Shown here: positions 1 to 64,000 of the stretch, piece by piece
How positions within the stretch are numbered: the first letter of the stretch is position 1
How the letters are laid out: each line of letters opens with the position of its first letter
Source of the DNA: Saccharopolyspora hordei
GTDB lineage: Bacteria; Actinomycetota; Actinomycetes; Mycobacteriales; Pseudonocardiaceae
Direction: 5' to 3'
Assembly: GCF_013410345.1 (NCBI RefSeq)
Contig: NZ_JACCFJ010000001.1
Location: 5,659,501-5,723,500, forward strand
Length of the DNA: 64,000 nucleotides
Made by a program: the position numbers and the translations under genes
Notes under the pieces: generated by a model
Seen by the model: the letters and a program-made list of their open reading frames with translations, nothing else
What the model was told of the DNA's origin: nothing
The model's database searches: none

Positions 1-377
1 CGGTACCCGCTGACGAAGCCCTCGGGCAGTTCTTCCGGGGTGCAGCGCCGCAGGTCGGGGATCAACCGGGCCTCGGTCGGGACCGCCTCGCCCAGGTCGA
101 AGCGGGCGGCCATCCGGCCGGTGGCCAGGTGCACCCCGGAGGACTCGTCGCGGGCGAGCGCGAGGAACTCGGCGTGCGCGCGGGTGACCCAGTACAACAC
201 CCGATCGGCGGGCCGGAGTTGCGCCGGCCCCCACATCGCACCGGCTGCCGCCGAGGTCGTCTCCCGCGGCCGGTCCGCGGTCCGCACGCGCACGTCCCAG
301 CCCGCTTCCGCGAGCACGACGCCGCAGGTCAGCCCCTGCACTCCCGCGCCGATCACCAGCACCGGTTCTGCGGTCAT
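1..377 (-). CDS. FAD-dependent D-amino-acid oxidase-like protein, 5' part only
   Basis: The reverse strand reads in frame from an ATG at 377 to the window edge, giving the first 125 residues. The N-terminus is a Rossmann FAD-binding segment (VLVIGAGVQGLTCGVVLAEAG, split here as VLVIGAGVQG then LTCGVVLAEAG), followed by the motif ETTSAAAGAMWGP near residues 42-54, which is typical of the D-amino-acid oxidase (DAO) family. Such enzymes oxidatively deaminate D-amino acids with release of hydrogen peroxide. The C-terminal substrate domain lies outside the window, so substrate cannot be judged; a glycine/sarcosine oxidase-like role is the alternative. The downstream neighbour on the same strand is off the window; the upstream neighbour is an alpha/beta hydrolase ending 62 bases away, also on the minus strand. 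Confidence 0.8.
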   Translation of the reverse strand, partial: MTAEPVLVIGAGVQGLTCGVVLAEAGWDVRVRTADRPRETTSAAAGAMWGPAQLRPADRVLYWVTRAHAEFLALARDESSGVHLATGRMAARFDLGEAVPTEARLIPDLRRCTPEELPEGFVSGY

Positions 378-439
378 CCTCGCAACGCTAGCAGCGATCG
401 CCCGAGTTCGGCGGCTTGCGAACCGCGCCGCTCACCGCC

Positions 440-1183
440 TCACCGCAGGAAGCCCTGGACGGCCGCCAGCCACGCGTCCGGGGCCTGGGCGCCGATGAGG
501 TGCCCGGACTCGACCTCGACCAGCCGCGCCCCGGGGATCGCGCGCGCCAGTTCCCGGGAGTGGTGCGGCGGCACCAGCGTGTCCTGGGTGGTCGCGACGA
601 CCAGCGTCGGCACGGAGATCCGGGGCAGGTCGGCGCGGGTGTCGATGGTGCGCAGCAGTGCCAGGTGGTCGCCGACGCCGGGTGGCACCCCGTCCGCCGT
701 CGTCCGCAGCGCCTCGTCGACGTCGTCGAGCGCGTTCAGCGCCTCCGGCCCGAAGCAGTTGAGCAGCAGGAACCGCGCGAGCGCGTCCCGGTCGTCGAGG
801 AGCTGCTCCCAGAGGTCGATGGTGAGGTGCAGGTGCTGGTCGGGCCGGGCGAGCCCGGCCGTGAGCACCAGCGAAGTGACCCGATCGGGGTACTTGGTGG
901 CGGCCCGCACCGCCACCGCCGTGCCCATCGAGTACCCGAGCACCGCGAAGGTCCCCACCCCTGCGGCGTCCGCGGTCGCGACGACGTCGTCGACGAGCCG
1001 GTCCAGCTCCAGCGGCTGCTCGGCGCGCGGCGTCGCGCCCGAACCGGGGTAGTCCGGGGCCACCACGGTCCGCTCCGCGGCGAGCTCGTCGAGGAACGGG
1101 AAGTTGGCCGCGATCGACCCACCCGCTCCGTGCGCCAGCAACAACCCCGGCCCCGAACCACGGACCTCGTAGGACAGCGACAT
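440..1183 (-). CDS. Alpha/beta-fold hydrolase
   Basis: A 247-residue alpha/beta hydrolase. LLLAHGAGG early in the protein is the oxyanion-hole HG segment, GYSMGT holds the nucleophile serine, and the C-terminal part has the expected acid and base (DTLVPP, then ESGHLIG). The open frame extends upstream to 1285, but the ATG at 1183 is preferred: a GGGAGGA ribosome-binding site precedes it and the protein then starts directly at the family's first beta strand. Substrate is not predictable; esterases, lactonases and 3-oxoadipate enol-lactonase-like enzymes share this layout. It lies between the oxidase fragment and a broken Uma2 gene and does not suggest a pathway with either. Confidence 0.85.
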   Translation of the reverse strand: MSLSYEVRGSGPGLLLAHGAGGSIAANFPFLDELAAERTVVAPDYPGSGATPRAEQPLELDRLVDDVVATADAAGVGTFAVLGYSMGTAVAVRAATKYPDRVTSLVLTAGLARPDQHLHLTIDLWEQLLDDRDALARFLLLNCFGPEALNALDDVDEALRTTADGVPPGVGDHLALLRTIDTRADLPRISVPTLVVATTQDTLVPPHHSRELARAIPGARLVEVESGHLIGAQAPDAWLAAVQGFLR

Positions 1184-1332
1184 CGAATCGTCCTCCCGTT
1201 CCAGGAGCCCCCCATCGGACCCCGACCGCGAACCAGTGCGGCGCCGCGCCGATCCCCGAAGGTCGAGCACCGAGGCGCCCACCACGGAACGCTAGAGCCT
1301 GCCACTGGTGTCAGGGTCAACATCGCGTGAGC

Positions 1333-1709
1333 CGGATCTCACGGAGATCGGCGAGCCGTTCGTCACTGCGACCCCAGGGGCGGAGGACCTCGATCGCCTG
1401 CCTGAGGCACCCCGGCACACCGAGCTGGTCGAGGGAGCCCTCGTCTTCACGACACCCCGCAGCGGTCCTGGCACGGCCGCCTCGTCCCCGGACTCACTGC
1501 CGAGCTCGCCCGCCAGGCCCCCGAGGGCGTCGGAGTCGAAGGAGAGACGACCGTCCGGCTTGACGCCCGCAACCGGCCGGAACCGGACCTGGCACGAGTG
1601 GGACGGTGTCCACGCCCTGGCCGGGATCTGCCGCGACGCCCTACAGCGCCCAGTTCCCCACGGGATCGACACCGACCCCCACGAGCTGGTGCCACGTCGA
1701 CGCGCCTGA
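1333..1709 (+). pseudogene. Frameshifted Uma2-family endonuclease remnant
   Basis: Two plus-strand frames together resemble one Uma2 (PD-(D/E)XK-fold) protein. The first reads EPFVTATPGAEDLDRLPEAP then HTELVEGALVF, the usual Uma2 N-terminus. From about 1489 a second frame reads ELARQAPEGVGVEGETTVRL and DARNRPEPDLARV, the usual middle including the RPEPDL segment that carries the active-site acid. The switch falls between about 1440 and 1490. A tail near 1640-1709 in the first frame (IDTDPHELVPRRRA) looks like the family's C-terminus, but the usual core between is missing. I read it as a decayed gene. Family assignment rests on the two recognisable blocks; exact ends are uncertain. Confidence 0.6.
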
Positions 1710-1718
1710 GTTCCGTGT

Positions 1719-2243
1719 TCAGGGGCTCCCATCGCCGACGTGGACGGTGGGCGCGTCGCCGACCAGGTCCACGCAGAGCTCGCGCAACAGCTCGGCGAGG
1801 ACGCTCCTGTCCTCTTCGGACAGTGCGCCGAGGAGATCGCCCTCGTGGTCGAAGATGGCCCCGGCCGTGTCGTCCACGACCTGCTTGCCCTCGTCGGTGA
1901 GCCGGACGAGCACCGCGCGCCCGCGCGCCGGTTCCCGGGTGACCCACCCCCGCTGCTCGGCGCGAGCGAGCCGCTGCGAGATGGCCGCCGGTGTGACGGC
2001 CGACTGCGCCGCGAGTTCCCGGGTGGTGAGCGCGTAGGGCTCGCCGCTGCGCCGCAGCGTTTCCAGCAGGTCCATGAGCGAGGGGTCGATGCCCCGCTGC
2101 CCCAACAGCTTCCGCCGGTCGTCACCGAAGAACTTCGCCAGGTGCCAGATGCGCGTGACGATCGCGACCGACGCCGGGTCGAGGTCCGGTCGCTCACGCC
2201 GCCACGCAGCCATGATCGCCGCAGCACGGTCGGCCTTGCCCAT
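1719..2243 (-). CDS. MarR-family transcriptional regulator
   Basis: A 174-residue winged-helix repressor of the MarR type. The helix-turn-helix is at about residues 70-100 (LTTRELAAQSAVTPAAISQR) followed by the wing (RGWVTREPARGRAVLVRLTDEG) and a C-terminal dimerisation helix. It is divergent from the short-chain dehydrogenase gene starting at 2304, with a short shared intergenic region containing a perfect inverted repeat (TTAAG-GT-CTTAA), so it probably represses that dehydrogenase and itself in response to a small molecule. Ligand unknown. Start chosen at the ATG at 2243. Confidence 0.9.
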   Translation of the reverse strand: MGKADRAAAIMAAWRRERPDLDPASVAIVTRIWHLAKFFGDDRRKLLGQRGIDPSLMDLLETLRRSGEPYALTTRELAAQSAVTPAAISQRLARAEQRGWVTREPARGRAVLVRLTDEGKQVVDDTAGAIFDHEGDLLGALSEEDRSVLAELLRELCVDLVGDAPTVHVGDGSP

Positions 2244-2258
2244 GGTCGCGAGTCTACA

Positions 2259-2270
2259 TTAAGGTCTTAA
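2259..2270. promoter_or_regulatory. Candidate MarR operator
   Basis: TTAAG, two bases, CTTAA: a perfect 5-bp inverted repeat in the region between the divergent MarR and SDR genes. It is strikingly AT-rich against the local background, sits 15 bases from the MarR start and 33 from the SDR start, and so would overlap both promoters. Assignment as operator is inferred from position and symmetry. Confidence 0.5.
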
Positions 2271-2303
2271 CGAACTTCTCCCCGAGCCTTGACGGAGGCA
2301 TCC

Positions 2304-3020
2304 GTGCACATCGTGACTGGGGGCGGTACCGGCATCGGACGCGCGATCGCGCTGGCGCTGCACGCCCGCGGAGAGCAGGTCCTGGCCATCGGCCGGCGGC
2401 GCGCACCGCTCGACGACCTCGCCGCGGCGAGCGGAGGCGGGATCGCGGTCCTGTCCTGCGACCACTCGGCACCGGCGGACGTGCGCAAGCTGGTCGAGGC
2501 CGTCGACGGCCCGGTGACCGGGCTCGTGCACTGCGCGGGCGGCAACCCCGCGATCGGCCGCCCGGACCCGACGTCGTTGGACGAGGAGAAGGCGCTGCTC
2601 GACGAGACGATCGCCGGGAACCTGACCTCGGCGGCGCTCACCGTCACCGCGCTGCGCCCGCTGATGCCGACCGGGGCGTCGATCGTGCTGTACGGCTCGA
2701 TCGCCGCCGAGCACGGCGTCGGCTACTACGGCCCGGCGAAGGCAGCGGTCGCCTCCTACGCCGTCGGCCTCGCCGCGGCCCTCGGCCCGCAGGACATCCG
2801 GGTCAACTGCATCTCGCCGGGCTACATCGCCGACACGGAGTTCTTCGGCCCCGGACTGGACGCGGACCGCGCCGAGCAGCTGCGCCGGCAGACGGCGATC
2901 GGCCGCAACGGCACCCCGGACGACGCCGTGGCCCTCACCCTGTTCCTGCTCTCCCCCGAGTCCCGCCACCTCACCGGCCAGAACCTCCACCTCAACGGCG
3001 GAGCGTTCACCACCCGCTGA
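2304..3020 (+). CDS. Short-chain dehydrogenase/reductase (SDR)
   Basis: A 238-residue classical SDR. The NAD(P)-binding motif TGGGTGIG lies at the very N-terminus, the catalytic tyrosine-lysine pair is in YYGPAKAAV, the preceding serine in LYGSIAAEHG, and the C-terminus ends LTGQNLHLNGG as usual. I chose the GTG at 2304 because a GGAGG lies five bases upstream; the TTG at 2289 has no ribosome-binding site. Substrate is not predictable. It is the divergent partner of the MarR regulator and most likely its target, suggesting a role in detoxifying or converting the regulator's ligand. Confidence 0.85.
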   Translation: MHIVTGGGTGIGRAIALALHARGEQVLAIGRRRAPLDDLAAASGGGIAVLSCDHSAPADVRKLVEAVDGPVTGLVHCAGGNPAIGRPDPTSLDEEKALLDETIAGNLTSAALTVTALRPLMPTGASIVLYGSIAAEHGVGYYGPAKAAVASYAVGLAAALGPQDIRVNCISPGYIADTEFFGPGLDADRAEQLRRQTAIGRNGTPDDAVALTLFLLSPESRHLTGQNLHLNGGAFTTR

Positions 3021-3082
3021 CGTTCCACCGACCGCGTCCGGCCCGTGATCAGCACTGCGACCGCCACCCGTGGAGCGCCCGG

Positions 3083-4234
3083 TCAGCCTTCCGAGGAGCC
3101 GCCACGGCGTTCTTGCCGTTCTCGTCGGGTCGTCGTGTCGTGCAGGGCTTGGCGGCGTTCGCGTTCGCGGTAGCTGAAAGCGGCTTCGCGGACCGAGTCC
3201 TCGCTCTCGAAGCCGGAACCGACCGCACCGGCGACGGTCGCCGCCGCCGTGACCAGCAGCATGACGACGGCGTAGTCACCGAACCCCGGACCGGGCCCGA
3301 CGTACTGTCCGAACACCTCGGGAGTGAGGACCACACCAGCCGCGATCATGTTGACGACGTAGAGCGCCGCGTACATGCACCCCACCCCGATGACCAGGGT
3401 CAGCACCGTGGAAGCGTTGAACAGCACCGCCTCTTCGCGTTCGTTCGCGGGCCGTCCCTCGGTCGGCTCCCACAGCCGGTGGTAGACGATGAGCCACCCG
3501 ACCATGACAGCCACCGACCCGAGCGCCGCGGCCACGAGGTGCAGCGGCGTCATCGTGCTGGCCAGTCGCCAGACCGTTGTGTTGATCAGGTAGAAGGCGC
3601 TGAACGCGAACGCCCCCACCAGCGGTCCGGTCAACCCCAACACCAGCCGCCACGGACGGTTGTCCCGCACCATGCCGATCAACAGCCTCAGCGGGCCTCG
3701 CGAGGCCAGCACGCGCATGTCGACGTCGCGTTGGTCCGGCGTGACCCACCGGAAGCGGTCGGGCAGCCAGGGCAGTCGGCGACGCCGGCGCTCCTCACCC
3801 CCCTCCGTGGCAGTGCCCGGGGTGCACATGTCGGCGATGAGCTGAGTCACCAGGCTCTGGACCCGGCGGTGCAACGCCATGCCTCCGAGTGCCGGCAGCG
3901 ACACCACGAGGATCCTGCGCTCGGTGCTCACATCGGCGACGATGGGCTGCTGGCCGCTGCGCAGCGGGAAGTCCGTGATGCACGCGACGAGGTCCCACCC
4001 GTGCTGCCGCATCCGCTCGCCGGCGATGTCCATCATCTCGGTGTGGCGGTCGTCGCTGGGCGGCAACTGCTCGCGGTGCACGTCCACGCGCCACTCGCAG
4101 TCGTCCGCCAGCCGTTCGGACAGCAGTCTCGGCAGGTCGTGGCCGAGCTGGTCTGCGATCTCCGCAGGCGCGGCCACTGGATCAGCCACCACTCCCACGG
4201 TCACCGTCTTCCTCGGACCTCTCACCTTCGTCAT
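3083..4234 (-). CDS. Conserved actinobacterial multi-pass membrane protein, function unknown
   Basis: A 383-residue protein. The N-terminal half (to about residue 190) is soluble and starts TVTVGVVADPVAAPAEIADQL; the second half carries four to five hydrophobic segments (LVLGLTGPLVGAFAFSAFYL, LHLVAAALGSVAVMVGWLIV, TVLTLVIGVGCMYAALYVV, YAVVMLLVTAAATVAGAVG) and ends in a very basic tail. The open frame begins at 4408, but the ATG at 4234 is preceded by GGGGAG and opens the conserved-looking soluble domain. I do not recognise a named family or function. No operon partner: its neighbours are an SDR on the other strand and a NUDIX gene 250 bases away on the same strand. Confidence 0.75.
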   Translation of the reverse strand: MTKVRGPRKTVTVGVVADPVAAPAEIADQLGHDLPRLLSERLADDCEWRVDVHREQLPPSDDRHTEMMDIAGERMRQHGWDLVACITDFPLRSGQQPIVADVSTERRILVVSLPALGGMALHRRVQSLVTQLIADMCTPGTATEGGEERRRRRLPWLPDRFRWVTPDQRDVDMRVLASRGPLRLLIGMVRDNRPWRLVLGLTGPLVGAFAFSAFYLINTTVWRLASTMTPLHLVAAALGSVAVMVGWLIVYHRLWEPTEGRPANEREEAVLFNASTVLTLVIGVGCMYAALYVVNMIAAGVVLTPEVFGQYVGPGPGFGDYAVVMLLVTAAATVAGAVGSGFESEDSVREAAFSYRERERRQALHDTTTRRERQERRGGSSEG

Positions 4235-4484
4235 CGCGGCGCTCCCCACCCTCGGCGACTCACCCAGGGCTACCCAGGTCACGCTGGGTTCACAGGGGGC
4301 AGCGTGGGCGTCCGCTCGAACGGTCCGAGCGCGACGCCGCGCCTTCCACGCGATCACCATCGCCCAGCAGGCATACCGACGATCGGCGGCCCGGATCCGG
4401 AGAACCACCGCCGCAGCGGACGATCAGCGTGCCGGACAAGGGGGCGGAGCTGGTCGTCGCGCTCGTCAACCACCACCTCGCGGT

Positions 4485-4955
4485 TCAGGGGGATTCTGTG
4501 CCGACAGGTGACGGTCGGGATCCATGCCAGCCCAGGAGCGACATCCCGCGAAGTCCGCGGCGGTAGGCGTCGATCCCGGCGGCCGGGTATTCGATGATGT
4601 TTGCGGGCAGGCTGTGGAAGTCGAACCAGCCCAGTCCATGACACTTCTCGGGTTCCCGGTTGGTGGGCTCGCCGATCCATCGTGTCGTGACGAAGAAGTG
4701 CCCGATCCTAGCTTCGGGGCCAGAGCCCGCGACGTGGATGCTGTGAACATGTTCGAGATCGGCCGGGTTGATCAGGACCCCGACCTCTTCTTCAGCCTCG
4801 CGGGCGGCTGCGGTGAAGATGTCCTCGCCCGCGTCAAGCTTGCCGGATGGCAGGTGCCACATTCGGTCCCACTGGCCGCCCCGTCGCTCGGTGAGGAGCA
4901 GTTCGGCGTCGCGGATCAGGAGAACGTGGACATCGATGATGTGGCGATCGGGCAC
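4485..4955 (-). CDS. NUDIX hydrolase
   Basis: A 156-residue NUDIX protein with an intact Nudix box at about residues 39-61 (GKLDAGEDIFTAAA followed by REAEEEVGV, matching GX5EX7REUXEEXGU). These enzymes hydrolyse nucleoside diphosphates linked to another moiety. A GTG at 4955 with GAGG upstream is preferred over the ATG at 5003. The start overlaps the tail of a broken dTMP-kinase-like gene on the same strand, so the two were probably one operon; with the upstream end of that operon deleted, this gene may have lost its original promoter even though its own frame is intact. Substrate unknown; nucleotide sanitation is a reasonable guess. Confidence 0.85.
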   Translation of the reverse strand: MPDRHIIDVHVLLIRDAELLLTERRGGQWDRMWHLPSGKLDAGEDIFTAAAREAEEEVGVLINPADLEHVHSIHVAGSGPEARIGHFFVTTRWIGEPTNREPEKCHGLGWFDFHSLPANIIEYPAAGIDAYRRGLRGMSLLGWHGSRPSPVGTESP

Positions 4956-5572
4956 GGCGGTCGATCCTCGTGTTCGTGGTCTGCGGCCATGCCGGGCGCG
5001 CACCAGACGGGTAGCGCGCCCGGACAGGCGGCAGCGTACGCCGTGGCCTCCTGACCGCTGGCACCTTGGGTGTTCTCGGTGATCCGCTCGGCGATTCGCT
5101 CGGCTACCTGCTCCACGACCCCGCGAGGGTCACGACGGGTGGTGTCGATCGTCAGAACCGGCACCCCACGCCCGGCGAGGTAGGAGGCGGCGTCGCGGTA
5201 CATCCGGGCTTCGATCCGGCTCGTGCTGATCCCGGCCTGGAACCGATCGTGGGCACCCCGTGCTGCGACGCGGGCGGCGGCCTCAGCCGCGTCGGTGAGG
5301 AGCATGACCGCCAGGTCCGGCCGGTCGGCATGACCGTTTAGGGATTCGATGAACGGCAACGGCACGCCATCCATCTGTTGCAGCACGTACGACGAGGCCA
5401 CGTACCGATCGCAGAGCACGATCTCACCCTGCTGTACACGGGGACGGATCTCCGTCGCCAGTGGTGGTACCGGTCGGCTGCGATCACGCACGCGAGCGCG
5501 TGGCCCTGGTACACGTCGGTCTTGCACCGGGCCAGTTCGCCCAGCTCGCCGTGAGTCGGCTGAAAACCGCAC
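4916..5572 (-). pseudogene. Thymidylate-kinase-like gene, 5'-truncated and frameshifted
   Basis: The reverse strand encodes a dTMP-kinase-like protein in two frames. The first piece (about 5560-5458) reads PTHGELGELARCKTDVYQG and HALACVIAADRYHH; the second (5461 to the stop at 4916) continues ATEIRPRVQQGEIVLCDRYV, then SSYVLQQMDGVPLPF and later DRFQAGI. The two join if one C is restored in CACCACTGGCG near 5460, which points to a one-base deletion. The N-terminal Walker A segment that all such kinases need is absent: recognisable sequence stops near 5572, where the remains of an oppositely oriented gene begin. It is non-functional as it stands. The tail overlaps the NUDIX start, suggesting a former kinase-NUDIX operon. 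Confidence 0.75.
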
Positions 5573-6220
5573 GGCGACCTTCTTCCGAACCGAAGAGACC
5601 TCACCTGCCCGCCAGCTCGTCCAGTCGCTCATGCAGCACCGGGCGGAGCTTGCGGCGATCATCGACACGACCGCGAACGAATCGCTCAGGCGACGCCTGG
5701 TCACGGCCATCGGAGAGACCGAGGCCCTTGCCGGCTGGACGCTGTTCGACCTCGGCCGGCACCGAGACGCCCTGCGCCTCTACCAGTCAGCACTCGACAA
5801 CGCGAAGGAAGCCGGTGACGGCCCGCTGGCGGCCTGCGTTCTCACGTACTGGTCGTACCTGGTCAGCAACCAGGGCAACACCGCGGAAGCGATCAACGAG
5901 CTCAACGACGCGGCCGAACGTGTGCGAGGCTCCGCACCGGCGACGCAGGCATGGGTCCTCGGCCGACTCGCGGAGGAGTACGCCCAAGGCGGGGATGCGC
6001 GGGCACTTCGAGCGCTGGACCGTGCGATGAGCGTCTTCGACCACGCCTCGCCGGAGACCGAACGGCCCTGGACCGCGTTCTTCACGCCGTCGCGTCTCGG
6101 CAGCCTCGCCTTGCCCTGGACCGGCTGTGGGAGGTCGTGGAACTCCTGCCTGCCCACGGACGTGGAAGCGGTGCGAAGACCCGCGAGCGGTTGACTGAGA
6201 ACCTGCTCCAGAAGACCTAG
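5573..6220 (+). pseudogene. TPR-containing regulator, C-terminal remnant
   Basis: The plus-strand frame from about 5573 to 6115 encodes helical TPR-like sequence (ALAGWTLFDLGRHRDALRLY, then AACVLTYWSYLVSNQGNTAEA, read as two blocks, and AQGGDARALRALDRAMSVFD followed by ERPWTAFF). This is the usual C-terminal half of actinobacterial XRE-type helix-turn-helix regulators with TPR repeats. The DNA-binding N-terminus is missing. Near 6100-6120 the reading switches frame (ALDRLWEVVELLPAHGRG onward to a stop at 6220), so a frameshift is likely too. It abuts, head to head, the truncated kinase gene: both lost their 5' ends at about 5572. Confidence 0.65.
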
Positions 6221-6534
6221 CTACGGGTTTCGTCCACCACCCACGACAGGTACTCGGCCGAGCCACCCTCGATCGGGGTGGCAACGATCTCCGGCACGTC
6301 GTAGGTGTGGATCTTCTTCAGGTGGTCGGTCAGATCGGCCACCCGGTCCGCGGCCGTCTTGATCTCAACTCGCCATTCCGGGTCCGTCTCGACCTTCCCC
6401 TCCCAGCGGTAGACGCTGGTGATGGGAACGATCTGCGCGCAGGCCCCGAGCTTCGCGTTGATCACGCTCGACGCCAGCTCGCGCGCCTTGTCCTCACTGT
6501 CCGTTGTGGTCACCACGATCGCGTGTTCGGCCAT
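6217..6534 (-). CDS. cutA: Divalent-cation tolerance protein CutA
   Basis: A 105-residue CutA1-family protein, a small trimeric cytosolic protein linked to copper and other divalent metal tolerance, whose precise biochemical role is unsettled. The family signature is clear: GACAQIVPITSVYRWEGKVE in the middle and the HTYDVPEIVATPIEGGSAEY segment near the C-terminus. Length is normal for the family. The start ATG at 6534 lacks an obvious ribosome-binding site, so a leaderless or weakly initiated message is possible. Its stop overlaps the end of the convergent TPR remnant by a few bases. Confidence 0.93.
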   Translation of the reverse strand: MAEHAIVVTTTDSEDKARELASSVINAKLGACAQIVPITSVYRWEGKVETDPEWRVEIKTAADRVADLTDHLKKIHTYDVPEIVATPIEGGSAEYLSWVVDETRS

Positions 6535-6670
6535 GCGTCGAGCGTACCGAGCGACTCGATCACGCGGCCAGAACGAGACGACCGGCGCGCTGCACCACCC
6601 GGGGCGCCAACGAACTCCGCCGGATCCCCTTCCCGGCGGCTCAAGAACGATCCCGGGACTGACCGTGCGG

Positions 6671-7204
6671 TCACCGACTCGCGCGCACCCGCTTCTCCAC
6701 CCGGTCCCGCTGCGCGGCGACGATCAACGGCACCAGCGCGCCGAAGAAGCACACGAGCACGAGGGGGAGCAACCACCACGGCGTCTCGGAGCTCGGAGCG
6801 GTGCGCCACTGCACCGCGCACAGCGGCAGCAGCCCCACGCCCAGCCCGGCGGTGCACGCCAGGACCGCCTTGGCGAGCCGCGCGGCCGAGGCCCGAGTGG
6901 CGGGGCGCTTGATCGCGCTGGGCGGACGGTCGGAGGGGAGTTCCTCCTCCGGGGCGGTCCGCACGACGCCGAACGCGATGCCGGCGAACAGCACCGTGAG
7001 GCCCAGGTGGAGGAACACCGGGAGGAAGGCGGAACCGATGCTCTTGCTCGTCCACGCATCGACCCCGCCCAGCCCGATGTGCTGGGGGATCGACTCGGGC
7101 AGCTGCGGGTACCGCACCGCTCCCCACGCGCCCATGGCGACCAGGAGCACCAGGCTCGGCACCAACCACAGCCAGGGGAACCGCGGCGGAGGCTCGGCGG
7201 GCAT
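6671..7204 (-). CDS. DUF1648 domain membrane protein
   Basis: A 177-residue membrane protein with four predicted transmembrane segments (near residues 11-28, 60-80, 111-133 and 143-163). After the first helix is the DUF1648 signature: RYPQLPESIPQHIGLGGVD followed by AWTSKS. Members are found beside extracytoplasmic sensing systems and in SdpI-like immunity proteins, but no such partner is adjacent here, so the role is open. The C-terminal tail is basic and probably cytoplasmic. ATG start at 7204 with a purine-rich upstream stretch. Confidence 0.75.
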   Translation of the reverse strand: MPAEPPPRFPWLWLVPSLVLLVAMGAWGAVRYPQLPESIPQHIGLGGVDAWTSKSIGSAFLPVFLHLGLTVLFAGIAFGVVRTAPEEELPSDRPPSAIKRPATRASAARLAKAVLACTAGLGVGLLPLCAVQWRTAPSSETPWWLLPLVLVCFFGALVPLIVAAQRDRVEKRVRASR

Positions 7205-7367
7205 CGCGCATCACCCCACTGGACGGCTGATCTCGCCCGCAGCCTACCCGCCCCCGCCCGGTCATCGGGCCCTCGGGCACAATGCGCACGCGCTTGCGGC
7301 TGGACGCCGCGCGCTCAGCGGAAACCGACCGGCGGAGGGGACTCAGGAGAGCGGGGCCGAGCTCCGA

Positions 7368-8447
7368 TCAGACGTTGAAGCGGAACTCCACGACGTCCCC
7401 GTCGGCCATGACGTAGTCCTTGCCCTCCATGCGGACCTTGCCGGCGGCCTTGGCCTCCGCCATGGAACCCGCGGCGATGAGGTCCTCGTAGGAGACGATC
7501 TCGGCCTTGATGAAGCCGCGCTCGAAGTCGGTGTGGATCACGCCGGCCGCCTGCGGGGCCGTCCAGCCGCGGCGGATCGTCCAGGCGCGCGCCTCCTTCG
7601 GCCCGGCCGTCAGGTAGGTCTGCAGGCCCAGGGTGTGGAAGCCGGCGCGGGCAAGCGCGTGCAGGCCCGGTTCGGCCTGGCCGATCGACTCCAGCAGCTC
7701 GCGCTGGGACTCCTCGTCGAGCTCCTTGAGCTCCGCCTCGACCTTGGCGTCCAGGAACACCGCGTCCGCGGGAGCGACCAGCTCGCGCAGCTCGTTCTGC
7801 TTGACCTCGTCGGCCAGCACGCCCTCGTCGGCGTTGAACACGTAGAGGAACGGCTTGGTGGTGAGCAGGTTCAGCTCGCGCAGCTCCGGGGTGTCCTTGC
7901 CCAGGCCCGCCGCGAACAGCGTCGTGCCGGAGTCGAGGACCTCCTTGGCCTGCTGCGCCACCTCGAGGGCCGGGCGCTTGTCCTTGTGGGTCCGGGCTTC
8001 TTTCTCCAGCCGCGGCAGCGCCTTCTCCAGGGTCTGCAGGTCGGCGAGGATGAGCTCGGTGTTGATCGTCTCGATGTCGCTGGACGGGTCCACCCGGCCG
8101 TCGACGTGCACCACGTCGGGGTCGTCGAAGACGCGGATGACCTGGCAGATCGCGTCCGCCTCGCGGATGTTGGCGAGGAACTTGTTGCCCAGGCCCTGCC
8201 CCTCCGAAGCGCCCTTGACCAGGCCCGCGATGTCCACGAACGAGACCGTGGCGGGCACCGTCTTGGCCGACCCGAAGATCTCGGCGAGCTTGTCCAGCCG
8301 CTCGTCCGGCAGCGGCACGACACCGACGTTCGGCTCGATGGTGGCGAACGGGTAGTTCGCCGCGAGGGCGTCGTTGCTGGTCAGCGCGTTGAACAGGGTG
8401 GACTTGCCGACGTTGGGCAGCCCGACGATTCCGAGGGTGAGGCTCAC
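7368..8447 (-). CDS. ychF: Redox-regulated Obg-family ATPase YchF
   Basis: A 359-residue YchF/Ola1 P-loop protein that binds ribosomes and hydrolyses ATP rather than GTP. Walker A is GLPNVGKSTLFNALT at residues 8-22, followed by DIAGLVKGASEGQGLG; the C-terminal TGS domain contains RRGWTAPQAAGVIHTDFERG and FIKAEIVSYEDL. The frame stays open for a further 2 kb upstream only because of codon bias; the GTG at 8447 opens the canonical SLTLGIVGLPN N-terminus. The nearby GGAG is only one base from the start codon, so initiation may not rely on it. In mycobacteria the orthologue is next to the DUF6542 gene; here about 19 kb of other genes intervene. Confidence 0.95.
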   Translation of the reverse strand: MSLTLGIVGLPNVGKSTLFNALTSNDALAANYPFATIEPNVGVVPLPDERLDKLAEIFGSAKTVPATVSFVDIAGLVKGASEGQGLGNKFLANIREADAICQVIRVFDDPDVVHVDGRVDPSSDIETINTELILADLQTLEKALPRLEKEARTHKDKRPALEVAQQAKEVLDSGTTLFAAGLGKDTPELRELNLLTTKPFLYVFNADEGVLADEVKQNELRELVAPADAVFLDAKVEAELKELDEESQRELLESIGQAEPGLHALARAGFHTLGLQTYLTAGPKEARAWTIRRGWTAPQAAGVIHTDFERGFIKAEIVSYEDLIAAGSMAEAKAAGKVRMEGKDYVMADGDVVEFRFNV

Positions 8448-8660
8448 GCTCCGTGAGTCTAGGCGCTGGCCCGCACCCACCTCGGCCCCGGTGGGCGGTG
8501 ACGGTGGCCCGCGCCACCGTCCCGCCGGCTCAGTCGTCTTCGCCGTCCTCCTGCTGGTCGCCCTGGTGCTCGTCGTCGCCCTGCTGACCGCCCGACGACG
8601 GCCATGTCCGTTTCCCGCTAGTGACCGGCCCCTGCGGGTGGCAGGCTCGGAGGCGTGTTG

Positions 8661-10133
8661 GTGGGAACCGAGGAAGCCTTCCGAGCGGTGGCCTCGCGCG
8701 ACGCGCGGTTCGACGGCTGGTTCGTCCACGCCGTCCGCTCGACCGGCATCTACTGCCGTCCCTCCTGCCCGGCGCGCACCCCGAAGCGCACCAACAGCGA
8801 GTTCTTCCCGACGGCCGCCGCGGCGCAGGCCGCGGGCTACCGGGCGTGCCGCCGGTGCCTGCCGGACGCCGTGCCCGGCTCCCCGGAGTGGAACCTGCGC
8901 GCCGATCTCGCCGGTCGGGCGATGCGGCTGATCAGCGACGGCGTGGTGGACCGCTGCGGGGTGCGCGGGCTGGCCGCCCAGCTCGGCTACTCGGAGCGGC
9001 ACCTCACCAGGGTGCTCACCGCCGAGCTCGGCGCCGGGCCGCTCGGTCTCGCCCGCGCGCACCGCGCGCACTCGGCGCGAACCCTGGTCGAGACGACCGC
9101 GATCCCGTTCAGCGACGTCGCCTTCGCCGCCGGCTTCTCCAGCCTGCGCCAGTTCAACGACACCATGCGCGAGGTCTTCGGCACCACGCCGACCGCGCTG
9201 CGCGCTCGCGCGCAGCGCAAGGACGCCGTGCCGAGCGGGGCGGGCACCGTGCAGCTGCGGCTGCCGTTCCGCGCCCCGTGCGACACCGCGGGCGTGCTGC
9301 GCTTCCTCGGGCAGCGCGCCCTGACCGGCCTGGAGGACGCGGGACCCGACCACTACACCCGCGCGCTGCGGCTGCCGCACGGCACCGGGGTCGCCACGCT
9401 GCGGCCGCAGGACGAGCACGTCGCCTGCACGCTGCGGCTGACCGACCTGCGCGACCTCGGCAGCGCGGTGTCCCGCCTGCGCCGCCTGCTCGACCTCGAC
9501 GCCGACCCGGTCGCGGTGCGCGACGTGCTCGGCGCCGACCCGGCGTTGCGCGCCACCGCCGAGCGCACTCCGGGGGTGCGGCTGCCCGGCAGCGTGGACG
9601 GGTGGGAGGTCCTGGTCCGCGCGGTGCTCGGCCAACAGGTCTCGGTCGCCTCCGCGCGCCGGACCACCAAACGGCTGGTCACCGCGCTCGGCGAACCCCT
9701 CCCGCACCCGCACGGCACGGTGACGAGGCTGTTCCCCACGCCTGAGGTGCTCGCGGAGCGGGCGCTGGAGGTGCTGCCCGGTCCGCGGCGACGCGCCGAG
9801 ACCGTCCGCGACGTCGCCACCGCGGTCGCCGGGGGACGGCTCGCGCTGCACCCCGGCCGCGACGAGGCGGAGCTGCGGCGCGACCTGCAGGAGGTCCGCG
9901 GGATCGGCCCGTGGACGGCGAGCTACGTCGCCATGCGCGTCCTGGGATCGCCGGACGTGCTGCTCATCGGGGACCTCGCGCTGCGCCGCGGCGCCGAGGC
10001 CCTCGGACTCCCGGACGACCCCGCGGCGCTCGAGGAGCACGCGCGGCGGTGGAGCCCGTGGCGCTCCTACGCCGGCGTGCTGCTGTGGGAAGCTGCGGCA
10101 GCCGCACCACCGCGGCTGCAGCGGGCGTCCTGA
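8661..10133 (+). CDS. Ada-AlkA fusion: methylphosphotriester sensor and 3-methyladenine DNA glycosylase
   Basis: A 490-residue protein combining adaptive-response domains. Residues 1-75 form the Ada zinc domain with all four cysteines (GIYCRPSCPAR and CRRCLP); methyl transfer from phosphotriesters to the first cysteine activates it. Next is an AraC-type helix-turn-helix pair (about 85-185), then AlkA_N and an HhH-GPD glycosylase domain (WEVLVRAVLGQQVS, VRGIGPWTASYVAMRVLG with the catalytic aspartate in LLIGDLALRRG). It should excise alkylated purines and also act as transcription activator. Three GTG/TTG codons cluster at the start; the GTG at 8661 has the best spacing from GGAGG. ogt follows 24 bases downstream, the likely regulated partner. 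Confidence 0.92.
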   Translation: MGTEEAFRAVASRDARFDGWFVHAVRSTGIYCRPSCPARTPKRTNSEFFPTAAAAQAAGYRACRRCLPDAVPGSPEWNLRADLAGRAMRLISDGVVDRCGVRGLAAQLGYSERHLTRVLTAELGAGPLGLARAHRAHSARTLVETTAIPFSDVAFAAGFSSLRQFNDTMREVFGTTPTALRARAQRKDAVPSGAGTVQLRLPFRAPCDTAGVLRFLGQRALTGLEDAGPDHYTRALRLPHGTGVATLRPQDEHVACTLRLTDLRDLGSAVSRLRRLLDLDADPVAVRDVLGADPALRATAERTPGVRLPGSVDGWEVLVRAVLGQQVSVASARRTTKRLVTALGEPLPHPHGTVTRLFPTPEVLAERALEVLPGPRRRAETVRDVATAVAGGRLALHPGRDEAELRRDLQEVRGIGPWTASYVAMRVLGSPDVLLIGDLALRRGAEALGLPDDPAALEEHARRWSPWRSYAGVLLWEAAAAAPPRLQRAS

Positions 10134-10157
10134 CCACGACGAAGAGAGGCAACCGCG

Positions 10158-10655
10158 ATGAAGTGGTCTACTGTGGACACGGCTGTCGGGCCGTTCACGG
10201 CGGTGGTGGACACCGCTGGTGCCGTGCTCGCCTCCGGCTGGACCGCGCGGCTGGACGAACTGCTGCCGCTGATCGCCCCGGAACTGCGCACCGCGGACCC
10301 GGTCGAGGCGACCGACCTCGGCCCGGTGACGCGGGCGGTCCGCGCTTACCACGACGGCGACCTGCACGCCGTGGACGGGGTGCCGGTGCACCAGGTCTCC
10401 GGCCCGTTCCGGGAGCACGCCTGGGACGTGCTGCGCAAGGTCCCGCCCGGGGAGCCGGTGACCTACACCGAGTACGCCGCGCTCGCCGGTCGCCCGCAGG
10501 CGGTCCGCGCCGCCGCCGCGGCCTGCTCCCGCAACGCGGCGGCGCTGTTCGTCCCGTGCCACCGGGTGTTGCGCAGCGACGGCACGCTCGGCGGCTTCCG
10601 CTGGGGCCTGCCGGTCAAGCGCTGGCTGCTCGACCACGAGGCCGCCGCGGCCTGA
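10158..10655 (+). CDS. ogt: Methylated-DNA--protein-cysteine methyltransferase
   Basis: A 165-residue O6-alkylguanine-DNA alkyltransferase that transfers alkyl groups from guanine to its own cysteine in a suicide reaction. The acceptor is in the canonical PCHRVLRSDGTLGGFRWG near residue 134, and the preceding helix-turn-helix contains VPPGEPVTYTEYAALAGRP-like sequence (KVPPGEPVTYTEYAALAGRP). An AGAGAGG ribosome-binding site precedes the ATG. It follows the ada-alkA gene by 24 bases, forming an alkylation-response operon. Its stop is one base from the end of convergent sbcC. Confidence 0.95.
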   Translation: MKWSTVDTAVGPFTAVVDTAGAVLASGWTARLDELLPLIAPELRTADPVEATDLGPVTRAVRAYHDGDLHAVDGVPVHQVSGPFREHAWDVLRKVPPGEPVTYTEYAALAGRPQAVRAAAAACSRNAAALFVPCHRVLRSDGTLGGFRWGLPVKRWLLDHEAAAA

Positions 10656-10656
10656 G

Positions 10657-13608
10657 TCAGGTCTGCAGCTCGAGGGTGGAGCCGTCGCGGGACTTGCGGA
10701 CCCGGAGGCGGACGCCGATGCGCTGGCGCATCTCCTCGACGTGCGAGACCAGGCCGACCACGCGGCCCCCGGCCCGGAGCTCGTCGAGGGTGTCCATCAC
10801 CAGGTCCAGGGTGTCCGCGTCGAGGGTGCCGAAGCCCTCGTCGATGAACAGCGTGTCCAGCAGCGCCCCACCGGTCTCGCCGGCCACCACGTCGGCGAGG
10901 CCGAGCGCGAGCGACAACGAGGCCAGGAACGACTCGCCGCCGGACAACGTCTTGGCCGGGCGGACCTTGCCGGAGTAGTCGTCGAGCACGTCGAGCCCGA
11001 GCCCGCCCCGGGTCCCGCGCGCCCCGGCCGCGTCGGAGTGCACGAAGGAGTAGCGGCCGCCGCTCATCCGCTGCAACCGCCGCGTCGCCGCGACGGCCAC
11101 CTCCTCCAGCCGCGCGGCCAGCACGTAGGAGCGCAGCGACATCCTCCGCGCGTTCTGGCCGCGCCCGTTGACCACGTCCGCCAGGGCCTCCAGCTCGGCG
11201 TGCTCGGCCAGCGCCGGGCCGAGCTCCGCCCACGCCTGGCGCAGGCGCTCGCCGAGCTCGGCGATGTCGCGCTGCCGCTGCTCGGCGCGGTGCGCCAGCG
11301 CGGTCGCGCGCTCCGCGGCTTCCCGGGCGACGGTGGCCGCCTCGGTGGCCTGCTCCAGACCGACCTCGGTGGACGGGTCGATGCCGGCGAGCTCCGGGCC
11401 GGCCAGCGCGGCGCGGGCACCCGCGGCACGCTCCTCGACCTCGGCCAGGGCCTCGGTGAGCTCGGCGATCCGCTCCTCGCTCCGCTCGGCGGCCAGCGCG
11501 GCGGCCGGGCTGTCGAACCCCGCGGTGGTGGCGGCCTCGGTGAGCGCCTCCCGGTGCTCGGCCAGGCGGCGTTCGGCGTCGTCGCGGGCGGTCCGGGCGG
11601 CGACGAGCTCCTCGATCCGCGCCGCGGTGTCGAGCAGGTGGGCGCGACGCTCCTCGATGCTGGGGAACTCGCCGCGGCCCTCGCGCAACCGCGCCTCCCG
11701 CTCCTGCACCGCGGACACCAGCGCGGCGTGCTCGCTCCGCGCGGCCGCGAGGTCGGTGCGCAGCCGGGTCAGCTGGTCGGCCAAGCGCTCCGTGGAGGCC
11801 TCGAGCTCCGCCAGCTGCGCGGTGCGCTGCGGCAGCTGCTCGGCCGCGCTGCGCAGCGCCTCGCGCTCGGCGCGCAGCTCCGCCAGCTCGGCGGCGAGCC
11901 CGTCCTCGGTCCGGTCGCCGAGGCGCTCCCGCAGGCCGTCGACCTCCTGCTGCGCCCGCTGCGCGGCCACCGCGGCCTCCTCGCGCACCGCGTGGGCGCG
12001 CTGCTCCGCGCGCTGGGCCTCCTCCTCGTCCTCGGCACGCACCAGCTCCTCGACCGCCTCGGCCGGTGCGGGGTGCTCGGCGGAGCCGCACACCGGGCAG
12101 GGCTCGCCGGTCTGCAGCCGGGTCGCGAGTTCGGCGGCCATGCCGGCGAGCCGCCGGGCCCGCAGGTCCTGGAGCACGTCGCGGGCCCGCTGGTGGGCGT
12201 CGACCGCCCGCTGCGCCTCCGCGGTCGCCGTGGTGAGGGCCTGCTGCGCGGCGGGCAGGGCGCGCGCGGTGTCCAGCAGTGCGGCGACCTCGGCCTCCCG
12301 GGCCTGCACGCCCTCCAGCCGGGCCTCCGCGTGCTTGGCGTCGTCGACCTGCTGCCGGGCGGCCGTGATGCGCTCCGGCAGGGCCTCCTGCTGCTGCCGC
12401 AGCTCGGCTTCGCGCTGCTCGTCGCGCGCGATCCGCTCGGCCAGCTCGGCGACCCGCCGCTGGTCGGTCTCCTGCTGCTGCGCCTCGGGGACCAGGTGCG
12501 CGAGGGCGCCGGCTGCCTCGCGCTCCGCCCCGGCCAGGGACCGCAGCTCGGCCACCGGTGTCGCCGCGTCCAGTCCGCACCGCTGCGCGGCGGCCGCGAC
12601 CTCGGCGCTGGTCCGCTCGCACTCCTGCTCGGCCCGCAGCACCGCCCGGTTGGCCGCCAGGACCGGGACCGCGCGGTGCGCCGCGTCCCGCTCCGCGCGC
12701 CACGCGTCGTGCTCGGCCTGCCGCTCGGCGATCTCGGCGAGCGTGGCGTGCGCGTCGCGGACCCGGCGCACCTTGTCCGCCAGCTCGCGGCGCTCGGCCA
12801 GCGCCGCGTCCGCCGCCTCCCGCTCGCGGCGCAGCCGGGACTGCTCGGCGCGCGCGGCCTCCAGGTCGCGCAGCGCGTTCTTCTCCACGTCCTCCAGCCA
12901 GCTCTGGTCGTCCACATCGGACTCGCGGGCGGCACCGGAGACCTGCGAGACGCGCGCGAGCAGTTCGCGCACGTGCTGGCTCTGCGCCTCGACCTCACGG
13001 CCGCGCTCCCGGCGGCGCTCCACGAACCAGCGCTCGACCTCGCCGAACCGCTGGGTGCCGAACAGCTTCTCCAGCAGCTGCTCCCGCTCGGCGGTGTCCG
13101 CCCGCAGGAACCGCGCGAACTCGCCCTGCGGCAGCATGACCACCTGGAAGAACTGGTCCACGGTCATGCCGAGCAGCCGCTGCACCGTGCGGCCGACCTC
13201 GTCGATGCGGGTCAGCCCTTCCGGCGGGTGCTCGGTCGGCGCACCGTCCACCCAGGTCAGCGAGGCCTTCGCGGGTTGCGTGGTGAAGCCCTCGCCCCGC
13301 TTCTTCGGCCGCTCGTACTCGGGGCTGCGCTCCAGCCGCAGGCGCTGGCCCTGGATCGTCAGCTCCAGCACCACCGTGGTCGGCACGTCGGGCGCGGCGG
13401 TGTCGCAGCGGAGCCGCTTGACCTGGCCGCGCGCGCCCGGCACCGAGCCGTAGAGGGCGAAGGCGACCGCGTCCAGCAGCGTCGTCTTGCCCGCGCCGGT
13501 GTCGCCGTGCAGCAGGAACAGGCCGTCGGCGCCGAGCCGGTCGAAGTCGACGACCTGGCGGTCCCGGTACGGACCGAAGGCGGTGACTTCCAGGCTGTGC
13601 AGTCTCAT
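10657..13608 (-). CDS. sbcC: Exonuclease SbcCD subunit C (Rad50-like SMC ATPase)
   Basis: A 983-residue Rad50-type ATPase that works with SbcD to open and trim DNA hairpins and protein-blocked ends. The N-terminal Walker A is GDTGAGKTTLLDAVAFALYG; a long coiled coil surrounds the zinc hook CPVCGS (Cys504 and Cys507); the C-terminal ABC signature LSGGESFLASLSLALGLADV and Walker B LFIDEGFGTLD complete the ATPase. The ATG at 13608 overlaps the stop of sbcD (ATGA), showing translational coupling. The coiled-coil codons are so GC-rich that very long empty frames run antisense through the gene. Confidence 0.95.
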   Translation of the reverse strand: MRLHSLEVTAFGPYRDRQVVDFDRLGADGLFLLHGDTGAGKTTLLDAVAFALYGSVPGARGQVKRLRCDTAAPDVPTTVVLELTIQGQRLRLERSPEYERPKKRGEGFTTQPAKASLTWVDGAPTEHPPEGLTRIDEVGRTVQRLLGMTVDQFFQVVMLPQGEFARFLRADTAEREQLLEKLFGTQRFGEVERWFVERRRERGREVEAQSQHVRELLARVSQVSGAARESDVDDQSWLEDVEKNALRDLEAARAEQSRLRREREAADAALAERRELADKVRRVRDAHATLAEIAERQAEHDAWRAERDAAHRAVPVLAANRAVLRAEQECERTSAEVAAAAQRCGLDAATPVAELRSLAGAEREAAGALAHLVPEAQQQETDQRRVAELAERIARDEQREAELRQQQEALPERITAARQQVDDAKHAEARLEGVQAREAEVAALLDTARALPAAQQALTTATAEAQRAVDAHQRARDVLQDLRARRLAGMAAELATRLQTGEPCPVCGSAEHPAPAEAVEELVRAEDEEEAQRAEQRAHAVREEAAVAAQRAQQEVDGLRERLGDRTEDGLAAELAELRAEREALRSAAEQLPQRTAQLAELEASTERLADQLTRLRTDLAAARSEHAALVSAVQEREARLREGRGEFPSIEERRAHLLDTAARIEELVAARTARDDAERRLAEHREALTEAATTAGFDSPAAALAAERSEERIAELTEALAEVEERAAGARAALAGPELAGIDPSTEVGLEQATEAATVAREAAERATALAHRAEQRQRDIAELGERLRQAWAELGPALAEHAELEALADVVNGRGQNARRMSLRSYVLAARLEEVAVAATRRLQRMSGGRYSFVHSDAAGARGTRGGLGLDVLDDYSGKVRPAKTLSGGESFLASLSLALGLADVVAGETGGALLDTLFIDEGFGTLDADTLDLVMDTLDELRAGGRVVGLVSHVEEMRQRIGVRLRVRKSRDGSTLELQT

Positions 13609-14789
13609 CGCGTGCCCTCCGCGGCCGCGACCGCGCGCAGCGCCTCGCCGAGCAGCGCGCGCTCGGACTCGGTGGGGGCCGAGCCGCGGCAGTCCGCCAC
13701 GAACTGCTCGGCCAGCGCGCGGTCGTCGCGGCCGCGCACGATCTCGGCGTAGCGCAGCGGGGCGGTGGCGCGGCCGCTGGCCGGCTTCCACTCCAGGTGC
13801 ACCGCGTGCGGGAACCGCTGCTGGAGCCGGCGCATCGGCTCCAGCGGGCGGACCTCGTCGGTCAGCGTCACCGACAGGTAGCAGTCCTCCAGGTCGGCGT
13901 GCTCGGGCGCGGCGAGCAGCTCCTCCAGCTCGCCCTGCACGGTGGCCAAGCGGCGCGGCACCGGCAGTTCCCGGCGCTCGACCCTGGCGAGGCCGTCGGC
14001 GTCGAGGTCCACCAGCCACACCGACTTGCGGTGCGACGCCTCGGAGAACGAGTACGGCAGCGGGCTCCCGGAGTACCGCAGGTGCTCGGCGAGCCGCTGC
14101 GGACCGTGCAGGTGCCCGAGCGCGACGTAGTCCACGCCGTCGAAGACCGAGCCCGGCACCTGCTCCACGCCGCCGACGGCGATGGTGCGCTCCGAGTCGC
14201 TGCTGTCGCCCCCGGTGACGAAGGCGTGCGCCAGCACCACCGACCGCGTGCCGGCGGGCCGGGCCGCGAGGTCGGCGCGCACCCGGTTCATCGCTTCGGT
14301 GAGCACCGCGGTGTGCCCGCGGGACCCGATCTCGGCGCTGGCGCCCGGCACGTCCGGGCAGTCCTGCAGCGCGCGCCGCGCCGGGTCCGGCTCCAGGTAC
14401 GGGATGCCGTAGACGGCGACCGGTCCGTGCTCGTCGGTGAGCTCCACCGGCACGTGCAGCGTGGCCACCTGGGTGCGCAGGTGCAGGCCACCGGCCGCGG
14501 CGAACTCTGCGAACGCGCCCACCCGCGCGGCCGAGTCGTGGTTGCCGGAGGTCACCACGAGCTGGGCGCCCGCCTCGCGGATCCGCGCCAGCACCCGCAC
14601 GCAGGTCTGCACCGCCTCCCCCGACGGCACGGCGCGGTCGTAGAGGTCGCCGGCGACCACGACGACGTCGACCCGCTCGTCGACGACCAGGTCGGCCAGC
14701 CCGCTCAGCACGGCCTCCTGGTCCCCGAGCAGGTCGCGCCCGTGGAACGTCCGCCCCACGTGCCAGTCGGAGGTGTGCAGTACCCGCAT
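13605..14789 (-). CDS. sbcD: Exonuclease SbcCD subunit D (Mre11-like nuclease)
   Basis: A 394-residue calcineurin-fold nuclease, the Mre11-like partner of SbcC. Metal-binding motifs are evident: HTSDWHVGRTFHG at the N-terminus, VVAGDLYDRAVP, TSGNHDSAARV and ALGHLHGPQ. The ATG at 14789 begins directly at MRVLHTSDWHVG, the usual start; an upstream in-frame ATG would add 16 residues without family support. First gene of the sbcD-sbcC pair, with a 4-base overlap into sbcC. Confidence 0.95.
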   Translation of the reverse strand: MRVLHTSDWHVGRTFHGRDLLGDQEAVLSGLADLVVDERVDVVVVAGDLYDRAVPSGEAVQTCVRVLARIREAGAQLVVTSGNHDSAARVGAFAEFAAAGGLHLRTQVATLHVPVELTDEHGPVAVYGIPYLEPDPARRALQDCPDVPGASAEIGSRGHTAVLTEAMNRVRADLAARPAGTRSVVLAHAFVTGGDSSDSERTIAVGGVEQVPGSVFDGVDYVALGHLHGPQRLAEHLRYSGSPLPYSFSEASHRKSVWLVDLDADGLARVERRELPVPRRLATVQGELEELLAAPEHADLEDCYLSVTLTDEVRPLEPMRRLQQRFPHAVHLEWKPASGRATAPLRYAEIVRGRDDRALAEQFVADCRGSAPTESERALLGEALRAVAAAEGTR

Positions 14790-14983
14790 GGGCCTCAAGT
14801 TATCGACGCCCGCCCGGATCCCGGCCCACCCCCCCACATCGCGTCGGCGTGTCGGGCACGTGCGTCCCGTCGCGTGATCGCGCGATCACCAGAGGTCACG
14901 GACGGCTCGCGCGGTGGTGCGTGATCTTGTCGGCCGGAGCCGCCATCATGGGATCGCAGCGGCTACTACCGGACGGAGCTCGT

Positions 14984-15916
14984 GTGGGTACTGGCGTCCT
15001 GATCACCGTCGTCGTCGTGATGGCGCTGTTGTTCGCGGCGGCGCTGGCGCTGATCTGGCGGCTGTACACCGACAGCGCGCGCCGCGCCGACGAGGCGCTG
15101 CGCATGGTCGAGGCCGAGCGCGCCCGCAGCGCCGAGCAGCAGGCGGCGCTGCGCCGGTACGAGGTGGCGTTCGCGTCCATCACCGGCCGCGGCGAGCTCG
15201 GCGAGCAGGTGCTGGTCGAGACGGCGCGGTCGCTGGGGCTGCGCGAGGGCGTCCACTTCACCCTGCAGACCGACCTCGCCGGCGGGGGCGCGGCGCGACC
15301 GGACATGGTGCTCCTGGTCGGCGGCGGCCGGCAGGTCCCGGTCGACGCGAAGGCGAGCCTGGCGGTGTGGGCCGAGGCGGTGGAGACCGACGACCCCGAG
15401 GAACGCCGCGACGCGCTGCGGGTCCACGTGCGCAACATCCGCTCCCGCGCCACCGAGCTCGCGGGCAAGGGCTACCAGAAGTGGGCCGACGCGATCTACG
15501 GAACGATCATGTTCGTGCCGTCGGACGCGGCGGTGGTCGCCGCCCTGGACACCGACCCGCAGCTGCTGGGCTGGCTGCTGGACAAGCGGGTCTTCCTGTG
15601 CGGGCCAACGGGTTTCGCGGTGCTGGCCTCGGCGGCGGTGTTCGCCGCGACGGAGCGCACCATCGCCGAGGACATCGAGCAGGTGCGCGCCCAGGCGGTC
15701 CGCGCCCAGCGGGCCGCGAACAGCGCGGTGGAGGCGGTGAACCTCTCCAGCACCCACCTGCAGCGCTTCGTCTCCGCCCGCCGCCGCGAGCTCGACGCGC
15801 TGGAGTCCTTCCGCAGCGCGGTGCAGCCGCTGGCGGAAGCGGCCGGCTCCGGCAGCGTCGAGGCGGTGCGCCGCACCGAGGATGCGCTGGTCAACGGGAC
15901 GCCGCCGGCGGAGTGA
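14984..15916 (+). CDS. rmuC: RmuC-family DNA recombination protein
   Basis: A 310-residue RmuC-like protein, a membrane-anchored nuclease-fold protein thought to limit recombination at inverted repeats. An N-terminal membrane helix (VLITVVVVMALLFAAALALIW) is followed by a short coiled coil and the RmuC core, including RPDMVLLVGGGRQVPVDAKA with the aspartate and lysine of the PD-(D/E)XK fold and KGYQKWADAIYGTIMFVPSD. The frame opens at 14849, but the GTG at 14984 has GGAG five bases upstream and begins immediately before the membrane helix. Completes a cluster of repair genes; tail-to-tail with the next lipoprotein gene. Confidence 0.9.
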   Translation: MGTGVLITVVVVMALLFAAALALIWRLYTDSARRADEALRMVEAERARSAEQQAALRRYEVAFASITGRGELGEQVLVETARSLGLREGVHFTLQTDLAGGGAARPDMVLLVGGGRQVPVDAKASLAVWAEAVETDDPEERRDALRVHVRNIRSRATELAGKGYQKWADAIYGTIMFVPSDAAVVAALDTDPQLLGWLLDKRVFLCGPTGFAVLASAAVFAATERTIAEDIEQVRAQAVRAQRAANSAVEAVNLSSTHLQRFVSARRRELDALESFRSAVQPLAEAAGSGSVEAVRRTEDALVNGTPPAE

Positions 15917-15922
15917 GCCCGG

Positions 15923-16861
15923 TCAGACGTGGGTCTCCACGAAGGCCGCGACGGTGTCGACGATGAGCGCGGCGTGCGGGCCGCGACCGAAGCCGTGGTC
16001 CAGCCCCTCGTAGGGGTGCATCTCCACGGTCACGCCGAGCCGCCGCAGCTCCGCCGCGAAGTCGAGGGGCTGCTCCAGCGGCACCAGCGAGTCCGCGGTG
16101 CCCTGCTGGATCAAGAACGGCGGCTCGTCGCCGGAGAGGTTGCGGACCGGGCTGTTCGCCTCGGCCTGTTCCGGGCAGTCCACCGGCATGCAGCCGAGCA
16201 GCTGGCCGACCACCCGGCGCGCGTACTCCTGCATGTGCGGGTGCGCGCGCTGCGCCTCGGCGGTCATGTCCGTCGGGCCGAACCAGCTCACCACCGCGCG
16301 GATCCCGGTCAGCCCGCCGCCCGGCTTGCTCGGGTCACCGGCCACCGCGCCGAGCTGCGACACCAGGTGCCCGCCGGCCGAGGCACCCCAGAGCGCGACC
16401 CGGTTCGCGTCCAGCCCCCACTGCCCGCCGTGCTGCTGCAACCAGCGCACCGCGTCGGCGACGTCGATGACCTGCGCCGGTGCCCGCGCCACCCCGCTCA
16501 ACCGGTAGTCCACGGTGGCCACCGCGTAGCCACGGTCCAGCAGCCGCTCCGCGGTCAGCGCCTCGAGGGCGCCGAGGTCCGCGTCGAGGGTGCGCACCCC
16601 GGCGTCCCAGCCGCCGCCGTGCACGTAGACCACCAGCGGGACCGGGTCCGGCTGCGGGGCGGGCAGGAACAGGTCCAGCTCCAGGGCGCCGGTGTCGTGC
16701 TCGGCGTAGACCTGGTCGCGCACCACCTGGGCCGCGCCGAGGTCGCGCTCCGCCGTCTCGACCTGCGGGGCTTCGTCGGCGTCCGACACGCGCGAGCAGC
16801 CCGCGGCGACCAGGGCCGTCAGGGCGACGCAGGCCGCGAGAACACGCCGCGTGACTGACAT
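15923..16861 (-). CDS. Esterase-like alpha/beta hydrolase lipoprotein (BD-FAE type)
   Basis: A 312-residue secreted lipoprotein: basic N-terminus, hydrophobic stretch and lipobox LVAAGC, so the mature protein is anchored at Cys22. The body is an alpha/beta hydrolase of the esterase/feruloyl-esterase-like group with oxyanion motif YVHGGGW, nucleophile GASAGG, and acid and base in GTADSLVP and GLDHGFGRG. Being outside the cell, it probably removes acyl or aromatic groups from an external substrate. It lies 81 bases downstream of the FGGY kinase on the same strand, so it may be the last gene of the isomerase-kinase unit and act on decorated sugar polymers. That link is inferred from position only. 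Confidence 0.85.
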   Translation of the reverse strand: MSVTRRVLAACVALTALVAAGCSRVSDADEAPQVETAERDLGAAQVVRDQVYAEHDTGALELDLFLPAPQPDPVPLVVYVHGGGWDAGVRTLDADLGALEALTAERLLDRGYAVATVDYRLSGVARAPAQVIDVADAVRWLQQHGGQWGLDANRVALWGASAGGHLVSQLGAVAGDPSKPGGGLTGIRAVVSWFGPTDMTAEAQRAHPHMQEYARRVVGQLLGCMPVDCPEQAEANSPVRNLSGDEPPFLIQQGTADSLVPLEQPLDFAAELRRLGVTVEMHPYEGLDHGFGRGPHAALIVDTVAAFVETHV

Positions 16862-16942
16862 CCGCCCCGAGCCTCCCCGATCTCGTCAACGCTCACTCGG
16901 GTGCATGAGCTTAACAAGATCAGGTGTCCGCCCACCGCGGTT

Positions 16943-18442
16943 TCAGCCGCGCTCGTCGGCGGCGCGCTGCTCACCTGCCAGGAAGTGTGCGATCCGGACC
17001 GTGGAGTCGTAGAGGTCCCGGTAGTGCCGGTAGAAGGCGTTGTAACGCTCCGTGTGCTCCGGGTTCGGCCGAACGGTGCGCACCACCGGGTTCCAGCTGT
17101 CCGGGTCGACCGCGGTGCCGGTGCCCACCCCGGCGAGCAGCGCGTCACCGTAGGCCGCGCCGATGGTCTCGCCCGGCAGCTGCTGCTCCTGCCCGGTGAT
17201 GTCGGAGACGATCTGCGTCCACAACCCGCCCTGGGTGCCGCCGCCGACCGCGACCAGCCGCCCGGCCGTGCCGCCGGCCTCGCCCATCGCCTCCAGGTTG
17301 TGCCGGACCCCGTAGCCGATGCCCTCCAGCGCCGCCCGGTACAGCTCGGCGCGCCCGTGCTCCAGGGTCAGCCCGGCCAGGAAGCCACGCGCGTCCGGGT
17401 CGAAGATCGGCGTCCGTTCCCCCGCGAAGTACGGCAGCAGCAGGAGGCCGCGGCTGCCCGCCGGCACCGCGGAGGCCTGCTCGACCAGGTCGGCGTACTC
17501 GCCGTCGACCAGGTTCCGCAGCCACTGGGTGACCGCGCCGGAGGTCGCCATGCCCGCGGCGAGCGTGTAGGTGTCGGGGAACGCGCCGCAGGTGCCCCAC
17601 AGCGCCGGGTGCGGTCGCACCTCGTCGAGCACCTGGACGAAGAACATCGTGGTGCCGTACATGAGCATCGTGTCGCCGGGCTGGCGCACGCCCACGCTGG
17701 TGGCCTCGGCCCAGGCGTCCACGGTGCCCGCGGTGACCGGGAGCCCCTCCGGCAGGCCGGTCTCGGCCGCGGCCTGCGCGGTGACGTGCCCGACGACCTC
17801 GGTGGGCCAGGCCAGCTCCGGCAGCGGCAGGTCCGGCGCCACGCGCTGCGCCCAGTCCGCCGACCAGGTGCGGGACTGCAGGTCGTAGAGCGGGTCGCAC
17901 TGGCTGGCCGAGTGGTGGTCGAGCACGTAGCGGCCGGTGAGCCGGTGCACCAGGTACGAGCTGCACATCAGCAGCATCTCGGTGCGCCGGTAGACGTCCG
18001 GCTCGTGCTTGGCCAGCCACCGGACCTTCGGCCCCACCGCCTGGCTGGACAGCGCGGAACCGCCCCGGCGGAGGATCTCGTCGGCGCCGAGCTCCTCGGT
18101 CAGCTCGGCGATCTCCTCGGTCGCGCGGGTGTCGACGCCGTAGAGGATCGCCGGGCGCAGCGGCTTGCCGTCACCGTCCGCGGGCAGCAGCACCGGGCCG
18201 ATGCCGCTGACCCCCAGGCCGGCGATCTCCCGGCCGTCGGCGGCCGGGACGAGTTCCCGCGCCAGCGTCAGGAAGTCGTCCCACCACACCGCTTCGGGGT
18301 CGTGCTCGACCCAGCCCGGGTGCGGGTAGGACGTCTCGTGCTGGCGGCTCGCCCGGGCCAGGACCCGCCCGTCGGTGCCGACCAGGACCCCCTTCGAACT
18401 AGCCGTGCCGATGTCGATCCCGAGCAACACCTTCTCGGCCAC
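16943..18442 (-). CDS. FGGY-family carbohydrate kinase (pentulose/hexulose kinase)
   Basis: A 499-residue FGGY sugar kinase. The N-terminal ATP-binding lobe opens GIDIGTASSKGVLVGTDGRV; the catalytic aspartate is in GTVDAWAEATSVG; the C-terminal lobe has LLLLPYFAGERTPIFDPDARG (split as LLLLPYFAGERTP and IFDPDARG) and the glycine-rich VGGGTQGGLW. The GTG at 18442 is preceded by GGAGGAG. Its partner 189 bases upstream is a FucI/AraA-like isomerase, so the substrate should be the ketose that enzyme makes, for instance D-ribulose, L-fuculose or L-ribulose. It is distinct from the xylulokinase at 53.2-54.6 kb. Product would enter the pentose phosphate pathway or an aldol cleavage. Confidence 0.88.
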   Translation of the reverse strand: MAEKVLLGIDIGTASSKGVLVGTDGRVLARASRQHETSYPHPGWVEHDPEAVWWDDFLTLARELVPAADGREIAGLGVSGIGPVLLPADGDGKPLRPAILYGVDTRATEEIAELTEELGADEILRRGGSALSSQAVGPKVRWLAKHEPDVYRRTEMLLMCSSYLVHRLTGRYVLDHHSASQCDPLYDLQSRTWSADWAQRVAPDLPLPELAWPTEVVGHVTAQAAAETGLPEGLPVTAGTVDAWAEATSVGVRQPGDTMLMYGTTMFFVQVLDEVRPHPALWGTCGAFPDTYTLAAGMATSGAVTQWLRNLVDGEYADLVEQASAVPAGSRGLLLLPYFAGERTPIFDPDARGFLAGLTLEHGRAELYRAALEGIGYGVRHNLEAMGEAGGTAGRLVAVGGGTQGGLWTQIVSDITGQEQQLPGETIGAAYGDALLAGVGTGTAVDPDSWNPVVRTVRPNPEHTERYNAFYRHYRDLYDSTVRIAHFLAGEQRAADERG

Positions 18443-18631
18443 CTGACCCGCTCCTCCACAGCTCGACTGCTCGGTCCCCACCGCACCCCGCGGCAGTGCG
18501 GTCCGCGATCCCGGTGGGAACCAGGGGTCCGGTTTCCCTGGGGACCGCGTGTTGTGCGCGGGACCCGGCGCGTCGGGGCCCGACACGCCGGAGGTCCGCG
18601 ACGTCCATCAAAACCGCTCGCAGGCGTCGTG

Positions 18632-20047
18632 TCAGCCCCTGGTCCACTCGTCGAGGCGCACGCCGAGCTGCTCGGCCACGGCGCGCAGCGCCGGGCGGTG
18701 GTCCCCCGGGATCGCGTGGATGTGGTTGGCGCCGAACTTGGACAGGAACAGCTCACCCGGCGCGTCCAGCCGGGCGAAGGCGTGCGGCCACTCCGGCGTC
18801 GACTGGTCGACCAGCGCCTTGTTGGTCTCGTCGTCGTAGCTCTCGAACTCGCCCAGCATCAGCTGCAGCCGGTACTCGCCGTCCTCGCGGGTCAACCGGC
18901 CCAGCGTCATCTGCCCCGGCGCCGCGATGTGCTGCACCGACGCGCCACCGGCCGGGAAGAAGAACACCTCCGGGTAGAAGTTGACCTTGGACAGGTTCTC
19001 CGCCGGGTCGTCGCTGCGCGCGGCGTACCAGGTGGCGTGCTGGCCCGAGTTGCACAGGTCCCAGATGTCGCGGTCGGCGTGGTAGTGGCGCACGTCGGCG
19101 AACAGCACCGGCGTGCCGGAGACCGCCTTGAACAGCTGCATGGTCAGCGCGCCGTCCATGTCCGCCTCGGTGGCGCAGACGTGCGGCTCCTTCGGGCCGT
19201 TCCAGTCGTAGGGGTCGTTGAGGAACGCCTCGGTGACGTCCATCGTCGCGAAGTTCTCGGTCAGCTCCGGCTGCGCCTTGATCCCGGAGAAGTCCAGGTT
19301 CCGCTCGGCGATGATGTCCCGCACCGCCAGGTAGGAGCGCAGCTGCCGCTCCAGCAGTTCCGGGGTGAGCTTCGTGCCGTCGTAGTGCACCCCGGCGGCG
19401 TGCTGCTCGATCCACTCGCGGGCCTTGCGCGCCTCCGCCTGGTCGGCCTTCTCCGCGCGCAGCACCAGCTCGTACTGGTCGATCTCCTCGACGTCGATGC
19501 CGAACTTGCGCATCCACTCGTCGGTGTTGGCCACCGCGGTGTTCATGCCCATCGGCCGCCCGCCGAACCGGCCGAAGGTCGACCCGTGCAGCGACTTCAC
19601 CGCGGCCGCCGCCGTGGCCTGCACGCCGATCTGCTCGGCCAGCTCGGCGTCGTCCGGCGCGCCCCACGCCCGGGTGTGCTTCCGGCCGATCTGGTCCAGC
19701 GCGCCACCGGCCGCGAGCATGCCGACCAGCCCCGGCTCGGTCGGGTCGGTGCTGGCCACCAGCACCAACGGGCTCCGGGTGGCGTCCGCGGCGAGCATCG
19801 TGAAGTGCGGGAAGGCCCAGACCGTGTAGTAGAAGACGGTCACGTCCACATCGGCCGCGGCGACCTTGCGGGCCACCGAGGTGGCCAGCGCGTTGGTGGC
19901 CACCAGCTTCTCGCCGACCACCACTTCGTGCCCGGCCGCGCGCAGCGTCCGAACCAGACCGTCCTGTTTGGACCGGATGAAGTCGGCGTTGCGGGCGTGG
20001 ACGTGATCACGACCGTCGGAGATGGTGACGACACCGATGCGGGCCAC
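18632..20047 (-). CDS. L-fucose/L-arabinose isomerase-family aldose-ketose isomerase
   Basis: A 471-residue isomerase of the FucI/AraA superfamily, shorter than E. coli FucI. Likely metal and catalytic residues are the glutamate in ATEADMDGALTMQLF, the aspartate in VLFADVRHY and the histidine in FGANHIHAIPGDHRPAL (by pattern comparison with FucI Glu337, Asp361 and His528, from memory). FucI-type enzymes also convert D-arabinose to D-ribulose. The GTG at 20047 has a GGAGGG six bases upstream. It heads a minus-strand unit with the FGGY kinase and has a clear promoter plus operator at 20178-20225, divergent from the LacI regulator. Exact sugar is not readable from sequence. Confidence 0.85.
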   Translation of the reverse strand: MARIGVVTISDGRDHVHARNADFIRSKQDGLVRTLRAAGHEVVVGEKLVATNALATSVARKVAAADVDVTVFYYTVWAFPHFTMLAADATRSPLVLVASTDPTEPGLVGMLAAGGALDQIGRKHTRAWGAPDDAELAEQIGVQATAAAAVKSLHGSTFGRFGGRPMGMNTAVANTDEWMRKFGIDVEEIDQYELVLRAEKADQAEARKAREWIEQHAAGVHYDGTKLTPELLERQLRSYLAVRDIIAERNLDFSGIKAQPELTENFATMDVTEAFLNDPYDWNGPKEPHVCATEADMDGALTMQLFKAVSGTPVLFADVRHYHADRDIWDLCNSGQHATWYAARSDDPAENLSKVNFYPEVFFFPAGGASVQHIAAPGQMTLGRLTREDGEYRLQLMLGEFESYDDETNKALVDQSTPEWPHAFARLDAPGELFLSKFGANHIHAIPGDHRPALRAVAEQLGVRLDEWTRG

Positions 20048-20177
20048 GGTTCCCTCCAAGTGAGCAGGCGGCGTTGACTGCGCGGGACCGGCGACGAGGA
20101 GGCGCCGCCGGCACCACCCGGCGGGCCCCTCGCGGGGGTGCCCGACGGGACGACGTCCGAATACCGACAAGACCGGC

Positions 20178-20193
20178 GAGCAATCGTTTTCTC
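20178..20193. promoter_or_regulatory. LacI-type operator, isomerase copy
   Basis: GAGCAATC|GTTTTCTC is a near-palindrome (6 of 8 paired positions) with the central CG typical of LacI-family operators. It lies just downstream of the isomerase -10 and about 80 bases before the lacI-type start. The same 16 bases occur inverted at 27757-27772 in front of the ABC transporter. Confidence 0.75.
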
Positions 20194-20195
20194 GG

Positions 20196-20225
20196 ACGCT
20201 ATTCTGGCAGGACACGGGCTGTCAA
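20196..20225 (-). promoter_or_regulatory. Promoter of the isomerase-kinase unit
   Basis: On the reverse strand, TTGACA (20225-20220), 18 bases, then TAGCGT (20201-20196). The operator follows immediately and would cover the transcription start. The identical -35, spacing and -10 recur before the ABC transporter (27804-27775). The leader to the isomerase start is about 140 bases. Confidence 0.7.
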
Positions 20226-20271
20226 GGCGGGCAGCGCGCCATCACTCGGGAAGAGGGCACGAGGAGGAACC

Positions 20272-21273
20272 GTGGCGACGATCAGTGATGTGGCGACCCG
20301 CGCCGGGGTGTCCACCGCGACGGTCTCCCGTGCGCTCAACGGCAAGAGCACGGTCGACCCCGCGCTGGCCGCTCGGGTGTTCGCCGCGGCCGCCGAGCTC
20401 GGCTACCGGCCCAACGGACCGGCCCGCAACCTGCGCAAGCAGGAGACCGCGGTGCTGGCCCTGATCATCGCGGACGTGGAGAACCCGTTCTTCACCGCGA
20501 TCGCCCGCGGCGTGGAGGACGTGGCGCACGCGGCGGGGTACTCGGTGGTGCTGTGCAACTCCGACGACGAGCCGGAGAAGGAGCGCGAGTACATCGACGT
20601 CGCCCTCCAGGAGCGCGTCGCCGGGGTGCTGCTCTCCCCCACCGGCGACAGCGAGAGCGTCGAGCTGCTCGACCGGCACGCCACCCCGGTCGTGGCGGTG
20701 GACCGCCCGCTGCCGAACACCACGAGCGACACCGTGCTCGTGGACAGCCGGCTGGCGGCCGCCGAAGCCGTCCAGCACTTCGCCGACCAGGGGTACCGGC
20801 GGGTCGGCTGCCTCACCGGCCCGAGCGGCGTGCGCACCGCCGACGACCGCCTCGCGGGCTACCGCGACGGCGTCGAGGCGACCGGGTTGCCGGTGAGCGA
20901 GGAGCTGGTGCGGCGGTCCGAGTTCAAGGCGGCCGGGGCGAAGCAGGCGGCGCACTCGCTGCTGACCGCGCCGGACCGCCCGGACGCGGTGCTGGTCGCG
21001 AACAACATGATGGCGGTCGGGGTGCTGGAGACCTGCGCCGAGCTCGGCCTGCGCCCCGGCCGGGACGTCGGCGTGGTGGCCTTCGACGACGCGCCCTGGG
21101 CGACCCTGCTCGACCCGCCGCTGACCGTGGTCGCCCAGCCCGCCTACGACGTCGGCGCGGTCGCGGCCCAGCTGCTGCTCGGCCGGATCAGCGGCGAGCG
21201 CGCGGAGGCGACCACGAAGACCCTCTCCGCGCACCTGGTCGCCCGCGCCAGCAGCACCCGGCAGCAGGCCTGA
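20272..21273 (+). CDS. LacI-family transcriptional regulator
   Basis: A 333-residue LacI-type repressor. The N-terminal helix-turn-helix and hinge read ATISDVATRAGVSTATVSRA then LNGKSTVDPALAARV; the remainder is a periplasmic-binding-protein-like effector domain ending near LLLGRISGERAE. The GTG at 20272 follows a GAGGAGG ribosome-binding site. It is divergent from the isomerase gene. It almost certainly binds the near-palindrome in the shared intergenic region and its twin before the ABC transporter, releasing both when the transported sugar or its phosphate is present. Autoregulation is likely from the position of the site. Confidence 0.93.
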   Translation: MATISDVATRAGVSTATVSRALNGKSTVDPALAARVFAAAAELGYRPNGPARNLRKQETAVLALIIADVENPFFTAIARGVEDVAHAAGYSVVLCNSDDEPEKEREYIDVALQERVAGVLLSPTGDSESVELLDRHATPVVAVDRPLPNTTSDTVLVDSRLAAAEAVQHFADQGYRRVGCLTGPSGVRTADDRLAGYRDGVEATGLPVSEELVRRSEFKAAGAKQAAHSLLTAPDRPDAVLVANNMMAVGVLETCAELGLRPGRDVGVVAFDDAPWATLLDPPLTVVAQPAYDVGAVAAQLLLGRISGERAEATTKTLSAHLVARASSTRQQA

Positions 21274-21274
21274 A

Positions 21275-21308
21275 GCGACGGGCCACCCACCCCGGGGCGG
21301 CCCGTCGC
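21275..21308. terminator. Bidirectional terminator between lacI-type gene and GH172 gene
   Basis: Inverted repeat GCGACGGGCC / GGCCCGTCGC with a GC-rich loop, placed immediately after the regulator stop (21273) and 10 bases from the convergent GH172 stop (21319). No T-run, as is common in high-GC actinomycetes. Confidence 0.65.
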
Positions 21309-21318
21309 GCTCGGCCCG

Positions 21319-23652
21319 TCAGTCGTCGTCCGCGCCGAGGACGTCCTCCACCACGTGCCCGAGGTCGAGGAAGTCCCCGTCGTCCTGGCCCGTGGTGTGC
21401 GGGGCCGTCGTCGTCGGCCGCGAGGGCCGGGTCGGGACCGCCGAGGAGGTCGGCGGCGTCACCGACGGGGTCGGTGCCGGGACGCTCGACGGCTGGGACG
21501 GCAGCGGCGGCAGGGGCAGCAGGCTGCCGGAGACGTTCCCGCCGTACCAGTAGGCCGTCGAGCCGTAGTCCCCGGGCTCGTCGTTGCCCGGCCCGTGCTC
21601 GATGCCGGCCACCAGGTGGTGGCGGAACGGCACCGCGTCGTTGAGGAGCAGGCGGTACCCGCCCGTGCAGTCGTACCGGCAGCCGTCCCCGCCGATCTCG
21701 TGCGACGGGTTGCCCGCCATCGGCATCGAGTAGGTGGTGCCGAACCGGAAGTACCAGCCGGACTCGTAGAAGTCCTCGGTGCCGGTCCCGTGCCACGCCG
21801 GCTCGCGGGAGCCGTCCACGTAGAACCGCTCGTCGCCCTCCAGGTAGTTGCGCTGGTTCACCTCGAGCACGTGCGACTCCAGGTCGGACTGCGGCTGGGC
21901 GGTGCGCGTCTGGGCGCCCGGCGGGATCAGCCCGCGCATGCTGTGCGTGACGCCGTAGAAGGTGCCGGAGCCGCCGGTGGTCAGGAAGTTCCAGTCCTGG
22001 CCGGGCACCGTGTTCCCGCGGTGGTGGGTGGCGTGGAAGTAGCCGGTGCCGGGCGGCAGGTCGGCCGGTGCGCTGGTCACCTCGGCGGTCGCCCCGACCA
22101 CCGGCACGCCGCTGGTGTTGACCAGCTCGACCGTGGCGCCCTCGCGGAACGGCATCGGCCACCAGGACGTGTACCAGCCGTCCAGCCCCGGGTCGACCGA
22201 GCTCATCAGGCTGCGCACGTCGTACTCGCCGAGGCCGGTGCCGAAGAACTCGCCGAGCGGCGCGTCGACCGTGGTCTGCCCGTCGAAGGTGATGCGCAGC
22301 CGCACCCCGTCCAGCACCGCGTCGGAGGCGGCCACGTCCTCCGGGCTGTGCGGGTAGCGCCCGATCAGCTTCTCGCGGGCGAAGACCGGGTTGTCGATGC
22401 GGTAGCCGTGCGCGGACTCCTCACCGGGGTGCCCCGGCCCGAGGTCGAGCACGTCGGTGCGGACCCACTCGCCGCCGACCAGGCTGTGCACGTCGTAGCG
22501 GAACTCGTTGAAGTCCAGCGAGGAGGAGAGGAAGCGGTTCTCCACCTCCACCGTGGACCGGCCGGCGGTCACCTCCGCGGGCACGTCGATGACCTGCACG
22601 CCCCACAGCCCGGGGGTCGCGGCCCCGCTGCGCCACTCGCCGACCTGCCGGCCGTTGACGTGCAGGCTGCCGACCTGGTCGGCGATCTGCGGGTCGTACC
22701 GGCGGATCACCCGGATGCCCTGGTTGTCCGGGTGCACCCGCATGGTGAACCGGCTGCCGCCGCCCGCGCCGAACGCGCGGCCGTCGTCGACCACCTGCGG
22801 CGCCGCCACCACCTGCGGCAGCTTCACGCGCAGCTGGTTGACCTGGGCCGGTCCGGACAGCTCGGCGACCGTGGTGGCGGCGCCGGGGGCCAGGTCGAAG
22901 TCGCGGCGCACCGGCACGCCGCTCGGGCCGCCCTTGGGGTCGGCCACGCCGAACGCGCGCAGCTTCTCCAGCACGTCCGTGGCGGGGTCGTTCGGGTCGA
23001 AGGTCCGCACCCCGTCCGCGTCGGGGAAGACCCGGTAGGACAGGTGGTAGAAGTACGGGTTGTTCTCCACGGTGACCCGCATCGACTCGCGGTAGGGCAT
23101 CGGCACCTTGATGACCACGCCGCCCGCGGTGTCGTTGGCGTCGCCGACCAGCGGCCACGCGAACGGCGCACCGAGCTTGCCGGTGACGACGTCGATGAAC
23201 GGGGCGTCCAGCACGGTCCGGCCGTCCAGCTCGACCACGATGTTGCCGGTCGCGGAGACGTCACCGAGGGGCTCGCGGGTGCTCCAGATCGAGGTGATCT
23301 CACCGGGACCCTCGTGCTCGGCGATGACGCAGCCGCGCTCGCTGGTGCGCAGGCAGGAGTAGGTGCCCTCGAAGCCGTCGTTGTTGCCGCCGGTGCGGTC
23401 GTAGCTGGAGAACTGCAACGACTGCTCGGCGCCGCGGGACCGCGACATCGCGCTCAGGTCGCGGAAGGTGTCCCAGCCGACCGGCCCCTTGGTGGCGGCC
23501 TGGACCTGCCCCGGCGCGCGACCGGAGCCGAACCCGACGCCGGCGCCGGCGACCACGGCGGCCGCCGCGAGCACTGCGACTCCCAGGTAGGCGCCGAGCC
23601 GGCGGGCACGGGGTCCCGCGCTCGACCGCGGTGTTGCTGAGCGGACTCTCAT
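21319..23652 (-). CDS. Secreted GH172 (DUF2961) glycoside hydrolase
   Basis: A 777-residue exported protein. An Arg-rich N-terminus and a hydrophobic stretch (LGAYLGVAVLAAAAVVAGAG) form a signal peptide or membrane anchor. The body is DUF2961, now family GH172, whose known members are furanosidases: difructose-dianhydride-forming alpha-fructofuranosidases and D-arabinofuranosidases. The conserved LEGDERFYVDG and GTGTEDFYESGWYF motifs place Glu605 and Glu626 21 residues apart, the spacing I recall for the catalytic pair (Glu270/Glu291) of the Bifidobacterium enzyme. The C-terminal 70 residues are Pro/Ser/Thr-rich. ATG at 23652 chosen for its GGGGAGGG. Its place between the regulator and the importer suggests it releases the imported sugar outside the cell. 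Confidence 0.88.
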   Translation of the reverse strand: MRVRSATPRSSAGPRARRLGAYLGVAVLAAAAVVAGAGVGFGSGRAPGQVQAATKGPVGWDTFRDLSAMSRSRGAEQSLQFSSYDRTGGNNDGFEGTYSCLRTSERGCVIAEHEGPGEITSIWSTREPLGDVSATGNIVVELDGRTVLDAPFIDVVTGKLGAPFAWPLVGDANDTAGGVVIKVPMPYRESMRVTVENNPYFYHLSYRVFPDADGVRTFDPNDPATDVLEKLRAFGVADPKGGPSGVPVRRDFDLAPGAATTVAELSGPAQVNQLRVKLPQVVAAPQVVDDGRAFGAGGGSRFTMRVHPDNQGIRVIRRYDPQIADQVGSLHVNGRQVGEWRSGAATPGLWGVQVIDVPAEVTAGRSTVEVENRFLSSSLDFNEFRYDVHSLVGGEWVRTDVLDLGPGHPGEESAHGYRIDNPVFAREKLIGRYPHSPEDVAASDAVLDGVRLRITFDGQTTVDAPLGEFFGTGLGEYDVRSLMSSVDPGLDGWYTSWWPMPFREGATVELVNTSGVPVVGATAEVTSAPADLPPGTGYFHATHHRGNTVPGQDWNFLTTGGSGTFYGVTHSMRGLIPPGAQTRTAQPQSDLESHVLEVNQRNYLEGDERFYVDGSREPAWHGTGTEDFYESGWYFRFGTTYSMPMAGNPSHEIGGDGCRYDCTGGYRLLLNDAVPFRHHLVAGIEHGPGNDEPGDYGSTAYWYGGNVSGSLLPLPPLPSQPSSVPAPTPSVTPPTSSAVPTRPSRPTTTAPHTTGQDDGDFLDLGHVVEDVLGADDD

Positions 23653-23930
23653 GGTGCTCGCCCTCCCCACGCCCCACCGTCCGCAGTGGACTGTGGTGCT
23701 GCTGGTTCCGATTGATCGTGCGCGGCCACTGGATCGATCTCCCGCTCGGTGTCACAGCAGGAGATCACTCGCGCGGTTGCGCGACAGCGTAGGGAAGGAG
23801 ATCTCAGCCGTGCCAACGAATCGAGCGGTGTCGGTGAATCCGCAACCCGAATTCACTCGACCTGATGGTCACCGGGCGCGATCACGCCGGACAACCACCA
23901 ACCAGGTGTATTGCCCGGTACCAGCAGGAA

Positions 23931-23958
23931 TGCCGGACCACCGGGGGGTGGTCCGGCA
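23931..23958 (-). terminator. Distal hairpin after ABC operon
   Basis: Perfect 12-bp stem TGCCGGACCACC / GGTGGTCCGGCA with a GGGG loop. It lies downstream of the substrate-binding-protein gene, beyond a first hairpin. Confidence 0.7.
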
Positions 23959-24022
23959 CCGCGGAAATCCACATCGGACGGCGTGCGTCGCCGCGCGTCA
24001 CCCGGAAGGCCGGGTGCGAGGG

Positions 24023-24054
24023 CGGTCCGGTCACCGCGCTCGGTGACCGGACCG
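24023..24054 (-). terminator. Proximal terminator of ABC operon
   Basis: Perfect 14-bp stem CGGTCCGGTCACCG / CGGTGACCGGACCG with a CGCT loop, 14 bases beyond the stop of the substrate-binding protein at 24069. Confidence 0.8.
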
Positions 24055-24068
24055 GGTGAGCCTGACGA

Positions 24069-25073
24069 TCAGCTCCCGTTCAGCCGGGCGTAGACCTCGG
24101 CCGCGTTCTCCTGGGTGACCAACTCGGTCTGCAGGGTCTGCGTCTTCGGCACCGGCTGGCAGTCGATCAGCAGCTTCTTGGCCGCCTCGACGGCCTCCTT
24201 GCCACCGGTCGGGTACAGGTTCGTGGCCTGCAGGCGCCCCTCCTCGACGGCCTTGATGCCGCCCGAGGGGATCGGCAGCCCGTCGATGCCGACGAACTTC
24301 AGGTCGTGGCGCCCGGCCGCCTGGGCCGCCAGGTACGCACCCTCGGCCATCGGGTCGTTCTGCGCGTACACCGCCTGGATGTCGGGGTGCGCCTTGAGCA
24401 GCGCGTCCATCTTCTCCTGGCCGACCGAGCGCTCCCACTCACCGTCCGCGGTGGCCACGACCTCGATCCCGGAACCGGCGATGCCCTCCATGAAGCCCTT
24501 CTCGCGCTCCGCCGCCGGGGTCGAGCCGGAGAGGCCCTTGATCTGCACGATCTTGCCGCCCTGCGGCAGCAGCGTGTTCTTGAAGTACTCGCCGGCCTGG
24601 CGCCCGATCTGCACGTTGTCCGCGCCGATGTAGGTCGTGTAGGCATCACCCTCGACCTTGCGGTCCAGCACGATGACCGGGATGCCCTTGTTGTAGGCCT
24701 TGCGCACCACGTCGGTCAGCGGCGCGGCCTCGTTCGGCGAGATCATCAGCAGGTCGACCTGCTTGGTGATGAAGTTCTCCACGTCGCTGATCTGCTTGGA
24801 GTTGTCCTTGGCGGCGTCGGAGAACTGCACCTCGAACTGCGGCACCTGCTCAGCGGCCTTGCGGATGTCCTCGTCCATCCGCACCCGGTACGGCTCGGCG
24901 AGGTTGGCCTGGCTCATCCCGATGGTGTACTTGCCCTCGGGTCCCTCGCAGTGGGCGGTGGGGTCCTGCTGCTGCACCTGCCCGCTGTTCTCGCTGGTGG
25001 TGCCGCACCCGGCGGCGGCGAGCGCGACCGCGGCGCACGTAGCTGCGAGCAACGACCTCATTGTCTTGCGCAT
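24069..25073 (-). CDS. Sugar ABC transporter substrate-binding lipoprotein (ribose type)
   Basis: A 334-residue lipoprotein: MRKTMRSLLAATCAAVALAA followed by lipobox AAGC at Cys23, then a type I periplasmic-binding fold of the Peripla_BP_4 group (YTIGMSQANLAEPYRVRMDE, VIVLDRKVEGDAYTTYIGAD, YAQNDPMAEGAYLAAQAAG). It captures a monosaccharide outside the membrane and delivers it to the permease. The start at 25073 has GGGAGG upstream. Last gene of the operon after the ATPase and permease; two hairpins follow. Specificity cannot be read from sequence; the set of neighbours suggests a pentose or furanose. Confidence 0.9.
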   Translation of the reverse strand: MRKTMRSLLAATCAAVALAAAGCGTTSENSGQVQQQDPTAHCEGPEGKYTIGMSQANLAEPYRVRMDEDIRKAAEQVPQFEVQFSDAAKDNSKQISDVENFITKQVDLLMISPNEAAPLTDVVRKAYNKGIPVIVLDRKVEGDAYTTYIGADNVQIGRQAGEYFKNTLLPQGGKIVQIKGLSGSTPAAEREKGFMEGIAGSGIEVVATADGEWERSVGQEKMDALLKAHPDIQAVYAQNDPMAEGAYLAAQAAGRHDLKFVGIDGLPIPSGGIKAVEEGRLQATNLYPTGGKEAVEAAKKLLIDCQPVPKTQTLQTELVTQENAAEVYARLNGS

Positions 25074-25095
25074 CGTGCTTCCTCCCGGAGTTGGT

Positions 25096-26127
25096 TCACG
25101 ACGTGGGGCGCAGACGCTGCAGCGCCGCCGCCGCGACGATCACCAGACCTTTGATGAGCAGTTGCAGATCGGTGTTGACGCTGTTGAGGCTCAGGATGTT
25201 GTTGAGGATGCCGAGCAGCAGGGCGCCGGCGATGGTGCCGATGACCGAGCCGCGGCCACCGGCGAGGCTGGTGCCGCCGACGACCACCGCGGCGATGCCG
25301 TCCAGTTCGTAGGCGATGCCGTCGTTCGGGCTGCCCGCGTTGAGCTGCCCGGCGTGCACGATGCCGGCCAGCGCGGCGCAGAAGCCGGCGATGCCGAACG
25401 CGATGACCTTGACCCGGTTCACCGGCACGCCGGAGAGCCGCGCGGCCTTCTCGTTGCCGCCGATGGCGTACAGGTGCCGGGAGTACGCGCTGCTGCGCAG
25501 GAACAGGATCGCGGCCACCGCGACCACGGCGAAGACGAGCACCGGGATCGGCACCACACCGCCGAACGTGCGCTCGCCGAGCAGCGAGAACAGCACCGGG
25601 GCCTGTCCCGGGCCGTCACCGTAGGAGATCTGCACGGTCTCGCCGCCGGACCACATGCGCGCCAGCCCGCGCGCGATCTGCAGCCCGGCCAGCGTGACGA
25701 TGAACGCCTGCACCCCCAGCAGCGCGACCGCCGCCCCCTGGAGCAGGCCGAACACGATGCCCGCCACCAGCACGAGCGCGACGGTGGCCCACACGCCGAG
25801 GCCGTCCTCCACCATGAGCACGGCCGAGCCCACCGCGGCCAACCCGAGCACCGACCCCACCGACAGGTCGATGCCGCCGATGAGGATCACGAAGGTCAGG
25901 CCGACCGCGATGATCCCGATCTCGGACACCGCGCGCACGATGTTGAACAGGTTGTCGCTGGTCAGGAAGAGGATCTCGCCCTCGTCCCCGCGCGGCGAGA
26001 AGACCACCGCCGCGACGAACACCACGACCAGCCCGAAGAAGCTCTGGAAGCGGAACAGCGTCTCCGCCCTGCTGGACCGCTTCTCCGGTGCGGCCGCCGC
26101 GGGCCGTTCCGCCGTCTGGTTGCTCAC
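25096..26127 (-). CDS. Sugar ABC transporter permease (RbsC-like)
   Basis: A 343-residue multi-pass permease of the branched-chain amino acid / ribose type. It has about eight to ten hydrophobic segments and the conserved GGIDLSVGSVLGL near residue 90 and GGTSLAGGRGSVIGTIAGAL near the C-terminus. It forms the membrane channel of the importer. The ATG at 26127 overlaps the ATPase stop by 4 bases, showing translational coupling. Confidence 0.92.
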   Translation of the reverse strand: MSNQTAERPAAAAPEKRSSRAETLFRFQSFFGLVVVFVAAVVFSPRGDEGEILFLTSDNLFNIVRAVSEIGIIAVGLTFVILIGGIDLSVGSVLGLAAVGSAVLMVEDGLGVWATVALVLVAGIVFGLLQGAAVALLGVQAFIVTLAGLQIARGLARMWSGGETVQISYGDGPGQAPVLFSLLGERTFGGVVPIPVLVFAVVAVAAILFLRSSAYSRHLYAIGGNEKAARLSGVPVNRVKVIAFGIAGFCAALAGIVHAGQLNAGSPNDGIAYELDGIAAVVVGGTSLAGGRGSVIGTIAGALLLGILNNILSLNSVNTDLQLLIKGLVIVAAAALQRLRPTS

Positions 26128-27725
26128 CTGGCTCCTCCCCCGGTGCTCTGCGGTTCGCTGCCAACCGCCGGCTCGGCCCCGTCACCGTCACCGGCGCCGG
26201 CCCGCTCGCCCATCGCGGCGGCCAGCAGGTCCGCCTCGCCGACCTCCGCGGTGTCGAACTCCGCGACGCTGCGCCCACCGCGCAGCACCACCACCCGGTC
26301 GCACACGCCGACCAGCTCCGGCAGCTCCGAGGACGCCAGCAGGACCCCGATGCCGCGCCTGGCGATCTCGTCGAGCAGCTGGTAGATCTCCGCCTTCGCG
26401 CCGATGTCCACGCCGCGGGTGGGGTCGTCGAGCAGCAGCAGCCGGGGCTCGGTCAGCAGCATCCGGCTGAAGACGACCTTCTGCTGGTTGCCGCCCGACA
26501 GGGTGCCGACCGGGTCGAGGACGCGGCCGAGCTTGACCTTGAGCTGCTGCACGCTGCGCTCGGTGGCGGCCACCTCCTTGCGGCGGCGGACCAGTCCGAC
26601 CGGCCCCAGCCGGTCCAGCACCGACAGCACCGTGTTGGCCAGCACCGAGTGCTCCAGGACCAGTCCGGACGCCCTGCGGTCCTCCGGCACGAAGGCGATG
26701 CCCTCGCGCAGCGCACGGCGCGGACCCCGCGGCCGCACCGGGCGCCCGTCGAGGGTCACCTCCCCCTCCCACGTGCCGGAGGACCCCGCCCCGAACAGCG
26801 ATTCGAGCAGTTCGGTGCGACCCGAGCCGAGCAGTCCGCAGAGCCCGACGATCTCCCCGCGCCGCACGGTCAGGTCGATCCCCGCGGGCTCCCGGCGGCC
26901 CACCCGCGGCCGCCGCGGGCGCACCGCGAAGCCCGACACCTCCAGCAGGACCTCGCCGACCTCCCGGCGCCCGGAGCGGAACATCGTCTGCACCGACCGG
27001 CCCACCATCGCCTCGGCGGCCTGCTCGGCGGTCATCTCCCGGGCGTCGAACTCGGCGACCTTGCGTCCGTTGCGCAGCACGGTGGCCCGGTCGGCCACCC
27101 GGCCGATCTCGTCCATGCGGTGCGAGATGTAGACGATCCCGGTGCCCGCGCGGCGCAGTTCGGCGATCACCGCGAACAGCCGCTCCACCTCGGTGCTGGA
27201 CAGCGCCGAGGTCGGCTCGTCCATGATCAGCACCTTCGCGTCCAGCAGCAGCGCGCGGGCGATGGTCACCAGCTGCTGCTCGCCGACGCGCAGCTCACCG
27301 ACCGGGCGCTGCGGGTCCAGCTCGATGCCGGTGCGGCGCAGCAGCTCTCGGGTGCGCTCGGCCATCTTCCGCCGGTCGACCACGCCGAACCTGGTGCGCG
27401 GCTCGCGCCCGAGGTGCAGGTTCTCCGCGACGCTGAGCCCCGGGACCAGGTCGAGCTCCTGGTGGATCATCGCCACCCCGGCCTGCTGGGCGTCCGCGGG
27501 CTTGCTGAACTGCACCGGCCGGCCCTCGATCGCGATCGTGCCGGAGTGGTCGGTGACGTCGCCGGACAGCACCTTCATCAAGGTGCTCTTGCCCGCGCCG
27601 TTCTCCCCCAGCAGCGCGTGCACCTCCCCGGCCCGGACCGACAGGTCCACGCCGTCGCACGCCAGCACGCCCCCGTAGCGCTTGGTGATGCCGGTCATCT
27701 CGACCAGCGGTGGCGCCGTGCTCAT
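26124..27725 (-). CDS. Sugar ABC transporter ATP-binding protein (RbsA-like, double domain)
   Basis: A 533-residue protein with two fused ABC domains, as in RbsA/XylG. First domain: Walker A GENGAGKSTLMKVLSG, signature LRVGEQQLVTIARAL, Walker B VLIMDEPTSAL. Second domain: the degenerate P-loop GLLGSGRTELLESLFG usual for the family, and a full signature LSGGNQQKVVFSRML with LLLLDDPTRGVD. It powers sugar import. First gene of the operon; promoter and operator lie at 27757-27804. Confidence 0.94.
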   Translation of the reverse strand: MSTAPPLVEMTGITKRYGGVLACDGVDLSVRAGEVHALLGENGAGKSTLMKVLSGDVTDHSGTIAIEGRPVQFSKPADAQQAGVAMIHQELDLVPGLSVAENLHLGREPRTRFGVVDRRKMAERTRELLRRTGIELDPQRPVGELRVGEQQLVTIARALLLDAKVLIMDEPTSALSSTEVERLFAVIAELRRAGTGIVYISHRMDEIGRVADRATVLRNGRKVAEFDAREMTAEQAAEAMVGRSVQTMFRSGRREVGEVLLEVSGFAVRPRRPRVGRREPAGIDLTVRRGEIVGLCGLLGSGRTELLESLFGAGSSGTWEGEVTLDGRPVRPRGPRRALREGIAFVPEDRRASGLVLEHSVLANTVLSVLDRLGPVGLVRRRKEVAATERSVQQLKVKLGRVLDPVGTLSGGNQQKVVFSRMLLTEPRLLLLDDPTRGVDIGAKAEIYQLLDEIARRGIGVLLASSELPELVGVCDRVVVLRGGRSVAEFDTAEVGEADLLAAAMGERAGAGDGDGAEPAVGSEPQSTGGGAR

Positions 27726-27756
27726 AGGCCCCCCGTCGCGCCGTTTCGCGGAACGT

Positions 27757-27772
27757 GAGAAAACGATTGCTC
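27757..27772. promoter_or_regulatory. LacI-type operator, transporter copy
   Basis: GAGAAAAC|GATTGCTC is the exact reverse complement of the 16-mer at 20178-20193. It lies just downstream of the transporter -10 and 31 bases before its start codon, well placed to block transcription. Confidence 0.75.
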
Positions 27773-27774
27773 GG

Positions 27775-27804
27775 ACGCTAGAACGCTCACGACAGCTGTG
27801 TCAA
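27775..27804 (-). promoter_or_regulatory. Promoter of the ABC transporter operon
   Basis: Reverse strand: TTGACA (27804-27799), 18 bases, TAGCGT (27780-27775). Same elements and spacing as the isomerase promoter; both are followed by TCCGAG leading into the operator. Confidence 0.7.
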
Positions 27805-27965
27805 GGTTCACACCCCCGGCCAAGCGAGGGGTCGCCGCTCGGCGGCGTGAACATCACAATCCGGACACCACCGACCGCAACCACCCGGAACGCGGCGCGG
27901 AACGGAGCGCGAGTTGCCCAAGAGGGCTCTCGGGCCGAGGTACTGGACCGTTACCGTTGTGACCC

Positions 27966-28838
27966 GTGACCGCGATCCGCGACAGCCAGAGCGCCTCAAC
28001 CCCCGGCAACGGCGCGCCGCCCTGGTCGGCGCGCTCGGCCTTCCGCTCGGCAGGAGTGCCGCTTTGGGTTGCCGTGCTGCTGGCCGCAGTGCCCACTGCG
28101 ATCGGCACCGTGCTGGACATCCTGATCTGGAACCAGCCCGACGTCCTGTTCAAGTCGTGCTTCTTCGTCGGCTGCGTGCTGGCAGTGCTGATGGCGAAGC
28201 GGCGGAACGTGTTCGGCCCTATGGTCCAACCCCCGCTGGTCCTGGTCGTCGTCATGCCGCTGCTCGTGCTGATCACCGGGTCCGGTGCGGCCGCTGGGGC
28301 GGGCGCGACCGGCAAGGCGCTGTCGGTCGCCCGGCCGCTGATCAGCAGCTTCCCGATCATGGCCGGCGCGACGGTCGTCGCCCTGGGAATCGGGCTCGTC
28401 CGGATGTTCGTTACCGAGAAGGCCGACCACCGGCCCGAGGTCGCCGACAGCGACGCGGCCACCAAGAAGCGCCGCCGCCCCACCCCGTCCCGCGGTTCCG
28501 GGGACCGCAAGCGGCCTGACGAGCGTGGGGAGCGCCGCGAGGGGCGTCCGGCCCGGGGCGAGCGGCCCACGCGCGAGCGCGGCGACCGGGGGCGCCCCGA
28601 GCGCGGGCGCGCGCAGGCGCCGGGGCGGGCGCGCCGGGAGGAGGCGCCGCGACGCGCCGACGCGCCCCGGCGGGGCGAGGCGGGACGGCCGCGGGGCGCG
28701 GAGGGCCGGCCGGAGCGTGCCGTGCCGCCGCGGCGGGGCACCGGCCCGCGGCAGGTGCCGGGACGACCGCGGCAGGCCGAGCCGCCGCAGGGCGAACCGC
28801 CCCGGCGGCCGCGACGGCCGCGCCGCGACTTCGGCTGA
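27966..28838 (+). CDS. DUF6542 membrane protein with a long Arg-rich tail
   Basis: A 290-residue protein. Residues 30-145 hold four hydrophobic segments with WVAVLLAAVPTAIGTVLDIL and FFVGCVLAVLMAKRRNVFGP, which match the DUF6542 domain. From about residue 150 the chain is a 140-residue low-complexity tail dominated by Arg, Gly, Pro and Glu, strongly basic and probably disordered in the cytoplasm, perhaps nucleic-acid binding. GTG start at 27966. In mycobacteria the equivalent lies convergent to ispH, as here. Function unknown. Confidence 0.8.
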   Translation: MTAIRDSQSASTPGNGAPPWSARSAFRSAGVPLWVAVLLAAVPTAIGTVLDILIWNQPDVLFKSCFFVGCVLAVLMAKRRNVFGPMVQPPLVLVVVMPLLVLITGSGAAAGAGATGKALSVARPLISSFPIMAGATVVALGIGLVRMFVTEKADHRPEVADSDAATKKRRRPTPSRGSGDRKRPDERGERREGRPARGERPTRERGDRGRPERGRAQAPGRARREEAPRRADAPRRGEAGRPRGAEGRPERAVPPRRGTGPRQVPGRPRQAEPPQGEPPRRPRRPRRDFG

Positions 28839-28847
28839 GCAACAGCA

Positions 28848-28876
28848 CGACCGGCACCCAGCGCGGGTGCCGGTCG
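28848..28876. terminator. Bidirectional terminator, DUF6542 gene / ispH
   Basis: Perfect 12-bp stem CGACCGGCACCC / GGGTGCCGGTCG with loop AGCGC between the convergent stops at 28838 and 28912. Confidence 0.8.
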
Positions 28877-28911
28877 CTCTCGCGTCGTGCGGGCTCACGC
28901 CCCCGGTCGGG

Positions 28912-29931
28912 TCAGCGCACGCCCTGGGGCTTGTCCGGGTTGCTGTCCAGGTCCTTGCGCAGCTCGCGCGGCAGCGCGAAGGTGACCTTCTCGTTGGCCG
29001 TGGTGACCTCGTCCACCTGGTCCCAGCCGCGCTCGGCCAGGTGGTCCAGCACCTGCATGACCAGCACGTCCGGCACCGAGGCGCCGCTGGTGACGCCGAC
29101 GGTGGAGACACCGTCCAGCCACGCGTCGTCGATCTGCGAGGCGTAGTCCACCAGGTGCGCGTCGGAGGCCCCGGCCTGCAGGGCCACCTCCACCAGGCGC
29201 TTCGAGTTCGAGGAGTTCTGCGAGCCGACCACGATCACCAGGTCGCACTCCGGCGCCATCGCCTTCACCGCCTGCTGGCGGTTGGAGGTGGCGTAGCAGA
29301 TGTCGTCGCTCGGCGGCGCCTGCAGCTCCGGGAACCGCTCCTTGAGCTGCTCCACCCGCTCCATCGTCTCGTCCACGCTGAGCGTGGTCTGCGACAGCCA
29401 CACCACCTTGCTGGGGTCGCGCACCTGGACCTTGTCGACGTCCTCGGGCTTGTCGACCAGCTGGACGCGCTCGGGCGCCTCACCGGAGGTGCCCTCGACC
29501 TCCTCGTGGCCCTCGTGGCCGATCAGCAGGATGTCGTAGTCCTCGCGGGCGAACCGGTGGACCTCCTTGTGCACCTTGGTCACCAGCGGGCAGGTCGCGT
29601 CGATGGTGCGCAGGTTGCGCTTGGCCGCCTCCTCGTGCACCGCCGGGGACACGCCGTGCGCGGAGAACACCACGATCGCGCCCTCGGGCACCTCGTCGGT
29701 CTCGTCCACGAAGATCACGCCGCGCTCGGACAGCGTGTCCACGACGTGGCGGTTGTGCACGATCTCCTTGCGCACGTAGATCGGTGCGCCGTAGGTCTCG
29801 AGGGCTTTCTCGACGGTGACCACCGCGCGGTCGACACCTGCGCAGTACCCACGCGGCTTGGCGAGCAGGACTCGCTTGGTCCGCCCGGCGTCCTGGTCAA
29901 CGAGGTCCGTGGCCTCGGGCGAGGTCGTCAT
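28912..29931 (-). CDS. ispH: 4-hydroxy-3-methylbut-2-enyl diphosphate reductase
   Basis: A 339-residue iron-sulfur enzyme performing the last step of the MEP pathway, making isopentenyl and dimethylallyl diphosphate. The three cluster cysteines are in [25 protein letters not shown] and [14 protein letters not shown]; the catalytic glutamate region is [16 protein letters not shown]. Cytosolic. ATG at 29931. Divergent from the lipid-droplet-associated gene. Supplies precursors for the prenyl synthase encoded at 46.7 kb. Confidence 0.96.
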
Positions 29932-30080
29932 GCCACCCAGGGTACGGACCGCCTCCGCGGCGTTCAGCCTCGCGCCCGCCGCAGCCGACGCAGATCACGG
30001 TGGGCCGCTCGGCGCGGGGCTGATCACAGTAGTGCGGTGAGGTGATGGCTTCGCGGGGTGAAGTGCGGCAGGCTGGGCTC

Positions 30081-30548
30081 ATGTCATCGTTCCCGCTGCC
30101 GGTCCGAGTCGCCGCCGGGTTGGCGGCCACCGCTGTCGAACAGGCCCGCCGACTGCCGACGACGCTGCTCGGCCTGCCGGTCACCGTGGCCAGCCAGGCC
30201 CTGCAGGCGTCGATGCGGGTCCAGCAGCAGATCACCGAGCTGGCGATCAAGGGCGACGAGGCGCTCGCCGTGCTGCGCACCCCGGAGGAGCAGCCCGCCT
30301 GGGCGACCTTCGACGAGGACTTGCCGGACTCCGACGACGACCCCGTGGAGCCGGTGGCCGAGCCGGCGGCGCCGAGCTCGGTGGTCGCCGAGTACCAGAC
30401 GCTCACCCTGCCCCAGCTGCGCGGCCGGCTCCGCTCGTTCACCGAGGAGGACCTGGTCGAGCTGCTCGCCCACGAGCAGGAGCACGAGCGGCGCCCGGAG
30501 TTCCTGCGCATGCTGCAGAACCGCCTCGACCGCCTCCGCGGCCAGTGA
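30081..30548 (+). CDS. Lipid-droplet-associated-like protein
   Basis: A 155-residue protein. The N-terminus ([20 protein letters not shown]) is amphipathic to hydrophobic and continues [20 protein letters not shown]; the C-terminus is acidic then forms a helical [20 protein letters not shown] segment. It resembles the actinobacterial lipid droplet-associated family found between ispH and xseA in mycobacteria. The frame is open from 30042 (GTG), but the ATG at 30081 begins directly at the typical N-terminus; neither has a strong ribosome-binding site. Function: association with triacylglycerol droplets, from family naming only. Confidence 0.7.
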
Positions 30549-30591
30549 CCACCAGCACCGGGGCGCACGCCCGCCCGACGACGTCCGAGGA

Positions 30592-31824
30592 GTGCCGCTG
30601 ACTTCCCCGACGAGCCCCGAGGAGCCGTGGCCGGTACGCACCGTCGCGCGCAAGATCGCCGAGTGGATCAACCGGCTCGGCTCGGTCTGGGTGGAGGGCC
30701 AGATCACCCAGATCTCGCTGCGCCCGGGCGCCGCGACCGCGTTCCTGCAGCTGCGCGACCCGTCCGCCGACGTGTCGCTGACGCTGACCGCCTCGGCCGC
30801 CGCGGTCCGCGCGATGGACCCGCCGCTGACCGACGGCAGCCGGGTCGTGGTGCACGGCCGACCGACGTTCTACGTGGGCCGCGGCACGCTGAGCCTGCGG
30901 GTGGACGAGATCCGCGCGGTCGGCATCGGTGAGCTGCTGGCGCGCATCGAACGGCTCCGCAAGCTGCTCGCCGCCGAGGGCCTGTTCGACCCGGCCCGCA
31001 AGCGGCCGCTGCCGTTCCTGCCGAACCGGGTCGGGCTGATCACCGGCCGCGCGTCCGCCGCCGAGCACGACGTGCTGACCAACGCGCGGCAGCGCTGGCC
31101 GGCCGTGCAGTTCGAGGTCCGCAACGTCGCCGTGCAGGGCTCGACCGCGGTGCCGCAGGTCCTGGAGGCGCTGGCGGAGCTGGACCGGATGCCCGAGGTC
31201 GACGTGATCGTACTGGCCCGCGGCGGCGGCAGCGTCGAGGACCTGCTGCCGTTCTCCGACGAAGCGCTGTGCCGGGCGGTGGCGGCCTGCCGCACGCCGG
31301 TGGTCAGCGCCATCGGGCACGAACCGGACTCGCCGCTGGTCGACCACGTCGCGGACGTGCGCTGCTCCACGCCGACCGGCGCGGGCAAGCGGGTGGTGCC
31401 GGACGTGGCCGAGGAGACCCAGCGCATCCACCAGCTGCGCGACCGCGCCCGCCGCGCCCTGCACGGGTGGGTGGACCGGGAGCGGCGGCTGCTCGACGCG
31501 CTGCGCAGCCGCCCGGTGCTGGCCGACCCGCTCGGACCGCTGGAGCAGCGGGCCGAGCAGGTGGCGGTGCTGCGCGACCGCGCCCGCCGGGCGATGACGA
31601 CGGTGCTGACCACCGAGCAGCACGCGCTGACCGCGACCCGATCTCGCTTGACGACCCTCGGGCCGGCGGCCACGCTGGCTCGTGGATACGCGATCGTGCA
31701 GCGCATCGAGGACGGCGCGGACGGAGTGGTCCGGTCCGTCGACGACGCCCCGCCCGGGACTCGACTTCGGGTGCGGGTCGCCGACGGTGCGATCCACGCG
31801 GTCGTGCCGGACCGAGCGAGCTGA
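30592..31824 (+). CDS. xseA: Exodeoxyribonuclease VII large subunit
   Basis: A 410-residue XseA. The OB-fold N-terminus begins [20 protein letters not shown] and continues [10 protein letters not shown]; the catalytic core has [35 protein letters not shown] and [21 protein letters not shown]. Together with XseB it degrades single-stranded DNA to oligonucleotides. The start is uncertain: the GTG at 30592 suits the family length but a GAGG sits only one base away. It is followed by a small coupled gene and then xseB. Confidence 0.93.
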
Positions 31825-31838
31825 ACAGGACGGAGACC

Positions 31839-32246
31839 GTGCACCCCCAGCAGGACCCCTCGTTCCTCCCCCTGACCGTCGGCGTCGCCAGGTCAGCGGC
31901 GACGAGTTCGCGGCAGGCCGGCGAGGTGCAGCGCCGCGCCGAGGCGGCCGACGCCACCGCGGCCGGGTGCTGGGCCGCGCTGCTCGGCGGCTGCCAGTCC
32001 GCCGAGCGCCGGGAGCTGCCGTCCCAGCTGCACGCGCTGGTGGAGGCCACCTCGGGGTACGTGGGGGCCGGGTGGTGGGCGGCGTCGTCGCACCGACGTA
32101 GGGTCGCGGAGGCGCAGTTGCGCATCAACGACGCGGTGCGCGAGGGCGACGGCGCCGAGTTCGCCGAGGCCTTCGTCGGCTACGACCAGGCGATCGCCAC
32201 CGCGGTGGTGTCCGTGCAGAACGACGTGGAGAGTCCAACCCCGTGA
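31839..32246 (+). CDS. Small hypothetical protein between xseA and xseB
   Basis: A 135-residue Ala-rich helical protein ([20 protein letters not shown], later [20 protein letters not shown]), with no signal peptide, no membrane helix and no family I recognise. It is likely real: the GTG at 31839 follows GGAG at good spacing, and its stop overlaps the xseB start as GTGA, indicating coupled translation. The usual arrangement is xseA directly followed by xseB, so this is an insertion into that pair. Role unknown; an exonuclease VII accessory is only a guess from position. Confidence 0.6.
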
Positions 32247-32497
32247 CCGGCAACGAACAGCAGGACGAGCACTTCGACCCGGTGGCCGAGCACCCGGAGG
32301 TCGCCGAGCTCGGCTACGAGGAGGCCCGCGACCAGCTGGCCGAGGTGGTCAAGCAGCTGGAGGCCGGTGGGTTGTCGCTGGAGGACTCCCTGGCGCTGTG
32401 GGAGCGGGGCGAGGCGCTGGCGGCGGTGTGCGAGCGCCACCTGGCCGGGGCCCGCGAGCGCGTCGAACGCGCCCTCGCCTCCGTCGAGGAGGAGTGA
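32243..32497 (+). CDS. xseB: Exodeoxyribonuclease VII small subunit
   Basis: An 84-residue helical XseB, which assembles in several copies onto XseA. The family signature [19 protein letters not shown] followed by [20 protein letters not shown] is present. The GTG start overlaps the previous stop (GTGA). Confidence 0.94.
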
Positions 32498-32569
32498 CGG
32501 GGATCGCGGCCTCACCGCGACGTCACCGCGTCCTCGGCGTGCGTGTCCTCACCGCGCCTCGGCGCGGCG

Positions 32570-33154
32570 TCACGGGCGCGTCGGGGCCTGGAGGACGGCT
32601 TCGGCGAGGGTGCGGAGCTCGGGTTCGTCGGCGTTGCCCGCGATGAGCACGCGGACGCCGTCGCGCTCGGTCGCCCAGGCCTGCTCGCCCGCCACGCCCT
32701 CGTAGCGCACCCACTGCCGCCCGCCGGCCTCGACCGTGCCCAGCGCCCGCGGCGCCTGGCGGGTGTCCGCGGTGACCAGCTCCTCCTCGGCCGCCGTGGA
32801 CTGCGAGAAGCGCAGGTAGCGGCCGTCGCCGGTGAGGTAGCCGATGCGCACGACCTCCGCGTGCGAGCGCAGCGTCAGCACGGCGACCGAGTTGGCCCGC
32901 CAGCCCGGCGGCAGCTGCGGGTCGGCGATCGGGAAGTCCACCCGGTCGGCGGCACGGTCCAGCTCGGCGGGCACGTCCACCGTCGGCACCTGCGCCGTCG
33001 GACCACCGGGGTTGAACGAGCACTGCCCCAGCAGACCCGCCATCCCGAAGGCGATCAGGACCAGCGGGAGGATCGCGAACACCATCGCCGACAGGGTCCG
33101 GGGCGGACGGGACGGCGCGGGTTGCTGGTTGCTGGGTTCGGCCACGAGCCCCAT
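32570..33154 (-). CDS. DUF4245 membrane-anchored protein
   Basis: A 194-residue protein with an N-terminal cytoplasmic stub, one transmembrane helix ([20 protein letters not shown]) and an extracytoplasmic DUF4245 domain ([20 protein letters not shown], then [12 protein letters not shown] and [20 protein letters not shown]). Upstream in-frame starts exist to 33280, but the ATG at 33154 has GGTGAG in position and gives the short stub typical of the family. Divergent from glpX, as in mycobacteria. Function unknown. Confidence 0.82.
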
Positions 33155-33331
33155 GCTCTCACCAGCGGCGGCCGTGCTCGGCACGCAGGCGCGACCGGAG
33201 TGGGCTGGCCCACGCGAGACCTCCGGCCAGGCCCCCGATCTGCGAAGATCGGAGCCAACGAGCCTGAGCGCGGGTCGCACCCGCCGGACTCGGGCAGTGG
33301 ACCCACCTGTCGCTCACCACCGGGAGGCGCG

Positions 33332-34369
33332 ATGAGCACCAGCAACGGACGACACCGCGAAGCACCGGACCGCAACCTCGCCATGGAACTGGTCCGGGTG
33401 ACCGAGGCGGCCGCGATGGCGGCCGGGCGCTGGGTCGGCCGCGGCGACAAGAACGCCGGCGACGGCGCGGCGGTGGACGCGATGCGCAAGCTCATCGGCA
33501 CCGTGTCGATGCGGGGCGTCGTGGTCATCGGCGAGGGCGAGAAGGACGAAGCCCCGATGCTCTACAACGGCGAGGAGGTCGGCAACGGCGAGGGCCCCGA
33601 GTGCGACGTGGCCGTCGACCCGATCGACGGGACCACGCTGCTGAGCAAGGGCATGCCGAACGCGCTGGCGGTGCTCGCGGTCTCCGAGCGGGGCACCATG
33701 TTCGACCCGTCCGCGGTGTTCTACATGGAGAAGATGGCCGTCGGCCCGGAGGCCGCCGGCGTGATCGACATCAGTGCCCCGATCGCGGAGAACGTGCGCC
33801 GGGTGGCCAAGGCCAAGCAGATCGACGTCTCGGACGTGACGGTGTGCATCCTGGACCGGCCGCGCCACGAGCAGATCGTCAAGGAGGTCCGCGAGGCGGG
33901 CGCCCGCATCCAGTTCATCTCCGACGGCGACGTGGCCGGCGCGATCGCGGCGGCGCGCCCGGGCAGCGGGGTGGACATGCTGCTGGGCATCGGCGGCACC
34001 CCGGAGGGCATCATCGCCGCGTGCGCGCTGAAGTGCCTCGACGGGGAGATCCAGGCCCGGTTGTGGCCGCGCGACGACGCCGAGCGCGCGAAGCTGCGCG
34101 AGCAGGGCCACGACGTGAACCAGGTGCTGACCACGTCGGACCTGGTGCGCGGCGACAACATGTTCTTCTGCGCCACCGGCATCACCGACGGCGCGCTGCT
34201 CAAGGGCGTGCACTACCGCGCGAACCGGTGCACCACGCAGTCCATCGTGATGCGCTCGAAGTCCGGCACGGTGCGGATCATCGAGGGCCAGCACCGGTTG
34301 ACGAAGCTCCGCGAGTACGCGGACGTCGACTACGGCGAGGACTCCGCGCGCCACGGCCTGCTGCCCTGA
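33332..34369 (+). CDS. glpX: Class II fructose-1,6-bisphosphatase
   Basis: A 345-residue GlpX-type phosphatase, the gluconeogenic FBPase of most actinobacteria. Metal- and substrate-binding motifs are [40 protein letters not shown] and [16 protein letters not shown]. The ATG at 33332 follows GGGAGG. Removes the 1-phosphate from fructose 1,6-bisphosphate, essential for growth on fatty acids and amino acids. A T-tailed terminator lies at 34452-34489. Confidence 0.96.
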
Positions 34370-34451
34370 GCGAGGCCGATCCCCGACGCAGTGTTCGTCC
34401 ATCCGGGAAACTGGGAAATACTCACTGCGACGGGGGCGGTTCTGCTTTTCC

Positions 34452-34489
34452 AGCGGTGACCTGCTGTTTCGCAGCGGGTCACCGCTTTT
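34452..34489 (+). terminator. Terminator of glpX
   Basis: 10-bp stem AGCGGTGACC / GGTCACCGCT, then a T-run ending TTTTC. One of few T-tailed hairpins in the window. Confidence 0.8.
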
Positions 34490-34596
34490 CCCGTTCTTGA
34501 TCTCCTCCCTTCGTTGGTACGTCGAGAGAGCGACTCCTCTTACCGTCAGTGCCCATCCGGCCAGCGGAGCCGGGAACCTGGGAGGATCCACTTCAC

Positions 34597-35343
34597 ATGC
34601 GCAAGCGTTCGGTTCTCGTCTCAGCCATCGCTGCCGCCGGCGCGCTCGGCGCACTGGGCGTGCCCGCAGTCGCCCAGCCCGACGACGTCACCCCGTTCAT
34701 CGTCGGCGGTCACGACGCCACCGAGGAGTACTCGTTCATGGTGTCCCTGCAGCAGCAGGGCCAGCACACCTGCGGTGGCTCGTTGATCAAGCCCGACTGG
34801 GTGGTGACCGCGGCGCACTGCGTGCAGGGCGGCGGCGACTTCACCGTGCGGGTCGGCAGCAACGACCACACCAGCGGCGGCGAGGAGGCCAGCGTCACCG
34901 ACGTGCAGACGCACCCCTCCGGTGACATCGCGGTGCTGCAGCTGGACCACGCGCTGCAGGCGACCCCGATCGAGATCGCGTCCGAGTCGGGCGACCCGGG
35001 CACCGCGACGCGGATCATCGGCTGGGGCCAGACCTGCGCCGAGCCGGGGTGCGGCCCGGCGCCGCAGGTGCTGCAGGAGCTGGACACCCAGATCGTCGAC
35101 GACTCCAGCTGCACGAGCATCGACGGCGCGACCGAGATCTGCACCGACAACCCGGGCGGCGACTCCGGCGCCTGCTACGGCGACTCGGGCGGCCCGCAGA
35201 TCAAGGGCACCTCGGGGAGCTGGGAGCTGATCGGCGCGACCAGCCGTGCCGGCAACGACGACTCGACCTGCGCCACCGGCCCGTCCATCTACACCGACGT
35301 GGTCGCCTACGCGGACTGGGTCAACCAGACCACCGGCGGCTGA
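34597..35343 (+). CDS. Secreted trypsin-fold (S1) serine protease, paralogue A
   Basis: A 248-residue exported protease. The signal peptide runs to about residue 27, and a short propeptide precedes the mature N-terminus IVGGHDATEEY at residue 35. Catalytic residues are His74 (VVTAAHCVQ), Asp110 (HPSGDIAVLQLD) and Ser197 (YGDSGGP). The residue equivalent to chymotrypsin 189 is glycine, not the aspartate of trypsin, so Arg/Lys preference is not expected. Disulfide cysteines pair with trypsin-fold positions. An AGGA-containing ribosome-binding site precedes the ATG. A paralogue lies at 36569-37342 beyond an inverted reductase gene. Confidence 0.93.
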   Translation: MRKRSVLVSAIAAAGALGALGVPAVAQPDDVTPFIVGGHDATEEYSFMVSLQQQGQHTCGGSLIKPDWVVTAAHCVQGGGDFTVRVGSNDHTSGGEEASVTDVQTHPSGDIAVLQLDHALQATPIEIASESGDPGTATRIIGWGQTCAEPGCGPAPQVLQELDTQIVDDSSCTSIDGATEICTDNPGGDSGACYGDSGGPQIKGTSGSWELIGATSRAGNDDSTCATGPSIYTDVVAYADWVNQTTGG

Positions 35344-35362
35344 GCCCGACCACCCCACGAGC

Positions 35363-35396
35363 ACGCGCCACCGGGACCCCGACCCCGGTGGCGCGT
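35363..35396. terminator. Bidirectional terminator, protease A / reductase
   Basis: Perfect 13-bp stem ACGCGCCACCGGG / CCCGGTGGCGCGT with an 8-base loop between convergent stops at 35343 and 35403. Confidence 0.8.
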
Positions 35397-35402
35397 CGCC
35401 GT

Positions 35403-36383
35403 TCAGGACAGGTTGGAGGAGTGGCCCGGGAAGAGGTGGGCCGCCGGGTCGAGCTCGACCGCGATGTTGTTCACCGCCGTCGCCGCCTCGCCGAAGCCCG
35501 TCGCGATCAGCTTCACCTTCCCCGGGTAGGCCGCGACGTCCCCCGCCGCGTAGACCCGCGGCCGGCTGGTCCGCATCGTCGTGTCCACCACGATCGACCG
35601 CTTCTCCAGCTCCAGGCCCCAGCCCTCGATGGGGCCGAGGTCGGCGGTGAAGCCCAGGGCGGCGACCACGGTCTGCGCGGGCAGCACGCGGCGCTGCCCC
35701 GCGACGTCGACCTCCACCTCGTGCACCCCGGCGTCGTCGCCGCGGACCTCCACCACCTCGGCCGGCGTGATGAGCGGGACGCCCAGGTCCTCGACCTTGC
35801 TGACCAGGCCCGGGTGCGCGCGGAACCGGGTCCGGCGGTGCACCAGCGAGACGCTGCGCGCCAGCGGGTGCAGCGCCAGCGCCCAGTCGAACGCGGAGTC
35901 CCCGCCGCCGACCACCACCACGTCGCGTCCACTGTGCTCGGACAGCTCCGGGATGAAGTGCACGACGCCGCGGCCGAGCCAGTCGCCGCCGGCGGGCAGC
36001 GGTCGCGGGCTGAACTCGCCGATCCCGGCGGTGATGAGCACCGCCCGAGCGCGCAGCGCGTCACCGTCGCCGAACCCGACCAGCAGGCCGCCGTCCACAT
36101 CGGACAGCTCGACGGCGTGCCTGCCGAGCAGGTAGCGCGGGGAGTACTGGTCGGCCTGTTCCACCAGCGCCGCCACCAGGTCCCGGCCGCGCACCTCGGG
36201 GAAGCCCGCCACGTCGAAGATCATCTTCTCCGGGTACATCGCGGTGACCTGCCCGCCGGGCTCGGGCAGCGCGTCCACCAGGGCCACCGACAGCCCGCGG
36301 AACCCCGCGTAGTAGGCGGCGAACAACCCCGTCGGGCCGGCACCGACGATCAGGAGGTCGACCTCGTGCGACACCGCGGTCAC
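35403..36383 (-). CDS. Ferredoxin--NADP+ reductase, thioredoxin-reductase-like
   Basis: A 326-residue flavoprotein. The FAD motif LLIVGAGPTGLFAAYYAGFR is at the N-terminus; the NADPH motif VVVVGGGDSAFDWALAL is in the middle; the C-terminal FAD site reads VYAAGDVAAYPGKVKLIATG. It contains no CxxC redox pair, which separates it from thioredoxin reductases and fits the TrxR-like ferredoxin/flavodoxin reductases. The GTG at 36383 with GAGG upstream is preferred over the open frame to 36473. It lies on the opposite strand between two S1 protease paralogues. Confidence 0.85.
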   Translation of the reverse strand: MTAVSHEVDLLIVGAGPTGLFAAYYAGFRGLSVALVDALPEPGGQVTAMYPEKMIFDVAGFPEVRGRDLVAALVEQADQYSPRYLLGRHAVELSDVDGGLLVGFGDGDALRARAVLITAGIGEFSPRPLPAGGDWLGRGVVHFIPELSEHSGRDVVVVGGGDSAFDWALALHPLARSVSLVHRRTRFRAHPGLVSKVEDLGVPLITPAEVVEVRGDDAGVHEVEVDVAGQRRVLPAQTVVAALGFTADLGPIEGWGLELEKRSIVVDTTMRTSRPRVYAAGDVAAYPGKVKLIATGFGEAATAVNNIAVELDPAAHLFPGHSSNLS

Positions 36384-36568
36384 GCCCACCACCTCGCCAT
36401 CGATCGCGCGTGGACGGCCCCAGGCTAGCCCGATCCGCCCGCCGTGTCCGCCATCGGCGCGCTGCTGCGCCACTCCGCCGACGCTGCTGCGGCACTCGGC
36501 GGTACCGGCACTGGCGCCGCGACCCTACGTTCCCGGAGAAGGGGATCTCGCCGGGGAGGAGTTCTGAG

Positions 36569-37342
36569 GTGAGGAAGAGGTCCACGCTGCTCGCGGGCAT
36601 CGCCGCGGTCGCGCTGGGGACGGGAGTGGCACCGGCCGCGGCGGCGAGCGACGACCCGGGCGTGCTCATCGTCGGCGGCCACGACGCCACCGAGCAGTAC
36701 GACTGGATGGCCTCGTTGCAGCGCGACGGCAACCACAGCTGCGGGGCGTCACTCATCGACGAGCGGTGGGTGCTCACCGCGGCCCACTGCGTGCAGGACG
36801 CCGCACCCGCCGACCTCGGCCTGCGCATCGGCAGCCCGGACCACACCACCGGCGGCACCGAGGTGGGCGTGTCGGACATCGTGGTGCACCCGGACTACGC
36901 GACCAACAGCCCCAACGGCGACATCGCGCTGCTGGAGCTGGACCGGGCGGTGTCGGAGCAGCCGGTCGAGATCGCCGACGCCTCCGGGCCGGAGGGCACC
37001 CCGTCGCGCATCATCGGCTGGGGCGTGACCTGCCCGGTCCGCGGCTGCGGCGAACCGCCCGCGCAGCTGCAGGAGCTGGACACCGAGGTGGTGGCCGACA
37101 GCCAGTGCTCGCTGAGCCTCATCGACGGCGCGACCGAGATCTGCACCGGCAGCTCCGAGCCGAACGCCAACGCCTGCTTCGGCGACTCCGGCGGCCCGCA
37201 GCTGGAGGGGCAGCCGGGTGACTGGAAGCTGACCGGTGTCACCAGCCGCCTGGGCAGCCTGGTGCCGGTCTGCGGCACCGCTCCGTCCGTCTACACGGAC
37301 GCGACGGCCTACAAGGACTGGATCGCCGAGACCACCGGCTGA
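36569..37342 (+). CDS. Secreted trypsin-fold (S1) serine protease, paralogue B
   Basis: A 257-residue exported protease, close in layout to paralogue A: signal peptide to about residue 26, mature start IVGGHDATEQY at residue 34, catalytic His73 (LTAAHCVQD), Asp118 (SPNGDIALLELD) and Ser207 (CFGDSGGP). The chymotrypsin-189 equivalent is asparagine, again not the trypsin aspartate. The GTG at 36569 follows GGGGAGGAG. The two proteases share long blocks (VGGHDATE, SLIDGATEIC versus SIDGATEIC), so they arose by duplication. Likely extracellular proteolysis for nutrition or processing. Confidence 0.93.
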   Translation: MRKRSTLLAGIAAVALGTGVAPAAAASDDPGVLIVGGHDATEQYDWMASLQRDGNHSCGASLIDERWVLTAAHCVQDAAPADLGLRIGSPDHTTGGTEVGVSDIVVHPDYATNSPNGDIALLELDRAVSEQPVEIADASGPEGTPSRIIGWGVTCPVRGCGEPPAQLQELDTEVVADSQCSLSLIDGATEICTGSSEPNANACFGDSGGPQLEGQPGDWKLTGVTSRLGSLVPVCGTAPSVYTDATAYKDWIAETTG

Positions 37343-37356
37343 TCGTCGACGACGCG

Positions 37357-37388
37357 GAGGGCACGTCCCCGGGGCGGGAGGTGCCCTC
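37357..37388 (+). terminator. Terminator of protease B
   Basis: 8-bp stem GAGGGCAC / GTGCCCTC with a GC-rich loop, 15 bases after the stop, followed by CTCGCTTTCC. Confidence 0.6.
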
Positions 37389-37528
37389 CTCGCTTTCCCC
37401 CGACCGTGCGAGATGCGGCACCTCCATCGATCCAGTCGGCCCGTTCCCGCTGGTCCTGCGCTCGGCCGGGACGGTGAGTGGGGCGACACACGCTGTCGGG
37501 GTGGTCGTTCCAGCGGGACACTCCAGTC

Positions 37529-38923
<1,395 letters not shown>

Positions 38924-38931
38924 CGCGCGGG

Positions 38932-38960
38932 TCCTCCCCGCGGCCGAGCCGCGGGGAGGA
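38932..38960 (+). terminator. Terminator of fumC
   Basis: Perfect 13-bp stem TCCTCCCCGCGGC / GCCGCGGGGAGGA with a CGA loop, 9 bases after the stop. Confidence 0.8.
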
Positions 38961-39067
38961 GCCGACGCCGCGCGCGACCACGGTGGTCCCGGGCGGCACG
39001 CCGGGCGCGGCGCCGCCTCCGGACCGCCTCCCTGCGCGACGTCGGTGGTCGCCCGCACCATGGGCGC

Positions 39068-40576
39068 ATGGTGCTGCTCGCTGAGGTGGTCGCGACGTCG
39101 CGCGAGGTCGCGGCGACGCGCTCGCGCAAGGCCAAGACCACCGCGATCGCCGACCTGCTGGGGCGGCTGGACCCCGAGGAGGTGCGCCCGACGACCGCGC
39201 TGCTGGCCGGAGAACTGCCCGGCGGCCGCGCCGGGGTGGGCTGGTCCACCCTGTCCTCGCTGTCCGCGGACCCCGCTCCGGAGCCGACGCTGACCATCGC
39301 CGAGGTGGGCACCGCGATCGACGCGGTCCGCGCGATCAGCGGTTCGGGCTCGACGCAGCGGCGGGCGGCGGAGCTGACCGCGCTGCTCGGCCGGGCGACC
39401 GCCGACGAGCAGCAGTTCCTGGTGCGGCTGTTCGGCGGCGAACTCCGCCAAGGCGCCCTGGAGGGCGTGGTGGTCGAGGCCATCGCCACCGCCGCCGGGG
39501 TCCCCGCCGACGCCGTCCGGCGGGCGTTCATGCTCTCCGGTCGCCTGCCCGCCACGGCCGAAGCCGCGCTGCGCGGCGGCGAACCCGCGCTGGCCGAGTT
39601 CGGCCTGGAGGTCGGCCGGCCGGTCCGCCCGATGCTCGCCTCCCCCGCCGACGACCTGGGGTCGGCGCTGGCCGGCGCGGTCACCGTGGAGTACAAGTTG
39701 GACGGAGCGCGGATCCAGGTGCACCGCGACGAGGACGAGGTGCACGTCTACACCCGCACGCTGCGCGAGATCACCCGCAGCGTGCCGGAGCTCGTCGAGC
39801 TGGTGCGCGGCCTGGACTGCCGGTCGGTGGTGCTCGACGGCGAGACCCTCGCGCTCGACGACGGCGGCCGCCCGCGGCCGTTCCAGGAGACGATGAGCCG
39901 GTTCGGGTCGCAGGACCCGCGCGACCTCCTGCTGCACCCGTACTTCTTCGACTGCCTGCACCTGGACGGCACCGACCTGGTGGACCGGCCGCTGCGCGAC
40001 CGGCTCGACGCGCTCGCGAAGGTCGCCCCGCAGCACCGGGTCCCCGCGGTGCTCACCCCGTCCGCCGAGCAGGCCGCCGCGCTGTTCGACGAGGCGCTGG
40101 CCGCCGGGCACGAGGGCGTCGTGGTCAAGGACCTCGACTCCGGCTACGCCGCCGGCCGGCGGGGCCGGGCGTGGCGCAAGGTCAAGCCCGCGCACACCCT
40201 CGACCTCGTGGTGCTCGCCGCGGAGTGGGGCCACGGCCGGCGCAGCGGCTACCTGTCCAACCTGCACCTCGGCGCGCGCGACCCGGACGGCGGTCCGCCG
40301 ATCATGGTCGGCAAGACCTTCAAGGGCCTCACCGACGAGCTGCTGGCCTGGCAGACCGAGGAGTTCCAGCGCCGGGAGACCCACCGCGACGACTGGACCG
40401 TGCACCTCGCCCCCGACCTGGTGGTGGAGATCGAGCTCGACGGCGTGCAGACCAGCCCCCGCTACCCCGGCGGCGTCGCGCTGCGCTTCGCCCGCGTGCT
40501 GCGCTACCGACCGGACAAGGACGCGGCGTCGGCGGACACCATCGAGGCGGTGCGCGCCCTGCTCCCCGGCGGGTGA
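39068..40576 (+). CDS. ATP-dependent DNA ligase
   Basis: A 502-residue ligase. The lysine nucleophile is in VTVEYKLDGARIQVHRDEDE; further nucleotidyltransferase motifs are VVLDGETLALDD, EGVVVKDLDSGY and AWRKVKPAHTLDLVVLAAEW. An N-terminal helical DNA-binding domain precedes the catalytic and OB-fold domains, matching the LigB type of actinobacteria rather than the LigD fusion or the essential NAD-dependent enzyme. Probably an accessory repair ligase. ATG at 39068; no strong ribosome-binding site. Confidence 0.93.
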   Translation: MVLLAEVVATSREVAATRSRKAKTTAIADLLGRLDPEEVRPTTALLAGELPGGRAGVGWSTLSSLSADPAPEPTLTIAEVGTAIDAVRAISGSGSTQRRAAELTALLGRATADEQQFLVRLFGGELRQGALEGVVVEAIATAAGVPADAVRRAFMLSGRLPATAEAALRGGEPALAEFGLEVGRPVRPMLASPADDLGSALAGAVTVEYKLDGARIQVHRDEDEVHVYTRTLREITRSVPELVELVRGLDCRSVVLDGETLALDDGGRPRPFQETMSRFGSQDPRDLLLHPYFFDCLHLDGTDLVDRPLRDRLDALAKVAPQHRVPAVLTPSAEQAAALFDEALAAGHEGVVVKDLDSGYAAGRRGRAWRKVKPAHTLDLVVLAAEWGHGRRSGYLSNLHLGARDPDGGPPIMVGKTFKGLTDELLAWQTEEFQRRETHRDDWTVHLAPDLVVEIELDGVQTSPRYPGGVALRFARVLRYRPDKDAASADTIEAVRALLPGG

Positions 40577-40588
40577 GATCCTGGGGGC

Positions 40589-42503
<1,915 letters not shown>

Positions 42504-42507
42504 GGCC

Positions 42508-42540
42508 GGAGGGCGCCGCCCCGGCGGGACGGCGCCCTCC
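42508..42540. terminator. Bidirectional terminator, guaB1 / phoH2
   Basis: Perfect 11-bp stem GGAGGGCGCCG / CGGCGCCCTCC between convergent stops at 42503 and 42550. Confidence 0.75.
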
Positions 42541-42549
42541 GCCAGGACG

Positions 42550-43926
42550 TCACGGGGTGAACTCGCCCTCCAGCAGCTCGGTGACCAGGGCCGCGATCGG
42601 CGAGCGCTCCGAGCGGGCCAGGGTGACGTGGGCGAACAGCGGGTGCCCCTTGAGCTTCTCGATCACCGCCGCCACGCCGTCGTGCCGCCCCACCCGCAGG
42701 TTGTCCCGCTGGGCCACGTCGTGGGTGAGCACCACCCGGGAGTTGGCACCGAGCCGGGACAGCACCGTCAGCAGCACGTTGCGCTCCAGCGACTGCGCCT
42801 CGTCGACGATGACGAACGAGTCGTGCAGCGAGCGGCCGCGGATGTGGGTCAGCGGCAGCACCTCCAGCATGCCCCGGTCCATCACCTCGTCCAGGACGTT
42901 CTCGCTGGCCACCGCACCGAGGGTGTCGAACACCGCCTGCGCCCACGGCGCCATCTTCTCGTTCTCGGTGCCCGGCAGGTAGCCGAGGTCCTGACCGCCG
43001 ACGGCGTACACCGGGCGGAACACCACGACCTTGCGGTGCTGCTGCCGCTCCAGCACGGACTCCAGCCCGGCGCACAGCGCGAGCGCGGACTTGCCGGTGC
43101 CGGCGCGGCCGCCCAGCGACACGATGCCGACCTCCGGGTCGAGCAGCAGGTCCAGCGCGATCCGCTGCTCCGCGGACCGGCCGTGCAGGCCGAACGCCTC
43201 CCGGTCGCCGCGCACCAGCCGGACCTGCTTGTCCGCGGTCACCCGGCCGAGCGCGCTCTGCGACCCGGCCAGCAGCCGCACGCCCGTGTTCGGCGGCAGG
43301 TCCCGGGCCTCGTCGAGGTCGGCGATGCCGTCCTTGAACAGCGCGTCCACCGAGTCGCCCGGCACCTCGACGTCGGCCATCCCGGTCCACCCGGAGGACA
43401 CCACGTCCTGCGCGCGGTACTCCTCGGCGTCCAGGGCCACCGCGGCGGCCTTGACCCGCAGCGGCATGTCCTTGGTGACCAGCGTGACCCGGTGCCCCTC
43501 GGCCGCCAGGTTCAGCGAGCAGGCCAGGATGCGGGCGTCGTTGGAGTCGGTGCGGAAGCCGGGCGGCAGCACCTGCGGGTCGGAGTGGTTGAGCTCGACG
43601 TGCAGGTGACCGCCCGAGACCCCGACCGGGACCGGCTGGTCCAGCCGTCCGTGCTGGATCCGGAGGTCGTCGAGCGTGCGGAGGGCCTCCCGGGCGAACC
43701 AGCCGAGTTCCGGGTGGTGGCGCTTGGCTTCGAGCTCGCTGATCACCACCAACGGGAGCACCACGTCGTGCTCGGCGAAGCGGGACATCGCCCACGGATC
43801 GGACAACAGCACCGAGGTGTCCAGGACGTACGTGCGGACGTCGGTGCCACCGGCTTGCACAGTGCTCGCGGAGTTCTCACCCAGGGTTCGGGTGTCCGCT
43901 TCTGGCTGGGAACGTCGTGCGGTCAC
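42550..43926 (-). CDS. phoH2: PhoH2: PIN-domain RNase fused to PhoH ATPase
   Basis: A 458-residue fusion. The PIN domain (about residues 28-165) opens [20 protein letters not shown] with its acidic residues through [15 protein letters not shown]; the PhoH P-loop ATPase follows with Walker [21 protein letters not shown] and Walker [16 protein letters not shown]. Mycobacterial PhoH2 is an ATP-dependent RNA helicase and sequence-specific RNase. The GTG at 43926 has a GAGGGAG ribosome-binding site; the frame remains open to 44088 without support. Confidence 0.93.
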
Positions 43927-44372
43927 GGCTACTCCCTCGCGGGCGTGGCGTGCACACCCGCTCGTCGGCGGGCCGGGCCTGCCCCCGTCGCGCACCGGCC
44001 GGACCGACTCGTCCGCCACCGCCGCCGCGGGGCCGGGCACCGGCCCATCGCGACCACGGTGGACGGTACGACCGTCCGCTCCAGCCAACAGCCACGATCA
44101 GGGCCTCCCGGACGGGCCGCGTACGGACTTGCAGGAGAGAACGGCCCGTCACAGCGCACGCTACCTGCGTGATCGCGTGTTGGGCAGGCGACCACACAGG
44201 TGATTCGGCGGACCGTCGCCCGCCCTGCCCCTGCCGAGGAGGACTGCGCAGGTCACGGCCCGTCCCTGCGGCGGCGGGCGGACGAGCGCAGCAGGTCAGG
44301 CCGCTGTCCCGCCCCCGCGGCGGGCTGCCACGGCCCGTGAGCGGCGGTGCTCCGTCCGAGTGAAAACCGGGC
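43927..44372. other. Non-coding gap upstream of phoH2
   Basis: 446 bases with no convincing reading frame. It should contain the phoH2 promoter (reverse strand) and the end of the DUF885 transcript. It holds a perfect 9-bp inverted repeat GACGGGCCG (44111-44119) / CGGCCCGTC (44142-44150), and the motif CGGCCCGT recurs near 44257 and 44333. These could form alternative RNA folds. No known riboswitch or RNA motif was recognised. Confidence 0.4.
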
Positions 44373-45584
44373 TCAGACCCCGGCGCCGAGCTCGGCGCGC
44401 ACGGAATCGGGGACGAGCGGTTCGTCAAGCAAGCGCCGGTAACGATCCGCGCTCGATGTGCCCGCGGGGCGCTCGTCGAGCCACCGCCGCAGCAGCCGGT
44501 AGCCCTCGACGTAGGTCGTGGTGTAGGCCCGCCAGAGCGGGTCGGTCATGAACCGCACCAGGTGCCGGGCGCGCTGCTCCGGCATCAGCAGCCAGCGCTG
44601 CAGGTGGGCGACGGCGTCGGCCTCGTCCGCGCCGCCGTGCAGCATGAGCAGCGCGTCCTGGCGCACCGGCAGCAGCCCGAGCAGCACCGCGTCGATCCGC
44701 TCCGCCAGCGCGCCGTCGACCCGGATGCCCAGGTCGGCGAAGACCTCGGCGGCCCACGGGCCCCACCCGGGCCCGACCGCGGCGTGCAGCCCCAGGTCGG
44801 CGAGGCCTTCGGCGAGCACGCACTGCGGCGTGTTCACCAGGAAGACCGTGTGTTCCACCAGGCCGTCGCGCCGCACCAGACCGGCCTCCTTGCGGCAGTG
44901 CTCGGTGTGGTGGCCGGGGTAGGCCTCGTGCGCGAGCAGCTGCGGCAGGTTCGACGCGCGGTGCCCGACGTCGGCGTTCACCGCGACCTTCGAGCGGAAA
45001 CCGCCGGCGTAGTGGCTGAAGGCGGCCCACGGCCTGTCGGTGACCACCCGGTACTCGACGGTCTCGCCGACGGGCAGCTCGAACCGGGCGCGCACCCGGT
45101 CCCGCAGGGCGCTGAGGACGGCCTCGAGCGCCACCGCGAGCCGGTCGGCGGGCACCACGTCGCGGCTGCGGACCGCGCGCAGCCGCTCGGCCACCGGCCC
45201 TCGCCCGGGCAGCAGCGCCCCGAGCTCGCGGTGCACCCGCTGGTACTCGTCGGGGTCGCCCGGCGTCGGCGTCACCTGGAAGCACGCCTCGACCTCCGCG
45301 ACGAACGGCACCGGCTCCCCGGCCATCCTGCGGCCGGAGCACTCCAGCGCGGTCAGCTGCGCGGTGAGGAACCGGCGGCGCGGCTCGGCCAGGTCGGAGG
45401 CGGCGACCTCGGCGCGCAGCCGCTGCGCGTCGGCGGCGAGGCGGGCAGGCTCCGGCGGTGGCTCGGCCGCGACCTGGTGCCGCAGCGCCGGGTCCCCGGT
45501 GTAGGAGTCCACGAACCCCCGGACGAGCCGGTCGAAGCGGAGCCCGAGGAGCACGTACTCGACCGTGAGCGATTCGGAGTCCAC
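44373..45584 (-). CDS. DUF885 protein, putative metallopeptidase-like
   Basis: A 403-residue protein with the DUF885 core motif LLAHEAYPGHHTEHC near residue 215 (a histidine/glutamate cluster resembling gluzincin zinc sites) and, downstream, TPQCVLAEGLADLGLHAA, which provides a further acidic ligand. No signal peptide, so probably cytosolic. The start is unsure: a GTG at 45584 gives the sensible N-terminus DSESLTVEYVLLGLRFDRLV, but lacks a ribosome-binding site; the frame is open to 45710. Peptidase activity is inferred from the motif. Upstream, and in the opposite direction, lies the chaplin-like pair. Confidence 0.75.
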   Translation of the reverse strand: MDSESLTVEYVLLGLRFDRLVRGFVDSYTGDPALRHQVAAEPPPEPARLAADAQRLRAEVAASDLAEPRRRFLTAQLTALECSGRRMAGEPVPFVAEVEACFQVTPTPGDPDEYQRVHRELGALLPGRGPVAERLRAVRSRDVVPADRLAVALEAVLSALRDRVRARFELPVGETVEYRVVTDRPWAAFSHYAGGFRSKVAVNADVGHRASNLPQLLAHEAYPGHHTEHCRKEAGLVRRDGLVEHTVFLVNTPQCVLAEGLADLGLHAAVGPGWGPWAAEVFADLGIRVDGALAERIDAVLLGLLPVRQDALLMLHGGADEADAVAHLQRWLLMPEQRARHLVRFMTDPLWRAYTTTYVEGYRLLRRWLDERPAGTSSADRYRRLLDEPLVPDSVRAELGAGV

Positions 45585-45851
45585 GTCCGGACGATACGCC
45601 GGGCAGAACGGGTCCGGACCACTGACCCGGGACGCCATTCCATTTGTCGTCGCAACATTCCACCGAACTTGCCTGAGCAACGATCCTGCGGGCTCGAAAA
45701 AATAGATCACACGATGGTGTTACCGAGGTGGGTTTCTGCGCTTTCGCTGTATATGTTTCACGCCGAGTGTTCTCCCTTCGGCTGAGTATGGGGTGCGCAG
45801 CCGAGGGGCCGAGGAGCGCTCGCGTCATCCCATCCAACGAGGAGCAACGAA

Positions 45852-46094
45852 GTGCTGAAGAAAGCTGCGATCGTCGCCGGCACCGCCGCCGGTCTGCTGG
45901 CCCTGGCCCCCGTCGCCTACGCCGACAGCGCGGACAACGACGGCATCAACATCCTGAACGACAACAACATCAGCGTCCTGCCGGTGCAGGCCTGCGGCAA
46001 CAACGTCGGCGTCCTCGGCGCCGTGGTGTCGCTGCTGTCCACGCAGCACAGCTCGTGCGTCAACGCTCCGGTCGTCGACCACCCCAAGGCCTGA
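45852..46094 (+). CDS. Small secreted chaplin-like protein A
   Basis: An 80-residue exported protein: signal peptide LKKAAIVAGTAAGLLALAPV with cleavage after AYA, then a 56-residue mature chain starting DSADNDGIN. It has two cysteines 20 residues apart in a CGN...CVN frame with hydrophobic residues between (VGVLGAVVSLLS), reminiscent of the chaplin core, which forms surface amyloid on aerial hyphae; cysteine spacing is longer than the 17 I recall for chaplins. A GGAG precedes the GTG at 45852. Paralogue B follows 272 bases downstream. Confidence 0.7.
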   Translation: MLKKAAIVAGTAAGLLALAPVAYADSADNDGINILNDNNISVLPVQACGNNVGVLGAVVSLLSTQHSSCVNAPVVDHPKA

Positions 46095-46162
46095 GAGCGG
46101 AGCGTTCCACCGGGGAACCGGTGACGAAAAGGGCGCCGAGCCCCGCTCGGCACTCCTTTCTG

Positions 46163-46183
46163 CGTGCCCCGCACGGGGGCACG
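46163..46183 (+). terminator. Terminator after chaplin-like A
   Basis: 8-bp stem CGTGCCCC / GGGGCACG with loop GCACG, about 70 bases after the stop. Confidence 0.65.
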
Positions 46184-46303
46184 TGGAACGCCACCGGAAT
46201 TCCCGTGAACCACCGCCTCACACCATCGGGTTGAAAATCTCGGTGATCGGCATGCCGCGACGCGTTCTCGGCTGGTCGGCACCACACTCGGTGGCCGCCT
46301 CGC

Positions 46304-46321
46304 GGGTTCTCCCGAGAACCC
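46304..46321. promoter_or_regulatory. Inverted repeat upstream of chaplin-like B
   Basis: Perfect 8-bp inverted repeat GGGTTCTC-CC-GAGAACCC, 45 bases before the start of the second small secreted protein. Either a regulator site or a 5' leader hairpin; there is no matching copy before paralogue A. Confidence 0.4.
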
Positions 46322-46366
46322 ACCAGTGCGTCCCCGAACCCGCGGTATTCGAAGGAGAGTGAACCC

Positions 46367-46612
46367 ATGCTGAAGAAGGCAGCTGTCGTCACCGGTGCTG
46401 CCGCTGGCCTGCTGGCCCTGGCTCCCGTCGCCTACGCCGACAGCGCGGACAACGACGGCATCAACGTGCTGAACGACAACAACATCAGCGTCCTGCCGGT
46501 GCAGGCCTGCGGCAACGACATCGCCGTCCTCGGCGCGGTCGTGCCGCTCCTGGCCCCGCAGGGGGACACCTGCGTGAACGCCCCGGTCGTCGACCACCCG
46601 GAAGTCGGCTGA
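46367..46612 (+). CDS. Small secreted chaplin-like protein B
   Basis: An 81-residue exported protein nearly identical to A over the signal peptide and the block DSADNDGIN then LNDNNISVLPVQACGN, and diverging in the loop between the two cysteines (DIAVLGAVVPLLAPQGDT). It ends CVNAPVVDHPEVG. AAGGAGAG precedes the ATG at 46367. It has its own leader with an inverted repeat and is bounded by terminators on both sides, so it is transcribed separately from A. Likely surface structural protein. Confidence 0.7.
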   Translation: MLKKAAVVTGAAAGLLALAPVAYADSADNDGINVLNDNNISVLPVQACGNDIAVLGAVVPLLAPQGDTCVNAPVVDHPEVG

Positions 46613-46626
46613 GCGGACGTCCCACG

Positions 46627-46661
46627 GGAAGGGGCCAGGTCCTCGCGACCTGGCCCCTTCC
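46627..46661. terminator. Bidirectional terminator, chaplin-like B / prenyl synthase
   Basis: Perfect 15-bp stem GGAAGGGGCCAGGTC / GACCTGGCCCCTTCC with loop CTCGC, between convergent stops at 46612 and 46673. Confidence 0.85.
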
Positions 46662-46672
46662 GCTGTCCGGGG

Positions 46673-47449
46673 TCAGCTGCCGAAGCGGCGGTGGCGCACC
46701 GCGTAGTCGCGGAGCGCGCGCAGGAAGTCGACGCGGCGGAAGGCGGGCCAGTAGGCCTCGGTGAACCAGAACTCGGAGTGCGCGGACTGCCACAGCATGA
46801 AGCCGGAGAGCCGCTGCTCCCCCGAGGTGCGGATCAGCAGGTCGGGGTCGGGCTGGCCGGAGGTGTAGAGGTGCTCGGCGATGTGGTCGACGGTGAGCAC
46901 CTCGGCGAGCTCCTCGATGGTGGTGCCCGCCTCGGCGTGCTGCTGCAGCAGCTTGCGCACCGCGTCGGCGATCTCCCGGCGGCCGCCGTAGCCGACCGCC
47001 ACGTTGACCTGCATGCCGGTGCGCCCCTCGGTGCGCAGCGCGGCGGCCGACAGGCGCGCCGCGGTCTCCGTGGGCAGCACGTCCAGGGCGCCGACGATCC
47101 GCACCCGCCACGGCGTTCCGGGTTCGGTGAGCTCGTCGACCACCCCGCAGATGATCTCCAGCAGGGCGTTGAGCTCCTCGGAGGAGCGGTTCAGGTTGTC
47201 GGTGGACAGCAGCCACAGCGTGACCACCTCCACCTCGGCCTCCTGGCACCAGCTGAGCAGCTCGGCGATCTTGCGAGCCCCGGCGCGGTGGCCGTGCGCA
47301 GCGTCCAGCCCGGCTTCCCTCGCCCACCTGCGGTTGCCGTCCAAGATCACACCGACGTGCCTCGGGTGCTGCACACCGTCCAGCTTCCGGCGCAGCCGGC
47401 GCTCGTAGACGCTGTACATGAGTTCTTTCAACCGAACCTTGAACGCCAC
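46673..47449 (-). CDS. Cis-prenyl diphosphate synthase (short-chain Z-isoprenyl type)
   Basis: A 258-residue UppS-fold enzyme. The diphosphate-binding motif is HVGVILDGNRRWAREAGLDA; conserved C-terminal motifs are DLLIRTSGEQRLSGFMLWQS and WPAFRRVDFLRAL. Its neighbour is a hemolysin III-like gene, as for mycobacterial Rv1086, the E,Z-farnesyl diphosphate synthase, so short-chain product is the better guess than full undecaprenyl/decaprenyl diphosphate. The product would feed polyprenyl phosphate for cell-wall arabinogalactan and peptidoglycan. Confidence 0.88.
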   Translation of the reverse strand: MAFKVRLKELMYSVYERRLRRKLDGVQHPRHVGVILDGNRRWAREAGLDAAHGHRAGARKIAELLSWCQEAEVEVVTLWLLSTDNLNRSSEELNALLEIICGVVDELTEPGTPWRVRIVGALDVLPTETAARLSAAALRTEGRTGMQVNVAVGYGGRREIADAVRKLLQQHAEAGTTIEELAEVLTVDHIAEHLYTSGQPDPDLLIRTSGEQRLSGFMLWQSAHSEFWFTEAYWPAFRRVDFLRALRDYAVRHRRFGS

Positions 47450-47566
47450 GCCAGGTGAGCCTACGCGGATCCGGTGCGGGCCGATGCTCGGGTGGCGCCG
47501 TGCGCACGGACGGATGCAGCGCGTCTCACGCTGTCCGCAAACTTACGGTCCCGTAACCTTGTTGGT

Positions 47567-48244
47567 GTGACTAGCGCCCTCTCCGCTCGCCGTCCGACCG
47601 CCTTCGTCAAGCCGAGGATGCGCGGCTGGATCCACTTCTGGTCGCTGGTGGTGTCGATCGTCGCCGGTGCCACGCTGATCACGCTCGCCGCCGCGACCGT
47701 GTCGACCGCCGCCGCGGTGGGCACCTCGATCTACGTGGCGACCGTGCTCGGGTTGTTCGGCGTCAGCGCCCTCTACCACCGCAAGACGTGGAAGACCGTG
47801 GGCGCGCGCACCTGGATGCGGCGGCTCGACCACTCGATGATCTTCCTGTTCATCGCCGGCACCTACACGCCGCTGGCGATGGTCGCGATGCAGCCGACGA
47901 CGGGCACGGTGGTGCTGGCGGTCGTCTGGGGCGGCGCGCTCGGCGGCGTGGTGCTCAAGCTCGCCTGGCCCAACGCACCGCGCTGGGTCGGGGTCCCGGT
48001 GTACATCGCACTGGGTTGGGTGGCGGTGTTCGTGCTGCCCGACCTGCTCGACAACGCCGGGGTCGCCGCGCTGGTGCTGCTGCTGGTCGGCGGTCTGCTC
48101 TACACCGCGGGCGCGATCTTCTACGCGACCCGCTGGCCCGACCCGTGGCCGAAGACCTTCGGGTACCACGAGTTCTTCCACTCGGCGGTCTCCCTGGCCG
48201 CGCTCTGCCACCACATCGCCATCTGGCTCGCCCTCTACGCCTGA
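47567..48244 (+). CDS. Hemolysin III / PAQR-family membrane protein
   Basis: A 225-residue, seven-helix membrane protein. Metal-site motifs of the family are visible: VSALYHRKTW, RLDHSMIFLFIAGTYTPLAM and YHEFFHSAVSLAALCHHIAI. The GTG at 47567 opens the protein; a TAACCT lies about nine bases upstream, so the message may be leaderless. Despite the name, cytolysis is not expected; a ceramidase-like or lipid-related activity is the family hypothesis. Ends overlap the convergent GNAT gene by 10 bases. Confidence 0.9.
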   Translation: MTSALSARRPTAFVKPRMRGWIHFWSLVVSIVAGATLITLAAATVSTAAAVGTSIYVATVLGLFGVSALYHRKTWKTVGARTWMRRLDHSMIFLFIAGTYTPLAMVAMQPTTGTVVLAVVWGGALGGVVLKLAWPNAPRWVGVPVYIALGWVAVFVLPDLLDNAGVAALVLLLVGGLLYTAGAIFYATRWPDPWPKTFGYHEFFHSAVSLAALCHHIAIWLALYA

Positions 48245-48747
48245 GCCCGCCGGACAGCGCGGCGCATGCAGAGGCGTTCGGCCGGGTCGAGGCCGAGGTC
48301 CGCTTCGCGCGCGACGAGCGCGGCCAGCTCGGGCGTGACCTCCGCGACCTCCTCGAAGCCGAGCCGCGCGTAGTACGGGCCGTTCCAGGGCACCGCTCGG
48401 AACGTGGTCAGGGTCAGCGCGGGCAGGCCCCGCTCCCGGGCCCACGACTCGACGTGGTCGAGCAGGGCGCTGCCGATCCCCCGGCGCGCGTGGTCCGCGT
48501 GCACGCTGACCTGCGCGACGTGCGCGTTGCCGTCGACCACCTCGACCAGCACGTAGCCGGCCACCACGCCCCCGACCTCGGCCACCCAGGCGCGTCCGTC
48601 GCGCTGGTGCTCGGCCAGGACGTCGAGCGGGGGCGGTGGGTCGTCGGCGACCTCGGGCATGCCGATCGCGCGGAACGCCTCCCCCGCGGACACCTCGATC
48701 TCCTGCAACCGCCCCAGATCGTCCTCACGAGCCCTCCGGATGCACAC
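48235..48747 (-). CDS. GNAT-family N-acetyltransferase
   Basis: A 170-residue acetyl-CoA-dependent acetyltransferase. The pyrophosphate-binding loop is HARRGIGSALLDHVESWARE, and the C-terminal segment NGPYYARLGFEEVAEVTPEL is the usual one. A GTG at 48747 starts the domain directly (CIRRAREDDLGRLQEIEVSA); the frame is open far upstream without support. Acceptor unknown. Confidence 0.85.
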   Translation of the reverse strand: MCIRRAREDDLGRLQEIEVSAGEAFRAIGMPEVADDPPPPLDVLAEHQRDGRAWVAEVGGVVAGYVLVEVVDGNAHVAQVSVHADHARRGIGSALLDHVESWARERGLPALTLTTFRAVPWNGPYYARLGFEEVAEVTPELAALVAREADLGLDPAERLCMRRAVRRAQA

Positions 48748-49009
48748 CCCCGCAGTGCACCACCCACACCACCTCGGTGACCACCACGTTCTCCACCCCA
48801 GACCGCGGGCCCCGAGCCGCGGCGCCCACACAGCACCCTGCTGGCCTGGGCGTTCCGGTGTCGGCACGCGGTTCCGGTGCACACCGCGCACGTCCGGTCC
48901 CCACCGGAGGCGCGTCCAGTCGGCCGTGGACCGCACGGTGGAGGGGACCGGTGCCGCGCGGTGAGGGGCGAAGGGCACCTCCACCTCGTCCGCACGGCTG
49001 CTGGTGGGG

Positions 49010-51022
<2,013 letters not shown>

Positions 51023-51328
51023 GCGCCCAGCGTCCCACTCGACGTCGGGCCGGGACCAGGCGGGCGGCGGCCCGGTCGCACTCCCGATGCGACCGGACCG
51101 CCCTCGCCGCCGCGCGCCAGGACCGCTCTCGGCGCCGGCGGGCCTCCCGGGCTCGCACCCGGGCACCCCGGAAGACGTCCGGCTCCCGGGACGGTTGCCC
51201 ATGATCACCAGATCGGGTGACGAGAGTCGCGAGCGGGGACCCGAGGGTCGTGTCCGACCCGTGCTTGAGTACGTTCCGGACTTATCAGAAAATGTGTTAA
51301 CACGAGATCCGACCTCACAGGAGCGGTT
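51023..51328. other. Divergent intergenic region, DUF255 gene / polyol operon
   Basis: 306 bases, no reading frame of note. A 9-bp hairpin CCGGTCGCA / TGCGACCGG lies at about 51072-51096. An AT-rich block at 51281-51303, unusual for this genome, carries the candidate DeoR operator and probably the promoter of the polyol operon. Confidence 0.45.
51294..51303. promoter_or_regulatory. Candidate DeoR/GlpR operator
   Basis: GTGTTAACAC, a perfect 10-bp palindrome inside an AT-rich block 26 bases before the dehydrogenase start. The operon encodes its own DeoR-type regulator, which most likely binds here. Confidence 0.5.
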
Positions 51329-52357
51329 GTGACGGCGAAGACCATGCGCGCCTCCGTGCTGCGCGACGTGCGGGACATCGGGCTGGAGGAGCGCCCGGTC
51401 CCCCGGCCCGGACCGCGCGAGGTGCTCGTGCAGGTCACCTCGGTGGGCACCTGCGGTTCGGACACCCACTACTACGAGCACGGCCGCATCGGTCCGTTCG
51501 TCGTCGAGCAGCCGCTGGTGCTCGGGCACGAGGCGGGCGGCGTCGTGGTCGAGTGCGGCCCGGAGGCCACCCGGCACGCGCCGGGCCAGCGGGTCGCCAT
51601 CGAGCCGGGCGTGCCGTGCTCGGTGTGCGCGCAGTGCCGCGCCGGCCGGTACAACCTGTGCCCGGACATGCGGTTCTACGCCACCCCGCCGGTCGACGGC
51701 GCGTTCTGCGAGTACGTCGTGGTGCACGAGGAGTTCGCCTACGCGGTGCCGGAGGCGATCTCCGACGACGCGGCCGGTCTGCTGGAGCCGCTGTCGGTGG
51801 GCATCTGGGCCAGCCGCAAGGGCCGGGTCGCGCCGGGCTCCCGGGTGCTGGTCACCGGAGCCGGGCCGATCGGCCTGGTCGCCACGCAGGCCGCCCGCGC
51901 CTTCGGCGCCACCGAGGTCGTGGTCACCGACGTCAACCCGCACCGCCTGGCGCTGGCCGAGGAGCTCGGGGCGACGGGCACCATCGACGTCCGGTCGGGC
52001 TCGCCTGCGGAGTCCGGCTACGAGCCCGAGGTGCTCCTGGAGTGCTCCGGGGTGCCGCGGGCCGCGGCCGACGGCGTCCGTGCGCTGGGCCGGGCCGGGC
52101 GCGCGGTGCTGGTCGGGATGGGCGGCGACGAGCTGCCGCTGCCGGTGTCCCACCTGCAGAACTTCGAGATCGAGCTGACCGGCACCTTCCGCTACGCCAA
52201 CACCTGGCCGACCGCCATCGCGCTCGCCTCCTCCGGCGCGGTCGACCTGGACCGGCTGGTCACCCACCGGTTCGGGCTCGCCGAGGTGGAGCAGGCGCTC
52301 ACCGTCTCGGCCCGCGACGAGACGGCGGTCAAGGCCGTCGTGCGACCGCAGGAGTAG
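51329..52357 (+). CDS. Zinc-dependent polyol dehydrogenase (xylitol/sorbitol type)
   Basis: A 342-residue medium-chain zinc dehydrogenase of the sorbitol/xylitol dehydrogenase group. Catalytic zinc ligands are in [18 protein letters not shown] and [13 protein letters not shown]; structural zinc cysteines in [18 protein letters not shown]-binding motif [20 protein letters not shown]. The GTG at 51329 follows GGAG. With a xylulokinase two genes on, xylitol to D-xylulose is the likely reaction; D-arabitol is an alternative. Confidence 0.88.
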
Positions 52358-52359
52358 CC

Positions 52360-53181
52360 GTGGTGGGCAGGGCGAGACCCCCGGACGCCGTGGTGGAGCA
52401 GCGGCGGCAGGACGTGCTCCGGCAGGTCATCGAGCACGGGGAGGTCCGGATCACCGACCTCGCGGAGCACTTCGACGTCAGCCTCATGACGATGCACCGC
52501 GACCTCGACTCGCTCGTCGACCGGCGGCTCGTGCGCAAGCTGCGCGGCCGGGTGACGGCCTACCCGTCGCTGACGCTGGAGACCGAGACGCGCTTCCGGG
52601 TCGGCCTGCAGGTCGCCGAGAAGGAGGCGCTGGCCGCCGCGGCCGCCGGCGAGGTCCAGCCGGGCATGACGCTGCTGGTGGACGACTCCAGCACGGTGTT
52701 CCCGCTGGCCCGCCGGGTCGCCGAGGTCGAGGGGCTGCGGGTGTTCACCAACTCGCTCACCGTCGCGCGCATCCTCGCCGGCGCCGGCCACGAGGTGGGG
52801 CTGCTCGGCGGCCGCTACCGCGCCGAGTTCGACTCGTGCACCGGGCCGGAGGTGCTCAAGGCGCTGGACGGCCTGCGCGCCGACCTCTCGTTCGTGTCGG
52901 CCACGGCGGTCACCGAGGGCCACCTGTACCACCCGGTGCGGGACTACGCCGAGATCAAGCAGCGCATCGTCGGGCGCGCCGCCCGCAACGTGCTGCTGGT
53001 CGACCACTCGAAGTTCGGCAAGAGCGCCCCGTTCGCGCACGGCGACGTGGGCGCCTACGACCTGGTCTTCACCGACGACGCCGCACCGGCGGCGGAGATC
53101 GACGCGATCCGCGGCCTCGGCACCGAGGCGCGCGTCGTGCCCGTACCCGAACCAGACAGGGGAACCGATGCCACCAGTTGA
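52360..53181 (+). CDS. DeoR/GlpR-family transcriptional regulator
   Basis: A 273-residue DeoR-type repressor. The N-terminal helix-turn-helix reads [20 protein letters not shown] then [18 protein letters not shown]; the C-terminal DeoRC sensor domain recognises phosphorylated sugars ([33 protein letters not shown]). GTG at 52360, two bases after the dehydrogenase stop, with AGGAG upstream. It overlaps the kinase start by 14 bases. Predicted repressor of its own operon, relieved by xylulose 5-phosphate or a similar phosphosugar. Confidence 0.9.
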
Positions 53182-54574
53182 CAGCCCGAGCACGACGCGC
53201 CTGGTCGCCGGGGTCGACTCCTCCACCCAGTCCACCAAGGTCGTGGTGTGCGACGCCGAGACCGGCCAGGTGGTCCGGGAGGGGCGCGCCCCGTACCCGG
53301 ACGGCACGACCGCCGACCCGGCGGACTGGTGGCAGGCGTTCACCACCGCCGCCGACGGGCTGCTCGACGGCGTGGCGGCCATCGGCGTCGCCGCCCAGCA
53401 GCACGGCCTGGTCGCGCTGGACGAGGACGGCGAGGTGGTCCGGCCCGCGCTGCTGTGGAACGACAACCGCTCCGCCCAGGCCGCGCTGGACCTCACCGCG
53501 GAGCTCGGCGGCGCGCAGTCCTTCGCCGACGCGGTCGGGTCCGTGCCGGTCGCCAGCTTCACGGTCAGCAAGCTGCGGTGGATGGCCGAGCACGAGCCGG
53601 AGCTGGCCGACCGGGTCACCGACGTGCTGCTCCCGCACGACTGGCTGACCTGGCGGCTGACCGGCGAGAAGGTCACCGACCGCGGCGACGCCTCCGGCAC
53701 CGGCTACTGGTCGCCCCGCGAGGGCCGGTACCGCGAGGACGTGCTGGCCACGGCGTTCGGCGGCCGCACCCCGCGCACGCCCCGCGTGCTCGACCCGGCG
53801 GAACCGGCCGGGCGCACCCCGGACGGCGCGCTCGTGTCGGCGGGCACCGGCGACAACATGGGCGCCGCGCTGGGCCTGGCGATCGGCCCCGGCGACGTCG
53901 TGGTCTCGCTGGGCACCAGCGGCACGGTGTTCGCCTCCGCGGAGCACCCGAGCGCCGACCCCACCGGCACCATCGCCGGGTTCGCCGACGCCACCGGGCG
54001 GTTCCTGCCGCTGGTGTGCACGCTCAACGCGGCGCGGGTGCTCACCTCCACGGCCGCGCTGCTGGGCGTGGAGATGGCCGAGTTCGACCGGCTGGCCTGC
54101 GCGGCCGAGCCGGGCGCGGGCGGCCTGGTCCTGCTGCCCTACCTGGACGGCGAGCGCACCCCGGCCCTGCCGGACGCCAGCGGCACCCTCGTGGGCCTGC
54201 GGCGCGACACCATGACCCCGCAGAACCTGGCCCGCGCGGCGGTCGAGGGGATGCTCTGCGGGCTCGCGGCCGGGATCGACGCGCTGCGCGGCCAGGGCGT
54301 CGAGGTGCGCCGGGTGCTGCTGATCGGCGGCGCGGCGCAGTCGAAGGCGGTGCAGGTCGCGGCGCCGCAGGTGTTCGGCGTCCCGGTGACGGTGCCCGCG
54401 CCCGCGGAGTACGTCGCGCGCGGCGCGGCCCGCCAGGCCGCGTGGGCCCTGACCGGCACGCAGCCGGACTGGGCGCTGACCGGGGCGACCGAGCTGGAGG
54501 TCACCGACGAGTCGGCGGGTGAGCGGATCCGCCACCACCACCGCGAGGCGTTCGCCCAGGTCCACGGCAGCTGA
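53168..54574 (+). CDS. xylB: Xylulokinase
   Basis: A 468-residue FGGY kinase of the xylulokinase type. It opens [20 protein letters not shown]; the family motif [11 protein letters not shown] is at about residue 95; the catalytic aspartate is in [20 protein letters not shown]; the C-terminal lobe has [20 protein letters not shown]. It phosphorylates D-xylulose to D-xylulose 5-phosphate for the pentose phosphate pathway. Third gene of the operon, overlapping deoR. Confidence 0.92.
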
Positions 54575-54675
54575 CCGGTCGCGCGTGCGCGGGGACTCCT
54601 GCGCAACGCGCGACCGCTCCGGCGGATGATCGACTACGGTTCCCGCGGAAGTCGATCGACACAGGGGGATCTCCG

Positions 54676-56712
54676 TTGCACCCAGGGCGCCCGCCGTTCC
54701 CGCCGCACCAGCACCCCGCCGGACCACCGCCCGGCATGCCGCCCGGACCTCCTCCCGGACCGCCGCCGATGCCGCCGCGCCCCGCCGCACCGCCACCTCC
54801 CCCGCCGGCCCCGGAACCGACGCAGGTCATCCGCACCGAGAAGGGGCCGGAGGGACCCGCGGAGCCGAAGCCCGAGGGACCCGTCGACATCTTCGAGCTG
54901 GCCGGTGTCGGCGACCCGCTCACGGCCGACCCGAGCGCGCTCTGGCAGCGCCGCGAGGACCGCTACCGGGTCCCGCTCGGCGTGGGCGAGGACGGGCAGC
55001 CGGTGCTGCTCGACCTGCTCCGCTCCGGGGCCGCGCTCGGCGTCTTCGGCTCCAGCAGCCCCGACCGGCCCCCGTTCCTGCACAGCCTGCTGTTCGGGAT
55101 GGCCGCGACGCACTCCCCGGAGGAGATCGCCTTCGTCTGCGCCGGTGGTCCCTCCTCCGCGCCGACCTGGAACTCGATCACCCGGCTCCCGCACACCGCT
55201 GCGGTCCAGACGCTCACCGGCGGCTCCCGCGACCAGCACCGCATCACCACCGCGCTGGAAGGGGAGCTGGAGCGACGGGCCAGGCTCCTCGCCACGCTGT
55301 CCACCCAGCACCACACCGACTACCAGGCCGTCCAGCCCCAGACCCAGCTCGATCCGATGCCGCTGCTGGTGGTCGCGATCGACAGGCTCCCCCAGTTCCT
55401 CGCCGACGCGAGGCCCTTCCAGCACACCCTGCAGCGGTTGGCGTCCTCGGAGCACCTGGGGATCAAGCTGCTCTTCAGCGCTGATGCTCCGCACCAGGTG
55501 TCGGCGGACTTGGTGCGCGGGTGCGGCTCGGTGGTGCTGCACACCTGCGACGAGTCCGACGCCCGTGTGTTCCTGGACGTCCACGACGCGAACGAGCTCC
55601 AGCCCGACGAGGCGTGCTTGCGGACGTCCAGGCGGGGAGAACGGGTGCGGTTCCGCACCGCGCACGCCGACCTGCCGCACGCGTCCAGCCCTCCGGACAG
55701 CCCCGTGCCGTCCTACCGGTACTTCGCGGACCGGGTGGCGCACCAGGCCCGGCCGGCCCGCACGCTCCTGCCGACGCCGCCGGACGCGGAACCACCCGCC
55801 GGGGTCGACGCCCCGTCACCGGCCTCCGGCGAGGACCGCACCGGGACGGCGTCGCCGCTGACCGTCACCGTCGGGATCGTCGACAACCCGCGCGAGCACC
55901 GGCAGGACCCGCTGCGCCTGGACTTCGCCGCCGCCGACACCACGCTCGCGATCGTCGGTCGCCCGCGCAGCGGCAAGACCAGCGCGGTGCTGACCACCTT
56001 GCTGGCCCTGGCCCTGTCCACGAGCCCCACCGACGTCCGGTTCCACTGCCTGGCCTTCGGGGGCAACCGCCTGCTGCCGCTGCGGGACCTCCCGCACAGC
56101 AGCGCCGTCGTGGCCAGCTGCGACCGGGAGGAGGTCGAGCACGTCCTGGCGCAGCTGGAGTCCACGTTGGACCGGAGGCTCCGGCGCTTCGCCGCGGAGG
56201 GGATCGAGTCCGCCGCCGACTTCCGCCGCAGGCGCGCGGAGTCCGACCTCGGCGAGGAGGCCACCGACCACGTCCTGGTCGTCGACGGGTGGCCGGAAGT
56301 GCACCAGCACCCCGGGCTGGCGGACCGCGTGCTGCGCCTGGCCCGGCGCGGACCGGAGCACGGCATCCACCTGGTCGTCACCGCCAACCGCTGGGACGAC
56401 CTGCCGCGCGAGCTGCGCGAGCTCACCGGGGGCCGGATCGAGCTGCGGCTCACCGACCCCCGCGAGTCGGTGTTCTCCGCCGAAGCGGCGGAGCGGATCC
56501 CGGACGAGCCCGGGCACTGCCTGCACCGCGGCCTGTGGGGCCTGGTCCACCTGCCCGTGCCGAACGACGCCCTGCCCAGCTACGTCGAGCACGTCGAACA
56601 CGGGCTCCCGGACGACCTGTCCGCCGCGACCCGGGCCCTCATCGCCCGCATCGGCGAGTCCTGGCAGGTCCGCCCCGGTGACGAGCCGGCACCGGCCGAG
56701 GACGGCGCCTGA
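54676..56712 (+). CDS. Orphan EccC/FtsK-like ATPase with Pro-rich N-terminus
   Basis: A 678-residue soluble protein. Residues 1-50 are nearly all Pro, Gly, Met and His. Two FtsK/EccC-type P-loop domains follow. In the first, the Walker A position is degenerate (GVFGSSSPDRPPFLHSLLFG); in the second it is intact (AIVGRPRSGKTSAVLTTLLA) with Walker B DHVLVVDGWPEVH. This is the layout of the cytosolic C-terminal part of EccC, the type VII secretion motor, without its membrane helices. No other ESX gene (EsxA/B, EccB, EccD, EccE, MycP) is nearby. TTG start at 54676 with GGGGGA upstream. Function unknown. Confidence 0.75.
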   Translation: MHPGRPPFPPHQHPAGPPPGMPPGPPPGPPPMPPRPAAPPPPPPAPEPTQVIRTEKGPEGPAEPKPEGPVDIFELAGVGDPLTADPSALWQRREDRYRVPLGVGEDGQPVLLDLLRSGAALGVFGSSSPDRPPFLHSLLFGMAATHSPEEIAFVCAGGPSSAPTWNSITRLPHTAAVQTLTGGSRDQHRITTALEGELERRARLLATLSTQHHTDYQAVQPQTQLDPMPLLVVAIDRLPQFLADARPFQHTLQRLASSEHLGIKLLFSADAPHQVSADLVRGCGSVVLHTCDESDARVFLDVHDANELQPDEACLRTSRRGERVRFRTAHADLPHASSPPDSPVPSYRYFADRVAHQARPARTLLPTPPDAEPPAGVDAPSPASGEDRTGTASPLTVTVGIVDNPREHRQDPLRLDFAAADTTLAIVGRPRSGKTSAVLTTLLALALSTSPTDVRFHCLAFGGNRLLPLRDLPHSSAVVASCDREEVEHVLAQLESTLDRRLRRFAAEGIESAADFRRRRAESDLGEEATDHVLVVDGWPEVHQHPGLADRVLRLARRGPEHGIHLVVTANRWDDLPRELRELTGGRIELRLTDPRESVFSAEAAERIPDEPGHCLHRGLWGLVHLPVPNDALPSYVEHVEHGLPDDLSAATRALIARIGESWQVRPGDEPAPAEDGA

Positions 56713-56718
56713 CGCGGA

Positions 56719-56751
56719 GCGGGGCCGCCCGGCACTCCCGGACGGCCCCGC
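56719..56751. terminator. Bidirectional terminator, EccC-like gene / small membrane gene
   Basis: Stem GCGGGGCCG / CGGCCCCGC extended inward after one mismatch by CCGG pairs, between convergent stops at 56712 and 56764. Confidence 0.75.
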
Positions 56752-56763
56752 CGCTGCGCTCTG

Positions 56764-57084
56764 CTACGAGCTCTCGCTCTTGTCCGGTTTCGACTCCGCG
56801 GCGTCGGCCTCCGCCTCCGCGGACTCGGACTCCCGCGCCGCCTCGGCGCGCTTCACCCGGGCCGGGGCCGCCGCGGCGGCCTTCTCCTCGTCGAAGACGA
56901 CCGGCAGCTTGCGCAGGTGCTTGGTCATCGAGCGGATCAAGAACACCACGGCCACGCCGAACAGGATCAGCAGCACCAGGCCGACCGGGGAGGACTTGCC
57001 GAAGTCCTCGCCCTGCCCACCCGGGTCGCCCGGCGGTGGCGGGGCCTGCGCGAGCAGGTGGACCGCGGTCTCCAGGGCACTCAT
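56764..57084 (-). CDS. Small single-pass membrane protein downstream of mca
   Basis: A 106-residue protein: short Pro-rich outer segment, one transmembrane helix ([20 protein letters not shown]), a basic stretch, then a highly charged Ala/Glu-rich cytoplasmic tail. The ATG at 57084 overlaps the mca stop (ATGA), so the two are translationally coupled. The same small gene follows mca in mycobacteria. Function unknown; a link to mycothiol detoxification is suggested by position only. Confidence 0.75.
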
Positions 57085-57962
57085 GCGCACACCTTCTCCT
57101 GCACGCCGGAGAACAGGTCGTCCTCCGGCAACGTGGTGTCGACCAGCGAGCGGACCAGCTCGTAGTCCTCAGTCGGCCACAGCTCGCGCTGGATGTCCAG
57201 CGGCACCGCGAACCACCGGCTGTTGGGGTCGATCTGGGTCGCGTGGGCGCGCAGCGCGTCGTCGCGCTGCTCGAAGTACGCCGCGCACTCGACCCGCGTG
57301 GTGACCCGCTCGTCGGGGTCCGGCCGCGAGGAGTCCCACTTGGCCAGCCACTCGCCGTAGGGCGACTCCATGCCGCGGTCCAGCAGCGCCTCGTGGAACA
57401 GGTGCATGCGCTTGCGGGAGAAGCCGTGCGAGTAGTACAGCTTCAGCGGCTGCCAGGGCTCCCCGGCCTCCGGGTAGAGGTCCGGGTCGCCGGCCGCGTC
57501 GAAGGCCGCCACCGAGACCTCGTGGCACCGGATGTGGTCCGGGTGCGGGTAGCCGCCGTTCTCGTCGTAGGTGATCAGCACGTGCGGGCGGAACTCGCGG
57601 ACCACCTTGACCAGCTCGCGGGTGGACTCCTCCAGCGGGGTGGTGGCGAACACGCCCTCCGGCAGCGGCGGCGGCGGGTCGCCCTCCGGCAGGCCGGAGT
57701 CGACGAAGCCCAGCCAGCGGTGCTGCACCCCGAGGATCTCGGCCGCCTTGGCCATCTCCTGGCGGCGGATCTCGGGGAGGTTCTCGGCCACCTCGGGTCG
57801 GTCCATGGCCGGGTTGAGGATGCTGCCGGCCTCACCGCCGGTGCAGGTGACCACCATCACCTCGTGCCCCTCGGCCACGTAGCGCGCGGTGGTCGCGGCA
57901 CCCTTGCTGGACTCGTCGTCCGGGTGCGCGTGCACCGTCATCAGCCGCAGCTTGTCCGCCAT
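57081..57962 (-). CDS. mca: Mycothiol S-conjugate amidase
   Basis: A 293-residue zinc amidase of the LmbE/PIG-L fold. The metal motif is [20 protein letters not shown], with further ligands in [18 protein letters not shown]. It cleaves mycothiol conjugates of alkylating agents and antibiotics, giving a mercapturic acid for export and GlcN-Ins for mycothiol resynthesis. The length and the [20 protein letters not shown] segment fit Mca better than the deacetylase MshB. ATG at 57962. The DUF4307 gene is divergent. Confidence 0.93.
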
Positions 57963-58052
57963 CGCCCGGTGGCTCCCTCCGCTCGTGCAAGCACTCTGGT
58001 GAACACGGCCCCGATGACAGGCCGCAGGACACCCCAGGGATACTTAACGTGG

Positions 58053-58592
58053 ATGTCGGACCCCATTGTTCCCGGTGGGTCCGACGGACCGAGCGCCAGC
58101 CCCCGCTTGGCGGAGGCCGGCGAGACCGCAGGCGAAAGGCTTCCCGAGCCGGTGACGCACCCGCAGATCCCGGAGGACCGGTACGGGTCGCGCGCGAAGC
58201 GAGCGCGACCGCGACCGGTCGGCCGCTGGCTGCTCTTCGCGGTGGTGCTCATCGCCTTGGTGGGCGTGTCGATCATCGGCTACCGCAACCTCGGCAGCCC
58301 GCCCATCGAGGGCAAGCAGGTCGCCTTCGAGATCCTCGACGACAGCTCCGTCCGCATCGTGGTCGAGGTCGAGCGCGACGACCCGCGGCGCCCCGCCGAG
58401 TGCGTGGTGCGCTCCCGCGCCAAGTCCGGCGTGGAGGTCGGCCGCAAGGAGGTCCTCATCCCGCCGTCGGACGGTGTGACCAGGCAGGAGACCGTGTTGC
58501 GCACGTCTCCCGGACCAGCCACGGGGGAGGTGTACGGCTGCACTTACAACATTCCTGAATACCTGTCCACCCTCACGCGGCCAATTGGGTGA
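58053..58592 (+). CDS. DUF4307 membrane protein
   Basis: A 179-residue protein: cytoplasmic N-terminus with [11 protein letters not shown], one transmembrane helix ([20 protein letters not shown]) and an extracytoplasmic domain typical of DUF4307 ([40 protein letters not shown]). No ribosome-binding site precedes the ATG at 58053, and TACTTA lies a few bases upstream, so a leaderless transcript is likely. Sits between mca and greA as in mycobacteria. Function unknown. Confidence 0.85.
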
Positions 58593-58649
58593 GAACGAGC
58601 GTTCCACGCCGGGCGCTGGGAAAATGCGGTCCCCCGGTGTGCGAGTTCG

Positions 58650-58658
58650 TGCTATCGT
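58650..58658 (+). promoter_or_regulatory. Candidate extended -10 promoter before greA
   Basis: TGC-TATCGT, an extended -10 element with no good -35. Transcription would start near 58665, just before the hairpin at 58668. Confidence 0.4.
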
Positions 58659-58667
58659 CGAGTGCAG

Positions 58668-58693
58668 CACGGCCCCGCGCGGGCCGTGTTTTT
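58668..58693 (+). terminator. Intrinsic terminator in the greA leader
   Basis: 8-bp stem CACGGCCC / GGGCCGTG, loop CGCGC, then TTTTT. It lies 76 bases after the DUF4307 stop and about 93 bases before the greA start, downstream of a candidate promoter. It may simply end the DUF4307 transcript, or act as an attenuator in the greA leader. Confidence 0.75.
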
Positions 58694-58785
58694 CCGTTAC
58701 TTGGCCATCGTGCCGAGAAATCAGTGCGGAAAGGCAATGGGGCCCGCGTGGAGTCGCGGGACGCAGTCGACGAGGAGTGGTGACC

Positions 58786-59274
58786 GTGAGCGAGACCCAG
58801 GTGACCTGGCTGACCCAGGAGGCTTACGACCGGCTCAAGGGTGAGCTGGACGAGCTCGTGGCCAACCGCCCGGTGATCGCCGCGAAGATCAACGAGGCCC
58901 GCGAGGAAGGTGACCTGCGGGAGAACGGCGGTTACCACGCCGCCCGCGAGGAGCAGGGGCAGATCGAGGCCCGCATCCGCCAGCTCCAGGAGCTCCTGCG
59001 CACGGCGAAGGTCGGCGACGTGCCCACCGAGTCCGGCGTGGCCCGCCCCGGTTCGGTGCTGACCGTCCGCTACGACGACGAGGACGAGACGGAGACGTTC
59101 CTGCTGGCCACCCGTGAGGAGGGTGCGCACGGCGACCTGGAGGTCTACTCCCCGAGCTCGCCGCTGGGCCAGGCCCTGCTGGACGCCAAGGAGGGCGAGA
59201 CCCGCGAGTACGAGCTGCCCAACGGCGGCACCATGAAGGTCACGTTGGTCAAGGCCGAGCCCTACACCGGCTGA
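58786..59274 (+). CDS. greA: Transcription elongation factor GreA
   Basis: A 162-residue GreA. The N-terminal coiled coil reads [20 protein letters not shown] and carries the acidic tip in [20 protein letters not shown]; the C-terminal FKBP-like domain has [20 protein letters not shown]. It rescues backtracked RNA polymerase by stimulating transcript cleavage. Two GTG codons are possible; that at 58786 has the better spacing from GAGGAG. Leader discussed separately. Confidence 0.96.
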
Positions 59275-59574
59275 TCGAGTTCCGCGCCGTGGGACGCCGG
59301 TGCCCCGTGGCACGGCGTTGCGGCCAGGCGAACACTGGAGATCCATTCCTCTGCACTGGGTCTTTTCCGCGCTGCGAATTGGGATCGTGACTGCGCACGC
59401 GCTGCCGCACCGGCAGTCGTGGAAAGCGTTGTGCCGTCATCGACTGTGCGCCCACGGTGCCCGTCGTTCGAATTCGCGGGCGGTGTCGTTCGCCTGTGCT
59501 CAGGAATCGAGCGCGCGCACGAGACTCGTCCTGCGCCGCGGGCGCCCCGGTCCCGGGGTGCCCGCGGCGTTCGT
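59275..59574. other. Non-coding gap between greA and asnC-type gene
   Basis: 300 bases between convergent genes. The left end holds CGCCGTG / CACGGCG, a possible greA terminator (about 59288-59327); the right end holds the 17-bp AsnC-side hairpin. The middle shows no gene I can support. Confidence 0.4.
59534..59569 (-). terminator. Terminator of the AsnC-type gene
   Basis: 17-bp stem (59534-59550 with 59553-59569), broken only by one G-T pair, directly after the stop at 59575. Confidence 0.8.
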
Positions 59575-60060
59575 TCACCCCTGCGCCGCGATGCGTTCCA
59601 GGAGGGGGCGCACCCGGGGCGCCACCGGGGTGGACAGCGCGATCGACGTCGAGGTGCGGCGGACCCCGGTGACGCCGACGATCTCGTCGATGACCCGTTG
59701 CAGGTCCGCGTTCGAGCGCGCCACCATCCGGACGAACAGGTCGCCCTGCCCCGTGGTGGCGTGCACCTCGCAGACCTCGTCGATCGCGGCCAGCTGCTCG
59801 GCCACCACCGCCCGGTGCCCCTGCGCGATCTCCAGCACCGCGAAGGCCGTCAGGCCGTAGCCCATCGCCGCCAGGTCCAGCTCGGGCGGGAAGCCGAGCA
59901 GGATCCCGCGCTGGACCAACCGGTCCATCCGCGCCTGCACGGTGCCGCGCGCCACGCCCAGCCGGCGGGAGCACTCCAGCACGCCCAGGCGGGGCTCGTC
60001 GGACAACAGCAGCAGCAGGCGCGCGTCCAGCGCGTCCAGTCCCTCGGCGGTGCCAGCCAC
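59575..60060 (-). CDS. Lrp/AsnC-family transcriptional regulator
   Basis: A 161-residue feast/famine regulator. The helix-turn-helix is LGVLECSRRLGVARGTVQAR; the C-terminal RAM/ACT-like domain binds an amino acid (AVLEIAQGHRAVVAEQLAAI, ATTGQGDLFVRMVARSNADL). It follows ilvA by 84 bases on the same strand, so it may be co-transcribed with and control threonine/isoleucine metabolism. Confidence 0.9.
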   Translation of the reverse strand: MAGTAEGLDALDARLLLLLSDEPRLGVLECSRRLGVARGTVQARMDRLVQRGILLGFPPELDLAAMGYGLTAFAVLEIAQGHRAVVAEQLAAIDEVCEVHATTGQGDLFVRMVARSNADLQRVIDEIVGVTGVRRTSTSIALSTPVAPRVRPLLERIAAQG

Positions 60061-60144
60061 ATCATCTCCTCAGCTCGGGCCCTCGGTCCGATCGCATCCT
60101 GAGCAGGTCGTCCCGCGGGGTCAACCGCAGCGGCCCAGCCCGGT

Positions 60145-61356
60145 TCAGCCCCCGGCGAGCAGCGTGTACCCGGCCGAGCGCAGCTCGCGGACCACGTCCT
60201 CGCGGTGCTCGGGCCCCCGGGTCTCCAGGGAGATCTCCACCTCGACCTCGCCGAGGGCCAGCGAGCCGGAGATCCGGGAGTGCTCGATGTCCAGGACGTT
60301 GGCGGTCAGCTCGCCGAGCGTGGCCAGCAGGCCGGCCAGGGACCCGGGCCGGTCCGGCAGGCGGATGCGCAGCGACAGGTAGCGGCCCGCGGCCGTCATG
60401 CCGTGCTGGATGACCTGGAGCAGCAGCAGCGGGTCGATGTTGCCGCCGGAGAGCACCGCCACCGTCGGCGGGGCCATCTGCTCGGGGTGCTGCAGCAGGG
60501 CCGCGACCGCGGCCGCCCCGGCCGGCTCGACCACGAGCTTCGCCCGCTCCAGGCACAGCAGCAGCGCCCGCGACAGCGCCTCCTCGCTCACCGTGAGCAC
60601 CGCGTCGACCAGCTCCGAGACGTGCGCGAACGTCACCGGGCCCGGTTCGGCGACCGCGATGCCGTCGGCCATCGTCTGCGCCCCGGCCAGCCGCACCGGC
60701 TTGCCCGCCGCCAGCGAGACCGGCCACGCCGCGGCCTGTTCCGCCTGCACCGCCAGCACCCTCACCTGCGGGTGCTCGGCCTTCACCGCCGCGGCGATCC
60801 CGGAGACCAGGCCACCGCCGCCGGTCGGCACGACGATGCTGCGGACCTCCGGCAGCTGCTCCAGCACCTCCAGGCCGACGGTGCCCTGACCAGCGACGAC
60901 GTCGGGGTGGTCGAAGGGGTGGATGAGCGCGGCACCGGTGCGGTCGGCGTGCTCCCGGGCGGCGGCGAGGGTCTCCTCCAGCGTCGCGCCGTGCAGCCGG
61001 ACGTCGGCGCCGTAGGCCTTGGTCGCGGCCAGCTTCGGCAGCGGGACCAGCTCCGGCATGTACACCGTCGCGCTGATGCCGAGCAGCGAGGCCGCCAGCG
61101 CGACGCCCTGCGCGTGGTTGCCCGCGCTGGCCGCGACCACGCCGACCGCGCGCTGCGCCTCGTCCAGCGCCCGCAGCCGCACGTACGCGCCCCGGAGCTT
61201 GAACGACCCCGTGCGCTGGAGGTTCTCGCACTTGAGGTGGACGTCGCCGCCGCAGTGCTCCCCCAGCACCCGCGAGTGCTCCAGCGGGGTCCGCCGCGCG
61301 ATCCCGGCGAGGTCGGCGCCCGCGGCCCGGATCCGGTCCACGTCGACCAGCCGCAT
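60145..61356 (-). CDS. ilvA: Threonine ammonia-lyase (threonine deaminase)
   Basis: A 403-residue PLP enzyme with the cofactor lysine in RTGSFKLRGAYVRLRALDE, the phosphate-binding VPTGGGGLVSGIAAAVK and a C-terminal ACT domain (LRIRLPDRPGSLAGLLATLG, VEVEISLETRGPEHREDVV). It deaminates threonine to 2-oxobutanoate. The short single ACT domain is that of the catabolic/intermediate type rather than the long biosynthetic form, but it can supply isoleucine synthesis. ATG at 61356. Divergent from a small membrane gene. Confidence 0.9.
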   Translation of the reverse strand: MRLVDVDRIRAAGADLAGIARRTPLEHSRVLGEHCGGDVHLKCENLQRTGSFKLRGAYVRLRALDEAQRAVGVVAASAGNHAQGVALAASLLGISATVYMPELVPLPKLAATKAYGADVRLHGATLEETLAAAREHADRTGAALIHPFDHPDVVAGQGTVGLEVLEQLPEVRSIVVPTGGGGLVSGIAAAVKAEHPQVRVLAVQAEQAAAWPVSLAAGKPVRLAGAQTMADGIAVAEPGPVTFAHVSELVDAVLTVSEEALSRALLLCLERAKLVVEPAGAAAVAALLQHPEQMAPPTVAVLSGGNIDPLLLLQVIQHGMTAAGRYLSLRIRLPDRPGSLAGLLATLGELTANVLDIEHSRISGSLALGEVEVEISLETRGPEHREDVVRELRSAGYTLLAGG

Positions 61357-61521
61357 GGGCTCATGGTGCCACCGCGGATCGGCGGTCACTCGAGCTGCAC
61401 CTCGGTTACCCTCGAAGGAGCGGCCGGCCGGGTGCACCGTCGCGGAGGGGGCCACGCGCGACCGTCGAACGCCAGTCGGCCGACGGGCACCGGGGGAGCC
61501 CAGGACTGGAGGGGAGCGAGC

Positions 61522-61764
61522 ATGTCGCAGCTGACTCCGACGAACCGCGCTCTCCCGCTGGTCACCGGGTTCGCCACCGCCGCGGCGCTGTCCGGCGCGG
61601 CGGTCCTCGCGGTGCTGCAGTCCGGGTGCGACGACCCCGGCACCTACCTCGTGCGCGACGACGTCGTGGAGCTGATCGGCGGGTGCCTCGAGCCCGACGA
61701 CCTCCCGGTCACCCAGCGTCCGCCCGTCGCGGGCCTCGGCGACGACCACGCCGTGGCGCGCTGA
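61522..61764 (+). CDS. Small membrane-anchored or exported protein, unknown
   Basis: An 80-residue protein with one N-terminal hydrophobic stretch (LPLVTGFATAAALSGAAVLAV) and a short acidic outer part with two cysteines (SGCDDPGTYLVRDDVVELIG, GCLEPDDLP). LQSGC resembles but does not match a lipobox. A strong GGAGGGGAG precedes the ATG, supporting expression. Divergent from ilvA, convergent with metB. Family not recognised. Confidence 0.6.
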   Translation: MSQLTPTNRALPLVTGFATAAALSGAAVLAVLQSGCDDPGTYLVRDDVVELIGGCLEPDDLPVTQRPPVAGLGDDHAVAR

Positions 61765-61766
61765 GC

Positions 61767-61792
61767 CGCCCGCGAGCACGTGCCCGCGGGCG
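61767..61792. terminator. Bidirectional terminator, small membrane gene / metB
   Basis: 8-bp stem CGCCCGCG / CGCGGGCG with a 10-base loop between stops at 61764 and 61798. Confidence 0.6.
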
Positions 61793-61797
61793 TGCCG

Positions 61798-62937
61798 TCA
61801 GTCCAGCGCCTGCAGGATGTCCTCGACCAGGTCGTCGGCGTCCTCGATGCCCACCGAGAGGCGGACCAGCTCGGCCGGGACCTGCAGCATCGAGCCCGCG
61901 GTGCTCGCGTGCGTCATGCGGCCGGGGTGCTCGATCAGCGACTCCACCCCGCCCAGCGACTCGGCCAGGGTGAACAGCCGGGTGCGCGCGCAGGCCTTGA
62001 GCGCCGCGTCCTCGCCGTCGGCGTGCAGGAACGAGACCATCCCGCCGAAGTGCCGCATCTGCCGGGCCGCGACCTCGTGGCCGGGGTGGTCCGGCAGCCC
62101 CGGGTAGAGGACCTTCGCGACCTTCGGGTGGTCGGCCAGCGCCTGGGCGATCCGCTCGGCGTTGGCGGAGTGCCGCTCCATGCGGACCGCGAGGGTCTTG
62201 GCGCCGCGCAGCGTGAGGAACGCGTCGAACGGCCCCGGCACCGCGCCCGCGCTGTTCTGCAGGAACGCGACCTGCTCGGCCAGTTCGTCGTCGGAGGTGA
62301 CGACGGCGCCGCCGACCACGTCGGAGTGCCCGCCCAGGTACTTGGTCGTCGAGTGCACCACGACGTCCGCGCCGAGCTCCAGCGGCTGCTGCAGGAACGG
62401 CGAGGCGAAGGTGTTGTCCACGACCAGCTTCGCGCGCGCGTCGCGGGAGACCTGCGCCAGCGCGGCGATGTCGGCGATGGTGAGCAGCGGGTTGGTGGGC
62501 GTCTCGACCCACACCACCTTGGTGTTCGGCTGGATCGCCGCCCGCACCGCGTCCACGTCGGAGACCCGCGCCGGGGTGTACTCCACGCCCCAGCCGGTGA
62601 GCACCTTGTCGATCAGCCGGAACGTGCCGCCGTAGGCGTCGTCCGGGATGACCAGGTGGTCGCCGGGGCGCAGGGTCGCGCGCAGCACCGCGTCGGTGGC
62701 GGCCATGCCGGAGGCGAAGGCACGCCCGTGGCGGCCGCCCTCCAGCTCCGCCAGGCACCGCTCGAGCGCGGTGCGGGTCGGGTTGCCGGTGCGCGAGTAC
62801 TCGTACCCGCCGCGCGTGCCGCCCACCCCGTCCTGGGCGTAGGTCGACGTGGCGTGGATCGGCACGATCACCGACCCGGTCGTCGGATCCGCCTCTTGAC
62901 CCGCGTGGATCGCGCGGGTGGCAAAGCCATCACTCAT
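61798..62937 (-). CDS. metB: Cystathionine gamma-synthase
   Basis: A 379-residue PLP enzyme of the Cys/Met metabolism family. It opens FATRAIHAGQEADPTTGSVI; the PLP lysine is in VVVHSTTKYLGGHSDVVGGA, and the C-terminal SLGGVESLIEHPGRMTHAST is diagnostic of the family. It joins an activated homoserine with cysteine to make cystathionine for methionine synthesis; cystathionine gamma-lyase or sulfhydrylase activity cannot be excluded. ATG at 62937 gives the family N-terminus; no good ribosome-binding site is seen. Confidence 0.9.
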   Translation of the reverse strand: MSDGFATRAIHAGQEADPTTGSVIVPIHATSTYAQDGVGGTRGGYEYSRTGNPTRTALERCLAELEGGRHGRAFASGMAATDAVLRATLRPGDHLVIPDDAYGGTFRLIDKVLTGWGVEYTPARVSDVDAVRAAIQPNTKVVWVETPTNPLLTIADIAALAQVSRDARAKLVVDNTFASPFLQQPLELGADVVVHSTTKYLGGHSDVVGGAVVTSDDELAEQVAFLQNSAGAVPGPFDAFLTLRGAKTLAVRMERHSANAERIAQALADHPKVAKVLYPGLPDHPGHEVAARQMRHFGGMVSFLHADGEDAALKACARTRLFTLAESLGGVESLIEHPGRMTHASTAGSMLQVPAELVRLSVGIEDADDLVEDILQALD

Positions 62938-62992
62938 GTGGAGCAGCGTACGACCCACAGCCGGTCCCGCCGACTCGACCCGCCGAACGCGA

Positions 62993-63025
62993 AGCGGCCC
63001 CCGACCGCGCTGGTCGGGGGCCGCT
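62993..63025 (-). terminator. Terminator of the proline-rich membrane protein gene
   Basis: Perfect 14-bp stem AGCGGCCCCCGACC / GGTCGGGGGCCGCT with loop GCGCT, 17 bases beyond the stop at 63042. Confidence 0.85.
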
Positions 63026-63041
63026 GTCGTCAGCTAGCGCG

Positions 63042-64000
63042 TCACCACTGCGGCGGCTGCGGGCCACCGGGGTAGCCGCCGGGCTGACCCGGCTGCTGGC
63101 CCGGCTGCTGGCCCGGCTGGCCGAACTGCTGCTGGCCCGGCTGGCCGAAGGCCTGCGGCTGGCCGTAACCACCCGCGGCGGCCGGCGCCGGGGCACCGCC
63201 CGCGGCGGCGAGGTACTGCTTGGTGCCCGGCAGGAACGCCAGCACGCCGATCGCGATGGCGATCAGCATCCCGAGGATGCCGAAGAAGATGGTGGCACCG
63301 CTCTGGTAGCCGCTGAACAGCATGATCAGCTGGCCGATCACGTACAGGCCGGACGCACCGGCGACCAGGACGGAGCCGATGCTCTTCTTCGTGATGATCA
63401 TGATGCCGCCGACCAGCAGGGCGATGCTGGAGATCAGCAGCACGATGTAGACCGTCAGGATCAGGCCGTACGGCGGCAGCTCCGGCATCTCGGGCATCTC
63501 GATGCCGAGGTCACTGCCGAGGTTGCTGTACTGCTCCTGCGCCTTCTTGGCCTCTTCGTACAGGGCGTAGGCCGACCCGAGGCCGAACAGGCCGATCAGG
63601 TTGATGATCGAGCTGATGCCACCGATGACCGTCGCGACCCAACCCACGGTGAGCGCCATGGCCTTGTTGCCCGGGCCCTGCTGGCCGGGCTGGCCGTACG
63701 GCACCTGGCCCGGCTGCGGCGGCTGGGCACCGAAGCCCTGCTGGGCCTGCGGCGCCGGGAAGCCACCGCTGGGCGTCCCGGGCTGCTGCGGGAAGCCGCC
63801 CGGCTGGCTCTGGGTGCCGGGCTGCTGGTACATCGGCTGCGGGGGCTGCGCCGAGGGCGGCACCATGGCAGTCGCTTCGCCGCCCTGCCCGGCCAGCCCG
63901 GGCTGCTGGTACATCGGCTGCGGCGGCTGCATCGCCGGCGGCACGACCTGCGTCGAGTCGGACTGCTGCTGCTGTTGCTGCTGTCCCTGCGACTGCACGG
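63042..64000 (-). CDS. Pro/Gln/Gly-rich four-helix membrane protein, possibly partial
   Basis: At least 318 residues, minus strand, possibly continuing beyond the window; a GTG at 63998 could be the start. The first 110 residues are low complexity with a glutamine run and two copies of PPQPMYQQPG. Four transmembrane segments follow (ALTVGWVATVIGGISSIINL, LILTVYIVLLISSIALLVGG, VLVAGASGLYVIGQLIMLFS, IFFGILGMLIAIAIGVLAFL), then a tail with repeated GQPGQQ units. The layout fits the proline-rich antigen-like proteins next to metB in mycobacteria. Function unknown. Confidence 0.75.
   Translation of the reverse strand, partial: VQSQGQQQQQQQSDSTQVVPPAMQPPQPMYQQPGLAGQGGEATAMVPPSAQPPQPMYQQPGTQSQPGGFPQQPGTPSGGFPAPQAQQGFGAQPPQPGQVPYGQPGQQGPGNKAMALTVGWVATVIGGISSIINLIGLFGLGSAYALYEEAKKAQEQYSNLGSDLGIEMPEMPELPPYGLILTVYIVLLISSIALLVGGIMIITKKSIGSVLVAGASGLYVIGQLIMLFSGYQSGATIFFGILGMLIAIAIGVLAFLPGTKQYLAAAGGAPAPAAAGGYGQPQAFGQPGQQQFGQPGQQPGQQPGQPGGYPGGPQPPQW

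Follow-up and report, generated by a model that had tools for sequence, protein, structure and literature searches.

A probable D-arabinofuranoside scavenging locus with an enlarged GH172 enzyme in Saccharopolyspora

Closest described systems

Mycobacterial-type cell walls have D-arabinan, a polymer of the rare sugar D-arabinose, as their signature glycan, and little is understood of how it is turned over. D-Arabinan utilisation is already known, and the locus described here would be a variant with an enlarged GH172. One known enzyme is ExoMA1, an alpha-D-arabinofuranosidase. In the excerpt of PMC10509167 drawn on here, the D-arabinan cluster of Microbacterium arabinogalactanolyticum comprises a GH183 endo-enzyme, the GH172 ExoMA1, the GH116 ExoMA2, an ABC importer, an isomerase and a kinase, with D-ribulose-5-phosphate as the proposed end product. 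Going by the same excerpt, our locus shares GH172, importer, isomerase and kinase with that cluster, as well as the proposed end product. The exo-enzymes of M. arabinogalactanolyticum are described there as lacking a signal sequence, whereas the locus GH172 appears secreted and belongs to another clade; its importer has an SBP_bac_8-type binding protein, a presumed oligosaccharide carrier, whereas ours is of the CUT2 type; and its GH183 and GH116 lie inside the cluster, whereas those of our host are encoded elsewhere in the genome.

Two further GH172 enzymes are useful for comparison. According to the relevant parts of PMC8605356, alphaFFase1 cleaves both D-fructofuranosides and D-arabinofuranosides, with E270 and E291 as acid/base and nucleophile. 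For DgGH172b of Dysgonomonas gadei, the excerpted text of PMC10115798 gives 1.5 predicted DUF2961 domains, a measured dimer and weak activity on pNP-alpha-D-Araf. Compared by that description, DgGH172b resembles the locus GH172 (JR1a-JR1b-JR2, see below) in that a single chain holds more than a single DUF2961 unit; the excerpted text makes no mention of a CBM35-like insert.

Organisation and proposed function of the locus

The window, that is, the whole 64-kb stretch of DNA of the soil actinomycete Saccharopolyspora hordei that was analysed, contains one block with a GH172, a CUT2 importer, an isomerase, a kinase, an esterase and a LacI regulator. This block had been proposed by the sequence-only reading, and every gene type named there was recovered in its place with Pfam matches above the curated cut-offs. 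The features are as follows:

15923-16861, minus strand: esterase/BD-FAE, putative lipoprotein (Pfam); peripheral member
16943-18442, minus strand: FGGY kinase, 499 aa (Pfam, NCBIfam); probable D-ribulokinase
18632-20047, minus strand: FucI-family aldose-ketose isomerase, 471 aa (three FucI Pfam domains); probable D-arabinose isomerase
20178-20193, no strand: predicted operator GAGCAATCGTTTTCTC, 2 bases downstream of the isomerase promoter's -10
20196-20225, minus strand: isomerase promoter, -35 TTGACA (20220-20225), 18 bp, -10 TAGCGT (20196-20201)
about 20272-21273, plus strand: LacI-family regulator (LacI HTH and Peripla_BP_3), start judged from the leader
21275-21308, no strand: hairpin in the gap where lacI and GH172 converge
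21319-23670, minus strand: long GH172 (DUF2961), 783 aa (PF11175), secretion judged by eye
23671-23930, minus strand: GH172 leader with conserved blocks in a 22-row alignment, no operator in the scan
23931-23958, minus strand: 12-bp hairpin, the second after the binding-protein gene
24023-24054, minus strand: perfect 14-bp hairpin directly behind the stop codon of the binding-protein gene, resembling a terminator or attenuator
24069-25073, minus strand: CUT2 sugar-binding protein (Peripla_BP_4, RbsB-like), lipobox-like start by eye
25096-26127, minus strand: CUT2 permease (PF02653)
26124-27725, minus strand: CUT2 ATPase with two ABC domains (PF00005 in two stretches)
27757-27772, no strand: predicted operator GAGAAAACGATTGCTC, 2 bases downstream of the importer promoter's -10
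27775-27804, minus strand: importer promoter, -35 TTGACA (27799-27804), 18 bp, -10 TAGCGT (27775-27780)

The locus is flanked by RmuC (plus strand, ending at 15916) and DUF6542 (plus strand), and position 27804, at which the block as first reported ended, is the -35 of the importer promoter. All three parts of the CUT2 signature (Peripla_BP_4, BPD_transp_2 and a double-domain ATPase) are present, and the regulator combines a LacI HTH with a sugar-binding domain, as in LacI repressors (Pfam). A search with Rfam over 15800-28100 gave no family at gathering score. The gene order is syntenic across Saccharopolyspora, the long GH172 was found in all 22 genomes of the genus searched, and the functional set recurs with a rearranged order in another family (L062/L105), so that conservation of the locus is far beyond chance. 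The esterase shows a general carbohydrate-esterase resemblance alone and was detected, among the related loci, in Saccharopolyspora only (bit score >70 in one search, >60 in another); it therefore probably stands outside the core system, contrary to its initial listing as a member.

Very probably, the locus serves to scavenge D-arabinofuranosides, and we infer its reactions, sugar, inducer and direction of regulation as follows. Outside the cell, the secreted long GH172 would cleave alpha-D-arabinofuranosyl residues off D-arabinan oligosaccharides; GH183 and GH116 enzymes, whose genes lie in other parts of the genome, would contribute to the supply of these oligosaccharides. Free D-arabinose would be imported by the CUT2 ABC importer, converted to D-ribulose by the isomerase and phosphorylated by the FGGY kinase to D-ribulose-5-phosphate, which would enter the pentose-phosphate pathway. 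LacI would repress two operons, that of the importer and that of isomerase and kinase, by binding GAGAAAACGATTGCTC immediately downstream of their TTGACA-N18-TAGCGT promoters, while the GH172 would be transcribed largely on its own. This route of release, uptake and conversion had been suggested before; comparative evidence from the catabolic modules leaves it the best reading, but the expectation that the GH172 clade would give the sugar did not hold.

The host genome offers partners for such a system. Arabinose_trans was found at five places, in line with the earlier presumption that this lineage makes its own arabinan, DUF4185/GH183 at three, and GH116 at one, the latter being closest to ExoMA2 (231 bits; the next solved chain scored 82). 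None of the three DUF4185 places or the GH116 place lies inside the 64-kb window, which we counted against the D-arabinose reading. The system may scavenge foreign walls or recycle the host's own, since the sequence fits both.

The long GH172

The GH172 scores 231 bits against PF11175 (cut-off 27) and has about twice the usual size of the family; one jelly roll is duplicated and a CBM-like insert is present, features that the sequence-only reading had not mentioned. It comprises 783 aa, or 777 aa if translation starts from the ATG at residue 7. Its parts are:

N-terminal, before JR1a: signal region, by eye
residues about 62-232: extra jelly roll JR1a
residues about 247-560: JR1b
residues about 290-435: CBM35-like insert inside JR1b
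to about residue 714: JR2, with E611/E632
after JR2: Pro/Thr-rich tail

The modelled fold contains the double jelly roll of the family, with three jelly rolls in total. E611 and E632 are invariant in all 56 aligned long GH172s and align with E270/E291 of alphaFFase1; they are the conserved acid/base and nucleophile previously named as Glu605/Glu626, the offset arising because that numbering starts at the downstream ATG. The 56 rows consist of the window protein and 55 of the 79 long-GH172 loci of our comparison set; left out were nine loci for which no ORF was picked (L071, L072, L074, L079, L080, L094, L095, L100 and L118), the too short L141 and 14 removed by hand, mostly judged near-copies. 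In an alignment by eye, N96 and D98 of JR1a are the counterparts of N31 and D33, which are Ca ligands.

In the tree, the long GH172s form a group of their own with a support of 100/100, and none of the four solved GH172s falls within it. By tree position, the locus GH172 lies outside the ExoMA1 clade and does not group with alphaFFase1; alphaFFase1 (7v1v), DgGH172c (8ah3) and ExoMA1 (8ic8) all lie outside the long group. Compared with these three, the locus protein carries the extra jelly roll and the CBM35-like insert, and Asn608 stands where alphaFFase1 has its subsite tryptophan W267. Rows L121, L145 and L147 have very long branches, and their joins may be false. The tree had been proposed as a test of specificity; as the long clade holds no solved GH172, position in it cannot give the sugar, and assignment by clade was rejected. 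Four short GH172s found beside the isomerase in the sampling described below (L178, L179, L183 and L188) group with ExoMA1, which we count in favour of D-arabinose. In our weighing of the D-arabinose reading, the clade without a solved member and Asn608 in place of W267 were entered on the negative side.

Replaceable catabolic modules at related loci

Support for D-arabinose comes from what accompanies long GH172s elsewhere. Isomerase and kinase of the type seen here occur at 17 of the 79 loci; six loci pair this kinase with a FucI-family protein that has diverged very far, and three have a ribokinase-like kinase with an arabinose-5-phosphate-isomerase-like SIS protein. To our knowledge, the arabinose-5-phosphate isomerase class fits only the step from D-arabinose to D-ribulose-5-phosphate. 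As all three alternative modules fit this conversion, they lend independent support to the D-arabinose reading. None of the tested modules was seen at 52 of the 79 loci, including all 19 of Mycobacterium; 11 of these 52 stretches are shorter than 13 kb. The SIS gene is rare (2/118 class genomes), and neither of the two SIS genes from this random class sample has a GH172 beside it.

Sampling by the isomerase gave 16 of 197 class genomes. At nine of the 15 loci other than our own, the fetched flank includes a GH172, long or short, which also favours D-arabinose; one more (L180) has a GH183-like gene nearby, and five have no tested partner; 13 of the 15 come from one family (f34) and are therefore not independent. 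The module-less loci, the lone SIS genes and this family bias were likewise counted against D-arabinose.

GH116 lies near a long GH172 in L085, L087, L097 (a copy only about 31% identical) and L127, and L177 has the whole set together, GH116 included. The GH183-like query from L010, itself a weak DUF4185 match (43 bits), found matches near GH172 or isomerase loci, whereas one from L008, of provisional reading frame, gave none; what is said here of GH183 neighbours thus refers to the L010 type. In Paracholeplasma L145, the mannan enzymes GH76, GH125 and GH92 occur together with GH172s of both types and with the SIS/ribokinase pair, a gene combination as would be expected for arabinomannan.

Regulation and the place of the GH172

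The LacI sites are predicted operators of the importer and isomerase promoters. Both promoters, whose -35 and -10 elements we assigned against the promoter consensus, are conserved in a 21-row alignment of the genus, and the operator (up to two mismatches) was found at 21/21 genus loci with the ATPase and at 20/21 with the lacI-isomerase gap. This operator pattern was counted in favour of the D-arabinose reading. The scan gave none in front of the GH172, another point entered against the D-arabinose reading. A stem of at least 8 follows the binding-protein gene in 15 of 20 measurable gaps of the genus (a raw count, excluding the mismeasured L060 and L061, which has no binding protein), three of the 15 lying 68-82 bp downstream. 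The earlier picture of a LacI-controlled locus built around the GH172 has to be revised in this respect: operators stand only at the importer and isomerase promoters, and the GH172 is preceded by terminator-like hairpins.

This arrangement brings up the alternative that survives best, namely that the GH172 has a separate function in the turnover of the host's own arabinan, merely sitting between a D-arabinose importer and catabolic genes outside whose regulon it lies. It overlaps with our preferred reading, as the role of the GH172 changes and the sugar does not. The conserved leader, the hairpins in front and the missing operator speak for it, as do the arabinosyltransferase genes of the host, the 19 Mycobacterium long GH172s without tested catabolic genes, and G010, which has lost importer, esterase and operators and retains the GH172. 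On the other hand, this GH172 type stays with catabolic genes in other orders and other families (L062/L105, L100-L102, L107, L177), and the long GH172 of Micromonospora and that of Asanoa each have an operator-related site in front; similar sites stand before the isomerase in Nonomuraea and, with two mismatches, before the short GH172 in L107. We regard a separate function as rather unlikely.

Isomerase, kinase and importer, and other sugars

The isomerase matches the fucose isomerase N1, N2 and C domains above cut-off (Pfam) and conserves E337 and D361 of E. coli FucI, which we take to be metal ligands. The FGGY N and C domains are present in the kinase, which is XylB-like. An L-fucose or L-arabinose pathway would need an aldolase or epimerase; neither was found among the ten locus proteins searched with Pfam and NCBIfam. 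The best solved relative of the binding protein is 2x7x (233 bits), presumably Bacteroides BT1754, whose database entry says only 'sensor protein'. There, the domain is part of a sensor, whereas the locus protein is a predicted importer component. This relative and the kinase's nearness to XylB were also weighed against D-arabinose.

These proteins allow a fructofuranoside locus to be imagined, in which the GH172 frees fructose from alpha-D-fructofuranosides, the importer carries fructose, and isomerase and kinase act on another or a side substrate. D-Fructose and D-arabinose have the same ring configuration, which favours it. So does the 45% identity (124/274) of the binding protein to the BT1754 domain, which senses fructose according to the excerpt of PMC3404733, together with the activity of alphaFFase1 on both sugars, as given in the part of PMC8605356 used above. 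However, no fructokinase was found among the ten proteins, isomerase plus FGGY ketose kinase would be an unusual fructose route, and D-arabinan is indicated both by the arabinose-5-phosphate-isomerase module and by the genes that relatives have nearby (GH116, GH183-like, mannanases), which makes fructose improbable. Equally improbable is another aldose (L-fucose, D-altrose or another C5/C6 sugar) from some other furanoside, handled by the same gene types: the isomerase stays far below the FucI NCBIfam equivalog cut-off (88.5 bits against 775) with only distant solved relatives (best 68 bits), and the kinase below that of XylB (324 against 380), but the proteins searched include no further aldolase or epimerase, and the arabinose-5-phosphate-isomerase module, by the known chemistry of its class, fits only D-arabinose.

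Wider implications

More tentatively, with the odds somewhat against the whole, long GH172s may form a separate secreted exo-D-arabinanase subfamily, in which the duplicated jelly roll would supply in cis what short relatives borrow from a neighbouring subunit and a CBM35-like module was inserted or appended. On at least three occasions this subfamily would have been joined by a D-arabinose catabolism, through modules that are non-homologous or only very distantly related: FucI-type isomerase with FGGY kinase, another FucI-type protein that has diverged, and ribokinase with arabinose-5-phosphate isomerase. Saccharopolyspora would use its long GH172 to recycle its own arabinogalactan.

If D-arabinose scavenging is correct, the locus draws attention to a GH172 clade in which no member is solved and which is also present in Mycobacterium (19/79 loci), and to ribokinase plus arabinose-5-phosphate isomerase as a second route for D-arabinose from glycans; among open-licence PMC papers, none contained both 'arabinose 5-phosphate isomerase' and 'D-arabinan'. 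It would also define a genus-wide D-arabinose regulon with a testable operator. Exact matches to this operator in the 5.78-Mb genome are restricted to the two sites of the locus, and five more places match with two mismatches.

Conservation and setting of the locus

The locus is real and conserved. The window occupies positions 5659501-5723500 of a 5.78-Mb single-contig genome, and Pfam confirmed every gene named in the sequence-only reading. By eye, the long GH172 looks secreted, having an N-terminal hydrophobic stretch, and lipobox-like starts are seen in both the CUT2 binding protein and the esterase. In a search of 41 genomes, the long GH172 was present in 22 of 22 same-genus genomes, the host included, and absent from all three other genera of the family. 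The order SbcD-RmuC-esterase-kinase-isomerase-LacI-GH172-importer-DUF6542-IspH is genus-wide, as far as contigs and fetched stretches reach. A small-genome member of the genus (G010, locus L061) has lost the importer, the esterase and both operators, and retains GH172, LacI, isomerase and kinase. One locus of another family, L062, has the identical functional set with its genes reordered, and at L067 isomerase and kinase stand alongside a short GH172 and a sugar transporter. In Actinopolyspora righensis (L077), kinase, GH172 and importer were found, and lacI and isomerase were not found within the stretch. About 25 kb from the host locus, window 51329-54574 carries genes for a polyol-dehydrogenase-like protein and a further FGGY-like kinase (names by eye).

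Operators and transcription

The earlier description of the locus as LacI-controlled gained two putative operator sites, but the operator scan of the window found none before GH172.

20178-20193 and 27757-27772: putative operator GAGAAAACGATTGCTC and its complement, each 2 bases after TTGACA-N18-TAGCGT

These are the only matches in the window with up to two mismatches; genome-wide, they are the only exact matches, none has one mismatch, and five places have two. Allowing two mismatches, the putative operator is present at every one of the 21 genus loci that have the ATPase and at 20 of the 21 that have the lacI-isomerase gap; L061 has neither site. We infer repression at the start site. Given the 398-bp gap before its gene, a 14-bp perfect hairpin adjoining the binding-protein stop within that gap, conserved blocks in its leader and the lack of an operator, GH172 in this genus is more likely transcribed on its own. 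By contrast, GH172 itself is preceded by operator-like sites with 0 to 2 mismatches in Micromonospora and Asanoa.

Catabolic modules beside GH172

The long-GH172 loci compared were the best 79 of a longer list, with organism names attached. Locus-type isomerase and kinase were found at 17 of them. At six, the kinase goes with a highly diverged member of the FucI family (identity 23-24% where matched), and at three (L095, L116 and L145) a ribokinase-like kinase goes with a SIS protein nearest arabinose-5-phosphate isomerases. The common meaning of the three modules is conversion of D-arabinose to D-ribulose-5-phosphate, with an isomerase acting before the kinase or a kinase before a phosphate isomerase. 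A partial module was seen at one of the 79, and the tested modules were not found at 52, of which 19 are from Mycobacterium and 11 are stretches shorter than 13 kb, including the truncated Saccharopolyspora locus L070. The six loci at which the diverged protein adjoins a locus-type kinase belong to Micromonospora; at L084:6763-8394 its Pfam scores are under the cut-off. Among class genomes the SIS gene is rare, being present in 2 of 118 and lying beside GH172 in neither; since one of the two adjoins a ribokinase, this module exists also without GH172. A GH43/GH32-like protein, possibly an unrecognised D-arabinan-active enzyme, accompanies the long GH172 at 19 of the best 79 loci (L084:16940-18628 and 18 others).

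Sampling from the isomerase is less biased. Of 197 class genomes, 16 have it. With the host's own locus set aside, 15 loci remain, 13 of them from one family, and 9 of these 15 had a GH172 within the fetched flank (L177, L178, L179, L181, L183, L184, L185, L187 and L188). L180 had a GH183-like gene only, and L182, L186, L189, L190 and L191 had neither in their fetched flanks, contig ends having shortened L183, L186, L188 and L190. Four of the isomerase-linked short GH172s group in the tree with ExoMA1, the GH172 of the Microbacterium D-arabinan cluster, and L177 unites GH172, importer, LacI, isomerase, kinase and GH116 within a single stretch.

The sugar

D-arabinose, as proposed from sequence at the outset, is the best-supported sugar of the locus and probably the right one. 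Against it count the isomerase, far under its equivalog cut-off, the kinase, also under its own, and the lack of the tested catabolic genes at most of the best 79 long-GH172 loci. That the locus serves a fructofuranoside instead is quite improbable; this reading keeps its small share because the best solved relative of the binding protein (233 bits, the next 149) is the fructose sensor BT1754. The clade of long GH172s in the tree has no solved member. For the D-arabinose reading, an isomerase and kinase route to D-ribulose-5-phosphate has already been proposed for the Microbacterium cluster in PMC10509167, and PMC8812541 notes FGGY kinases among the neighbours of DUF2961 genes. New here is a variant of D-arabinan utilisation with a three-jelly-roll GH172, secreted as judged by eye.

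Partner enzymes and source of the arabinan

Partner activities are plausible though unlinked, since elsewhere in the host genome lie a GH116 whose nearest relative is ExoMA2, the GH116 of the Microbacterium cluster, and three DUF4185 places. The host, which has five Arabinose_trans places, may recycle arabinan of its own, or it may feed on that of others. Long GH172s beyond Actinomycetes, which among the matches listed occur in Paenibacillus, Neobacillus and Paracholeplasma, argue that scavenging exists in this enzyme family. A single cluster of Paracholeplasma vituli (L145:2563-21474) holds GH125, two GH76, long and short GH172, an arabinose-5-phosphate-isomerase-like SIS protein, a ribokinase-like kinase and GH92, a set that would suit growth on arabinomannan in an organism outside Actinomycetes.

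The host has a second, short GH172 at about 2.53 Mb (L068:9243-10319), with no obvious signal peptide, alphaFFase1 as its best solved relative and neighbours that by eye resemble housekeeping genes. In another Saccharopolyspora (G003, L069:8200-12406), a transporter, a short GH172 and a GH183-like gene are adjacent, a candidate second D-arabinan cluster.
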